Origin: Hemibagrus wyckioides
Taxonomy: Eukaryota; Chordata; Actinopteri; Siluriformes; Bagridae
Assembly (NCBI RefSeq): GCF_019097595.1
Contig: NC_080722.1
Coordinates: forward strand, 20,423,630 to 20,487,629
DNA length: 64,000 nt
Reading direction: 5' to 3'
The notes beneath the pieces are model-generated. The model did not search any database, was not told where the DNA came from, and saw nothing but the letters and a program-made list of their open reading frames with translations. Below, piece after piece: positions 1 to 64,000 of the stretch (its first letter is position 1; every line of letters begins with the position of its first letter). A program made the translations under genes and the position numbers.

Positions 1-164
1 ATGAACAGTAACATGGTCTGTGCTACACTGAGAGATGAATATACTTCCTCAGGGATCACACTTTTCTGGTCCATTTCAGAATAGATGCCAACATTCAAAA
101 AGTTTCAGATTTAAGTCTATCAAAACAAAACAATTTAGAATTATATTTAGACATTGCATTTGTG

Positions 165-330
165 GATTCCTAATTTGTCCCAAATGTAATCAAACAGGAT
201 TCCAAGAACTTTGACGTACATCGATTATCATACCATACCGACAGCTCATCTCCGGCTTTGAGAGTTTGACAGCAGCAGTAGATAATACTTCCTCAACATT
301 AAAAAGTCACCTGATTCTTTCTGTATCACT
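165..330 (-). promoter_or_regulatory. Inverted copy of deaminase-family promoter module
   Basis: Read on the minus strand, this stretch matches the upstream region of genes I and III: a GAGGAAGTATT-like start, a CTGCTGTCAA segment, then GTACGTCAAAGTTCTTGGAATCC. It contains TTCCAAGAA (200-208), a perfect TTC-N3-GAA palindrome of the STAT/GAS type, and TGACGTAC (212-219), a CRE-like half site. No exon follows on the minus strand inside the window, so its gene is lost or lies left of base 1. Regulatory function is inferred from motif and position only. Confidence 0.5.
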
Positions 331-899
331 GCACGCAAAATTCACGAGTAATAAACTGCATTTGCTCTCATTTCTCAGTGCTTACATCTACACCATATTA
401 CTTATATCTTCTCTTATTACATTAATCATATTTGTTTGGCTTTCTCTTTGTCTCGCATTTTGTTGCATGCCAGGCTAAGATTAGAGCTCAACCTCACTAA
501 TGCCCACACCCACATTCCAAAATGTTTCTGAGAAATGTCTCCTTTCTCAGAAGAGTGCCGGATGTGATAGCAGCAATAGGAGAGCAAATCTGTAGAAAAT
601 GGTGGAATAATTCCGTCAATAATCCTGTAATAGTGCTGAAATACTGCTGTATTAAAGCTGTAATAATAATGTCAATAAGGGTGTAATAACAGTGTAATTT
701 ATAACATTAACGTTATTTGTAGCAGTAATAACAAACAATGAATTTTACAAAGATTGCGAAGGCAACAATAGTTGTTGTATGCTAGTGCACCCTACTTTAT
801 ATCTGTTTCTGTGTGTGTATGTTCATTACACACACACTCATTTAACTTCTCTCCAAAGTAAAATGGTCCTGTGACTGGCTCCACGTAATATTTGAGCAA

Positions 900-1105
900 C
901 TACTGTTGTTTTCATAAAAACCACATACAGTTAGCTAAGATTCATTCACTTTATCCACTTTATTCTTGCTAGTGTTACAGTGAATAACATGTTTTTGGTA
1001 GAAAGCTCACTCAGACCCAGAGAGAATATGCACAATTCCACAAAGACATAAACCTGAGCTCAGGATCGAATCTGAGCGCTAAGCGCTGTTATAGTACAAA
1101 TATCT
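900..1105 (-). mobile_element. SINE-like fragment (tRNA-type head, minus strand)
   Basis: The reverse complement resembles the head of the tRNA-derived SINE common in fish: a box-B-like GATTCGATCC, then a stretch matching the usual 'gtttgcatgttctccc' region in degenerate form. Related pieces lie at about 54485-54660 and 56480-56660 (intron 2 of gene III), so it predates the duplication. Old and diverged. Confidence 0.5.
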
Positions 1106-1679
1106 ACTGTCATTTCATTAGTCTTATTTGTTTTGCTTTCTCTTTGTCTCGCATATTGATGCATGCCAGGCTAAGATCACAGCTTAACCTCACTAATACC
1201 CACACCCACATTCCAAAATGTTGTGAAAAGTTTCCAAGAAATGTTATAACAGTCAATAATCCTATAATAGTGCTGAAATACTATGTGATGTATTAATGTT
1301 GTAATAATGATGACAATAAGCGTGTAATAATTATCTTATTTACCATATAGTAATGCTCTATTAATTGTCTTATAATGCTGTAGAAATGATCAATAATGAC
1401 ATAAGAATGTTATAAGACATGACTCAAAGACAGACTGAGAAACATTTGATGATGTCCTAGAGGAGCAGCGCATGAATTGATGCTAGGGCTGCAACTGTAA
1501 TAACACAATTTCTCCTTTGGTTAGTTTGACCTGTATGAGCTGAATGGGTTCTATGGGGTGGATTTCTGCGATGTAAATTCAACAAACACCACATATACTG
1601 TATATTTACTATATTAGCAAAAGAATGTGCTTGATGATCAAACTATTATAAGAACCTGCTTTACTCTTCTGGGAAAGCT

Positions 1680-2465
1680 TTAACAACATTTTAGAATTTG
1701 GGTGTGGGCATTGCTGAGTTTAAGCACTGTTGTCACACCTAGTGCTCATCAAAATGAAAGTGAAGCAAATAAGACAAATGTAAGGAGAATAGATATAAGA
1801 AATATAGTGTAGCCGTAAGTACTGTAAAAAGAGTAGATGTCTTTTGTTACTTTCACCCTGGTCTCTTTGATTCAAGCTAAATCCATATTAATGTGGAAAA
1901 ACTTAGAAAATGCATATTTATCTCTATGCTTTGGCTATCCATCCACACCAAAATGGCACGTTTCTCTACTGATTTAGAAAAAATAAAACGCTCTCCCATG
2001 TGAATCAATGTTCCATAGTGTTGTTAAATATTAAAGCCACTTTCTACAATGTTCAGATTGTTAATGTTCACATCATTCTTAATGTTCACTTGCATTGACA
2101 TTGCAACATCAGTTCATCAGAAAGTAAATAAATGCCTGATGGTAATGATGCAGGCCAAAGCTTCTTAGGTTTTTAGACTTAGAAGAGTATGAACAAGCAA
2201 TTTATGTAAAATGTTTGAAAACGCCAGCGTAGACAGAAAGCATTTTAAAGCAAAAATCTACCCGGTTATTGTGAACAAAGCCTCAGGTGTGTAGTAAAGA
2301 ACAGAACAGAATCAGGTGATATTTCAGTATTGAGGAAGTATTCTCCACTTCTGCTGTCAACCTCTCACAGCAAAAGATGAACTGTTGGTATGGTAATAAG
2401 TGATGAAAGATCTTGGAATTGTAGTTTAACTACATCACAGATAACATGGGATCCACAAATGCATT
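1680..2465 (+). repeat. Diverged promoter/upstream module, inverted relative to 165-560
   Basis: This stretch aligns, at roughly 75-80 percent by eye, to the reverse complement of about 165-560. Shared landmarks are GGGTGTGGGCATT (about 1690), the GATATAAG...ATAT-GTGTAG segment (about 1785), GAGGAAGTATTCTCC (about 2332), GGTATGGTAATAA (about 2388) and ATCCACAAATGC. It is followed at 2865-3040 by a second direct copy of the same module, which serves gene I. I read it as the leftover promoter of a lost gene copy. Confidence 0.5.
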
Positions 2466-2864
2466 TACATTTACATTCATGACATTTGGAGGACACCATT
2501 ATTTATAGCCACTTATAGAAGTGCTTTGAAGACCCTATCAAAAAACCTCATGCTGATACTGATCATACTGGTTTATGAGTTCAGGGGCTAAGAGTAACAT
2601 CAGTCTAAAAACATGGTGGAGATGGATAGTACAATGTTTAAAACACACGCACACTAATAAACAAAGTGTTCATTTCACTACTTGGTGAAGAGCTAGGTCT
2701 TCAGTCATTGTTTGATGAAGACATTATGTGCAAATGTCATTCAAATTCATATCTCTTAATACAGAATTAAAATGAAAATGTAGTATGACTGGTCAGCATT
2801 TTCTTCTGATCTTATGTTGTTAGCAACTAAAAGTAAAACTTGACACTGTTGTGTGATAAATACA

Positions 2865-3040
2865 TAAATAAATATGGAGGAAGCATTCTCTAATGCTGCT
2901 AGAGATGATTACTGCAGCTGGAGATGAGCCATTGGTGGTGGTTGTTGTTGTTTGGTATGACGTGATGTACGTCAAAGTTCTTGGAATCCAGTTTCACTTC
3001 ATGGGGAATAAAAAGGAACGGACAACTGTAGACGGCATTT
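2865..3040 (+). promoter_or_regulatory. Putative promoter of deaminase-like gene I
   Basis: It lies 77-250 bases upstream of the gene I start codon. It contains GTACGTCA (2967-2974, CRE-like), TTCTTGGAA (2978-2986, a perfect TTC-N3-GAA GAS-type site) and AATAAAAAGG (3007-3016, TATA-like). A transcription start near 3035-3045 would fit. The same order and spacing recur before gene III, where the GAS-like site is changed to TACTTGGAA. No transcript evidence is available here. Confidence 0.5.
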
Positions 3041-3116
3041 CTTAAAGATACTTAAGAAATATAATATCTATATAATATATTTTAGAAGAGGGCTGGGACA
3101 GAAGAAGTACAGGGAA

Positions 3117-3311
3117 ATGTCTATTCCAGATAACCCTGAAGGAGAGAAAGAAATTTCTGAAGACACTATGAAAATCAGTAGTAGTAGTACTGTAGTACTG
3201 ATGGACTTGGATACAGAAACACCAATGCATATCCCATTGGCTTCGTGTCCCAGCCCTCAAGAAAGGGGAGTGGGATTTATGGTGAGATTCCATTCTTTAC
3301 TTTTCAGACAG

Positions 3312-3350
<39 letters not shown>

Positions 3351-5186
3351 AAGTTCATGGTATAACGAGTAAATGTGTGATAAGGACAGAATTGAAATTG
3401 AAAGTTAAAACAATCAAGTAAAGATAGCGAGAAACAGGAGGGGAGAGAGAAGGAGAGAAGGAATGAAGGGGGCTTAAGAAACAATTTTTCAGCTAAGCTG
3501 TAAATAAAATGTTTTGTTCTGTTTCTTTTTTTAATCAGAATTCTATAAAACGGTGTTCCACTTCTTTCCCACCAGAGGGCGGTCCAACATCACCGTAAGC
3601 TCAACAATGTCATATATATATATATATATATATAACATTATTGTTATTACATAAGAATAAACAACAATCCTGCCTACATCTAACTGTCTAACTTTAATTA
3701 TTTCTTTTTGCATGTTTATCTTAGTATCTCAAAGTAATTGCAAATGAATCTAAATTCATTCTGTGTGTGTGTGTGTGTGTGTGTGTCTGTTTGTGATGAT
3801 GATTTTGTGATTGTTCCTCAGTAAAAAAGAAAAAAACAGCAATGAAAGTTGTGAGATAAAGTGAGTATTATAATGATAAAAATCCAAATTACATAGAATA
3901 ACCAAAATATTATAAATGATATTGATGATTATTTCAATATATTACATGAGGCTCTAGTTCTGATCTGTCTGTCTATTTATTAAGAATAAAACCTTTTGTT
4001 TTCTTACAGAACTGCTCCATCAACAAACCCAGAAAGGACAGAAGGCCAGAAGAATAAAGTTGAATGGAATTTCATCAATGTAAATAATTATACAGACTGT
4101 ATTAAGATGTCTGATAAAGAGGTTTTAGATCATATTAAACAGAATATTAAGAAAACATCAAATTATCAAAAAAAAAAATTTAAAAAATTGTTTTTGCAAA
4201 TGCTCAAAAAAGAAAAAAGAAAAAAAAGCCTTTTTATGGGAAAAAAATATAGGCAACGAGCATTTGCTATTTTAAAATTGAATAATAAGTCAAATAATAA
4301 AGAAAAAACAGAAGTAATACCTCCGTTTTATCCAAAGAGAAAAAGACATAGTGAGGACTTCATTATTGAAGAAATTAAAGAAAGGAATGATATTTCTGAA
4401 GTTTGGATATACACAACGAATAGTCCTTGTTTAGGTAGAAAACCTAATCCTCCCTGTATGTCTAAATTAATTAATTTTGCAAAAAGTCATCTGATTAAAA
4501 TCTATATTGGCTTCTCAAATTATTATATCTTTAACAAAAACATGTATCGTTTTATTCAAAATCAGGAAGATGATGAAACGAGAAACTGGAATTCTGACCA
4601 TAAATTTCAGGTTCAGTTCAATGTAAGAGAATTCAAATATAATTGTGAAGAAAATAAGAAAATAAAAGACAATAACTTAATTACAGCAGCCTATAATATT
4701 ATAATGAACATTCTTTCTAAATATTCAGGCTTAGAAAAGACGTATAAAGATTGGCATCAGACAGGATCAGAAACATTAGCAGAGCTTGAGTCCACACTGA
4801 GAGAAGAGATGAAGAAAAGGAGAGAGATGAAAATAAAAGACAATTGCCTGACTGCAACCTGTAAAATTATAATGAATATACCTTCTAAATATTTAGGATT
4901 AGAAAAGATGTATAAAGATTGGCATCAGACAGGATCAGAAATATTAGCAGAGCTTGAGTCCAAACTGAGAGAAGAGATGGAAAGGAGAGAGATGATGGAG
5001 AGCTCTGATGAAGAGTTCAGCGAGATTACAGATGAGTGTAAGAAATGGTGGACTCTGAGCATAGATGAAAATCTCAACAGACATGTAGTTCCATCCATTT
5101 TAGAGAAAATCCATGACTTTTGTCCTAATCTGGAGTTTTTCCAGGTTGATTTGGAGGATTGCTTTAATTTGGCTAATGAGGAATAA
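3117..5186 (+). CDS. Cytidine-deaminase-like protein, gene I (3 exons)
   Basis: Inferred exons are 3117-3281, 3539-3594 and 4010-5186, with GT/AG junctions and phases 0 and 2, giving 465 residues. Gene III has the same structure, which supports the model. Exon 1 is short, polar and ends with SCPSPQE. Exon 3 carries RHSEDFIIEEI (His187, Glu189), then a strand ending NSPC (Cys214) and PPCM (Cys223). H-x-E plus PC-x8-C is the zinc and proton-shuttle layout of the deaminase fold, flanked by predicted beta strands (VWIYTTNSPC; IKIYIGFSNYYIF). No signal peptide or membrane segment is seen, so it is probably intracellular. The C-terminal third has a 57-residue tandem duplication (4659-4829 and 4830-4999) rich in Lys and Glu. 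The coding sequence is very A-rich. Substrate (DNA, RNA or nucleotide) is unknown. Relation to the AID/APOBEC-like radiation of ray-finned fish is my inference. Confidence 0.7.
3314..3349. repeat. (TG)n microsatellite in intron 1 of gene I
   Basis: A run of about 18 TG units 32 bases after the exon 1 donor. Gene III has a similar TG run at the same place in its first intron (about 55876-55907), an additional sign of common descent. Further short TA and TG runs sit in intron 2 (3610-3632, 3761-3786). Confidence 0.95.
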
Positions 5187-5201
5187 TTGGAATACAATTG
5201 G

Positions 5202-5207
5202 AATAAA
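5202..5207 (+). terminator. Polyadenylation signal of gene I
   Basis: AATAAA, 15 bases after the gene I stop codon. It is the first such signal downstream and is well placed, although the 3' UTR would be very short. Confidence 0.5.
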
Positions 5208-5275
5208 TCTCGCTAATGCTAACTTGTCCCTTTGTGATTTATTGTTTCTTTAATATTTCCTGTTTCTAGTTCTTA

Positions 5276-5303
5276 ACACACACACACACACACACACACA
5301 CAA

Positions 5304-5350
<47 letters not shown>

Positions 5351-5360
5351 ACACACACAG
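5276..5360. repeat. Compound (CA)n-(TA)n-(CA)n microsatellite
   Basis: CA run about 5276-5301, TA run about 5309-5347, then a short CA run. A shorter version is at 59407-59455 in copy B. Confidence 0.95.
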
Positions 5361-6132
5361 TTTTGGTAGCATAAACCAAAGTTTCCAAAGTTCCAGAATC
5401 ATGAATCATGACTTTGATAGAGAAAAAAAGAGTGCTTTCTTTTGAGCTATGATAAATATTCTTCAAACTCTGTTTTTAATTTTTTATCACAGGTAGGAAT
5501 ACGTTTGCTTCACCAGTCTGAATAAAAAGAATGCATTTGATAAGTCCAACAATAGATGGTGTAATTTTAAAAAGTCATTTGAGGCACAAGCTTCGACCGA
5601 TATTAAAATGATATAATTACATTGTCCTAAAATTCCTTTATGACATTGCCACTGAAAATAATACAAGAAGGATGCTTAAACAGGGAAATGACATTTAATT
5701 GTGTAATCTCAGAGACCTTAAATGTACTTGAATTTCAATCTAAATTCATTCATCAGAAAAGATCTCTGCAGCTATGTATGAATCATAAATGCACACAACT
5801 GTACAATAAATTTAGGTTAGAAATCAATCATGTTCATGGAACTGACTGCATGTTTAACACTCTGAACATTAGTTAACTAATTTATATCAGTAATTTTTGT
5901 AACAGATTAAATGACCTTAAAAGGCAAGAGAAAAGAAAACTGTGTGATAGTTAATGTGCATGGGGAGTTATAGTTAATGGGGAAATCCGAGTTCTCAGGA
6001 TTTTCAATATGCCAACAGACCAAAGCAGGAGTTTTTTGGATTCCACAAGGGAAAGTCTTTAGAAGCCAGCCATATTGTCTGTCCCAGGTGAATTGTGGGG
6101 TTCCAGGGCTCATTGCCAGACCCAGTGACACT

Positions 6133-6693
6133 GGTGTATTATTTTGCTGGGACCCCCACCTCCTACTACTGTTCAGCAAACATTGGGAGGTGTGAAGTGT
6201 GAAACTGGCATTCAAACAGCAAAATGCCCTAAAATGAGTGCATCAGTGTACTTCACAGAGCGGCAAGAGGGCGGAGTCTGTGCTACAAGTTCATATTTCC
6301 AAAGTAATAAGATCCTAGAATTTAGTGTTACACTCAGGACTGTTGTGAAACCACTGACAAAATGAAAGTATATTTTGCTTTCAATTTAAAATGAAAACCA
6401 AAATTAAAAGTTCATTGGAATAACATTTAGACATTATATTTTGGTGCACCTTCTGTCCCAGATGTAGTCGAACAGGATGCCAAGGATGCCATCTTTGACA
6501 CAACATCTTACAACATCAGGAGGATTTGACACACCTCTTACAACATGTTGGAAAATGGTTCCTGAGAAATGAAACTCCTCTTTTGTTTTAGGAACTAAAA
6601 GCGAAACTTAATAAATCATTGCCATTGTATGAGAAATGCCACACACATGTTGAGACTCCACACACATTACCTGCACCTGACTATAAAAGTGAC

Positions 6694-6738
<45 letters not shown>

Positions 6739-7025
6739 GGCCACTGTTACAAATATTAAAAATACTAGTAATTTTGTCAATGTATTTTAATTTTTATTTT
6801 AATTTGTATTATTTTTGTTATTATTTATCTGTTCAACTATTTTCTACTGAGTCAAAGGGAACCTGAATTTCAGAAGAATCAAGTATTGTAATAATTATCA
6901 ATTTTTATTATAGTGAAGAATTCATGGAAGCAGATGGTATAGAATTCAAATGTGGTTTATTCACAAATAGTGCAAACAGTCCAAAACGGCAGGCAAAAAT
7001 CACAATGAAAAAAACAGGCAGAAGA

Positions 7026-7059
<34 letters not shown>

Positions 7060-9707
7060 GAAAGTATAATTATTTTTTGTTGCTGTGTTGTGTGATCATG
7101 CTGTAGTTCTGCTCCAGCTACGTATCCAGGTAGAATAAAACCTTTCATTTTCTTACAGGAATGCATCAAATGAGAAGGAGGAAGAAAATAACTGACATCT
7201 GAATTAGTGTCAATTTCTTCCTCCATAATTTAGATAATCCTTTTTAGAATATATTTCGGATCTTTTGGAACTACACACTCTCTTATGTACCACTCTCTAT
7301 GGTACTGCCTGTTATTGCAGTGCAATTCATTCAGTTGGTGTATCGTTTTAGCTTAACGCTGTTGTGAGATATGCAGTTGCTGTATATGGATTATATGCCG
7401 TATATGGAGTTCTTAACCATCCTGGTACATCCAGCATCCAGCAGCCAGTTTATGGTAGGTAATACAGCAAGGTCATAACAAGTGCAAACCTTGTAAAGGC
7501 CTATGTAAAGGGTTAATGGGGCCACTTGGTTTTCAACAGTAAAAATCACAAATTGTACCTGTTCTCAAAAGGGAAAACCAGCAACTATCAAGAATGCATG
7601 ATTATATGGTGTCATGGCTGTGCAGTCACAAAATGTCGATATAATGACAGTCAATGGGGCAAATACATCCAGGAACAGTAAATGATTCAGAAAAATGTAA
7701 AATCTGATGCTGCACAAAAACTAACAATGCATCAGAGTCAATGTTGTTACTAATCTTTGACATTTCCAAGACATTTTATATTGAAAATCAGTCATTTTTT
7801 ACACCAAATCAGTGACATCACTTATGAAATTTACAATTAAAGAGTTAAAATCCTGGATTATTGAAAAATATTTAGTAGTTTTGATCAGGACTGAAGTTGA
7901 TTAACAGATTTAAGTGAAACAAAGTTGAAAAAAAATATTTATCTGATATATTTTTACAGCAGATTAATTTAGTGGATGTTTTCATCCAGAACATAAAATA
8001 AGGGTAGTGAATTGACCTATTGAAATATGTGTATTATTGACCATTTAATCATATTTCCAAATGTTATGTCAAATTAAGGTTCGTCACCAAAGATCATTCC
8101 ATTTACTGAAATACACTGAAAGTTATGGCCAAATTAGGAGTGAAAATTATACTTCATCACTAAACTATTATTAACCCTGTACTGCACAGCGTTGCCCCCA
8201 GGCAACAAAAACTTTTCTTAAGCCCTAAAAAACAAAAACATACAGCAAAACATACCTTCATTTCTACAGAAACAAGATGTTAAAAATATGGAATGTGTTT
8301 GTTAAATTAGGTTGATTTCAAATTAAAATATGTTTAAATATGGGCTGAATCTGATAATTAATGTGCTATATCCAATAAAAATGATTATAGGCTGTAAATG
8401 TTTCAGTGTTTGTGGTTGTTTTGTGGTTTTGTGTTTGTTTATGTTGTGTTTATTTGTGTCTGATATTGCCCCGGTTTATTTTTTGTCGCTGCAACTTGTA
8501 CTTTACTGAAGGCTTCACAGAAATTTAAGTGCTTTGGAGATGGTTGCAAACATATTTTGTAGATATCTATCGTTTAATGCCCATTAAAGCCTGAGTTCAT
8601 TTAAGGAAATGTTAGGTGAAATGCTCTATTATCTTTTAAAGTACTAGTTGAGGTTGTTTCCCACCCGGTGAATTGAGAAGAATCACAATCAGTGGCGGCT
8701 CTTAACTGACAATCTGCTGAGTGCTAATGAGACTCGTTGAGAATGCTCCAATCACACGAGGCCAAATATATAAAAACAAAATTGATTCGCTAACAAAACT
8801 GGGCAGGTTCAAGGACAATTTGAAACAAGCCAATCAGAGCTCAGCCTCAAGTCATGTGCTTTTCAAAATTTCACGGACCAACACACACTCGTTTGTCCGG
8901 TGTCCCGCACACACACATGAGGATGAGAGGTTTGGGTATGGTCGCTAACTCTGGACTGAGATTGCTGTGTAGAGTGATTAACGGTGGGGGTAACGTCAGT
9001 TTGGCAGGCCTTTTTAGTGGTGGACAAAACTTGGAGCCGTATTAAGGGTCGTTGAAACCAACTATAGGTGTATGGGTACCTCAAGGAGGGGAGAGTTGGG
9101 CCCTCAGTCAGAGGTCAGAAGAGATAGAGCTGTGAGTACGTGAGAGAACGCGATTAAAACTGCAGGCTAGTGCAAATGTAAAGGAAAATAAAGCAATAAA
9201 TTAAACCAAAGCAATTAAAGATGGAGCAGAGGCCCCGAGGCTCAACCATGCTGTCTTCAGAGATCAGAGTGAACTGCTAAATGGAAAAAGCTAGAAAGTG
9301 CCACTGATAAGAGCACAGATGTCCATTATTTTTATATGACTGATCTCGAAAGTCCAATTGTAATGGAATGTGTGAGAGTTATAAATTAAGAGATAATGGT
9401 GTGCAGAACCCGAAATTCCAAGAAAAAGATAGGTGGGATTTTCTCAGTAAAGAGGGTTTGGTTTGAATATTACGAAAAGATAAGAGAAAAGAATAAAAGG
9501 TTATGTTTTGTGATGATTATTTCAGAGGTTGTTGGGATGTTCATTCATGAGTAGCTCAATTCTTGTAACCAGCGCTGATTACAAATAAAACCTTGTATCT
9601 GCATTCATCCAGTCTGCATGATTCGTCTTCTTTAGTTAGAGTCCTGTTTAACTGAGCTGTCGGGTCAATGTGGAGTTTGGAGTCAGATTTTAGCAAACCT
9701 TATTCAG
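6133..9707. other. Copy-A-specific interval without a recognisable gene
   Basis: Copy B has unrelated sequence (60269-61575) at the corresponding place. The interval includes a (TTA)n microsatellite (about 6690-6738), a (TG)n run near 7027-7054, and CAGTGGCGGCTCTT near 8691, which looks like a lone hAT-type terminus. An AATAAAACC-containing stretch around 9583-9700 ends in a possible LTR-like edge, but no partner LTR or primer-binding site could be confirmed. Open frames are all short and interrupted. I see no supportable gene. Confidence 0.6.
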
Positions 9708-9769
9708 TGGACCTTATTCACTTAGTAATTAAACATAAAAAGATGTTGACAGTAAAATCTAGGCAAACC

Positions 9770-10152
9770 AACTGTAATGCATTATGTGTTGTACTGTATT
9801 TTTTACAGTAAAATTCTGGCAACCACAGCTGCCAGTAATTTACTGTAAATTTGAACTTTACAGTAAAATACCATAATATGATACATGGTTGTGTTGTGGT
9901 TTTTATCTGAGAAAGACTGTAATTAGGTTTACAGTATATTTGTTATTTTACAGTAGTTTCCCGTAAACAGGTTTACATTCTGTCTGTTTTTTAACAGTCA
10001 TTTGTTGTAAATAAAGAACCGTTCTCAACTGTGAAATTTACGGTTGCTAATAAAGCATACCGTAAAATGGTGAACAGTGTCACCATACAATTTACGGTAA
10101 AATTCTGGCAGCTGGGTTGCCAAAAATCTACAGATTTTTTTTTTTTTACAGT
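9770..10152. repeat. Palindrome-rich ACAGTAAAAT repeat (probable non-autonomous DNA element)
   Basis: The short motif ACAGTAAAA/ACGGTAAAAT and its complement recur many times in both orientations (about 9790, 9831, 9860, 9930, 9944, 10040, 10093), closing with a T-run and TTTACAGTGTA. That terminus (CACTGTAAAA on the other strand) resembles DNA-transposon inverted repeats. No transposase is present. The copy-B counterpart is 61620-62033 and keeps a fuller right arm. Confidence 0.5.
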
Positions 10153-11548
10153 GTAGGACTGTTTGTTTATATGTCTGTTCTTTTCTTATGTTGTTTCTTA
10201 TATAAAGCTGCTTTGAGACAATGCTCTTTGTTAAAAGTGCTATACAAATAAAACTGAATTGAAAATTGAACTTGCTGAAGCCAAAAGACCCAAAGAATTA
10301 GGATTTGGATGCAGAAAACATCAATATAGCAAGTGTGGGTAGGAGTAGGTCCTAAATGTTGTAACTGTGGAGATAAGCATAGATATAAGCATATAAGGAT
10401 CCATACACATGAGGTTTATTAAAAGAAAAAAGTCAGAATAGTTAAAACACAAACCTGAAATGTGGTCAAGTGTGTAGTCAAAAAAAGGCAGAGACGCAAA
10501 AACATACTGTTAGATCAGAATTAACATCTAAACCATAGAGGCGACGCAAAGGGATTTCTTACATAAATAAAAACAAGGCGAGGCAAAACGATCCTAAACT
10601 AAATTTTATTCTGAAAGTCACAAGGATGCAATCAAACTGTACAGCTTTACAAAAATACAGATATAGATATATAACACTGTAGAATATTAATGAGGAAATC
10701 CAACATCCAGTTCAACAAGACACTCAGATCTGTACATTTTCTAACATGATAACATATGCAGTGAGGTGGCTAACAGGTGAGTAAGCCATGCTATTGAAGG
10801 TCAACAGGGCTGGAAAGTGATGAATTCCAAAGAGTCTTGTTTCTGTAATCCCACAGTTTTTGCTCAAAATTGTGCGTTATCAAATTAAAGCTTAGAATAG
10901 GTGTAGGTTTAACATTTATGTGTTGTAACTGTGCTTATTTCCTTCAAGTGTACTTGTAACATTGTTCAAAGTTATCCATGTCGATGGTGATGGTGATGGT
11001 GTGTGTGTGTGTGTGTGTGTGTGGTCAGTGGAGGACTGGGACAATAATTCAGGCCTGGAATTTGACTCCATCCCTTTGCTGCTGCCGTCACCGCCACCCT
11101 ATTCATTTAATCCACAAGACTGCTAATCTTAGGCTACCCCTATTAGAACAGGTAGAATACCAGACGAATTATAAATGAATAAACAGGCCTAAATGAACCC
11201 TCAACAACTCACTAGAAATACACCATCTATACTACCACAACACAGACAGAAATATAATTGGCTTACATTAAAAAAAAAAGGGATAATACGAGATACACAT
11301 TCAAATGTTGAAATATATATTTCATGTATTTCCAGTGATCAAGTACAGTATATCAAAAATATCAGAAACACAAACACAAACTTAACAAATGCTATGACAG
11401 TGTAAGTAACAGATAACAATGTTCACTCAATGGCATAAGAACAGACCAGTAAGAGTAAACAGTAAGTAATTAGACCACTTACACTATCTATTCTATCTAC
11501 TTTTTATTCTTTTTATTTCTTATAAAAACATGCTGCATGTACTGCGTT

Positions 11549-11562
11549 AGAAATCGGTCTGT
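11549..11562. repeat. Target-site duplication, left copy
   Basis: AGAAATCGGTCTGT, 14 bases, repeated exactly at 17033-17046 on the other side of the L1-like element. It occurs only once at the equivalent empty site in copy B (about 63442-63455). Confidence 0.95.
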
Positions 11563-11696
11563 GGGGAGATCACTTGACGTTTTCATGAACCAAGTCGCAC
11601 ATTAGTAAAGCTCCGCACATGTAGCCCTTTTTTACTGTTGTTCGTCTTCTTTTTGTACATTGGGGTAGTTTTTTTCTGTTCGCCATTGGTTTGTAG

Positions 11697-12542
11697 ATGT
11701 CACACAATCGGAAACTCGCTTATCCTTCACCGTCATCCTCGCCAACTAAGAAGAAATCTAAACCAGCAATCGCGGCAGGCCGAGCGGATATGGAGGACAA
11801 CATGGCGGCCACTATAAAGCGGTTTGAGGATATTCTAAAAACTGAATTAGCAGCAATGCACACTGAATTTGTCTCTCACATGACTATAATCCAGAATATG
11901 TGCTCTAAAGTTGAGTTTTTAACCAGGGAACAGAGGGAACAAAAGAGAGTAATCAACGAACACACTAGCCGTCTGGATGCCCTCGAGCAACAATTGACTG
12001 ATCTTCAAGACCGCAGCAGACGTAATAATCTCCGGCTACTGGGATTACCTGAAGGGGCAGAAAAAGATGACCCAATTGGCTTTCTGAGGCGGTCACTGCC
12101 GATCTGGATCCCATCACTTGCGGGTAAAGATATCGAGATCAAACGTGCACACCGTGTTTACTCCAGAGCTTCAACTGATCATTCTGAACCGCGAGTGTAT
12201 CTCCTCAAGCTGTTACGCTATAACGACAGGAATTTGATTTTAAATGAAGCAAGACATCACGGCCCCGTAACAACGAGTGACGGCGCGATGCTGAGCTTCT
12301 TCCCCGACTTCTCTCCTGTGACGGCAAAGAAGCGGAGCTCCTTCGGTACAATACGGAGGGAATTGAAAGAGGCAGGCCTGCAGACCTTTCTTCAGTATCC
12401 AGCTACGCTGAGGATCGTCATGAAACACGGCGAGACCAAATTAATGCATTCCCCGGATGAAGCGCGTCAATTCCTAAGCTCGATCCCCGGTCCTCACTCT
12501 CCTAGGATGGACGTGGCACAAAGGCTAGATAATACTGAGTGA
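11697..12542 (+). CDS. L1-like ORF1 RNA-binding/chaperone protein, 281 residues
   Basis: Complete reading frame from ATG. It has a basic Ser/Pro/Lys-rich N-terminus, then a coiled coil of roughly residues 60-110 with heptad-like Leu spacing, then the conserved SRRNNLRLLGLPEG motif that starts the RNA-recognition-like domain of L1 ORF1 proteins. Later come the RAHRV segment and a C-terminal domain containing DFSPVTAKKR. The family protein binds element RNA as a trimer and aids target-primed reverse transcription. This frame is intact while its partner ORF2 is not. It sits 134 bases inside the element's 5' end. Confidence 0.9.
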   Translation: MSHNRKLAYPSPSSSPTKKKSKPAIAAGRADMEDNMAATIKRFEDILKTELAAMHTEFVSHMTIIQNMCSKVEFLTREQREQKRVINEHTSRLDALEQQLTDLQDRSRRNNLRLLGLPEGAEKDDPIGFLRRSLPIWIPSLAGKDIEIKRAHRVYSRASTDHSEPRVYLLKLLRYNDRNLILNEARHHGPVTTSDGAMLSFFPDFSPVTAKKRSSFGTIRRELKEAGLQTFLQYPATLRIVMKHGETKLMHSPDEARQFLSSIPGPHSPRMDVAQRLDNTE

Positions 12543-13035
12543 CTCCACTCCTAATTTGCTCATCCTGATCTCAATACGACAATCTTCTACTGGCTGTTTC
12601 TCCATGTAAGGAAATTTGGTATCACTAATGTACAGTTTCCAATATACACGACTTAACTATTTATGGTCACTTCCTCATTATGAAGAGTATATACACTTTA
12701 TTTAAAACTTCTTATTTTTGTTTTTGTACCCCACTTTTTTACTCGGGCGAATTTGAGGTTATTCTGTTTTCTCATAATAGGGTTAATGGCGGTGTTTTAG
12801 AGTTTCATACGGGCTGTCATGTTACTGTCACTGATTGAGACAAGGGAAGGTGGCAGCCTGGGGTTTGTTTCCACCCCAGTTTGTAAAAGTTCTATGGGGT
12901 GGGTTTACGGTGGGTTGTTGGGTTTTTCAGTAAGGGAGGGTTGGGTTAAAGGTAGACTTATAAGAATTCATTTGCAGTGGTATTACTTTGTCCCATTGGT
13001 TCGGTTCACTTATTTGTTTGATAGTTATGACTGAA

Positions 13036-16000
13036 ATGAAGATACTGAGTTGTACTGTTAATGGTTTAAATGGCCCCCATAAGGAAGATTGACATTGCTT
13101 TAATCCAGGAAGCTCATTTGCAGAAGGATGATGTTCACAGATGCAATAATAAATACTACGAGGTGGTTTCTTTTGCTGCGACTGACAATAAATCTAAAGG
13201 TGTTTTGATAATCGTTAGAAGACATTTGAATATTTCCAGACATTTCTTCTAGACAGAAGTGGTGATAATGCTGGAAGAATAGCTTATATGAAGTCCATGG
13301 TTGGGAATAGGAAGTTAGCATTTCTCTCAGTTTACGCACCATGTAGCCCAGATCCAACTTTCTTCTCCGAATTATCTACCTATTTCACTGATCTAGCAGA
13401 CTTTGAGGTAGTAATGGGTGCAGTTATGAATGCTGTAATGTCCAATGACCTTGATAGATCCGGTGACAATTTTTCTTACTCCCAGATTTTTCTTACACAC
13501 TGAACACCTTAACCAATGCATAACCTCTTTTTCACTAGTAGATCTATGGCGATTATTCAACCCCTCCCAAAAAACATATACTTTTTTCTCAGCTAGACAC
13601 AAATCATATTCACGGATTGACTACATTTTTGCTTCCTCTTCCTTAACTTCAATGATATGTGAAGTTGACATCTCTCCTCTATCGCTCTCGGACCATAGCA
13701 CTAATTTCTTGAAACTTTCAATTATCCAGCGTCCTTCACGAGCACCCAGATGGCGCTTTAATACCAATCTATTAAAAGATGAGTCTTTTTGTGATCAATT
13801 CAGAAGTAAACTACGTGAATTTATCGCCATCAATAAAGGCTCGGTAGACGACCCACGGATATTGTGGGAGGCGACAAAGGGCTTTATCAGGAATTTTTCA
13901 ATTTCATATGCTTCCCATTGCCGGAAAATTCATCGAAAGAAAATTTTTGACCTGGAATCCAATCTCCGATCATTAGAACAGACAAACCAGCACACTTTTT
14001 CGGAGTGTACGGCAGTTAAAATTGAAACTATTAGGAAAGAACTTAATTTATTATATAGAGGCAGAGCCAAATTTCTTATTCAAAGATCCAGACAAAATTA
14101 TTACTTTCAAGGTAGCAGACCTAGCCATTTACTAGCTCTAAGACTACGTAATAGTGAAAAATTTGCTAATATTACAGCGGTGAAATCTCATACCGATGAG
14201 GTTCTGACTGACCAGAAGAGCATAAATAACACTTTTCGCTCTTTTTATTGTGAACTATACAGCTCCAACTCTAAATGTGAACCCACATCCTACACTTCCT
14301 TTTTATCTTCTCTTAATCTTCCACATCTGTCAGATTCAGATTCAGAGTTTTTAGCTAGACCTTTATCACTTATTGAACTAGAGTCTTCGATCAAAGTTAT
14401 GAGCAAAGGGAAATCCCCAGGCCTAGATAGCATACCAGTTGAGTTTTATTTGACCTTCCGGTCCGATTTGGGGCCACTTATGTTACTTATGATGCAATAT
14501 TCGATAGATCAAGGATCCTTTCCACAAAACATGAATATGGCCATTATATCTCTTCTGTTAAAAAAAGATAAAGAATCTACTTTATGTTCTAGTTACCACC
14601 CACTCTCTCTATTAGGTACAGATGTTAAAATTTATGCAAAGGTTTTATCCTGCCACTTAGAAGGCTTTATGTCTAAACTTGTCAATTGTGACCAAACAGG
14701 GTTTATTAAATCTCGCTCTGCTTCAGACAATCTGCGTAGACTTCTTCACATAATCTCCTCATCCGAACAGTCGATTTCTCCCTCTGCTATTCTCTCTTTA
14801 GATGCAATGAAAGCTTTTGATCATTTGGAGTGGAACTATTTATGGGCAGTGCTAGATCACTTAGGATTTAGCTCTAACTTTATAAACATGATTAAAATTC
14901 TTTATGTTAATCCCTCAGCCACCATTCTTACTGGCCAGATAAGTTCACAATCATTCCTAATTGGAAGAGGCGCCCGTCAGGGCTGCCCTCTTTCACCTCT
15001 ACTGTTTGCCTTGTCTCTAGAACCTCTTGCTCAAGCTGTGCGTCAGTCAGAACTTATACTTCCTATATTGGTTAGGAACACTCCACATCATATATCTTTA
15101 TTTGCAGATGACATATTGCTATTTTTAGACAATCCAGTTCTATCAGTCCCCCACGTTTTAAATTTATTTAATCAGTTCAGTAATCTGTCAGGGTACAAAA
15201 TTAATTGGACAAAGTCATGTCTGCTTCCTCTCAATTCTCGGGTTGGACCTGCAGCATTCTCTGGTTTTATTCCGGTGGTGCATTCCTTTACATACTTAGG
15301 TGTAGATATCTATCCGTCCCTGCGAGATATTGTCTCAAAAAATTTGAATAACAACCTGACTAGAATCACCTCAGATCTCGCAAATTGGACGCATCTTCCT
15401 ACTTCTTTCCATGCAAGGATATCTGTTATTAAAATGAACATCCTTCCTCGTGTAAATTTTTATTCCTCCATGATTCCTTTACCCCCACCTGCTGGCTATT
15501 GGAAAAAACTTAACTCAGTAGTCTCCCACTATATTTGGAATGGTAAACGCCCCAGAATCAAATTATCCACTCTACAGCGCAGCAGATCAGATGGGGGCTG
15601 GTCCTTTCCAAATTTTAAATTATACGCTGACTCCTTCACTCTCCATGCACTCTCAGCCTGGTTTAAGCCAAATGTGTCAACTTCATGGTGGACTATTGAA
15701 GAATCTCTTGTTCTCCCTCACAATATAGAGCATTTGGTTTTTGCTGGTGTCTCTCTTAGACAATGTAAACTACGCTTTGGCCCCATCATAACACATTTTA
15801 TCTCCACTTGAAGAACGGTGACCAGGAAGATAGACCCAAACGTGAAGTGGCATCGCCATTCACCTTTGTTTCATAATAATAATTTCTTATCAGGTAAAAA
15901 CCCATTTTACTGTCCACAATGGATTAAATGCAAAGTGAATTCCTTTGGTGACATTTTTGATGACAAAGGTTTGAAATCGTTTCAAGATATTAAGGCCCTC

Positions 16001-16782
16001 TTTAATCTACCAGGAACCTCCTTTTTCATGTACCTTCGCATTAGGTCAGCGCTTCGCGCATATGGAGTTCCCTGGGATACACAATTACCTGTACATCCTT
16101 TGCGGAAAGTTTTTCTCTCCACTGATAATTCTGTTATTTCTGCCTCAGTTATTTACTCTTTTCTCCTCCAAACTCATCCAAACCATTACCCATAACAACC
16201 ATCTGGTTTAAGGATATCAGTTATGATACACAAACTTTATCCTCTGATCAAATTTGGATAACAATCACATCATCCTCAAAAAACCCCAATCATCAGATGA
16301 CCCACTGGAAATTACTACATAGACTCTATTTGTCCCCTGTAAAACTCTTTTATATGCATGTGTTATCCTCCCCAAATTGCAATTTATGTCCACAGAGGGC
16401 ACTTGGTACCTATTTACATTTTTTTTGGGAATGTTCTACACTTTCTCTCTTCTGGTCTCAGCTTGCTCATGACATATATTTTTTAGTAGAAAAGGATGTG
16501 GTTTTGACTCCAGACCTTTTTTTCTTAAATAACTTTTCTGACCTGGCTCTGTCTCCACAACAAAGATACTTACTTTTAGCTGCTTTTACTGCTGCTAAGA
16601 AAATGTTAGTCAGTCGCTGGGCTCCTCCCCATTTAATGTCCAGACGTATATGGGGCCTATCTCTGCTTGACATTGTCTCTATGGAACTATCAACAGCCCG
16701 CATTCATGGAGCAAAGACAAAAACTCTGAAGATCTGGAGGGCTATTTTGGAAACTGTTAAATCCTTTGTTTCCTCTCTTTGA
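13036..16782 (+). pseudogene. L1-like ORF2 (endonuclease/reverse transcriptase), frameshifted
   Basis: The start at 13036 (MKILSCTVNGLNGPHKED) stops after 18 codons at 13090. The AP-endonuclease domain continues in other frames (13070-13252 with ALIQEAHL; 13288-13440). The main frame from about 13445 to 15811 then carries SLSDHSTNFLKL (endonuclease C-terminus) and the full reverse transcriptase: SKGKSPGLDSIPVEFY, GARQGCPLSPLLFALSLEPL, and FADDILLFLD with the catalytic FADD at 15101-15112. The C-terminal region shifts again to 15818-16195 and 16297-16782. At least one deletion in the endonuclease and several frameshifts make it a pseudogene. Confidence 0.9.
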
Positions 16783-17032
16783 TGTATAATTTTCTTTGTA
16801 TTTATGTATATATTATTATTATTTCTACTACTGTTCATTTATTTTTCTTTTCTTTCTATCTTTGTGATTAAGCATTATAGTTTGTACCTTTTTCCACTGC
16901 AATCTCTTACGCTTTCTTAGTACAGTTTGAGTCTACCGGGAGGGTGGGGTTTATGGCTACAGACTAAATTGATGTGTTGTTTTTTGTGTTATACTGAACT
17001 ATTTTCCTTAATAAAACAATTGTTCACAAAAA

Positions 17033-17046
17033 AGAAATCGGTCTGT
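17033..17046. repeat. Target-site duplication, right copy
   Basis: Exact repeat of 11549-11562. Its sequence lies within the reverse-transcriptase frame of an older L2-like LINE on the minus strand (the NYRPIS region), so the L1-like element landed inside that element. Confidence 0.95.
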
Positions 17047-17515
17047 AATTTGATCATTCATTAGGGTCTAGTTTCGGTTTCTTAAGAAGAGGCTTAATAA
17101 CAGCCAACTTGAGAGGTTTAGGGACGTGACCTAAATATAGCCAGGTATTAATAATGAATTAATAATGTTGAGAAGAGGCTCTCCAGTTGTATGTATCATG
17201 TCTTTCAGCAATCTAACTGGAATTGGATCTAACAAACACGTTGTTGATTTAGCCGTGGTCATAAGTTTATCTAGCTCTTCCTGTCCTATACCTGTAAAGC
17301 ATTGTAGCTCTAGATGTGGAGCTTTAGGCGGGACTGGATCACAGGATGGTGTCAAAGGTTCAACATCCAATATTTTGTTTCTGATACTATCAATTTTTTC
17401 GGTGAAGAAATTCATAAAGTCCTCACTACTAAACTGTGATGGAGTACTCTTTTCAGATATCTGAAGTTTTGCTACTCTAGCCACTGTACTAAATAAGAAT
17501 CTGGAATTGTTTTGG

Positions 17516-17577
17516 GACCTGTCCAGGGTGTACCCCTGCCTTTCACCCTATGTGCGCTGGGATACGCTCCAACAGGT
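17516..17577 (+). mobile_element. SINE 3' fragment inside the L2-like remnant
   Basis: GACCTGTCCAGGGTGTACCC followed by CTGGGATACGCTCCAACAG is the 3' half of the common fish tRNA-type SINE. It splits the L2-like frame, which resumes at 17578. The copy-B counterpart (63914 onward) runs further into the SINE tail. Confidence 0.75.
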
Positions 17578-18069
17578 TTATTGGTTTATTTCTATCAGTT
17601 TGCTCAGATGCTCAGCCCTAGCAGCTTTCAGAGTCAGTCTATAGCTGGACACACTGTCTTTATACGCAATTCTAAAAACTTCTAATGTAGTTTTTCTCCA
17701 CTCTCGGTGGAGGTTACGAGTTGCTCTCTTGATGGCGTGAGAATGACTATTACACCATGGTGCAGGTGTTTTATCTCTGACCTTTTGTAGTCGGATGGGG
17801 GCAACAGTGTCTAGTGTGCTGATGAAAATAGGGCCTATGCTGTTAGTTACTTCATCTAGATCATCTGCATTTAGGGGTTTAGTAAAAAGTTGAGACAGAT
17901 CTAGCAGATTACTTGTGAATCTGTCTTTAGTGGTCGGAATAATGGTTCTACGAAATCGATAACGTGGAGAGACATTGCTAATATGTTCTACAGGTAGAGT
18001 GTACACTAAAAGCTGATGGTCTGTGATACCATCACTTTGAGGTAGAATATTTATATCAGTGACATCTGC

Positions 18070-18608
18070 AACACTCCTAAAATGCCACCTCTTGGACCAC
18101 CTCAATGTATCTCACTCCTTTGGCATTAAAGACATAATTTTCTATTATGAGAATTCGGAAAATAAACCTCTTGAATTTGTAGTTAATTATTTTGTCTTAA
18201 ATGCAAAATTCTTTATACATAAACAAAGAATTCGAAAGGAACAATTGAATTTCCCCCTTTTCATAATGGAAATGACTTCACTTTTTAAGTCTCTTAAACT
18301 AATTCGATTTAATAAGAAGAATAATAGACTTCTACATTTCTATGACACTGTTTTTAATTGAAGTAAATATATGTCTTGCTACATCTTTCCCACTGTTTAT
18401 ATATCATAACTTTCCTCTCGTGTCTTTTAACGTTACTTGGACTGCCATATTATTTATAATTTTTTGTCCTTTGTGTTTGATTTGTTGTAATTAATGTTTT
18501 TTTTGTTGTTGTTGTTGTTGTTATTGTTAAACTGTATTTAATGTGCTTTGTATTCTATGTTGTATTGTCTCAAGTTATTTCAATAAAAAAATTAAAAAAT
18601 TAAAAAAA
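18070..18608 (+). mobile_element. 5'-truncated L1-like insertion with 15-bp target duplication
   Basis: Flanked by ATCAGTGACATCTGC at 18055-18069 and 18609-18623. It carries the C-terminal end of an L1-like ORF2 (last stop near 18358-18360), a 3' UTR with a (TTG)n run near 18500, and an A-rich tail after AATAAAAAAA. Removing it restores continuity of the L2-like frame (VISPGADVTD joined to INILPQSDGI), confirming the boundaries. Confidence 0.9.
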
Positions 18609-19142
18609 ATCAGTGACATCTGCTCCAGGTGATATAACTAAATCTAGTATATGATTAAAACGATGAGTTGGTCTAGTAATGTTTTGTTTGACACCAAAGG
18701 AATTTAGCAAATCCATAAATGCGAGTCCCAAAGCATCATTATTGTCGTCTACATGAATATTAAAATCTCCAACAATCAACAATTTATCAGAATTAATCAA
18801 TGGGTCTGAGAGTAGATGTGCAAACTCTTTTAGAAAATCAACGTCTATACACGGTGGCCACAGCAAGATATAGCAGGGATTTTTTAAGTATTTTTTGTGA
18901 GTGCCACTTTAAGGACAAGCACTTCGAATTAGTTAAACCTGGGTCCTGTTTCCTGAGTAAAAGTAAGAAGCTATGTGTGCACTTGTAGCAATCTGGTGAG
19001 TTGAACCATAGCTGTGATCTGAGGTATGACTTACCAGTCAGAGGGTGTGTAGTGTCCTGGAAATGTTGTCCGAGAGGACTTCTGCTCCAACTCTGCTAGG
19101 GTGCAGGCAATCAGCACAGTAGAGCCTAGGACGCTCCCAAAA

Positions 19143-19224
19143 ATGCCTCGCCGGGTCAGGGCTGTTCTGGCAGCAAAAGGGGGACCAACACAAAATTGGG
19201 CATAATGTTATGCCAGATCGGTGT
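19143..19224 (+). mobile_element. Tc1-like 3'-end fragment
   Basis: GGGTCAGG...GGCAGCAAAAGGGGGACCAACACAA and the following CATAATGTTATG...GATCGGTGTA match the right end of the Tc1-like element at 39889-41098. Only the last codons of the transposase and the terminal repeat remain. Confidence 0.75.
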
Positions 19225-19915
19225 ATCCAGCATCTGGGGGGCAGTGGGACAATGGAGCAGTCCCATGGTCATTGAGGGGGCAGTACAGTGGCTCGTTCTT
19301 TGCTAAAAAAACTTCCCTGTGATTGTCATAGACCCCAGGAATGAGTGTAGGCTGGTTGAGGGCTGGGCTCTCCACAGAATGGTTAAGCATGGACGGGTGG
19401 TGTGAACATTGAGGCAGTGATTCAAGCAATATGGGAACCATTGAGTCAGTTCTTTGTCCCAACAAGAGAACATAGGGTTGTGTACCTGGAGCCATGGAAA
19501 ACCTAAGATAACTGGGTTGGTGGGTGAGGAGGTGAAATAAAAGGAGAGTTTCTCCATGTGGAAGAGTCCCACTTGAATGGTGACAGGGATGGTATGACAG
19601 GTGATGTAGCCCTCTCCGATGGGTTGGTTGTCGACTGCCGTGATGTGGAGAGGGGTGGTGCAGGGTGATGTAGGTAGCTGCAATTCTTCCACGAGTTGAT
19701 GATCGATAAGATTGACAGCGGCTCCGGAGACAGCTAGGGCTACAAAACAACAGGTAACATGAGCAAGGTGCAATGTTATAGGAACAGTTACACTACACAA
19801 ACGAGAGATCCAGCCCACCTTAGAGCCTTGATGTGAGGGTTTCTCAGGACAGGCAGCACATTGGTGATCAGTTTTACCGCAGCAGAAGCATAGTTGGAGT
19901 TGGGTACAGCGCTGG
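19208..19915 (-). pseudogene. Ty3/gypsy-type gag zinc knuckle and protease remnant
   Basis: On the minus strand, about 19890-19846 encodes a CX2CX4HX4C zinc knuckle (CFCCGKTDHQCAAC), the nucleic-acid-binding motif of gag. It is followed in the same direction by a retropepsin-like segment where the usual D-S-G-A active-site tetrad reads V-S-G-A (LAVSGAAVNLI), so the catalytic Asp is missing. Continuing residues (ILGFPWLQVHNPMF) fit the protease-RT linker of Ty3/gypsy elements. Frames then shift and end near the Tc1-like fragment. No LTR was recognised. Confidence 0.75.
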
Positions 19916-19924
19916 CGTTCTTCT

Positions 19925-21055
19925 AGAGAGACATGGGCATAAAATAGGTAATGTGAACATTTCCTGTTTATAATTACATAATAAATATTATATTAATATG
20001 ACTTGAGCATAAACCCTTTCTATCAGTATGCTGGTGTTCTAATGCACCAGTGGAATGGAAATGGACATGCTGCATATTTTCCTTCAGTATAAACTAACAT
20101 TTTCTGGTTGTGAAAATCAGTCTGATATAAAACGAGTGAGGACATTCAGTGGGCTTTTAGTGTGAGACGAGTGTGTTTATATTATATTGCCACTAGTAGG
20201 CTATGTAAGAACAGAAATTCTTATGAACCACTAGAAACTCTTAAAGTCCTGAGTATCTACATTCATATGAGCTTCATATTAACCACCAGGTTGGAGTGTG
20301 ACATGACAAAGACATTCAACCCCTGATTTTATAGCCAAGATCATTATAGGCATGACTGTGACACTCAGGGAGCTAGTGACCAGAAGAGGAGATGGACTTT
20401 GGGTCAGGAAGCTGATCTACACGGCCTGTGTTAAGCATGAAATGCATTAAATGAAATGAACATCAGGGTAAAGGAACACAAGTGGAAGTTATATACAGGT
20501 ATAACATGTAATTACATATATACGAAACTTTTTTGATTTTTAATAATGTAAAAATCTTATTCTTAGTAAATGTTTCCTGACCTAATGAACTAATAGAGTT
20601 TTTTTTTTTTAATCGAGACTCCAATTCTCTTTTATTAGTTAAACACTTTAAACAGAGTTAAAAATAAGTCGTTTAACCTCTACAGTGTTTTTTTTTTTTT
20701 CAGATAGCAAAGTGCAGTAATCCATTCAGATGATAAGATTTGAAATGGGTCAGGTCGAGCACGAAGAGGATGTCAGCATTTATTTCTTTACATTCACAGG
20801 TTTTTTTTTTTGGTTTTTTTTTAGAATACTAAGAATTTTCATGTGTAAACACTCGTACAAACAATTTACACATGAATCCAGTCATCTCCAACTTGATAAA
20901 TGAGGCTCAATACACATTAAAAAAACAACAAACATGATTCGGTGTCTTCCATAGAAAAACGAAATAAATAACTGAAACATGATACAATTATTATTTAAAA
21001 TTGCAGAATTATTAAATTCAATTTTCTATTCATGAAAACATGAAACTAAGTAGAG

Positions 21056-21106
<51 letters not shown>

Positions 21107-21600
21107 GGATTTGAACAAAAACAGAATTAATTTTTAAAATGTATGTTTATTTTCTATATATAATAAATGTCTCATGAGTCTAATTATAATGTTAATTACA
21201 TACATATTATAAATTTATTATAAGAAACTAAAGATTTCTATTTGAGTATTGAGTTTTAAATGGTAGTTTTCTAGATGAATGTTTTATCCACTCTGGCATT
21301 AATATCTGCTCAGTAGAGTGGTGTAGAATGATGATGTAGAAATGAACACTAAATGAATGCTAGGAGTGATTATGCTCTTGATTCTGTTCTTGGGATGTTT
21401 TTCTCTACAGTTTTCTGTGGACAATCTTCATATGAAGCATCGGGTCAGTCACTTTGTGCTTGATGAGACACGGTATAACCAATTCTAGTGTTTAAGGGGG
21501 GGGTGAGCTGGAACTGGGGGTGGGGTTGAGATGGGGGGGGCGATGGGGGGGTTAGTTGGAACCGAAATCAGAATCAAATCATACGTCATTAAGAACAGAC
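19925..21600. other. Intergenic stretch with A/T homopolymers and an (AAAG)n run
   Basis: No coding or RNA gene seen. Contains several T-runs (20600-20820), an (AAAG)n microsatellite at 21056-21106 and G-runs near 21497-21550. Confidence 0.7.
21056..21106. repeat. (AAAG)n microsatellite
   Basis: About 12 uninterrupted GAAA units. Confidence 0.95.
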
Positions 21601-21606
21601 GCCTCG

Positions 21607-21620
21607 GTTGTCATGGCAAA
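21607..21620. promoter_or_regulatory. RFX/X-box-like palindrome upstream of the eIF4G-like gene
   Basis: GTTGTCATGGCAAA is close to the RFX X-box palindrome (GTTGCCATGGCAAC, two differences). It lies about 800 bases upstream of the first coding exon, near where a 5' UTR exon may begin. Evidence is motif resemblance only. Confidence 0.3.
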
Positions 21621-21682
21621 GATTAAACACAACATCGACTAACAGCGACGAAGCAAGACGCAAGTTTGAGTGCGAAAACCAA

Positions 21683-21835
21683 AAGATCATTTTATTTAAA
21701 AAAAACCGCGAGAAAGCGATAATTTTGTTAAAAAACAGCAACAAATAGATCATTTTGTCACAAAACCAGCGACAAGAGATCATTTTGTTAAAAAACCAGC
21801 GACAAATAGATCATTTTGTCAGAAAACCGGCGAGC
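21683..21835. repeat. Approximately 33-bp tandem repeat, about 5 imperfect copies
   Basis: Each unit contains GATCATTTTGT...AAAAACCAGCGACAA or a close variant (about 21686, 21717, 21748, 21778, 21809). It sits in the probable 5' UTR/promoter zone of the eIF4G-like gene and could be transcribed. The following GTAAAAAGGTATTT (about 21860) could hold a splice donor. Confidence 0.8.
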
Positions 21836-22431
21836 AAGAGAAACTTCAACTTCTGCTTGTGTAAAAAGGTATTTTAACAACAACTGGTCTTTTAAATAAA
21901 ACAGAACATTAGCGTTTTCTTAATGTTCTTGACTGTTTTCAGGAAATTAACTTCACCCCTTTTAATATTCATAAATAACGAGACTCGCTTACGGAAAGCT
22001 AATTGTCGTTACTTTGTTAGCTCATTAGCTCCGTTAACACTCCTGTAGTTCATGTACGTTTATAAATGAGTGTAATGTTAGCACTCGGTAATGTTAGCCT
22101 AGCTAAACCCTGTGGAGATTTATAAGTCAGTATAATGAGTTATAAACCGTTTTATGATTAAAAATGGTAATGCGCTGTCTAAGAGACGATGCTTGTCACC
22201 ACAACTGTGCCGTGAGAAAACTTTATTTACTTACTGCTTTTGCTTCAGCTATCGCTTTAGATCGCTAATCCTCCGTGAGGCTCACGGGCGAGTCGGTTCA
22301 TTGAATCGATTCTTTTATGAACTAATTGAAGGAGTCGACTCCATCGTGAACTACACGTCACTTTTGCACAAACACTTGAATAAATAGTGTAGAAAAAATA
22401 GTTAATTGAACTGTGCACTTTTTTCCGGCAG

Positions 22432-25400
22432 ATGCCGGAAATGACCAGTCCTATGGAAGGTCAGGACAGAAGTGCTGGCTTCATGAGTGGTAATGTTTTT
22501 TTATTATTATTATTATTATCATTATTAAAAACTATTACATGGGTAAAATATGAATTTATTATGTATAGGGCTGAACTTTTTCTGATTCGGGACAGGGCCT
22601 GAGGTGTTATTAATTACATGTTGGGTCTGTTTTTTTTTTTTCAGCTGGAGTGTTTTATCCAACCTTACATCCTCTGTATGAAGGTCATCATCTTCTGCAG
22701 AAAAGGGAGCGCAAACTGGTAATGAATCAAATAAAGTTCTGCTAGAATAGCAGACATCTGGCTGGTTTTATTACAGTCATTCTGTGCTCACGAATCAAGT
22801 ATTTATCCTAATTCCTTACAGATTATAATCACGGACCCAGATGACTGCGATCGAGACATGATGGCCGAGCTCTATGGAGTAAAAATGTCGGCTTTACTGA
22901 CGACACCTCCTAAAAGGCCTGAATGCAGCATCGCTGTGAAGGATCCTGTACCCCCGAGAACTACACCCCCAAAGGAGGCGGAGCCGAACACTGCCCCTGC
23001 TTCAGAGGTGAATACTGAGCTGGACAATTTCACAGTGTACTACAAAAATACTACTACACAGGAAGAAAGAAACAAATCCAGCTGATTTAGTGGTGTTGTG
23101 TGTAATATTACTTTATTTCAGTTTAGATACATTATGATGAACATTACATTGATCCAGTGTGTGTTTTCCCTCAGACCCGATCACAGAAAAAGACCGGGGA
23201 ACCGGTCAGATTCTTCATTCCCCTGACGGAAGAAGAAAAAGAGGAGGCAAAGAAAGCCAACATCGTTTTTGGTGATGTCTTGTCCGACCACCTGACACTT
23301 ACAGGGGGTGACATTGTGGAGGCTCCTGCCCCTCTACAAACCACACCCCCAAAGGAGGTGGAGCCAAACACTGCCCCTGCTTCAGAGGTGAATACTGAGC
23401 TGGACAATTTCACAGTGTACTCCAGCTGATTTAGTGGTGTTGTGTGTTATATTATTTCAGTTTAGATACATTATGATGAACATTACATTGATCCAGTGTG
23501 TGTTTTCCCTCAGACCCGATCACAGAAAAAGACCAGGGAACCGGTCAGATTCTTCATTCCCCTGACGGAAGAAGAAAAAGAGGAGGCAAAGAAAGCAAAC
23601 ATCGTTTTTGGTGATGTCTTGTCTGACCACCTGGAACTTACAGGGGGTGACATTGTGGAGGCTCCTGCCCCTGTACAAACCACACCCCCAAAGGAGGCGG
23701 AGCCAAACACTGCCCCTGCTTCAGAGGTGAATACTGAGCTGGACAATTTCACAGTGTACTCCAGCTGTTTTAGTGGTGTTGTGTGTAATATTACTTTATT
23801 TCAGTTTAGATACATTATGATGAACATTACATTGATCCAGTGTGTGTTTTCCCTCAGACCCGATCACAGAAAAAGTCCAGGGAACCGGTCAGATTCTCCA
23901 TGACGGAAGAAGAAAAAGAGAAGGCAAAGAAAGCCAACATCATTTTTGGTGATGTCTTGTCTGACCACCTGGAACTTACAGGGGGTGACATTGTGGAGGC
24001 TCCTGCCCCTCTACAAACCACACCCCCAAAGGAGGCGGAGCCAAACAACACTCTTGAGCTTGCTCCTGTTGAGGTCCAGCCCTCAGAGCTTCATCCCGCT
24101 GCCACTCCTAGTAACCAAAAAGAGAGGAGGAAGTACGATCGGGAATTCCTGCTGCGTTTACGGTTCGTCAGTGCCAGCATGTGCAGACCCGAGGGTTTTC
24201 CAGACATCCCCGGCGTCGTTCTAGACAAGGTAAACATGACCGTTAGTGACATGACGCTCTGTAGGAGCACAGTGATTTACTCAGTATGAAGTGTCAGGCT
24301 AATATATCACTTTTTATTGCCCTGGAGCAGGTCGAGGACCTGTAAGTCTCACAAAAGGAACTTCAAAACACCAGATAGTTTTATTAATTGTAACATTAAA
24401 GTCTTGAGTATCTGAGAGTTGATCAGTCTTTTATTTGGTGCATTAATTAAAAGTATAAGCCAAGCAGTTGACGAAGTCACAGCCTTTCAGTTTTAAATAA
24501 ACCTTTCAATTGTTTTTGTCGTCTCTCAGCAGTGTGATCTTAAAAAGCCAAACAAGATCATCACCCGCGTGTCTCTGAACGATGACGTGCAACTGGACAA
24601 GGCTGAGAAAGCCTGGAAGCCGGCGGCGAAGAAGTCCCGCGGCAACAAGGATGACCAGGAAATGGTCAAGACCCAGGAGCTCTTCAAGAGAGTGCGCAGT
24701 ATCTTGAATAAACTGACGCCGGAGATGTTCCAGCAGCTCATGAAACGGTTCATGGAGCTGACCATCGACACGGAGGAGAGACTTAAAGGCGTCGTGGACC
24801 TCATCTTCGAAAAAGCCATTTCTGAACCCAACTTCTCAGTCACTTATGCCAACATGTGCCGCTGCTTTGTGGGGGTGAGTCGCCACACCCAGCCTCTCGG
24901 TCCACATTTATCGGTCATGTCAAAACCTACACTTTATTCTACACATACACAAGAGCTGTTCATCTATCTATCTATACATACACAAGAGCTGTTCATCTAT
25001 CTATCTATACATACACAAGAGCTGTTCATCTATCTATCTATACACATACACAAGAGCTGTTCATCTATCTATCTATACACATACACAAGAGCTGTTCATC
25101 TATCTATCTATACACATACACAAGAGCTGTTCATCTATCCATCTATACACACACACAAGAGCTGTTCATCTATCTGTCTATACACATACACAAGAGCTGT
25201 TCATCTATCTATCTATACACATACACAAGAGCTGTTCATCTATCCATCTATACACACACACAAGAGCTGTTCATCTATCTGTCTATACACATACACAAGA
25301 GCTGTTCATCTATCTATCTATACACATACACAAGAGCTGTTCATCTATCTATCTATACACATACACAAGAGCTGTTCATCTATCCATCTATACACACACA

Positions 25401-28400
25401 CAAGAGCTGTTCATCTATCTGTCTATACACACACAAGAGCTGTTCATCTATCTATCTATACACATACACAAGAGCTGTTCATCTATCTATCTATACATAC
25501 ACAAGAGCTGTTCATCTATCTATCTATACACATACACAAGAGCTGTTCATCTATCTATCTATACACATACACAAGAGCTGTTCATCTATCCATCTATACA
25601 CACACACAAGAGCTGTTCATCTATCTATCTATACACACACAAGAGCTGTTCATCTATCTATCTATACACACACAAGAGCTGTTCATCTATCTATCTATAC
25701 ACATACACAAGAGCTGTTCATCTATCTATCTATACACACACAAGAGCTGTTCATCTATCTATCTATACACATACACAAGAGCTGTTCATCTATCTATCTG
25801 TACACATACACAAGAGCTGTTCATCTATCTATCTATACACATACACAAGAGCTGTTCATCTATCTATCTATACACATACACAAGAGCTGTTCATCTATCT
25901 ATCTATACACATACACAAGAGCTGTTCATCTATCTGTCTATACACATACACAAGAGCTGTTCATCTATCTATCTGTACACATACACAAGAGCTGTTCATC
26001 TATCTATCTATACACATACACAAGAGCTGTTCATCTATCTATCTATACACATACACAAGAGCTGTTCATCTATCTATCTATACACATACACAAGAGCTGT
26101 TCATCTATCTATCTATACACATACACAAGAGCTGTTCATGTCTTCCAGAAATTTCTACCCATATGGGGAAAACAGCAAAACTAAAGCTACATGCAAAAGG
26201 GCTGTGTTGATTTTTATGCAGGTTACTTGATAGGATGCTGTCATCGATATACCGAAGTGTCTTTTGGCTTAAAATGACATTTACGTTTGGTGACAGTAAA
26301 AAAGCACATAATCGTCTGGTTTTTAAATCATCTTTTTTTCTCCTTTGTCCAGCTGAAAGTGCCCACCTCTGACAACTCTGGAGCCACTGTGAGTTTCCAC
26401 AGACTGCTGCTGAATCGCTGCCAGAAAGAGTTTGAGAAGGACAAAGGCGATGACGAGATCTTTCAGCAGAAGCAGAAGGAGCTGGATGCTGCCACAGAGG
26501 TGCTGCACACACACCATCTCTCTATCTCACACACTCGCGCACGTCTTTTAACTACGCAATGTGGATTTATAGGAACTCTTCAGATCTTTTATATGTAAAG
26601 CATGTTTAAGACCATGGAGAAAATAAGCTGTGTATGTAAATCTTACACTGATAATGTCGTAACCAGCGTGACCACCGTGACTGATGTTTTCCTGCAGGAG
26701 GAAGTTGAGCAGCGGCTAAACGAAGCCCGCCGCCGTTCCCTCGGCAACATCAAATTCATCGGAGAGCTGTTTAAGCTGAAGATGGTGAAGGAGCAGATCA
26801 TGCACGTCTGCATCGTCAAGCTGCTGAAGAACCACGAGGAGAGCCTCGAGGTTCTCTGCAGACTCCTGTCCACCATCGGCAAGAACCTGGACCTCGAGGA
26901 GTCAAAGGTAACTAGTGCTCACACACACACACACACACACACAAACCCTGCTGAATTCTCTTTAGTCATGTTAACTTCAGCACTGCTGCAGTGTGTTAAT
27001 TGTGTGTGTGTGTGTGTGTGTGTGTTTTATAGCCCTGTATGGATCAGTACTTCCAACAAATGGAGCAGATAGTAAAGGAGAGAAAAACATCTTCAAGGAT
27101 CCGCTTCATGCTGCAAGACGTGTTGGACCTGAGAAAAGTACATTTCATTTTCTTTATTTGACTTTAGACATTTTAAAAGAGACTCTCTCTCACTTCATCA
27201 CTTTACCTTTAATTGTCCTACTTTTTTAAGCACTTTTGTTGTTCAAATACATTTATTTTGTTGATCATGCTCAGAGCAGCACTTTCCCCACTTGCCATAT
27301 TTTTAACCTGGTGTTTTGAAGAGCTTTTTCTTTAGTGTTTCTATAAAAGATTAGGGCTGTTTTGTGTTGTGTCATAAGAAAGGGTGTAATAATTCACGTT
27401 ATACTGGGTGTAAAAACATGGTGTAAACAGTAGAGGAGGCACTGAATCCGCATGCAGGATCGTTATCAGACCAGATCCAAGCCAGATAATGGTGGATCAG
27501 ATATCTGAGTGAGCCAGAAGGATTTGAGTTTGTTCACATTCTTCTGCCTCTGATCCTCCTGCTCTTTTCCGTGTGTACAGAATAACTGGGTTCCCCGGCG
27601 AGGTGACCAGGGCCCTAAAACCATTGGCCAGATCCATAAAGATGCAGAACTGGAGGAACAAAGAGAGCTGATTAAAGTGCAGCAGCTGCTTCAGTCCAAG
27701 AAAAACTCGTGTCAAGAAAGACGAGGCAAAATGAATCACCCTCAGGACGAGGGCTGGAACGCGGTACCCAACAGGACCATGAAGCAGCCCATCGACACGC
27801 CCCGCCTCACCGAGGTACTGAACACCTGAGTGCAAAACAACAAAACCATCAATTTATGACGAGTTTGTTTGAGAAATTGAAATGAACGTAATGCTCATAG
27901 ACCATAAAGTGGGTTAAGGTCAGTTTGGTGTGTGTGTGTGTGTGTGTGTGTATTTATTTCTTTATTTATTTTATTGTCACAGCCTGATGCAGGACAGTCG
28001 GCCATGTGCACCCTGAACCGATTCTCAGTCCTTCATCAGTCAGGACCTTCATCCACATCCTGCTCATCCTCATTGGACTCTAAGTGCAGAGTTCCCCAGG
28101 ACCAGGGGCTGGACAGAAAAGGTATCTGCAAACCGGCCCTGAGTGAGGAGGAGGTGGAGAAGAAAACCACCGCCATCATCGAGGAGTACCTGCACATCAA
28201 CGACCTGAAGGTGAAAATGACTGCAAGTGAAATTCTGTACTGCAGTCGCTTTAAAGCCAGAAGTGTTATGTTCAAACTCTTTCTCTCTCTGTCCTGTAGG
28301 AGGCAGTGCAGTGTGTAGAGGAGCTGAACAGTGCGTCTGTGCTCTTCGTCTTCGTACGTAACGCCGTGGAGTTGACGCTCGAACGCAGCACCGTCGCCCG

Positions 28401-29760
28401 AGAGCGCCTGGGCCTTCTGCTGCATGAACTGATCAGCACCAGGATTTTACCTCCTGAGCAGTACTTCAGAGGGTGAGTGTTCCTCAGACCAGCAGGAGAA
28501 CGCTGTTGGTTCCACAGACATTAATCACAAACCCCTGCTATTTTACATTACTGATAAATGTCCCAATAGACTTTGTCAGTTTTTTTTTTATATCATCGTG
28601 ATACATGTCCTTATATTCTTCACTCTCGTCACCCTGCTCGGATTATGACCTCAGTTTTGTGCAACGTGTCTGGGCCACTATATGCGATATACGAATGTGT
28701 TTGACCGTTGCGTGCGCATCTTTTGCAGCCCCTCGCGCGTCTTATGTTAAAATGATTTCAACTTTTCCAAGCAGTGCAGCTCATCAATGTCACAACATGT
28801 AGGTTATTGTCCTTCTGCAATGCAGAACTATGGCACAAAAAATAAATACTTTATCGATCGAGTTATTTGTCTTTTGAGAGGCAAACTTTTATTTAGAGGC
28901 TAAAAATCTGGGGGTGCTTATGGTGGACTCTTTGAACCGTCTATAAAATTGTGTGTGTGTCTTTTCAGGCTTCGGGAGATTCTGGAGGTGGCTGATGACA
29001 TGGCCATCGACATTCCTCACATCTGGCAGTATCTGGCAGAGATCATCACACCCATGCTGCATGATGGAGGAATCCCCATGGGGCCGCTCTTCAGGTACAC
29101 TTCTTACTGTAACGGTGTTTATCGAGCAGCAAAACCTTCCTTTCACAGCGTGATAGGGATAAGCACATTCTGGAAATAGGAACCCGATTTAGGTGAAAAA
29201 AGATACAATAATACACGAATTTCAGTCTGTGTTTTGAAAAACGGGGCGGTTACAGTTCGTACATCACGACTAATCATAGCTCTGTTAGAGAAGGAAGCAG
29301 CGCGTACGTGAGACCTGCGTGAGTTTAAACTGCTCACATAAGTTACACTGAAGAAGCGTTCACTAGACGCCACATCAGACACAAAACCTAGATGTCCTCA
29401 GAAACCCCTCACTGTTCCCAAATATTGAATAATCTTCAAAATCCAGAAGAGTGCAACTGGAAGCAGAGCTTTCAGAAGGTTTGGAGGTTAAGATTCAGGC
29501 AGTAATAACACTGTATCCTGGTTTAGGGTTGTGCAGAAGTCTGTGATTTGATGAACTGTTCTTCTGTCAGAGACACAGTCACATGCTGCTGTACTGCTTC
29601 CACTATTTCTAACAGATAATGTAATATTTGTAGGTAATTAACATAAACTCTCACTGTGTGTGTGTGTAGAGAGCTGACGAAGCCATTGCTGCCAATAGGA
29701 AAAGCTGCTGTGCTGCTGGTTCACATCCTCAACCGACTGGTACGTGTCTCTCTCTCTCTT

Positions 29761-29811
<51 letters not shown>

Positions 29812-30086
29812 GAGATCTGAAATATCTGAGCAGTTACTACCTCATATGAAATGATCAGTTCTGCTACTGCCCTGGTTACTGCTGACTCTACACTCTAAAG
29901 TAACATGTGAGGCGTCTAGAACGTCAATGTAAATGTTTATAATTTTTCCTCCTTTTATTTTTAGGGTCACAATAAAGCTGGTGCTTTGTGGATTGATGCT
30001 GAACTCAACTGGAAGGACTTCCTACCTGAGGATGAGGATGTCAACAAGTTTGTGGCAGAGCAGGTAACAAGACTGCTTTTATATAC

Positions 30087-30122
<36 letters not shown>

Positions 30123-30466
30123 CCCCACACACAGCTGAACACTGCACTCAGCACGGTGTAACTCTCACGAAGAAAGAAATTCGACTCCTCTGCAGCAAGT
30201 CAAATTCTGTGTGTGTTGGTTTGCTTTGTTTTGTTGGTCTTAAAAAGAGAAAATAATCTCTGTACAAATTGTATTTAACTTGTGTCTATAATTACCTACT
30301 GATTTTCATTTAGAGCTTCCCTCAGACAATGGTCTGTTTTTACACTGAACCCCCAAAATAATAAATAGTTTCTTCATCCAACCAAAATTTCAATCTGATT
30401 CCGAATGCTCTTTGTTTGTAGAAAGTGGAGTTTACGTTGGTGTGGAGCCCAGAAAGAAGGAGCTAA
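22432..30466 (+). CDS. eIF4G-like translation initiation scaffold, short form (17 exons)
   Basis: Inferred exons: 22432-22489, 22645-22718, 22822-23007, 23175-23387, 23514-23726, 23858-24229, 24530-24874, 26353-26499, 26698-26907, 27033-27137, 27581-27814, 27983-28210, 28300-28472, 28969-29094, 29670-29739, 29965-30063, 30422-30466. Together they give about 965 residues with no internal stop. The eIF4E-binding motif YDREFLL is at 341-347. MIF4G (about 418-660) contains [20 protein letters not shown], and YANMCRC; it should bind eIF4A. MA3 (about 771-950) contains [19 protein letters not shown]. In the family this scaffold joins cap-bound eIF4E to eIF4A and the ribosome in the cytoplasm. Oddities: exons 4-6 are tandem copies; the segment between the eIF4E motif and MIF4G is shorter than usual; the C-terminal W2 domain is absent, since the last exon ends at SPERRS. 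The exon 8 donor (GTGCTG) is weak. The N-terminal exon is the least certain, and a 5' UTR exon upstream is likely. It could be a lineage-specific eIF4G1/3 paralogue. Confidence 0.85.
23175..24230 (+). repeat. Three tandem near-identical coding exons in the eIF4G-like gene
   Basis: Exons 23175-23387 and 23514-23726 are 213 bases each and differ at a few positions. Exon 23858-24229 starts with the same module, then continues into the eIF4E-binding region. The introns are also near-identical, with a genomic period of about 339-344 bases. Each copy opens with TRSQKK and carries [18 protein letters not shown] and TPPKE. The end of exon 3 (22960-23007) shares the same [15 protein letters not shown] tail. 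All are phase 0-0, so copy number can change without breaking the frame. Confidence 0.95.
24941..26139. repeat. 35-bp minisatellite, about 34 copies, in the MIF4G intron
   Basis: The unit is TCTATCTATCTATACACATA plus CACAAGAGCTGTTCA, with 31-33 bp variants lacking CA/CACA and C/T changes within the TCTA part. It fills most of intron 24875-26352. Because the unit has no stop in most frames it creates long open frames on the plus strand; these are not genes. Confidence 0.97.
29750..29808. repeat. (CT)n microsatellite in intron 15 of the eIF4G-like gene
   Basis: A long CT run with one TTTCTTTC interruption, beginning about 11 bases after the splice donor at 29740. Confidence 0.95.
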
Positions 30467-30551
30467 AGAAAGAAGGAGAAGCTGGAGAAGCTGAGAAAGA
30501 AGGAGCTGAGAGCCAAGGAGCTGAGCAATAATATTTAATCAGTTATCTGAC

Positions 30552-30557
30552 AATAAA
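30552..30557 (+). terminator. Polyadenylation signal of the eIF4G-like gene
   Basis: AATAAA, 85 bases after the stop codon. It fits a short 3' UTR, and it supports this being the true gene end rather than a missing downstream exon. Confidence 0.6.
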
Positions 30558-30829
30558 AGAATCATTGAAAGAAACATTAGTGACATTGTGTGTAGAAATG
30601 TATGGCCATGGGCTTGTTTTTGCTCCATAGACTTGATTTAGAAGTTGAATCACTCATAAAACCTGTCATGTGATAACAGTTCTTAGTATGTGAAGAGATA
30701 AACTTCATTTCCCACAATGCACTATGGCCTACAAGCATGGCTGCACCAGACTCCAACATCCACTACAACACAGCCTCCTTCATTTTGATCATTTTCACCT
30801 AAGGACTTTCACATCATCTTTTCAAGGCA

Positions 30830-31335
30830 CTCCCCTCCTGCAGAAGACTGTGGTCCATCAAGACAAAACCTCATGGCATAAAAACTTTCTTTTTTGATCA
30901 GCAACTGGCCTCATCAACAACATGCAGGACGCACCATGGTCTCTGCCTCCTTGGACGCACAAACCCCCTTTGTTTTGTTTGTACATGTCACATTAACACA
31001 CTCGACTCAGACAGCCATACTGCACCTGCACCTTATTTTACCTTCCTACCTCAAACTGAGTTTTGCATTGGTCCACTAATGTACAGTGAATGTCCACTTA
31101 ATGTTTCTATCTGCACTGACCGTAGCACTGCTAATTTATTGCTTGCACTGGTTCACTTTTTATACAATATAATACTGCCCTGTTACACACTTCATTTCCT
31201 CTTGCTAAAGATTTGCTTAGACTTTTCTTGATATTTTTTATATTTAGATTTTTATTGTTGTGCACCAATACACCAAGGCAAATTCCTTGTACATGTAAAA
31301 CCAACAGGACTTGACAATAAAGCTGATTCTGATTC
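30830..31335 (+). mobile_element. LINE-derived 3' end
   Basis: It shows the familiar fish LINE tail: low-complexity TTGCACTGG repeats, then CAAATTCCTTGTACATGTAA and GACAATAAAGCTGATTCTGA. No intact ORF remains. A related tail is at 41101-41221. Confidence 0.6.
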
Positions 31336-31499
31336 ACATGTTTTTCTAAAGGGACAAGCACATAGGCTGCTGCTATGACAATGAATGACTATTGGGACAT
31401 GGACATGATTGTGCCCTATCATTGACTACACTGCAATCTTTGGGCACATGCTGTACTGGGGATTTCTATCACACTTGCTTTTTTGTGCAGCTTAACATG

Positions 31500-31962
31500 A
31501 ACACTGATGCTTGCCTACAAAGCTAAGAATGGACCAGCACCATCTTACCTCAAAGATCTTATTACTCCTCGCACTGCACCTCGCTCCCTCTGATCCACTA
31601 GCACTGCCTGACTGGTCCCACCATCTCTCAGGGTAAAAGGTAGGTATTCATCTAGACTCTTCTCTCTTCTGGTACCGAGGTGGTGGAATGAACTTCAACC
31701 TAGATGTTTGTACAGCAGAGTCTCTGACTATCTTCAAACGACGGCTTAAGACCTACCTTTTCCTGAAGCACTTAAACTAGCTCTTATCTTTCCCTGTTTA
31801 TGTATTTTTATATGTTTTATAATTTTAAGCTAATGGTATCCTAAGTCTGTAACCTATTGAACCAGTGTTAATGTTTTCAATGACAGAGACTTAAAACACT
31901 TTCGTATGTCGCTCTGGATAAGAGCGTCTGGCAAATGCCAGAAATGTAAATGTAAATGTATC
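31500..31962 (+). mobile_element. L2-like LINE 3' end
   Basis: The plus strand encodes a degenerate version of the L2-type ORF end (NGPAPSYLKDLITPRTAPRS, later VPRWWNEL, and LQTTA-DLPF with a stop). The tail is CGCTCTGGATAAGAGCGTCT followed by AAATGTAAATGTAAATG. Stops interrupt it. Confidence 0.75.
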
Positions 31963-32126
31963 TATTGCTTTACCACAGGAACACTGTTGAAGAGATTCTT
32001 CACATTTTAGCATCAGGGATGTCTTGACATCATGCTGAATGAATTGACCTTGAATCAGCAGTGGATATGAAATATTTTCTCAGTATATGCTATTTGACAT
32101 TGTATGGAACATTATACATATATATA

Positions 32127-32680
32127 CACTACCAGTCAAAAGTTTGGACACATCTTCTAATCCCATGGTCTTTCCTGATGTTTATTTCTTTCTACATTGT
32201 AAAACAATGCTGAAGGCGACCGAAATACACAATAATGTCCTTTGAACAGTTGATATTGAGATATGTCTGCTACTGATGCTCTGTAAAGCCTTCATAATGG
32301 CTCTAATCTGAGGTGCTGTTAATTGGTGATTTCTGAGGCTGGTAACTCTAAATGAACTTCTCCTCTGCAGCAGAGGTCAGTTTTGGTCTTGCTTTACTGG
32401 GATGGTCTTCATGTGAGCCAGTTTCATCATGGTGCTTGATGGGTTTTGCAAATGCACTTGACAATACTGTTCTTGCAAGAACTATTCCAGAACACCTGAC
32501 CTTCGTGTCTTAAAATAACAACTGACTGATTTTGGTTGTCATTACATATGGATTACTTAAGTCCATGTGTGTTATTTCATAGTTTTGAAATCTTCGGTAT
32601 TGTTCTAGAATGTAGAAAATAAATCCCTAAACAAAAAAACATTGAATTAAAAGGTGTGTCCAAACTTTTGACTGGTAGTG
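32127..32680. mobile_element. Tc1/mariner-type MITE, 554 bp, TA flanks
   Basis: The left end CACTACCAGTCAAAAGTTTG plus GACACATCTT and the right end form inverted repeats of about 30 bases with one difference. Both ends are flanked by TA (32125-32126, 32681-32682), the Tc1/mariner target duplication. There is no transposase frame, so it is non-autonomous. Confidence 0.95.
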
Positions 32681-32799
32681 TATGTGTGTTTATATATATT
32701 ATTGTATATATATGTATGTATGTATGTATCTATAACCTTTTACGGTATTTCCTCAATGTTAAAATAGCAGAGTCCAAGTCTAAATTTATTTTTAATAGC

Positions 32800-33570
32800 A
32801 AGCTAAAAAGTTTACATCCCCTTTGATTAACCCTCTAGGTATTTGACTTAATATGTAAAGTTGAGTGTCTGATCCTTTAAGAAACATCATCAACACTTAA
32901 TGCTTGATGAATGACACCAGGTATGTTAAATTAGCATGAATTTTATAGATCTCCAGGAGCAGTCTCAAGCAACAATGGGATCAGGGAAACAGCTGTCAGA
33001 AGATCTAAAAATTAAATTGGTAAACTTTCATAAAGCTGGAGAGTTAATTTACAAGTCGGTCTTAAAATCCTGTAGAGTGAACTAGGCTTAAGACTCACAC
33101 TAAAGCCGAGTTCACACTACAGGATTTTAACCACGATTTGCAAATTAACGAGCCCAATATCAGATTTTAAAGCCAAGCCTTCCACCATCAGTCAAAAAGC
33201 TAAAAATGAAAAGGCAGTGGATCTTCAACAAGACAATGATCCAAAACACAAAGCAAAGTCAACTCAGGAATGGTTTAAAAAGAATAAGGTGAATGTTTTG
33301 CCATGGCCTTCCCAGTCTCCAGACTTGAATATAATAGAAAACCTGTGGATAGATTTGAAGAAGGCCGTGCAGGACACACAGCCAAGCAATCTGGTAGACT
33401 TGGAACAAATATGCCAGGAGGAATGGGCTAAAATTACACCTGAGAGGATACAAAAGCTGCTCAGAGGTTACCCAAAAAGGTTGGAGGAAGTTATAAAGGC
33501 AAAGGGAGGACATACAAAGTATTAGAAAAAATTTCATAAAGGGGGATACAAACTTTTGGACTGATATAAT
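32800..33570 (+). pseudogene. Tc1-like element remnant with C-terminal transposase fragment
   Basis: The plus-strand frame to 33525 encodes the last third of a Tc1-type transposase: [10 protein letters not shown] (second catalytic Asp) and [15 protein letters not shown] (third acidic residue of the DDE triad), ending KAKGGHTKY. The N-terminal DNA-binding and first catalytic parts are missing. Right terminus GGGGGATACAAACTTTTGGA lies near 33540-33560, with a weak left match (AAGTTTACATCCCCTTT) near 32807. Confidence 0.85.
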
Positions 33571-33580
33571 TTCCATTATG

Positions 33581-34335
33581 TCACTGTCACTTTCTTTTTA
33601 TACACTCTTTGACCATTTTTGTTACTTTTGATAATTAAGGAACTTGATGAAAAGGCTCAAGAACTTTCGCACTGTTAGATTTGATCCCTGACACAAATGA
33701 ACAATAAGATTAGGACATGGGAAGATGATTGTAGTGAGAGGCCAAGATGCGAAGATGTGACCAAAAGCCATAAGGGTTGTTATTTCAAAACTATATAAGA
33801 AACTGGTTCACTACAGTGAAGTATCTGTGTTTTGGCATCCTAAACCCTTTTCTTTCATTTTTTTATTTTAATTAGCAAGACGTTCTACAAAAAGTATGGT
33901 CTCATAGCAGCGTTTTGGGTGGCAGCAGTGACTCGTGACCGTAGCCTTTGGTTGGCAGACAGCTAGAGAAATTTTAGAGTAATTCTAGAATTAGCCCTTG
34001 AAAGTCAACAACAGAATCCTCTAGGGTACAGTCTAGCAGCTCATTTTGAATGATTCAGCTCGAGGTAGTATTATTAACCAGGTTTGCCAGGTTTGAGGAA
34101 AAAAAACCCAGCCAAACTATATTTATTCAGAGAAATATGGCGGAAACTCCAAAACTTGCTGAGTGGAAATGCTTCTCACTTCTTGAGATGATGGTTTAAT
34201 TTCTGGCAATGATCCAGTTAATAGCAATCCAGCAAACACACACAGACAAAACACATCAAACATTACAGAGAAAACAATCCTTAATAATCCAATAAAACAC
34301 CAATAATGACAGATGTACAATAAAAAGCTCATCCA

Positions 34336-34370
<35 letters not shown>

Positions 34371-34395
34371 CGTGTGCTCGAGCCCCGAATGAATA
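33581..34395. other. Intergenic stretch, no gene seen
   Basis: Contains a (TG)n run at about 34339-34370 just before a lone hAT-type terminus. Otherwise I see nothing I can name. Confidence 0.6.
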
Positions 34396-34413
34396 GCCCT
34401 AGCGACGCCCCTG
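34396..34413. mobile_element. Lone hAT-like terminal repeat
   Basis: CCCTAGCGACGCCCCTG read in reverse is CAGGGGCGTCGCTAGGG, typical of hAT transposon ends. No matching opposite end was found nearby, so this is a fragment at most. Confidence 0.4.
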
Positions 34414-34628
34414 GTTTGGAGCACATGATCGACTCATTATTCCATTTTTATTAATGAAGTGTTGTGGAAGATATAAATGTGTCAAAGCAGATCTGCAGAT
34501 AGATGGAGACTACGAAAAGGAGGTCATCTGTAACAAAGACAAAGCGAGTTACAGCATGAGTTTATAAAGGTCGACTACAAATTGTAGATAAAACCTGCAC
34601 TGGATTATGAACGACTTCTGCCCCTTCC

Positions 34629-34930
34629 AATATGGCGGACGCATTGGCGTGTCGGTGTCCATATCAATATCCGGTACAAAACACGATACTGTTTAAAAAT
34701 ATAGAATTGACATGTTTTTTAATTAAAATTATTTCATTAAAATTATTTTACCACTCCCGCCTCGTTATAATTAATAACGAATAATTTCATTATTAATTAT
34801 TATTTTATTTAATACCTAAATAAATACACGAAACATACGTCACCATGTAGTTGATTTTTAAAATGCGTGACGTAACCAGGAGGCGTTCTAGAGGTATTTA
34901 AAATTAAACACGGCAACAAACAACAACAAT
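34629..34930 (+). promoter_or_regulatory. Putative promoter of the mitoguardin-like gene
   Basis: It contains AATATGGCGG (34629-34638, YY1-type), TACGTCA (34836-34842) and TGACGTAA (34868-34875), both CRE/ATF-like, then TATTTAAA (34895-34902), TATA-like, about 90 bases before the ATG. The arrangement fits a start site near 34925-34930. Motif evidence only. Confidence 0.5.
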
Positions 34931-34985
34931 TTGGACTGCTAGTGGACTCTCGCTGCTTCAAATCCACGATTACTCTACCAAGAAG

Positions 34986-35208
34986 ATGAACTTCAGTAAG
35001 TTTCTTCCCAGCGCGAGCACTTTCCGGGGTGTGGCCTGCGCCGGCGGTCTGCTCGCGCTCGCCTCTGCGGGATACTGGGCTTATCACAGGCTGAAGAGGA
35101 GAAGCGGTCTGCCCGCTGCCGATCCTCAACCTGCTCCAGGTAAGAAGAGAAGAGCTCACTTAGCACTTAGCTTGTGTCTTTATAATCAGCTTACAGTTTA
35201 CAGAGACA

Positions 35209-35247
<39 letters not shown>

Positions 35248-35636
35248 AGAAATGAAAGACTTTAATACACAGCTACAGCGGATAAACAGGATAAACCCCG
35301 GTGTGTAGTTTAGCTAACAGAGCTAGCTATAAAGCGCTTAGCCGAGCTAACGTTAGCCCGCGATGCTACATGGCTCTTAAGAAGAGGATTTTAGGTCTAA
35401 AAGTGATGATGTGAGGAATAAAAGACTTGGAGTTGTGCTTTTAGATGAAATGAATGAAGGACAGGGTGATGTCCAGAAGCCCGACATGAAGCGGAGTTAC
35501 TGTTAGCTTTCCTCTTCTTCCTCTCAAACCACAGAGATTTATTCTCTATTTTCAGTCTTTATTCAAAACTTTCATCAATTATCTTTAACACTTTAAAGTT
35601 ACAGTTAATGTTGCAGAAACAAGTGAGATCTTGTTG

Positions 35637-35678
<42 letters not shown>

Positions 35679-38182
35679 ACACACACACACACACACACAC
35701 CCTCTGCAGGGACATGAATAAATAGTGATTTGGTTAAATGTGTACAATTGATTACAGGAGCTGTTGCTGATGTGGAGGAAGTGGAGGATGTCCAGGTATG
35801 TGTCAGTAATAAAGCACTAGAGTTAAAACACTTCATACTACAATGAAAATTCTATTAGCTGATCATTTCTAACAGAGTGTGTGTGTTTATGAAGGTCACT
35901 GAGCCGATCCAGCAGCTCCCTCCCACTGAACTCCTCCCTCAGACGTCAGCTGTCGTCCTGGTAATTTCATATTTCCTCCTTTTCTCAGTCTAGTTTTTAC
36001 TGTAATGAAATTGTTCCATGTGTTTGTATGAAACTGCTTTGATGAGAGTCACACTGGAATGTTTGTGCTGTAGTTTTCACGCCACAGTGGTGCCGGTGAC
36101 CTGCACAGCGCTCGGAGTAACGTCCGGTTTCTCACCTCCCACATCTACGGCTCCCAGTTTCAGGTGTTTTATTAAAGTCAGCGCAGCAGCAGAGACACGA
36201 ATGTACGCTCTTGTTTGTATGTCGTAGTCACACTCTGTGTTGTGTTTCTGTCTCTAGTCGGTGGAAGTGCGGAGGTATTTCATCCAGCCGTGGAGGTTTA
36301 CCGTCACCGAGACCTCCTGCGTTCCTTTGGTAATAGCAGTCTTCTTTCTGTTTATAAAGCATTCATTATGAATAGATGAGCGTTTGAGTGACATGCAGTT
36401 GTCGTGGTTGTTATTAACAGGGATCCTCGAACTCCACCGCATGTGAGGAGTCTTTCACCAGCGTACAGGTAAGAGCTGAATTGTTGCAGCACCACAAAGC
36501 TTTAGTAAGTACAGCGACTGAGTTTCTCCTTTTTTCCTCATAAGCGAGTCTCTGGGAGCGTGAAAGAGCCGGAGTCCTGCCTTGGTGTGGAGACCGTCAC
36601 CTCTGTGCCTCACGAGGACGGCGAGGTAAATTCATTCCTCTGTCCACTACATTGTGGAGTTCACTTCTGGGGTTTGTTCATGTGCACTGTCAATGTTTGT
36701 GTTTTATTCACAGCAAACCTTTAATCAGGGGAGATGCTCTCACCTACCTGTGAGTGTGGAGGATCAGGTGGACACGTCCCATCTGGAGGAAGAGGAAAGA
36801 TCCCTCACTCCTCATGCTGACTTGGATATTGAGTCAGATTTTGAGGTAATCCAGTGTCTCAGACCGGATTTGTATCTACATCAGTGGGATTCTGGATAAA
36901 TGTACTGTGTGCTGTTTAATGATCTCATGCTGTTTTCTGTCTGCAGGAAAGTATCGATGATCTTTCTCCTGAGGAGAGCGAGGTACCCTTCATCAGGTAG
37001 GGTCATCTTCACCTTTTGACGTTGTCTCATGTCAGTGTAACAAAAATCGGCTCATCGTCAGCTCGTGTTTTGTTTTAGCGCACACCTCTGGCTCGATGGA
37101 GTTACAGACGTTGCTCTGAAGCTGCCTGCCATTCGCGAGGCGTTCTCTGTGAGTCAACCTTTCTTTACTCGTCTAGTCTCTCTGAAGACGTGTTGTTCCT
37201 ACACGGTAGATTCCACTCTGGCTTGACTCGTGTTGTGTGTTATCTCTGGTGTTCAGGGAATGTTGGACTGCATGCTCGTGCAGAACCTCCTGTACTTGTC
37301 AGGGAAGAAGATTCTCATGCGTCTGGCAGCAGCCAACAAAAAGGTGAGTGCTGATTTCCCCCGGTTCTGTCTCGTACACACCCGGCGTTAGCCCAGGTGA
37401 CACAGCAGTGACGAGGTGTCTCCTTTTCCGGACAGGACGTGGACGGTGTTAAGCGGGCCTACGACTCCGTGATCCGTTTCGTGAGAAAGCCGTCCAACTG
37501 GGAGTGGATCGAGGCGGAGTTGCTCCAGGCTCAGGTAAGCTGGGAAATAAGCGTTTACAATTCCACCTGGCTAAATGGAAAGGATTAGAGATGGAGTCTT
37601 TAAGGTGTAAATGGAACTGCTTTTTCTAACGTTTCTCTCCTGTACAGCTGCACCATTTCAGCTTCCTCGATGTGTTCTTCGAGCTCGTCTTGTTCAGGTG
37701 CTTTATACACAGCTCGCCGCCTCCAGCTGTAAGAGTCTCATAAACACTATAGAACTGCCAGCAAAACTTGGGAGAAGGTTCTATCACGTAACATCATGTT
37801 TCTCGTTTTTCTTCTTTAAAGTCGGATGGAGGATTATTGCAGCCTCTGTTTTTAGCTATCAGCCAGTGGGACGTGGAGGTCAGGGAGCCTGAGGCAGAGC
37901 GACTCTTTTTAAGGCTTTCTGTAAGTCAGGAACTTTTTCTAATGCCATGATACACGTTCTAAAGAATCTGCTTTAAATTCTCTGATCAATCTCATCAATG
38001 TCATGCTGGATATGTGTGTGTGTGTGTGTGTGTGTGTACAGAATATACTGACAGTTCTGCTTGAGGACCTTTTCCATCAGCCTCTGGAGCTTTACGGAGA
38101 TCCAGCAGCTTTAGCCTCCGTAGTGTTGAAGATCGTGAAGCAGCGTGTCCAGGAAATGATGAAGACCATAGAGAGAGTCTGA
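34986..38182 (+). CDS. Mitoguardin-like (FAM73-like) membrane-anchored protein, 435 residues
   Basis: Inferred exons: 34986-35139, 35758-35795, 35895-35960, 36074-36163, 36258-36329, 36421-36468, 36545-36625, 36714-36845, 36947-36996, 37079-37148, 37257-37343, 37436-37534, 37648-37728, 37822-37920, 38042-38182. All are GT/AG and in frame. A single hydrophobic segment at residues 15-34 is followed by a basic stop-transfer (RLKRR), as in a signal-anchored outer-mitochondrial-membrane protein. Residues about 65-265 are acidic and low in structure. A helical region (about 268-435) contains YLSGKKILMRL, FVRKPSNWEWIEAELLQAQ, and LLEDLFHQPLELY. Spacing of GKK, the aromatic-acidic NW-E block and the xPPPx turn matches mitoguardins, which promote mitochondrial fusion and lipid handling. 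It is shorter than typical members (about 600), so assignment is tentative. I count 15 certain exons; the terminal exon of the helical region could have further alternatives. Confidence 0.6.
35212..35245. repeat. (GT)n microsatellite, intron 1 of the mitoguardin-like gene
   Basis: About 17 GT units. Confidence 0.95.
35639..35701. repeat. (CA)n microsatellite, intron 1 of the mitoguardin-like gene
   Basis: About 31 CA units with one CAGACA interruption, ending 57 bases before the exon 2 acceptor. Confidence 0.95.
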
Positions 38183-38196
38183 GCAACATTCACACC

Positions 38197-38227
<31 letters not shown>

Positions 38228-38404
38228 CCTCTATCCCTTTTGTCTTAAAGAGTGATCAGGACACAAATCTATTATTTGCTATTGGATCCTCATCAGTAGA
38301 TTAAACTCTGTATGTTTTGCTCATTGGTAACATAGAACTGTTTTTATTCTCCATTTAGTTTAATCCTAGATGATTATTAACTTATTCATAACTAACCAAA
38401 GTTT

Positions 38405-38410
38405 AATAAA
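38405..38410 (+). terminator. Polyadenylation signal of the mitoguardin-like gene
   Basis: AATAAA about 220 bases after the stop codon; the first canonical signal downstream. Confidence 0.5.
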
Positions 38411-38626
38411 CTAATCCATGTCCTGGTCACACTTTAAACACTCTTCTTTCTCTTGACATGTTGCTTGAGCTCTCTGTAGGTAAGTAAATAGTTATTTCAG
38501 TGTTTGTTGTTATTGTGAACTGATTAATAACCTCTTTCACTTTTCTTCATTCCTGAGCAGCTGTAGAAACATCGCTGGAGTTCACATAGACATTTCTATT
38601 GACCTTTTATTCTCCATTGACCTTTT

Positions 38627-39130
38627 ATTATATATTTAAGCTTTATTCTACATTTTATTAGATATTTAAGCTTTTTTTCTACATTTTATTAGATATTTAA
38701 GCTTTATTCTACATTTTATTAGATATTTAAGCTTTTTTTCTACATTTTATTAGATATTTAAGCTTTATTCTACATTTTATTAGATATTTAAGCTTTTTTT
38801 CTACATTTTATTAGATATTTAAGCTTTTTTTCTACATTTTATTAGATATTTAAGCTTTATTCTACATTTTATTAGATATTTAAGCTTTATTCTACATTTT
38901 ATTCGGTATTTAAGCTTTTTTCTACATTTTATTAGATATTTAAGCTTTTTTCTACATTTTATTAGATATTTAAGCTTTTTTTCTACATTTTATTAGATAT
39001 TTAAGCTTTTTTCTACATTTTATTAGATATTTAAGCTTTTTACTACATTTTATTAGATATTTAAGCTTTTTTTCTACATTTTATTAGATATTTAAGCTTT
39101 TTTCTACATTTTATTAGATATTTAAGATTT
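38627..39130. repeat. AT-rich 31-bp minisatellite, about 16 copies
   Basis: The unit is ATATTTAAGCTTTTTTTCTA plus CATTTTATTAG, with 28-31 bp variants differing in the length of the T-run. It begins about 450 bases after the mitoguardin-like gene. Every unit carries an AAGCTT site. No coding potential. Confidence 0.97.
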
Positions 39131-39574
39131 ATTAGATATTTATGAAGTTTATGTTTAATGTTTATTATTGTTTTGTATTATTTTATATAGATGATAAAAA
39201 TATATTGGCTCACATTTGAGATTTCATGGTGATCATTCCCTCTTTTCAGATTCTTCTGTTCTATGTTGTTAAATATCTAATGTTCATCATGGTATAGAGG
39301 AGGACTGGGTGTGTTTTTATCTGATGAAATGAAATGTAAAAGATCCTCCTATAAAAGCTTTACACCATGGTTTCTTTTTAAGCTCAGACTAAATGACAAG
39401 TTGCTGTATGGCCACAAAATCTAGCAGAGACTACTTTTATTTTTATTTTACAATTTGTAGTTTTATGTGTAAAGTATTCCATACATAAATAATCTTACTT
39501 AACTCTTATAATCTGCATTTCTAATCTAATTCTGCATTTGTGTTTTCTATCAACAAAACTGATTCATACAGAGG

Positions 39575-39865
39575 AGAGACACAGTGGCTTAGTGTTTAGT
39601 ACATTTATCTCTGGGGTTAGTGATTCAGTTCCTGCCTCTGTGTGTGTGTGTGTGTGTGTCTGTTTTCCTCCTGGTATTCTGATTACCTCTTCCAGTCCAG
39701 TGATGTGTGGTAGGTTGATTGGCATCTCTAAATTGTCCAGTGTGTGAGTGTTCCCTGTGTTGGGCTGGCATCCTGTTTAGGGTGTCCCCTGGTCCCCTTG
39801 GATAGGATCAGGCTCTCATTGACCCTGTGTAGGATAAACAGTTCAGAAAATGGATGGAAGGAAGA
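39575..39865 (+). mobile_element. tRNA-derived SINE
   Basis: The head GACACAGTGGCTTAGTGTTT is box-A-like and GGTTAGTGATTCAGTTCC holds a degraded box B. The body has the usual TAGGTTGATTGGCATCTCTA, and the tail ends CAGAAAATGGATGGA. A (TG)n run sits inside it. No detectable target duplication. Belongs to the widespread fish SINE whose 3' pieces also occur at 17516 and 63914. Confidence 0.8.
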
Positions 39866-39888
39866 TTCATACATAAGAGTTTTATATA

Positions 39889-41098
39889 CACCAACCAGCC
39901 ATAACATTATGACCACTATCAGGTGAGGTGAATAACTCTGATGATCTCCTCATCATGGCACCTGTTAGTGGGTGGGATATATTATGCAGCAAGTCAACAT
40001 TTTGTCCTCAAAGTTGATGTGTTAGAAGCAGGAAAAATGAACAAGCGTAAGGATTTGAGCGAGTTTGACAAAGGGCCAAATTGTGATGTCTAGACGACTG
40101 GATCAGAGCATCTCCAAAACTGCAGCTCTTGTGGGGTGTTCCCAGTCTGCATTGGTCATTATCTATTAAAAGTGGTCCAAGGAAGGAACAGTGGTGAACC
40201 GGAGACAGGGTCGTGGGCAGCCAAGGCTCATTGATGCACGTGGGGAGTGAAGGCTGGCCCGTGTGATCCGATCCAACAGACAAGCTACTGTTGCTCAAAT
40301 TGCTGAAGAAGTTAATGCTGGTTCTGATAGAAAGGGGTCAGAATACACAGTGCATCACAGTTTGTTGCATATGGAGCCGCAGACCAGTTAGGGTGCCCAT
40401 GCTGACCCCTGTGCACTGCTGAAAGCACCACCAATAGGCACCTGAGCATCAGAACTGGACCATGGAGCAGTGGAAGAAGGTGGCCTGGTCTGATGAATCA
40501 CGTTTTCTTTTACATCACGTGGATGGCCTGGCGCATGTACATTGCTTACCTCGGGAACACATGGTACCAGGATGCACTATGGGAATAAGGCAAGCTGGTG
40601 GAGACAGTGTCATGCTTTGGGCAAAGTTCTGCTGGGAAACCTTGGGTCCTGCCATCCATGTGGATGTTATTTTGACACGTACCACCTACCTAAGCATTGT
40701 TACAGACCATGTACACCCTTTCATGGAAACGGTATTCCCTGATGGCTGTGGTCTCTTTCAGCAGGATAATGCGCCGTGTCACAAAGCAGAAATGGTTCAG
40801 GAATGGTTTGATGAGTACAACAATAAGTTTGAGGTGTTGATTGGCCTCCAAAATCCCCAGATCTCAATCCAATGGAGCATCTGTGGGATGTGCTGGACAA
40901 ACAAGTCCGATCCATGGAGGCCCCACCTCACAACTTATAGGACTTAAAGGATCTGCTGCTAACATCTTGGTGCCAGATACCACAGCACACCTTCAGGGGT
41001 CTAGTGGAGTCCATGCCTCGATGGGTCAGGGTTTTGGCAGTAAAAGGGGGACCAACACAATATTAGGCAGGTGGTCATAATGTTATGGCTGATCAGTG
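39889..41098 (+). pseudogene. Degenerate Tc1-like transposon, 1.2 kb, TA flanks
   Basis: Ends CACCAACCAGCCATAACATTATGACCAC and its near-inverse ...GTGGTCATAATGTTATGGCTGATCAGTG are flanked by TA. Transposase pieces on the plus strand include KDLSEFDKG (start near 40037), WSDESRFLLH (first Asp, about 40477), FQQDNAPCHKAEMVQEWFDE (second Asp, about 40758) and, after a frameshift, the degraded PxLxPxEHLW region. Multiple stops and frameshifts make it inactive. Confidence 0.9.
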
Positions 41099-41100
41099 TA

Positions 41101-41221
41101 TGTTTACATATTTATTTGCACTTGTTCATTTGCACATTTTCTACTCTGCACTCCTGGTAGATGCTAAACAGCATTTCGTTGCTATGTCCCTGTACTTTGT
41201 AATGACAATAAAGTTGTACAC
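41101..41221 (+). mobile_element. LINE 3'-tail fragment
   Basis: GCATTTCGTTGCTATGTCCC followed by AATGACAATAAAGTTGT is a common LINE 3' terminus in fish. No ORF. Confidence 0.6.
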
Positions 41222-41619
41222 TAACTGTAATAGCAGAGCCGGTTAGTGTTAGTGCTTTAGAGTATTACATAATGCTGTGATTTGGGACACAACTCAACAG
41301 AGAGCGATGGGCGGGGAAATGTGCAGCATGTCAGAATAGAGAAAAAGTAACATTTAAAAATATTAGCACACAAAATCTATCTTCAATGTTTTTAATATGT
41401 AAAATAATTGAGTAAAAAAAGGAGTTTGTTTATTGTGAAAGTAGGGTAACGACTGCTAGTTTGGGAATCCCTGGATTAATGCAACACTGAAGGGACAAAC
41501 ACTAAACTACACGACCACCAGTAGGAGGCGCTGAAGTGACGTGTTAGAGGCAGTAACAAATATAAGTTACACGATATTGATGAAAGTTTTCATCTTTCAA
41601 CATCTGCCTTTACATGCAC

Positions 41620-42685
41620 ATGAACTTTAATGACATTTAATATGGAGTTGATCCGCCCTTTACAGCTATAACAGTTTCAACTCTTCTGGGAAGGCTTTCC
41701 ACAAGGTTTAGGAGAGTGTTTATGGGAATTTTTGACCATTCCTCTAGAATCAAGTTCCTCCACACCAAACTCACTCATCCATGTCTTTATGGACCTTGCT
41801 TTGTGCACTGGTGTGCAGTCATGTTGGAACAGGAAGGGGTCATCCCCAAACTGTTCTCACAAACTTGGGAGCATGAAATTGTCCAAAATGTCTTGGTATG
41901 CTGAAGCATTAAGAGTTCCTTTCACTGGAACTAAGGGGCCGAGAACAACCCCTGAAAAACAACCCCACACCATAATCCCCCTCCACCAAACTTTACACTT
42001 GGCACAGTGCAGTCAGACAAGTACCGTTCTCCTGATAACCGCCAAACCCAGACTCGTCCATCAGATTGCCAGATGGAGAAGCGTGATTCGTCACTCCAGA
42101 GAACGCGTCTCCACTGCTCTAGAGTCCAGTGGCGGCGTGCTTTACACCACCGCATCCGACGCTTTGCATTGCACTTGGTGGTGTATGACTTGGATGCAGC
42201 TGCTCGGCCATGGAAACCCATTCCATGAAGCTCTCTGCGCACTGTTCTTGAGCTAATCTGAAGGCCACATGAAGTTTGGAGGTCTGTAGTGATTGACTCT
42301 GCAGAAAGTTGGCGACCTCTTCGCACTATGCGCCTCAGCATCCGCTGACCCCGCTCCGTTAGTTTACGTGGCCTACCACTTCGTGGCTGAGTTGCTGTCG
42401 TTCCCAAACACTTCCACGTTCTTATAATACAGCTGACAGTTGACTGTGGAATATTTAGGAGTGAGGAAATTTCACGACTGGATTTGTTGCACAGGTGGCA
42501 TCCTATCACAGTTCCACGCTGGAATTCACTGAGCTCCTGAGAGCGACCCATTCTTTCACAAATGTTTGTAAAAACAGTCTGCATGCCTAGGTGCTTGATT
42601 TTATACACCTGTGGCCATGGAAGTGATTGGAACACCTGATTCTGATTATGTGGATGGGTGAGCGAATACTTTTGGCAATATAGTG
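41620..42685 (-). pseudogene. Degenerate Tc1-like transposon, same family as 44998-46245
   Basis: The minus-strand transposase starts at 42551 ([10 protein letters not shown]) and shares nearly all residues with the copy at 45080-46111 as far as VKFGGGG. There it frameshifts (about 41965), and about 100 bases of the DDE region are deleted around 41755. The right terminal repeat ends at 42685 before TA; the left terminal repeat is not recognisable. Non-autonomous. Confidence 0.9.
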
Positions 42686-42689
42686 TATC

Positions 42690-43240
42690 TGTGGTAAGTA
42701 TTTCACCCCTAGATTTCAACATTAGTCTTTTAGTTAGACTTTTAGTTATGGCATCTAGTTAAAAATGTGAGTCTGTTGTTTCTTTTGCATTTTGCATTTG
42801 CATTTAGTTTGTGTTAAATATATAGGATTTTTATAATATTAGTGTTGTTTATTTATGTCATGTGTATTATCCTAATTTATATTAATAAATAATTATAATT
42901 GTATTGTTGTAGAATCATGCATTGTTGTAAATATGTAAATATTACATTTTTAAGATTTAGATTTTAATATTAAGTTATACAAATGTAGTGTTGTGTTATA
43001 AAATGTTAAACTATTATATAAAATATTAATATCTGTAATAAGTGTACAGTTTGTCATTGCTTGTACATTGTACATTATTTTTTGGTTCAATACACACCTG
43101 TCTCGAGTGTCTTTTTTTATAACACATCATAAACATTTCTCATTTGTTTCTCATATAATTACACAGTAAACAGAGTACAGTATTGCTGTATTACATATCA
43201 GGATTTTTCTAAAACAACAGACATGTTACTGTGTGAAATG
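42690..43240. other. AT-rich intergenic stretch, no gene seen
   Basis: Low-complexity TATAAT-type sequence without coding signal. Confidence 0.7.
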
Positions 43241-43245
43241 CTGTC

Positions 43246-43261
43246 AGAGAGAGAGAGAGAG

Positions 43262-43300
<39 letters not shown>
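43246..43300. repeat. Compound (GA)n-(GT)n microsatellite
   Basis: GA run followed directly by a GT run. Confidence 0.95.
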
Positions 43301-43301
<1 letters not shown>

Positions 43302-43319
43302 GAGATGAAATCACTGAAA

Positions 43320-43495
43320 GCTAAATAAAATCAGAAGGTTGTGAGTTCCAATCCCAGATCCACCAGGCTGCCACTGCTGGGCCCCTGAGCAAGGCCCTCA
43401 ACCCTCAATTACTCAGTTGTATAAAATAAGATAAAATGTAAGTCTCTCTGGATAAGGGCATCTGCTAAATGCCAGAAACGTAAATGTAAATGTCT
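43320..43495 (+). mobile_element. tRNA-derived SINE with L2-type tail
   Basis: Box-B-like GGTTGTGAGTTCCAATCCC, then GGGCCCCTGAGCAAGGCCCT typical of an abundant otophysan SINE, then CTCTGGATAAGGGCATCTGC and an AAATGTAAATG tail shared with the L2-like LINE end at 31500-31962, which implies it uses LINE machinery for mobilisation. Confidence 0.8.
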
Positions 43496-43949
43496 GATAT
43501 CTGCCTCTTGTCTCCTCAGTTCTGGTCAAACCTATGAGAGTGTCACACTTATTCAAAACACATGTCACTAAGACCTGTTACAAACATATTCTGTCTAATT
43601 TAACTCTGAATGAAATAAAACCTCATAAACCTTCTGATATTAATTATACTATTTTCCTTCCACCATCATCGTCCTGACTCCTGACTCCTGACCAGTGTGC
43701 CTGCACACCAGGGGATAGTGGATAGTAAAACTGCTTTATCTTCTTCATATCTGTCTGGACTTGTTTAATTTTGGACTGCAGTTGTTGTGTCTGTTATCCA
43801 GTGAGACAGTGCTGTTAAAGATTTAATATAATTTGGTACAAATTACAAATCGACTTAAAACAGCATTTACTTGTACTAAAGATTTTAGGAACACTTCTAT
43901 TTTTGCCCTCCTTAGAGAATTATTGGAAAGTAACAGTTCTTTTACATCC

Positions 43950-44034
<85 letters not shown>
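43950..44034. repeat. (TA)n microsatellite
   Basis: About 42 TA units with few interruptions, then a short CACA segment. Confidence 0.95.
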
Positions 44035-44043
<9 letters not shown>

Positions 44044-44059
44044 AGTATATATATATTCA

Positions 44060-44990
44060 TTGTGAGAGAAGTTCACACTCTGTAGCCACTGCAGAATATG
44101 GTTCCTGTATTTATGTCTGGTGTAAATGGAGTACACAGATATATATTTTTCACAGACCAGTAGTGTCTCAGGTGTCTGATGCGACTGATTTATAATTCAG
44201 TGATTCATCAGAAATTTGTTATCAAATCATTTCACTGTCAGTCCACTTTATATTATAAAATCTGTGTAAGAGGCAGATCAAAAGTCCATAGAATAAAGGT
44301 ACCACACTGTATGTTCCTGTAGCTGTAGTGTATAGTTTTAATGCAGTTTACCCCTAAAGCGTAACTTTAAAAATGAAAATGCTGCTCCTTAATGTTCACT
44401 TTGTGCTTTAAAAGATTTCCTACACTCGTCATGTTACTAGGTGAAAGATACATAATGATAGCAATTATTTTAAAAAGGTACTTTTTCTGAATGTAGTTTT
44501 TTTTTTCAGTTCCTTTAGTTCAGACTAGAGGTGAATAATAAAGTGTAAAGAGTGTTACCAAATTACTAAATATAAACACACACACACACACAGAGTATGT
44601 GAACTAATTCTAGATATTTGTACTCAGATTGTCTTATTCTGTGGCTTAATGTTGTGGATTTTAAGCATTTATTTTTAGAATTCTGCAAGAATGATCTTCA
44701 AATATAATAATAAAGCAACTTTAAGCTTTGATGAAAAAAGATGTCTAGAAATAGGATTAATGGTCGTATCCATACTGACTGCAATATCACATTATCACAA
44801 TATCTTATTATCTGCAATATGTTCAAGTTCCCTAGCACCTTTTCTGTACTTAGAATACATTTTGTATATATATAGAATATTTCATTTCATTTATTTTTCC
44901 TTTATATTTTATATCTCATTTATATTTTTGAATACATTCTGTACTTCTGTATATTTGTATATATAGATAATTTCATTTATTTTTCATTTA
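44060..44990. other. Intergenic stretch, no gene seen
   Basis: AT-rich; a short (CA)n at about 44576-44592 and several open frames with no recognisable domain. Confidence 0.6.
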
Positions 44991-44997
44991 CATCTTA

Positions 44998-46245
44998 CAC
45001 TATATTGCCAAAAGTATTCGCTCACCTGCCTTGACTCGCATATGAACTTAAGTGACATCCCATTCCTAATCCATAGGGTTCAATATGACGTTGGTCCACC
45101 CTTTGCAGCTATAACAGCTTCAACTCTTCTGGGAAGGCTGTCCACAAGGTTTAGGAGTGTGTTTATGGGAATTTTTGACCATTCTTCCAGAAGCACATTT
45201 GTGAGGTCACACACTGATGTTGGACGAGAAGGCCTGGCTCTCAGTCTCCGCTCTAATTCATCCCAAAGGTGTTCTATCGGGTTGAGGTCAGGACTCTGTG
45301 CAGGCCAGTCAAGTTCATCCACACCAGACTCTGTCATCCATGTCTTTATGGACCTTGCTTTGTGCACTGGTGCACAGTCATGTTGGAAGAGGAAGGGGCC
45401 AGCTCCAAACTGTTCCCACAAAGTTGGGAGCATGGAATTGTCCAAAATGTCTTGGTATGCTGAAGCATTCAGAGTTCCTTTCACTGGAACTAAGGGGCCA
45501 AGCCCAGCTCCTGAAAAACAACCCCACACCATAATCCCCCCTCCACCAAACTTTACACTTGGCACAATGCAGTCAGACAAGTACCGTTCTCCTGGCAACC
45601 GCCAAACCCAGACTCGTCCATCAGATTGCCAGATGGAGAAGCGTGATTCGTCACTCCAGAGAACGCGTCTCCACTGCTCTAGAGTCCAGTGGCGGTGTGC
45701 TTTACACCACTGCATCCAACGCTTTGCATTGCACTTGGTGATGTATGGCTTGGATGCAGCTGCTCGGCCATGGAAACCCATTCCATGAAGCTCTCTGCGC
45801 ACTGTTCTTGAGCTAATCTGAAGGCCACATGAAGTTTGGAGGTCTGTAGCGATTGACTCTGCAGAAAGTTGGCGACCTCTTCGCACTATGCGCCTCAGCA
45901 TCCGCTGACCCCGCTCCGTCAGTTTACGTGGCCTACCACTTCGTGGCTGAGTTGCTGTCGTTCCCAAACACTTCCACGTTCTTATAATACAGCTGACAGT
46001 TGACTGTGGAATATTTAGGAGCGAGGAAATTTCACGAGTGGATTTGTTGCACAGGTGGCATCCTATCACAGTTCCACGCTGGAATTCACTGAGCTCCTGA
46101 GAGCGACCCATTCTTTCACAAATGTTTGTAAAAACAGTCTGCATGCCTAGGTGCTTGAATTTATACACCTGTGGCCATGGAAGTGATTGGAACACCTGTT
46201 TCTGATTATTTGGATGGGTGAGCGAATACTTTTGGTAATATAGTG
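44998..46245 (-). mobile_element. Complete Tc1-like transposon, 1248 bp
   Basis: The left end CACTATATTGCCAAAAGTAT and right end (its near-perfect inverse, one change) are flanked by TA at 44996-44997 and 46246-46247. The element holds one uninterrupted transposase frame on the minus strand (45080-46111). The right side abuts a (TATCT)n microsatellite, so it may have inserted into that repeat or the repeat grew from its edge. Confidence 0.95.
45080..46111 (-). CDS. Tc1-like transposase, 343 residues, apparently intact
   Basis: The start at 46111 ([13 protein letters not shown]) is chosen because Tc1-family transposases are usually about 340 residues and begin at this point of the helix-turn-helix domain; an in-frame ATG upstream at 46195 would add 28 residues. 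Two N-terminal helix-turn-helix motifs ([12 protein letters not shown] and [12 protein letters not shown] with a GRPR AT-hook-like link) bind the terminal repeats. The catalytic DDE triad is visible: [10 protein letters not shown] (Asp), [11 protein letters not shown] (Asp) and [15 protein letters not shown] (Glu, 34 residues after the second Asp). The frame closes with KGGPTSY. It cuts and pastes the element at TA sites. No stop or frameshift is present. Activity is inference. Confidence 0.92.
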
Positions 46246-46321
46246 TATCTTATCTTATCTTATCTTATCTTATCTTATCTTATCTTATCTTATCTTATCT
46301 TATCTTATCTTATCTTATCTT
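46246..46321. repeat. (TATCT)n microsatellite
   Basis: About 15 uninterrupted TATCT units immediately next to the Tc1-like right end. Confidence 0.95.
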
Positions 46322-49309
46322 TATAACTGTTCTATAAAAACCCCAGAATGAGTTAAGATATTTTCACTTGTGCAGAGGTCCAGTGTTGTCATGTAAACTA
46401 AAACCTATGGTTACAATCTTACACATGATTTGAAATATATTAAAAGAACTATAGGGGTATAAATAAAAAGAGTCGATCAGAGGGACATATTCATTGTGTA
46501 ATGTTTTCTAAATATGATACTGAAAAACTACAAGTTTTGTAAACAAGTGTTTATTGTTGATTATGTACTTATAACATGTTTATGACTATACAATGAGTTC
46601 ATTATGAACTGTGGATCACTTTTCATCGCTTTGACATAAAAAGCACTGAATAAAACCTCAGCATTCAAAAATCATGAATTCTTTTCTCCCATAAACCCAA
46701 CCTTCAACAAAACTCTGTAACTACTGCTCACAGGTTTATATACTGTTTTTAAAACTAATCTTGATATGTTTATATGTTTTTCCCTCATTTCCAGTTTTCC
46801 ATCCTGTTCCTGAGTGATGTTCTTCATAGGTTGCCTCTGGGTTCTTCGGTTCTCTCCATCTCCCAACACCAGGACATTTTCAGCATGTTCTCCTCGACTC
46901 TGCAGGACACAGCACTTACTGGAGATGAACATGGACCTGAATCACAAGAAAGTGGAACACTGCACTGAAAAGTGATGACCTGATTCAAATCAGCACAATT
47001 CAACACAAATAAATTATTAGCATCATAATTATTTGCAAAAGTAAATAAACTAAAAGACATTGCTGATGTGTATTTAATACACTACAGTGTTCCTGTGTGA
47101 CTGAATCATGAATCATTACAAACAATTCCGGACATCAGCTTCTATTTAAACAGCGCTATCTTTAGTTCTAAAAAATGTTTTTGGACTTCCTGCAAAAATA
47201 TCAATGAAATATAACCTAGCATTCCTGATTCATTCCTCTACCAGACGCTGCAGTAGATTCTGTGTAACAAAGCAGTAATAACCCTGTGTTATAAAGATAT
47301 ATTGCAATAAGGGTGTTTTTCAGCTCGTTGTGTTATAAAAGATGACAAGACAATCTACAGGAAGCAGTGCTGGACTGAGATAGTGATGGACCTCAGACAT
47401 CTGAACATCTCTCTCTTCTCTCTGTTGTGGTCTGGGAAGCACTTCTGCTCCCTGAAGGCCAACACAGAGAGAATGATGAGGAGCTTCTTCCCACAGGATG
47501 TTCAGTTCTGGTCCTCAACCGTGACAATAGTACACACAACCTCAGCCTGGATTTACAGAGCATACATCACACAAACATCTGCACACATCTGCACTGTATT
47601 CAAAATAACATCATACTGTTTCTGCCACCAGTCTCTGTATTGCTTCTATTATATTTTTATATTTTCTCCTCATATTTTTTTTCCTTTCCTACCTGTATAG
47701 AAGTAAAGTCTGAATTATTTAAATTCTATTTATTTTTTATTTATTTATTTATTTTTATATCACAGACATTCAAAAAATCATTTGACAGTCCACTGTCCTG
47801 TGTATGGTTGTGTATATGAACAATAAAAGATGGATTTGAATTTGATCTGTAACCTTCTGTGTTGCAGCTTGGAAAAAGTCCACTCAGTAATAAGAATATT
47901 AATATACAATAATGAATTATATTTTTTGTTGTTTTTTGTGCCTGTGAGTTTGTAGGACGATTCTGAAGTTGGAGGAGAAAATGAAATGGGAGTTTTTTGA
48001 CATACCCTAACTGTCTTGAACCGGAATACACAGTACACACAGAGCTAGACAAGATGAGCATTTGACGTTCATTTTGGAAGTTTTCATCTGTCAGGCTAGC
48101 GCATTTCAGCTTCCATTTACCATGGATTTGACTGGACTTTAGAAAATTAATTCCTTTTTTTCTTAGCTGACCATTTCTCAATATGATAACATATTTGTAG
48201 TTTACAGTAAAAAAAAAAAAAGTGCAAATAAACATTAATAAACTGTTAATGTTTTTGACAGTAATTTACTGTTATTATACAAAACAATGATCACTCAGAA
48301 TGAATGCTGTAATTTTTTTTCCTTCTCATTCTTGATTTCTGTCATTTATGTTTTATGATTCCTGTGGCTTTGGTTTTCTGTTAACTCTTCTATCCATTAG
48401 CTACCCCCATTTTAAAGAGACCGCAGGGGGAGGGAGCGGGGGACGTTGAATTGATATGTTTGGATGTTAGTTATGCTGCTATACGAAAATAATCAGAATT
48501 ACACTACAGTGTGAAGTCGGTTAATCCTTACTTAATGGAGACGAATACTTTGAATACAGCTTCACACTTACAGAAGCTGGTGAAGGAACCATTATTATCA
48601 GGGCACACAGTGTCCCAAAACTCCATCACACATATGGGTTTCTCCTTGTTGTTTATTGTCACGCCTGAAAATCCATATTTAATACTTACCATATTTGTAT
48701 ATTTCTTTTCTTACATTTACATTTATGACATTTGTCTTATGACCTTATCCAGAGTGACATACAACAGTGCTTTGAAGTCTCTATCAGTGAATACATCAAC
48801 ACTGGTTCACTTAGGATACCATCAGCCTAAAACTCAGCCTAAAGCTATAGCACAATTATTTTTCTTGAGCTCTGTTCTACTGAGTCAAAGTCACTCAATG
48901 TCCTTGAGGAACTAATGGAGGAGTGGAGGTAGAAATTCAGTGATTGTTGAACTCACACTCCTCATTAGTGTATGACTTATTTGAATGTGAGTCACGGTAA
49001 CATTTCATCATAGTACATACAGATGTCTGTCATTTTCATTTGTAAAATAAATGAATATAATAAAAAAGATGAGATTTTGAGTTTCATTCACAAACCCACA
49101 TACGGTACCCCTGAGTTACTTCCTGCTATTACTTATCAAGTAGCAGCTAGCAGCTATAAATAATTATTCCCTCAACAGCCTGAAGACTCTCCTATGTGTG
49201 AAAGTAAAAAGCTACACCTTTTAGTTACAACAGAAAACACTTCCACTATGTTCCTTCAATAAATATTAAATCGTACACCGTGCATGTATAACTTAATCTC
49301 TTTATCAAA
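46322..49309. other. Intergenic region, repeat debris, no supportable gene
   Basis: The stretch 47340-47840 resembles a fish LINE 3' end (arginine/serine-poor frame, then GAACAATAAAAGATGG...). Short open frames at 46672, 47383, 47741 and 48511 have no known domain, no splice context and poor codon bias. Confidence 0.6.
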
Positions 49310-49862
49310 GACTTTAAGTATGGAGTATGGGATTAAAATGTACATTGGCTTCACTAAGTTATATATATTTATTTAAAACATTGCTGATTTTATCAATAAC
49401 AGCAAACAATTACAAGATTCTTGGAAGAGAATAATTGAATATTATAATTTGGGTCTTCAAAATCAATTTCAATTTGAATTCAATATTTTAGAAAAATGTA
49501 AATCATGCATGGAAGATATTCTTCCTGATAAATGTCGTGTAGATTATAAAAATATAGATGAACATCTTCATGAATGCAAAGAGTCGGTTCAGACAGGAAG
49601 AACTTATGAAGAGTGGAAACAGACAGGAAGAGAAACAGCAGAAACACTCATGTTAAGCCTTAAAGGTATCAAGGAGATAAGAGAGAGCGTAGATAATGAT
49701 TTTTTTGAAAAGTTTAAATTGCTGTTTAATGATTTGTGGGACAGAAACTTAGATGAAATATTCAGTGATATTATCAGCAAAAAGGTGGTTCTACTCTATT
49801 TAGAAGGCATGGAGAGAATTGAACATTTCCCTAAGTTTTTCCAAATTAACCCTTATAACTAA
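49310..49862 (+). pseudogene. Deaminase-family copy II, C-terminal fragment
   Basis: The frame YGIKMYIGFTKLYIFI aligns with residues after the catalytic core of gene III (YGIKMYIAFSTFYVFI). A TAA at 49374-49376 replaces the AAA codon of gene III. The same frame then runs on from ATG 49449 to the stop at 49860 (IIEYYN..., GMERIEHFPKFF at the end, matching KIQAIEHYPVFI in gene III). The first two exons and the region with H-x-E and PC-x8-C are missing. Upstream, no promoter module is seen. A truncated pseudogene; the 137-residue downstream frame has no known function. Confidence 0.8.
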
Positions 49863-49869
49863 ACACAGA

Positions 49870-50580
49870 TAGAATTTTTATTTTTTTCATGGGGGAGTAG
49901 GTGATCCTTACTTTTCACCTGCTGTACTGCATCTCTCTTGTGGCTGCATTACACTCACAGATCTGGCATAGCAGGAAACCACCCTCATCTCTCTCATCAT
50001 CAAATTCCACTTGGCCAGGCCAGACCAACCTTCATGTCAAAAGGAGAATATGACTATGACTGTGGCTCAGTAGGAAAAGGAACTCTGCAGTAGATTATTG
50101 CAACTTTTACTTTGGGAATACCTTTCTTCTTTAAATTGTGGATTACCACACAGAAGGACTTTCTGGTGAACTTTGTGGATTCGTTCACCTTGGGGACTGA
50201 GAAACAGGTGAGGATGATCCAATGACAATAAAGGTTCAAATATATTGCTTAAATGGGCTGTCTCTGTTGGGGTGTGTTGGGTTGTTGTGTGGTTTTTGTT
50301 GTATACCCTGTTAAGAACCCAGATCTTGTGTGTAACCAGTGCCTTTCCGAGTTGTTACAAAAATCCTCCACATCTTGCTCCCACAAAGTGAGTCCCTCTA
50401 AGTTCCTCAGTCACTCAAACTTTGTATTATCAATTCAGATAGCACAAATAAGGAATGCTACTTCCATTTCAACTCTAATGACTCTGGTGCTGCTGGAAAC
50501 ACACACAGGTTCAGCTTCCTCATCAGCTGCTACAGCAGCCCTCCAACATCTAAGCCCTGGATAGAGATACCAGGAAAGAC
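49870..50580. other. Intergenic stretch with LINE-like debris
   Basis: GGTGAGGATGATCCAATGACAATAAAGG around 50205-50232 looks like another LINE tail. No gene supported. Confidence 0.5.
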
Positions 50581-50584
50581 CAGT

Positions 50585-50790
50585 AGTCAAGTGCCAAGAA
50601 GGGGCATTTATGGACCAGGACCAGGTCACTGCCATCGACCACTGGCCCATTCCCATGACCATCAAAGAGCTGCAGAAATTCCGATGGCAAAGATGAATTT
50701 GCTAACTTTTTACCTTAGGTTCAGCGTCACCCCTAACAGGTTTTTGTCAGATTCTTTCTTCTTTCCCATTTTGCTTTTTTGCCCTTAGCC
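50585..50790 (+). pseudogene. Ty3/gypsy pol fragment (end of RT, start of RNase H)
   Basis: The plus-strand frame MDQDQVTAIDHWPIPMTIKE followed by LQKF matches the conserved 'M-D-P-x-K-V-x-A-V-x-x-W-P-x-P-x-x-x-K-E-L-Q-x-F' region between reverse transcriptase and RNase H of Ty3/gypsy elements. The adjacent EFANFLP fits the next conserved block after a frameshift. Only this short piece is recognisable, with no LTRs. Confidence 0.75.
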
Positions 50791-51109
50791 CAGATTATCA
50801 TGTTAATTCATCAGCTGACCATAGCCTGTTCTTTGTGTGTTCTTTTGTGTGTGTGTGTGTGTGTGTGTGTTCTTTAGTTTGTGCAGGTCAGTTCACTACA
50901 GTCTCTAGTCTGTGTCTTTTTGCTCCAATTCTGCTGCCACTCCTACACCTGTTCCGCTCTCCACATGATAATATTCACAGATGGAAGGTACTGTTAGTAA
51001 CTTCAACTTGTGTCAATCTTTCTGCATTGTAGTGTTTCATCCTCTGCTCCATTGTTGTGCATTCTGTATACTGTATATGGTTACAGTAAATGATTTATCA
51101 AACAGATTC

Positions 51110-51960
51110 ACTCAGCTGAGGATGGGTTCTCTTTTGAGTCTGGTTCCTCTCAAGGTTTCCTCTTCATCTTCATCACCTTATGGAGTTTTTTCTTGGCACT
51201 ATCACCACTGACTTGCACGTTAGGGATCAGCCTATTGTTAAAAGACTCTATCAATTTTTGGTTTGAGGCGTGGACACTGGACATAAGAGAACTTTCTTGG
51301 CAGGCTGTGATCAAGGGAAAAGAGGCCAGAATATAATCCAAGCACATTTTCAGTACCAGTCAACAGTCTTGCAGCTGCATTATGGACCTTCTACAAGTGT
51401 GTTAGTGACCGGGGAAGACCTAGGCATACAGAACTGCAAAAGTCCAGTAGTGATGTAGTACAGGTGTGGATGACTTTTTCCAGATCACAGAAAAACAGAA
51501 ATTACTGGGTTTGGAAAAATCCTTAGCTGCTATCAGCAACAACCTAACTGATTTGTTTATCAAAACAGAGCTCCCAATCAGGAATAACAACATTTCTTGA
51601 ATAACAACAAGATTTTTGAAAAGTGGATGTAAAGTTGCATAGTTTACATATGGCTTAAGGTGTTATTATTATTTGCCATCCACCTTTTAATGTTCTACAG
51701 GCTGCCTAGGAGAGACTATAGGGAATACCCAGGGTTTAGTGGAAGATACAGCTGTGAATCATCAGCATAGAGGTGAAAGGAGATGTTATATTTCTTAATA
51801 ATGTTATCAAGTGGAAGAATGTACAATAAGAAGAGAACCAGCGCCAGGATGGACTACTGAGCCCCAGGTGACAGGACAGAGGAAGAAACAAAAACTTATG
51901 TCCACTGAGATTGCCCTATGTTTAAGATAAGAGTTGCACTATAGTAGTTCTGTAGCTGTA
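51110..51960 (+). mobile_element. Decayed interspersed-repeat stretch
   Basis: GAGGATGGGTTCTCTTTTGA and TCTGGTTCCTCTCAAGG (about 51118-51154) are a widespread fish LINE/SINE-tail motif, also seen at 58143-58240. Downstream, segments like AGCTGTGAATCATCAGCATA resemble the non-coding part of a large dispersed fish repeat. No protein-coding frame remains. Family assignment is uncertain. Confidence 0.5.
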
Positions 51961-52506
51961 ATGGCAAGCCGAGTGCTGATAGGACAGAGCCACTTTGCTA
52001 CCCCAACTGTTGTGGACTGCAGTGGAGGATTTGGCTGAGGGGTGGGGCGCCCAGAACACGCCAAAACTGGCAGCCAATCAGAGTGGCAGCACAAACTCTT
52101 CACCTTCTGGGAGAAGAGGAGAGAGTCTGATGGGGTGCCACACCCTCAGGGAGATAAGATGCATTTGTCAGGCAGTGGAGTAACGCATGTTTGTGTCTCA
52201 TCCGCAGCGCTTGTGAGAGAAATGGAAGACGACCCTCCCTGATACCGCTGTACCCTGCCTCCTGTGTCATGCCTCGTCCCTGCTCCTCAACATTAAAGAT
52301 GTTTACTGCACAGGTCAATCCCTCCATGCCTTCAACCACCTTTTCACTAAATAAAAGAGCACTGTTTTCCACAATCCTCGTCTCAGCTTTGTCTGTGTTC
52401 TAACCTAGAAGAGTTGCTATAAAAATAGATAAATAGACAGAAATATCTCTATATAAAGTCTGCAGTGGAATTGTGGGGAAATTAACAAGTTAGAACAGAG
52501 CACACC

Positions 52507-52556
52507 GAATTCATTCATTCATTCATTCATTCATTCATTCATTCATTCATTCATTC
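52507..52556. repeat. (ATTC)n microsatellite
   Basis: About 12 ATTC units followed by CTCTCTC. Confidence 0.95.
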
Positions 52557-52945
52557 TCTCTCCTTCTTTTGTGTGTGTGTGTGTCAAAGTGAGCTGAGCT
52601 GTGACACCATTGGCTATACATTGAAAAGTGAATCACTACTTAAAAGTATAGTCAATATTATAGAAAAGTGATTCAGTGGTTAATAGTTCAGTAGCAAATA
52701 TTACACCACTGCAGACAAACTTCTTTCACAAATGTTTAGTAGCAGTGATTAAAATGAATACAGAACTGAGTCCTATACTCCGGTGGGGGCATGGCTTTAG
52801 TAGTCTAGTTCTCAATTTCCATATGGGTATGAGGAATTTCTATAGGAACTAAATACATTTTTTTAGCATTAGCATTATGGAAGCATAATTAGCATTATTA
52901 GTAGTAGTAGTACAAGTTAGATAACCTAACTTCTCTCAGCATATG

Positions 52946-53027
52946 GACACACACACACACACACACAGACACACACACAGACACACAGACACACACACAG
53001 ACACACACAGACACACAGACACACACA

Positions 53028-53074
<47 letters not shown>

Positions 53075-53089
53075 ACACAGACACACACA

Positions 53090-53126
<37 letters not shown>

Positions 53127-53195
53127 ACACACACACACACAGACACACACACACAGACACACACACACACAGACACACACACACACAGACACACA
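52946..53195. repeat. (CA)n/CAGACA minisatellite, 250 bp
   Basis: ACACAC runs punctuated by GACACA at varying intervals. Long open frames across it on both strands (Cys-Val or Thr-His repeats) are artefacts. It lies about 390 bases left of the copy-B duplication edge. Confidence 0.97.
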
Positions 53196-53588
53196 GAGCG
53201 CTGGAAACAGAGAAAGACATTGTTCTTTTCTGAAGTGAAGTTTTAGAGTAATCACAATTTTAGAGAGATAAGATAGCTTTAGCTAGCTATGATAAATGTC
53301 AACTTAATGTCAACTGTTTTAATGTTGTAATAGTTAGTAGTATGAGCTAGCAGCATAACCTAATCCTTATTACACTACCTGACTAACTCATACTAGCTGC
53401 ATCAGTCAAACGCAGTGGTGCGTTGGCTCAGGTTTGCAAGTCTGCTTCTCTCTAATCTTTACTGATGATGGAACTGATGACGGTAGCAGCAGAAAGAATT
53501 CAGATGTCAATAGAAGTCACATTTAAATTATATCTATGTACATCTATCCAACTTTCCATAACCTCTATGTAGCCTGTAAAATGGCAAA

Positions 53589-55130
53589 ATGAACAGTAAC
53601 ATGGTCTGTGCTACACTGAGAGATGAATATACTTCCTCAGGGATCACACTTTTCTGGTCCATTTCAGAATAGATGCCAACATTCAAAAAGTTTCAGATTT
53701 AAGTCTATCAAAACAAAACAATTTAGAATTATATTTAGACATTGCATTTGTGGATTCCTAATTTGTCCCAAATGTAATCAAACAGGATTCCAAGAACTTT
53801 GACGTACATCGATTATCATACCATACCGACAGCTCATCTCCGGCTTTGAGAGTTTGACAGCAGCAGTAGATAATACTTCCTCAACATTAAAAAGTCACCT
53901 GATTCTTTCTGTATCACTGCACGCAAAATTCACGAGTAATAAACTGCATTTGCTCTCATTTCTCAGTGCTTACATCTACACCATATTACTTATATCTTCT
54001 CTTATTACATTAATCATATTTGTTTGGCTTTCTCTTTGTCTCGCATTTTGTTGCATGCCAGGCTAAGATTAGAGCTCAACCTCACTAATGCCCACACCCA
54101 CATTCCAAAATGTTTCTGAGAAATGTCTCCTTTCTCAGAAGAGTGCCGGATGTGATAGCAGCAATAGGAGAGCAAATCTGTAGAAAATGGTGGAATAATT
54201 CCGTCAATAATCCTGTAATAGTGCTGAAATACTGCTGTATTAAAGCTGTAATAATAATGTCAATAAGGGTGTAATAACAGTGTAATTTATAACATTAATG
54301 TTATTTGTAGCAGTAATAACAAACAATGAATTTTACAAAGATTGCGAAGGCACCCTGCTTTATATCTGTTTCTGTGTGTGTATGTTCATTACACACACAC
54401 TCATTTAACTTCTCTCCAAAGTAAAATGGTCCTGTGACTGGCTCCACGTAATATTTGGGCAACTATTGTTGTTTTCATAAAAACCACATACAGTTAGCTA
54501 AGATTCATTCACTTTATCCACTTTATTCTTGCTAGTGTTACAGTGAATAACATGTTTTTGGTAGAAAGCTCACTCAGACCCAGAGAGAATATGCACAATT
54601 CCACAAAGACATAAACCTGAGCTCAGGATCGAATCTGAGCGCTAAGCGCTGTTATAGTACAAATATCTACTGTCATTTCATTAGTCTTATTTGTTTTGCT
54701 TTCTCTTTGTCTCGCATATTGATGCATGCCAGGCTAAGATCACAGCTTAACCTCACTAATACCCACACCCACATTCCAAAATGTTGTGAAAAGTTTCCAA
54801 GAAATGTTATAACAGTCAATAATCCTATAATAGTGCTGAAATACTATGTGATGTATTAATGTTGTAATAATGATGACAATAAGCGTGTAATAATTATCTT
54901 ATTTATCGTATAGTAATGCTCTATTAATTGTCTTATAATGATGTAGAAATGATCAATAATGACATAAGAATGTTATAACACATGACTCAAAGACAGACTG
55001 AGAAACATTTGATGATGTCCTAGAGGAGCAGCGCATGAATTGATGCTAGGGCTGCAACTGTAATAACACAATTTCTCCTTTGGTTAGTTTGACCTGTCTG
55101 AGTTGAATGGGTTCTATGGGGTGGATTTCT
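53589..55130. repeat. Segmental duplication block B1 (partner of 1-1567)
   Basis: Colinear with 1-1567. Its first matching base is 53589, which sets at most the right limit of the true duplication edge because the partner begins at the window edge. Contains the same reversed promoter module (about 53753-53918, with TTCCAAGAA at 53788-53796). The lone 70-residue open frame at 53854 is shared only because the DNA is duplicated. Confidence 0.95.
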
Positions 55131-55474
55131 TCGTTTGCCTCGATTCTTATGCATGATATGACAAACAGACATGGCTCAGAGAGAGTCAAGAGTCATTCCT
55201 GCAGGCCAGCTCAATGAGTCTATCAGCATCGATTCGCTCCCTTTGGTCCCTTGAGAGCCGGTTCATTCCCTATCTATAAACCTCATGCTGATACTGATCC
55301 TTATACTGGTTTATGAGGTCAGGGGCTAAGAGTAACATCATTCTAAAAACATGGTTGAGATGGATAGCACAACGCTCAAAACACACGCACACTAATAAAA
55401 ACTTTTTTTTTCAAGTGTTAATTTCACTACTTTGTGAAGAGCTAGGTCTTCAGTCATTGTTTAATTTACCTGTG

Positions 55475-55640
55475 GGGGCATTTCAGTAACCAGGAAGCAT
55501 TCTCTAGTGCTGCTGTCAACCTGTCAAAGTTGGAGATAAAACAGTGGGTGTTGTCTGTTATGATGCGATGTACGTCAAAGTACTTGGAATCCAGTTTCAC
55601 TTCATCAGGAATAAAAAGGAACAGACAACTGTAGATGCCA
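55475..55640 (+). promoter_or_regulatory. Putative promoter of deaminase-like gene III
   Basis: Carries GTACGTCA (55570-55577) and AATAAAAAGG (55610-55619, TATA-like) in the same order and spacing as gene I. The GAS-type palindrome of gene I (TTCTTGGAA) reads TACTTGGAA here, so it is disrupted. A start site around 55640 would leave a short 5' UTR before the ATG at 55672. Confidence 0.5.
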
Positions 55641-55671
55641 ATCATTACTTGCATTTCTATCTTATTTAGCT

Positions 55672-55871
55672 ATGTTAGAAGAGGGCTGGGGCACTTCTGA
55701 ACACGAGCAAACAATTACTTCAGTCATCTCTGAAGGAGAGAAAGAAAGAAAGAAATCCCAGGAGGACTTGGATACAGAGACATCGCTGTCTATGCCATCG
55801 GTTCTGTGTCCCAGCCCTCAAGAACTGGGAGTCAAAATCATGGTGAGATTTCATTTTTTACTTTTCATACA

Positions 55872-55908
<37 letters not shown>

Positions 55909-57835
55909 GTGGAAGGGAATGAATTTCATGGAGGGTTGTGTGAAAAAACTGTCTCTGTGTGTCTTTGTTTGAATCAGACTGACCAACATTCCATGAACAC
56001 CTCTCCTTGTCCACCAGAGGCATCAAGGTAAGTCTAATACACAACTGTTTGATGGTGGCTTTGCATTAGAATAATAATATAACTCATATGAACTCATGTC
56101 CTAGACCAAGATCATAACAAGCACACACTGTTAAACACACCCAGAAACCTTTTGGTGAAGGAATCGTGTAAGAAACAATGTTAAAAAATAGTACACATTA
56201 TTATTAACTTTATTTATAATATTAATGTTATTTGTAGAAGTAATAATAAATAATGCTTTCTTAACAAAAATTGCAAAGCGACATGAAGGCAACAACTTAA
56301 TGTACTAGTGCACCCTGTCTGTGTGTGTGTGTGTGTGTGTGTCTGTGTGTGTATTGAACACACACACACACACACATTTTACTTCTCTCCAAATTAAAAT
56401 GGTCCTGTCACCTGTTCCATGTAATATTTGAGCAACTATTGTTGTTATAATTGTGTTTTTTAAATAATATTTAAATACCATATACAGTTAGCTAAGATTC
56501 ATTCACTTCATCCATTTTATTCTTGCTTGTGTTACAGCGAGTAACATGCTTTTGGTAGAAATCTCACTCAGACACAGAGAGAATATGTACAATTCCACAA
56601 AGACATTAACCTGAGCTCAGGATCGAATCTGAGAGCTAAGCGCTGTTATAGTACAAATATTTACTGACAGTATTTTAATTCTATTTCTATCTATTTCTAT
56701 TCTTGTCATCACAAATTAAAATAAGCACTTCACTGAACTAAGCAGACGTTTTACATTTTAATTTACAGCGGCTCAAAAATGTCTACAGTTTATGCCTGTA
56801 CTTTTCCAACTGTGTCAAGCTACATCTGACATACAGCTGTGTCTGACCCTTTGCATACATTAGATATGAATATCCAATGCCCTAAGGATTGAAGTCAATA
56901 ATGTAGTGTGCTTGTATTCACTAATCCGTGTATTGTGTTGTATGTTCATGTTTTGTAGATCTGCTCTGGGAGATACACCTTCACCTGACCAGAAGAGTAA
57001 TATATGTAATAAAGATAAATATATGTTTATGATATTAAACATAAATGTACTGGAATGTACTAGTCAGCATACATTGTATATATATGAGAATATAAAGGAA
57101 GTAACTTTGAAGTATATTCCATCTATTTTAGAAACTTCTAGTTATGAAAATGAAATATATAAATACACACCATATATTGAAGATATTAAAATGTGTTACG
57201 ATACATTAAAAAAAATCAGAATAGATCCTAATGAAAAGAGACGCCAATATGCAGTTGCATATTTATGTAAGAAAGATGGATCTGTACTTATGAGAGGACC
57301 ATTTTCCCGAAGACACAGACATAGTGAAGATTTCATTATTGAAGAAATTTCTGAATTGGTAAAAAAAAATGAGATCATTCATTACTCTAAAATTTTGATT
57401 TACACAGTAAATAGTCCCTGTATAGGGAGAAAAGGTCAAATTCCTTGTATGTGTAAATTAATTGATTTATCAGTCAAATTAAGTAAGAACTATGGAATTA
57501 AAATGTATATTGCCTTCAGTACATTTTATGTATTTATCAAAAACATTGCTGATATTATTGGAAACAGTAAAGAACTGGAAGACGATTGGATGAAAATTAT
57601 TGAATATTATAATTTACAGCAAGTTAAGTTTTCTGTTACATTCCCAAAATTTGAGAAAATGAACATATCAAAAAAAAAAATTCCAACTGACACTGTTATA
57701 AATATATGTAAGAAGGTGTGGACTAAAGAATTAGGCAAACAAATCACTGAAATTATTAATGAACAGGTTGTTCGATTCTACCTGAACAAGATACAGGCCA
57801 TTGAACATTATCCCGTGTTTATCCCATTAGCCTAA
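55672..57835 (+). CDS. Cytidine-deaminase-like protein, gene III (3 exons)
   Basis: Inferred exons are 55672-55842, 55978-56027 and 56959-57835, with GT/AG junctions and phases 0 and 2, giving 365 residues. The start MLEEGWGTSEHE has in-frame sequence up to the donor. Exon 1 ends with LCPSPQELGVKIM, like gene I. In exon 3 the fold reads in order: strand pair RRQYAVAYLCKK and SVLMRGPF (about 168-185); helix RHSEDFIIEEI with His195 and Glu197; strand ILIYTVNSPC with Cys228; IPCMCKL with Cys237; strand GIKMYIAFSTFYVF. This is a complete zinc-deaminase core (H-x-E, PC-x8-C). The C-terminus is helical and ends in KIQAIEHYPVFIPLA. It lacks the 57-residue tandem duplication of gene I. No signal peptide or membrane segment. 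Intron 2 contains the SINE-bearing piece found in block A1. Catalytic activity and substrate are unknown. Confidence 0.75.
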
Positions 57836-57873
57836 GCTGACTATTAATTTGTGTTTTCTTTCCTCATTTTTCG

Positions 57874-57879
57874 AATAAA
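57874..57879 (+). terminator. Polyadenylation signal of gene III
   Basis: AATAAA 38 bases after the gene III stop; well placed. Confidence 0.55.
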
Positions 57880-58139
57880 TTTACTATATTTTACCATGAA
57901 TTGCATTGTCTGTGAACACACACACACACGCACACATAAAAAAAAGACCCAGGGGACTGCTGTAGATAGAACCACTTGGAGACTATCACACCATCTCTGA
58001 ACTGTCGCTGCATCAGTCAGCATTCAGCAGGAAGGAATTAATGCTAAGTCTAAAACTAACTCACTAACTAGCTCTTGGTTGCTGTTGAAGCAAGGACATT
58101 ATTTACATTTACATTATTTACTGTCCAGTGTCACCCAAA

Positions 58140-58254
58140 TGAGGATGGGTTCCCTTCTGAGCCTGGTTCCTCTCTAGGTTTCTTCCTCATATGATCTCAG
58201 GGAGTTTTTTCTCACCACAGTCGCCTCAGGCTTGCTCATTGCTCATTGTTAAAA
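58140..58254 (+). mobile_element. LINE/SINE-tail fragment
   Basis: GAGGATGGGTTCCCTTCTGA, TCTGGTTCCTCTCTAGGT-like sequence and GGGAGTTTTTTCTCACC match a dispersed fish repeat also present near 51110. It ends where block B2 begins, so it may mark the breakpoint. Confidence 0.55.
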
Positions 58255-60268
58255 GGACAGAATTGAAACTGAAAGTTAAAACAATCAAGTAAAGATAGCG
58301 AGAAACAGGAGGGGAGAGAGAAGGAGAGAAGGAATGAAGGGGGCTTAAGAAACAATTTTTCAGTTAAGCTGTAAATAAAATGTTTTGTTCTGTTTCTTTT
58401 TTTAATCAGGATTCTATGAAACCGTGTTCCACTTCTTTACCACCAGAGGTTAAGAATAAGCAACAATCCTGCCTACATCTAACTGTCTAACTTTAATTAT
58501 TTCTTTTTGCATGTTTATCTTAGTATCTCAAAGTAATTGCAAATGAATCTAAATTCATTCTGTGTGTGTGTGTGTGATGATGATGATGATGATGATTTTG
58601 TGATTGTTCCTCAGTAAAAATCAGCAATGAAAGTTGTGAGATAAAGTGAGTATTATAATGATAAAAATCCAAATTACATAGAATAACCAAATTATTATAA
58701 ATGATATTGATGATTATTTCAATATATTACATGAGGCTCTAGTTCTGATCTGTCTGTCTATTTATTAAGAATAAAACCTTTTGTTTTCTTACAGAACTGC
58801 TCCATCAACAAACCCAGAAAGGACAGAAGGCCAGAAGAATAAAGTTGAATGGAATTTCATCAATGTAAATAATTATACAGTCTGTATTAAGATGTCTGAT
58901 AAAGAGGTTTTAGATCATATTAAACAGAATTCTAAAAAAAACATTGAATTATAGAAAAGATTTAAAAGATACATTTTTGCTAATTAAAGAAATTAAAGAA
59001 AGGAATAATATTTCTGAAGTTTGGATATACACAACGAATAGTCCTTGTTTAGGTAGAAAATCTCATCTTCCCTGTATGTTTAATTTAATTAATTTAGTAA
59101 TAAGTCATCAGATTAAAATGAATATTGTCTTCTTAAATTATTATATCTTTAACAAAAACTTGTATCATTTTATTCAAAATCTGGAAGATGATGAAATGAG
59201 AGACTGGAATTCTGACCATAAATTTCAGGTTCAGTTCAATATAACAGAATTCATATATAATTGTGAATAAAATGAGAAAATAAAAGACAATAACTTAATT
59301 ACAGCAGCCTATAATATTATAATGAACATTCTTTCTAAATATTCAGGCTTAGAATTCAGGCTTTGTGATTTATTGTTTCTTTAATATTTCCTGTTTCTAG
59401 TTTTTAACACACACACACACACACACACAAGTTATATATATATATATATATATATTTGGTAGCATAAACCAAAGTTTCCAAAGTTCCAGAATCATGAATC
59501 ATGACTTTGATAGAGAAAAAAAGATTGCTTTCTTTTGAGCTATGATAAATATTCTTCAAACTCTGTTTTTAATTTTTTATCACATTTAGGAATACGTTTG
59601 CTTCACCAGTCTGAATAAAAAGAATGCATTTGATAAGTCCAACAATAGATGACGCAATTTAGTAACACTTACTAAATACTAGAATACTAGAGTACTAGAA
59701 TTTTAAAAAGTCATTCGAGGCACAAGCTTCGACCGATATTAAAATTATATAATTACATTGTCCTAAAATTCCTTTATGACATTGCCACTGAAAATAATAC
59801 AAGAAGGATGCTTAAACAGGGAAATGACATTTAATTGTGTAATCTCAGAGACCTTAAGTGTACTTGAATTTCAATCTAAATTCATTCATCAGAAAAGATC
59901 TCTGCAGCTATGTATGAATCATAAATGCACACAACTGTACAATAAATCTAGGTTAGAAATCAAACATGTGCATGGAACTGACTGCATGTTTTCCACTCTG
60001 AACATTAGTTAACTAATTTATATCAGTAATTTTTGCAACAGATTAAATGACCTTAAAAGGCAAGAGAAAAGAAAACTGTGTGATAGTTAATGTGCATGGG
60101 GAGTTATAGTTAATGGGGAAATCCGAGTTCTCAGGATTTTCAATATGCCAACAGACCAAAGCAGGAGTTTTTTGGATTCCACAAGGGAAAGTCTTTAGAG
60201 GCCAGCCATATTGTCTGTCCCAGGTGAATTGTGGGGTTCCAGGGCTCATTGCCAGATCCAGTGACATA
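58255..60268. repeat. Segmental duplication block B2 (partner of 3381-6132)
   Basis: It starts with AAGGACAGAATTGAAA-type sequence inside the former intron 1 of gene I and runs to the same 3' flank as copy A, ending at 60268. Internal deletions relative to copy A fall in deaminase exon 3 (two) and in the microsatellites. Confidence 0.9.
58388..59363 (+). pseudogene. Deaminase-family copy IV, active site deleted
   Basis: Exon-2-like (about 58411-58450, donor lost) and exon-3-like (from 58800, acceptor TTCTTACAG kept) sequence nearly identical to gene I. Exon 3 has lost about 170 bases between the KTSN-type helix and KEIKERNN, including the RHSED block; the join also shifts the frame. The stretch 58944-59270 keeps the later NSPCLGRKSHLPCM motif. 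A second deletion of about 500 bases removes the C-terminus including the tandem duplication. Exon 1 and the promoter are absent. Clearly non-functional. Confidence 0.9.
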
Positions 60269-61575
60269 TGAACAGAACACAGTTTTGATTTTTTTATTTT
60301 AAATAAATTATTAATATAAAAATAAGTTGAAGTATTTCACTTCTGCAACATTTCATGTATGCATTTAAACTCCTGAGCGGTTATAGACTTGGAGGAAACC
60401 ACTGGCTGCCCACTGTCATGACCAGGAACATGGTGAGATTCTAAACTCTTTAAACTCCAAGAAGTAAACCATTTTTTTTGTATTTTAAAGATTGTAATTT
60501 TTGTTTTTTTGGCTTTTTTTGGACAGTGGCAGTAAAAACACAGTGGAGTGAGATGGGATGATTTGCAGCAAAGGGCCTAAGCTGGAACTGAAGCTTGACT
60601 GCCTGAAGAACAGTATGTGGTACGCGTTCTACCAGGTGAGGCACTTGATTAGCCATTTATTTATTTAATATAGCCATTTGTTTGTAGTTCACAACCTACA
60701 CAGAAATGCTTGAGATGATTTTACTTTCAATTAAGGCAATATATTTCTTACTGTCTTTGTTGCTGTCATCTGCCAGCAGTTGTTCTTGAAATGGACCTCA
60801 TCAATCTCTTTCCTGTTCTACAAATCCCCCCTTTTGATCAGACGCTGGTCTTGTCCAGGATAAATATTGGTAAGTGGTTGTACATTTGACTGGTTACTGG
60901 TCAGTGTTGTAGTAAATTTGATTATTGATTGCTTCAATGGAGGCAACTGTGTTTAGACTTCATGTCAACAGACATAAAATAAATGCTTATGAAATGTTTC
61001 TGAAATGAGAACTTTCTCCTTGTGACCATCAGTTATAAAAATAACCTGCAAAGCTATATTAATAATTTAATTAATTAATAAATATTGCCTTCGTTAATGT
61101 ATAATTCATTGGAGCAAAGTTTAACATATTTGAACCACTTATTGAACAACTAGAAGGCTGTTTATCTCTCTGTAGGCATCATGGTCAAACACTGCATCAA
61201 TCTAACATGTGCTTTGTGTACTGTATGTTTTCTGGCTGCAGAGAGGATCAGATCAGCCCACACTGGACAACATGCAAGTCCTCAAGCTGAACTAGTGACC
61301 GTAAAGGCTGTAGCTTCCAGTTTCTCGAACATCATGTCACCATTGTCCCATGTCTTCACACAAGTCTGGACTCAGTGACTTATTCCTCTTGTTCAACCAG
61401 GGCAAGTAAGCCCTGATACATAATGTTTGTTTATTTCACCATGGATTATCCATCATATGGACATGTGCTGTTTTGTCAAGATTTCATTACTAATTTGGGA
61501 GTATTGGACAAGGTATTTGATCAATTCAAAATGTTTTTAATTTTAATTTTAATACTTTTGTGCCTTGGTTTACAA
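60269..61575. other. Copy-B-specific interval, no gene identified
   Basis: Unrelated to the copy-A interval 6133-9707. A few splice-like signals and short frames (60450-60656, 61181-61378) exist, but no domain. GTTTTCTGGCTGCAGAGAGG near 61227 looks like an acceptor, without a credible partner exon. Confidence 0.5.
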
Positions 61576-63976
61576 TGGACCTTATTCACGTAGTAATTAA
61601 TCATAAAAAGTTGTTGACAGTAAAATCTAGGCAAACCAACTGTAATGCATTATGTGTTGTACTGTATTTTTTACGGTAAAATTCTGGCAACCACAGCTGC
61701 CAGTAATTTACCGTAAATTTGAACTTTACAATAAAATACCATAATATGATACATGGTTGTGTTGTGGTTTTTATCTGAGAAAGACTGTAATTAGGTTTAC
61801 AGTATATTTGTTATTTTACAGTAGTTTCCCGTAAACAGGTTTACATTCTGTCTGTTTTTTTAACAGTCATTTGTTGTAAATAAAGAACCGTTCTCAACTG
61901 TGAAATTTACGGTTGCTAATAAAGCATACCGTAAAATGGTGAACAGTGTCACCATACAATTTACGGTAAAATTCTGGCAACCCAGCTGCCAGTATTTTAC
62001 CGTAAAATCTACAGATTTTTTTTTTTTACAGTGTAGGACTGTTTGTTTATATGTCTGTTGTTTTCTTATGTTGTTTCTTATGTAAAGCTGCTTTGAGACA
62101 ATGCTCTTTGTTAAAAGTGCAATACAAATAAAACTGAATTAAAAATTGAACTTGCTGAAGGCAAAACACCCAAAGAATTAGGATTTGGATGCAGAAAACA
62201 TCAATATAGCAAGTGTGGGTAGGAGTAGGTCCTAAATGTTGTAACTGTGGAGATAAGCATAGATATAAGCATATAAGGATCCATACACATGAGGTTTATT
62301 AAAAGAAAAAAGTCAGAATAGTTAAAACACAAACCTGAAATGTGGTCAAGTGTGTAGTCAAAAAAAGGCAGAGACACAAAAACATACTGTTAGATCAGAA
62401 TTAACATCTAAACCATAGAGGCGACGCAAAGGGATTTCTTACATAAATAAAAACAAGGCGAGGCAAAACGATCCTAAACTAAATTTTATTCTGAAAGTCA
62501 CAAGGATGCAATCAAACTGTACAGCTTTACAAAAATACAGATATAAATATATAACACTGTAGAATATTAATGAGGAAATCCAACATCCAGTTCAACAAGA
62601 CACTCAGATCTGTACATTTTCTAACATGATAACATATGCAGTGAGGTGGCTAACAGGTGAGTAAGCCATGCTATTGAAGGTCACCAGGGCTGGAAAGTGA
62701 TGAATTCCAAAGAGTCTTGTTTCTGTAATCCCACAGTTTTTGCTCAAAATTGTGCGTTATCAAATTAAAGCTTAGAATAGGTGTAGGTTTAACATTTATG
62801 TGTTGTAACTGTGCTTATTTCCTTCAAGTGTACTTGTAACATTGTTCAAAGTTATCCATGTCGATGGTGATGGTGATGGTGTGTGTGTGTGTGTGTGTGT
62901 GTGGTCAGTGGAGGACTGGGACAATAATTCAGGCCTGGAATTTGACTCCATCCCTTTGCTGCTGCCGTCACCGCCACCCTATTCATTTAATCCACAAGAC
63001 TGCTAATCTTAGGCTACCCCTATTAGAACAGGTAGAATACCAGACGAATTATAAATGAATAAACAGGCCTAAATGAACCCTCAACAACTCACTAGAAATA
63101 CACCATCTATACTACCACAACACAGACAGAAATATAATTGGCTTACATTAAAAAAAAGGGATAATACGAGATACACATTCAAATGTTGAAATATATATTT
63201 CATGTATTTCCAGTGATCAAGTACAGTATATCAAAAATATCAGAAACACAAACACAAACTTAACAAATGCTATGACAGTGTAAGTAACAGATAACAATGT
63301 TCACTCAATGGCATAAGAACAGACCAGTAAGAGTAAACAGTAAGTAATTAGACCACTTACACTAGTACTATCTATTCTATCTACTTTTTATTCTATTTAT
63401 TTCTTATAAAAACATGCTGCATGTACTGCGTTAGAAATCGGTCTGTAATTTGATCATTCATTAGGGTCTAGTTTCGGTTTCTTAAGAAGAGGCTTAATAA
63501 CAGCCAACTTGAGAGGTTTAGGGACGTGACCTAAATATATCGAGGAACTAATAATGAATTAATAATGTTGAGAAGAGGCTCTCCAGTTGTATGTATCATG
63601 TCTTTCAGCAATCTAACTGGAATTGGATCTAACAAACACGTTGTTGATTTAGCCGTGGTCATAAGTTTATCTAGCTCTTCCTGTCCTATACCTGTAAAGC
63701 ATTGTAGCTCTAGATGTGGAGCTTTAGGCGGGACTGGATCACAGGATGGTGTCAAAGGTTCAACATCCAATATTTTGTTTCTGATACTATCAATTTTTTC
63801 GGTGAAGAAATTCATAAAGTCCTCACTACTAAACTGTGATGGAGTACTCTTTTCAGATATCTGATGTTTTGCTACTCTAGCCACTGTACTAAATAAGAAT
63901 CTGGAATTGTTTTGGGACCTGTCCAGGGTGTACCCCTGCCTTTCACCCTATGTGCTCTGGGATAGGCTCCAACAGA
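61576..63976. repeat. Segmental duplication block B3 (partner of 9708-11562 plus 17047-17577)
   Basis: Colinear with copy A on both sides of the L1-like insertion, with the empty insertion site at 63442-63455. Within it, 61620-62033 is the palindrome-rich repeat that keeps ATTTTACCGTAAAATCTAC, lost in copy A. Confidence 0.93.
63442..63913 (-). pseudogene. L2-like LINE remnant, copy B
   Basis: Minus-strand frame with FMNFFTEKIDSIRNKI and LDPIPVRLLKDMIHTTG is nearly identical to the copy-A remnant (17047-17515), then LAVIKPLLKKP up to the point equivalent to the L1-like insertion. It is a duplicated dead fragment. Confidence 0.85.
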
Positions 63977-64000
63977 TCCCCGTGACCCTAATTAGGAGTA
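63914..64000 (+). mobile_element. SINE 3' part, running off the window
   Basis: GACCTGTCCAGGGTGTACCC through GATAGGCTCCAACAGATCCC and GTGACCCTAATTAGG. It extends further into the SINE tail than the copy-A counterpart at 17516-17577, so the two copies diverge here. Confidence 0.75.

Follow-up and report, generated by a model that had tools for sequence, protein, structure and literature searches.

The window (the whole 64-kb stretch of Hemibagrus wyckioides DNA analysed here) contains two deaminase-like genes, I and II, a pseudogene, III, and a fragment, IV, and their features are collected in Table 1. The preliminary description had joined three exons of gene I in frame, and this was confirmed: the exons lie on the plus strand with GT/AG boundaries and encode a product of 465 residues, closed by a stop codon at 5184-5186. 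Judged from the sequence, this three-exon model is sound. In four close copies of gene I, the frame of exon 3 is likewise uninterrupted. In a DNA alignment, the exon 1 region (2900-3300) was identical to gene II (55480-55870) at 256 of 358 ungapped positions, and the gene II counterpart of exon 2 has 50 bases.

Table 1. Features of the window; functions given for promoter boxes are putative
Feature	Position	Strand	Remarks
TTCTTGGAA, GAS/STAT-type site (putative)	2978..2986	+	near AGTTTCNNTTC box
AGTTTCACTTC, ISRE/IRF-like box (putative)	2990..3000	+	precedes all 5 first exons found
AATAAAAAGG, TATA-like box	3007..3016	+	just 5' of exon 1
Gene I exon 1	3117..3281	+	55 codons; no hydrophobic signal sequence
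Gene I exon 2	3539..3594	+	56 bases; based on splice sites and frame
Gene I exon 3	4010..5186	+	complete deaminase domain and C-terminal tail; based on open frame and SNAD3 match 4173-4655
H-S-E motif (H187-E189)	4347..4355	+	residue 113 of the frame from 4011
N-S-P-C-x8-C motif (C214, C223)	4419..4457	+	
Tail unit 1 (YKDWHQTGSETLAELESTL)	4658..4830	+	86.7% identity to unit 2
Tail unit 2	4829..4995	+	tandem duplicate of unit 1
Fragment IV	49269..49859	+	C-terminal part of domain and tail; in-frame stop at 49374
Gene II exon 1	55672..55842	+	
Gene II exon 2	55978..56027	+	
Gene II exon 3	56959..57835	+	SNAD3 domain, shortened tail
Pseudogene III	58247..60266	+	damaged duplicate of gene I 3376-6130; lacks HSE region and most of tail; frame disrupted

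Gene I carries the zinc motif HxE...PC...C expected of SNAD3 deaminases. Its residues H187, E189, C214 and C223 had been numbered correctly in the preliminary description, and the spacing is NSPC-x8-C. Structure prediction yielded models of low overall confidence (pLDDT 49.5 and 43.6). In the exon-3 model, whose numbering equals the residue minus 74, strands were placed at 84-90, 99-103, 128-135 and 163-168 and helices at 114-122 and 149-160; H113 and E115 open one helix and C149 opens the next, positions compatible with the four motif residues meeting at one site. The best structure matches of the low-confidence model in the PDB were APOBEC3H and APOBEC3C, and the fold modelled for gene I is of the AID/APOBEC type. 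When PDB sequences were searched with exon 3, no deaminase was among the matches.

Profile searches on Pfam gave deaminase matches headed by SNAD3 (PF18749), which scored 48.2 bits on the core 4173-4655 (E=1.2e-12; cut-off 27) and 42.7 and 47.7 bits on two other cuts of the gene I core. The same core scored 28.6 bits with APOBEC_N (cut-off 25), and deaminase-family matches were found in none of ten shuffled versions of it. Models specific to the APOBEC3 and AID clades remained below their cut-offs (at best 23.4 versus 27, and 13.7 versus 27.3 bits, respectively), and gene I, with TNSPC-x8-C, departs from the classical AID/APOBEC1-3 motif, HxE-xn-PCxxC with SWS. Membership of NAD1 (PF18778) was considered and rejected: its score was unstable around the cut-off of 27, being 27.7 bits on 4173-4655, 21.7 on the shorter cut and unlisted on the longer one, and SNAD3 scored higher each time, by 20 bits on 4173-4655. 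Bacterial toxin deaminases of the XOO_2897 type (PF14440) are likewise HxE and PC-C deaminases; this model reached no more than 14.9 bits with gene I and 16.7 with locus L004, against a cut-off of 27, and was also discarded.

When the full-length gene I product was scanned, only the general APOBEC_N model exceeded its cut-off (26.0 versus 25 bits). In the Pfam scan, neither the full-length protein nor complete exon 3 had SNAD3 among its listed matches, and a SNAD3 profile scan of the whole genome (789.7 Mb) listed four places, all on contig C13, with neither gene I nor loci L016-L019 among them. The miss in long gene I queries was probably caused by HMMER composition filters acting on lysine-rich sequence. 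Profile and fold together uphold the AID/APOBEC-type identity proposed earlier, and gene I is very probably, on sequence grounds, a SNAD3-family cytidine deaminase of that type. SNAD3 is described as a clade of secreted AID/APOBEC-like deaminases restricted to ray-finned fish (PMC11004436; PMC8201067). Assignment to a lineage-specific AID/APOBEC-like clade of these fish held, and the suggestion that the clade was possibly undescribed did not: by its sequence, gene I is a member of a described but little-studied family. The catalytic activity of SNADs was called unknown in a 2021 review (PMC8201067), and a 2024 paper on SNAD1 states that no such knowledge on SNAD enzymes existed before that work (PMC11004436). 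Among the literature matches listed, there was no paper on a SNAD3 array.

Protein queries with genes I and II detected 18 and 16 stretches in the genome, respectively, all on contig C13. After merging of stretches by hand these corresponded to 15 loci, 14 within about 332 kb (20.265-20.597 Mb) and an outlier at 19.597 Mb, counts that are lower bounds and may include unmerged haplotypes among the near-identical copies. Nine of the 15 loci (I, L016, L017, L018, L019, II, V (L001), L002 and, in its second domain, L004) have an exon that is open over the full domain and bears both motifs, the open frames being between 292 and 505 codons long; the remaining six were fragments, namely III, IV and those at 20.313, 20.355, 20.419 and 20.588 Mb. 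L016 showed no difference from gene I, either in the domain or in the stretch preceding it, and could be a recent duplicate or an unmerged haplotype. The SNAD3 match of L017 extended beyond the domain, to profile position 238 of 379, and the spliced 365-aa product of gene II scored 69.7 bits with SNAD3. In L004 (L004:706-2223, C13 at about 20.371 Mb), a single frame of 505 codons fuses a half domain, which has HSE without PC-C and scores 14.5 bits with SNAD3 (below cut-off), to a full one scoring 31.6 bits with NSPC-x7-C; by its sequence, L004 is a chimaera within the array. No exon 1 was found for pseudogene III, nor, with an exon-1 protein query, in the stretches around L017, L018 and L019. 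Scans of viral contigs yielded no confirmed relatives.

Repeated blocks were also observed along the array. A block lying upstream of the units of both gene I and gene II (1-1570 and 53589-55133 of the window) is 97.7% identical between its two copies, and the part at 944-1570 also matches L005 at 99.2%. The stop-bearing domain-plus-tail fragment of the IV type occurs three times (C13 20418681, window 49269 and C13 20587518), which is a sign of repeated segmental duplication.

The C-terminal extension of gene I, regarded as unusual in the preliminary description, is present; it is not peculiar to gene I, being a module common to other copies. The two units in the gene I tail represent a tandem duplication. 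A unit with their pattern, [YC]xxW...L, is present in two copies in I, L016 and L017 and in one copy in L018, L019, V, L002, IV and L004; none was detected in gene II. Candidate known domains for the tail were all sub-threshold and were rejected (for example TINF2_N, 17.3 versus 29.4; PARP_reg, 14.6 versus 26.8; DUF7073, 15.4 versus 27).

Upstream of exon 1 lie TTCTTGGAA and AGTTTCACTTC, which we take to be candidate GAS/STAT-type and ISRE/IRF-like elements, respectively. AGTTTCACTTC is found upstream of all five first exons detected in the searched stretches (I, L033, II, L005 and L006), and TTCTTGGAA precedes four of them (I, L033, L005 and L006), gene II having TACTTGGAA instead. The window contains 31 TTCNNNGAA sites and, counting both strands, four AGTTTCNNTTC boxes, and a pair of them within 60 bp occurs only at gene I. 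On the plus strand of the window, AATAAAAAGG occurs only at 3007 and 55610, each time just 5' of a SNAD3 first exon (I and II). Because these patterns were picked after inspection of the sequence, the promoter boxes constitute a lead.

Hydropathy analysis of the predicted exon 1 of gene I revealed no signal peptide in that exon: the most hydrophobic 11 residues among the first 70 averaged 1.02 on the Kyte-Doolittle scale, and 0.90 in gene II. From the lack of a hydrophobic signal in this predicted N-terminus, we infer that the protein would be intracellular. It is unlikely that the enzyme is instead secreted to plasma or mucus and that a true signal-peptide first exon was missed, even though the SNAD clade is called secreted and signal peptides are given for 26 of 38 SNAD1 proteins, with none identified in the other 12 (PMC11004436). 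Besides the weak hydropathy of both genes, the TATA-like boxes directly 5' of exon 1 in genes I and II argue against a missed first exon, as does the inventory of ATG-started frames of at least 18 codons in 1-3117, where the sole strongly hydrophobic start, at 2893/2905, opens a frame that crosses the promoter-like boxes and stops at 3043-3045, splicing before the stop being possible.

In gene I an Asn occupies what is presumably the position of the Trp in the APOBEC SWSPC motif. The SWS motif has been tied to polynucleotide activity (PMC8201067), and the replacement of SWSPC by TNSPC and of the short spacing by C-x8-C (PMC8201067) would suit a deaminase of free nucleosides or nucleotides, or a catalytically dead nucleic-acid binder, a state reported for APOBEC2 and proposed for APOBEC4. 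We nevertheless hold either to be improbable, given that HxE and both cysteines are kept, amid fast-changing positions, in nine of the nine loci with an open full domain, a count that is partly circular since the motifs defined which loci were 'intact'.

Of the 510 coding bases compared between gene I and pseudogene III, 28 differ, with 27 nonsynonymous changes, 0 synonymous changes and 1 stop counted apart. The comparison was restricted to the 138 + 372 bases of III that align ungapped to gene I, with ends set by hand. With kappa set to 1, the probability that none of 27 changes would be synonymous is 0.0038, falling to 0.0015 with the observed kappa (1.7); minus one alignment-edge codon the counts are 25:0 (P 0.0024), and those of the domain segment alone 24:0 (P 0.0033). 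Differences in the domain segment (25/372) exceeded those in flanks, introns and exon 2 (37/1410 sites, exon 2 included; p=0.0004), and the excess also held for all compared coding bases (p=0.004). As pseudogene III is now broken, part of its change is neutral, and the excess may date to gene I or to III before its breakage.

Among gene I-type copies, pN was higher than pS both before and in the domain in nine of ten pairs, which are non-independent, the tenth (I-L016) being identical there. Single-pair P values were <0.05 in five of the nine pairs before the domain and in two of the nine in it; in the tail, pN exceeded pS in three of ten pairs. A codon model evaluated at coarsely spaced fixed values of omega and kappa (four tests, p uncorrected) was applied to I, L017, L018 and L019, plus III before and in the domain, with L016 and all gene II-type copies left out. 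For the stretch preceding the domain, omega was about 4.5 (p=0.02). The domain itself gave 2.0, which was not significant (p=0.10), or 1.5 when III was excluded (p=0.20), and the tail, for which I, L017, L018 and L019 were used, gave 1.0. Between II and V, nonsynonymous change (16/688) exceeded noncoding change (5/1177; p=0.0003); synonymous change was also raised (4/207), and its share was as expected under neutrality (P=0.49), the corresponding values for II versus L006 being p=0.08 and P=0.55. The raised synonymous change and neutral synonymous share of II versus V point to gene conversion. Our reading of the sequences is that the array has evolved by diversifying selection together with gene conversion, neither being proven. 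A decaying array, with relaxed drift, reshuffling by gene conversion and an amino-acid excess due to small samples or conversion, would fit the six fragments among 15 loci, the tail omega of 1.0 and the raised synonymous change of II versus V, but is very unlikely, because relaxation alone leads to an omega of 1, whereas 25 to 27 nonsynonymous changes were counted and not one synonymous change, and long exon frames are still open in nine loci.

Taken as a whole, these features make it reasonably likely that gene I encodes an intracellular, immune-induced cytidine deaminase acting against viruses or retroelements. H187, C214 and C223 would hold the zinc ion, E189 would shuttle protons, and the predicted enzyme would convert cytosine to uracil in single-stranded viral or retroelement nucleic acid inside the cell. 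The helical tail could be a binding or oligomerisation module, and the promoter would respond to interferon/STAT signals. Immune genes engaged in an arms race tend to change unusually fast in protein sequence, and conflict with antagonists from viruses or retroelements would explain the rapid change of the domain and of the stretch before it. On this reading, the locus might correspond in fish to the mammalian APOBEC3 cluster, having evolved from a different deaminase clade. More tentatively, we envisage that a fish lineage independently built an APOBEC3-like antiviral locus from SNAD3, in the form of an interferon/STAT-inducible intracellular array with diversifying selection, chimaeras and variable helical tails.

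The likeness to the APOBEC3 cluster would lie in the array of copies, the fast protein change, the fold nearest to APOBEC3H and APOBEC3C and the chimaera of a half and a full domain, whereas the profile scores and the TNSPC-x8-C motif set gene I in another clade. SNAD3 is the top-scoring family for the gene I core, and the L017 match reaches beyond the domain; gene I differs from SNAD3 as described in that its predicted first exon has no signal sequence and that one tail unit is doubled. The several intact, fast-changing copies and the candidate immune promoter allow a direct test of whether SNAD3 serves fish as APOBEC3 serves mammals, and the array makes it testable as well whether 'secreted' is the right label for SNAD3. 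The points of interest to specialists are the array, the missing signal peptide in the predicted exon, the variability of the tails and the speed of protein change.

Other elements were observed in the window. No tRNA genes were found within its 64 kb. Two stretches inside the deaminase array, at 24497-24895 (60.1 bits) and 26599-26931 (63.4 bits), matched the MIF4G domain and are read from their sequence as eIF4G-like; a long tandem repeat lies between them. A reverse transcriptase frame at 13439-15811 (RVT_1, 106.4 bits), with an open frame upstream at 11697-12542, probably belongs to a non-LTR element. On the minus strand, an open frame of 389 codons at 45080-46249 contains the HTH and DDE domains of a Tc1/Sleeping Beauty-type transposase.
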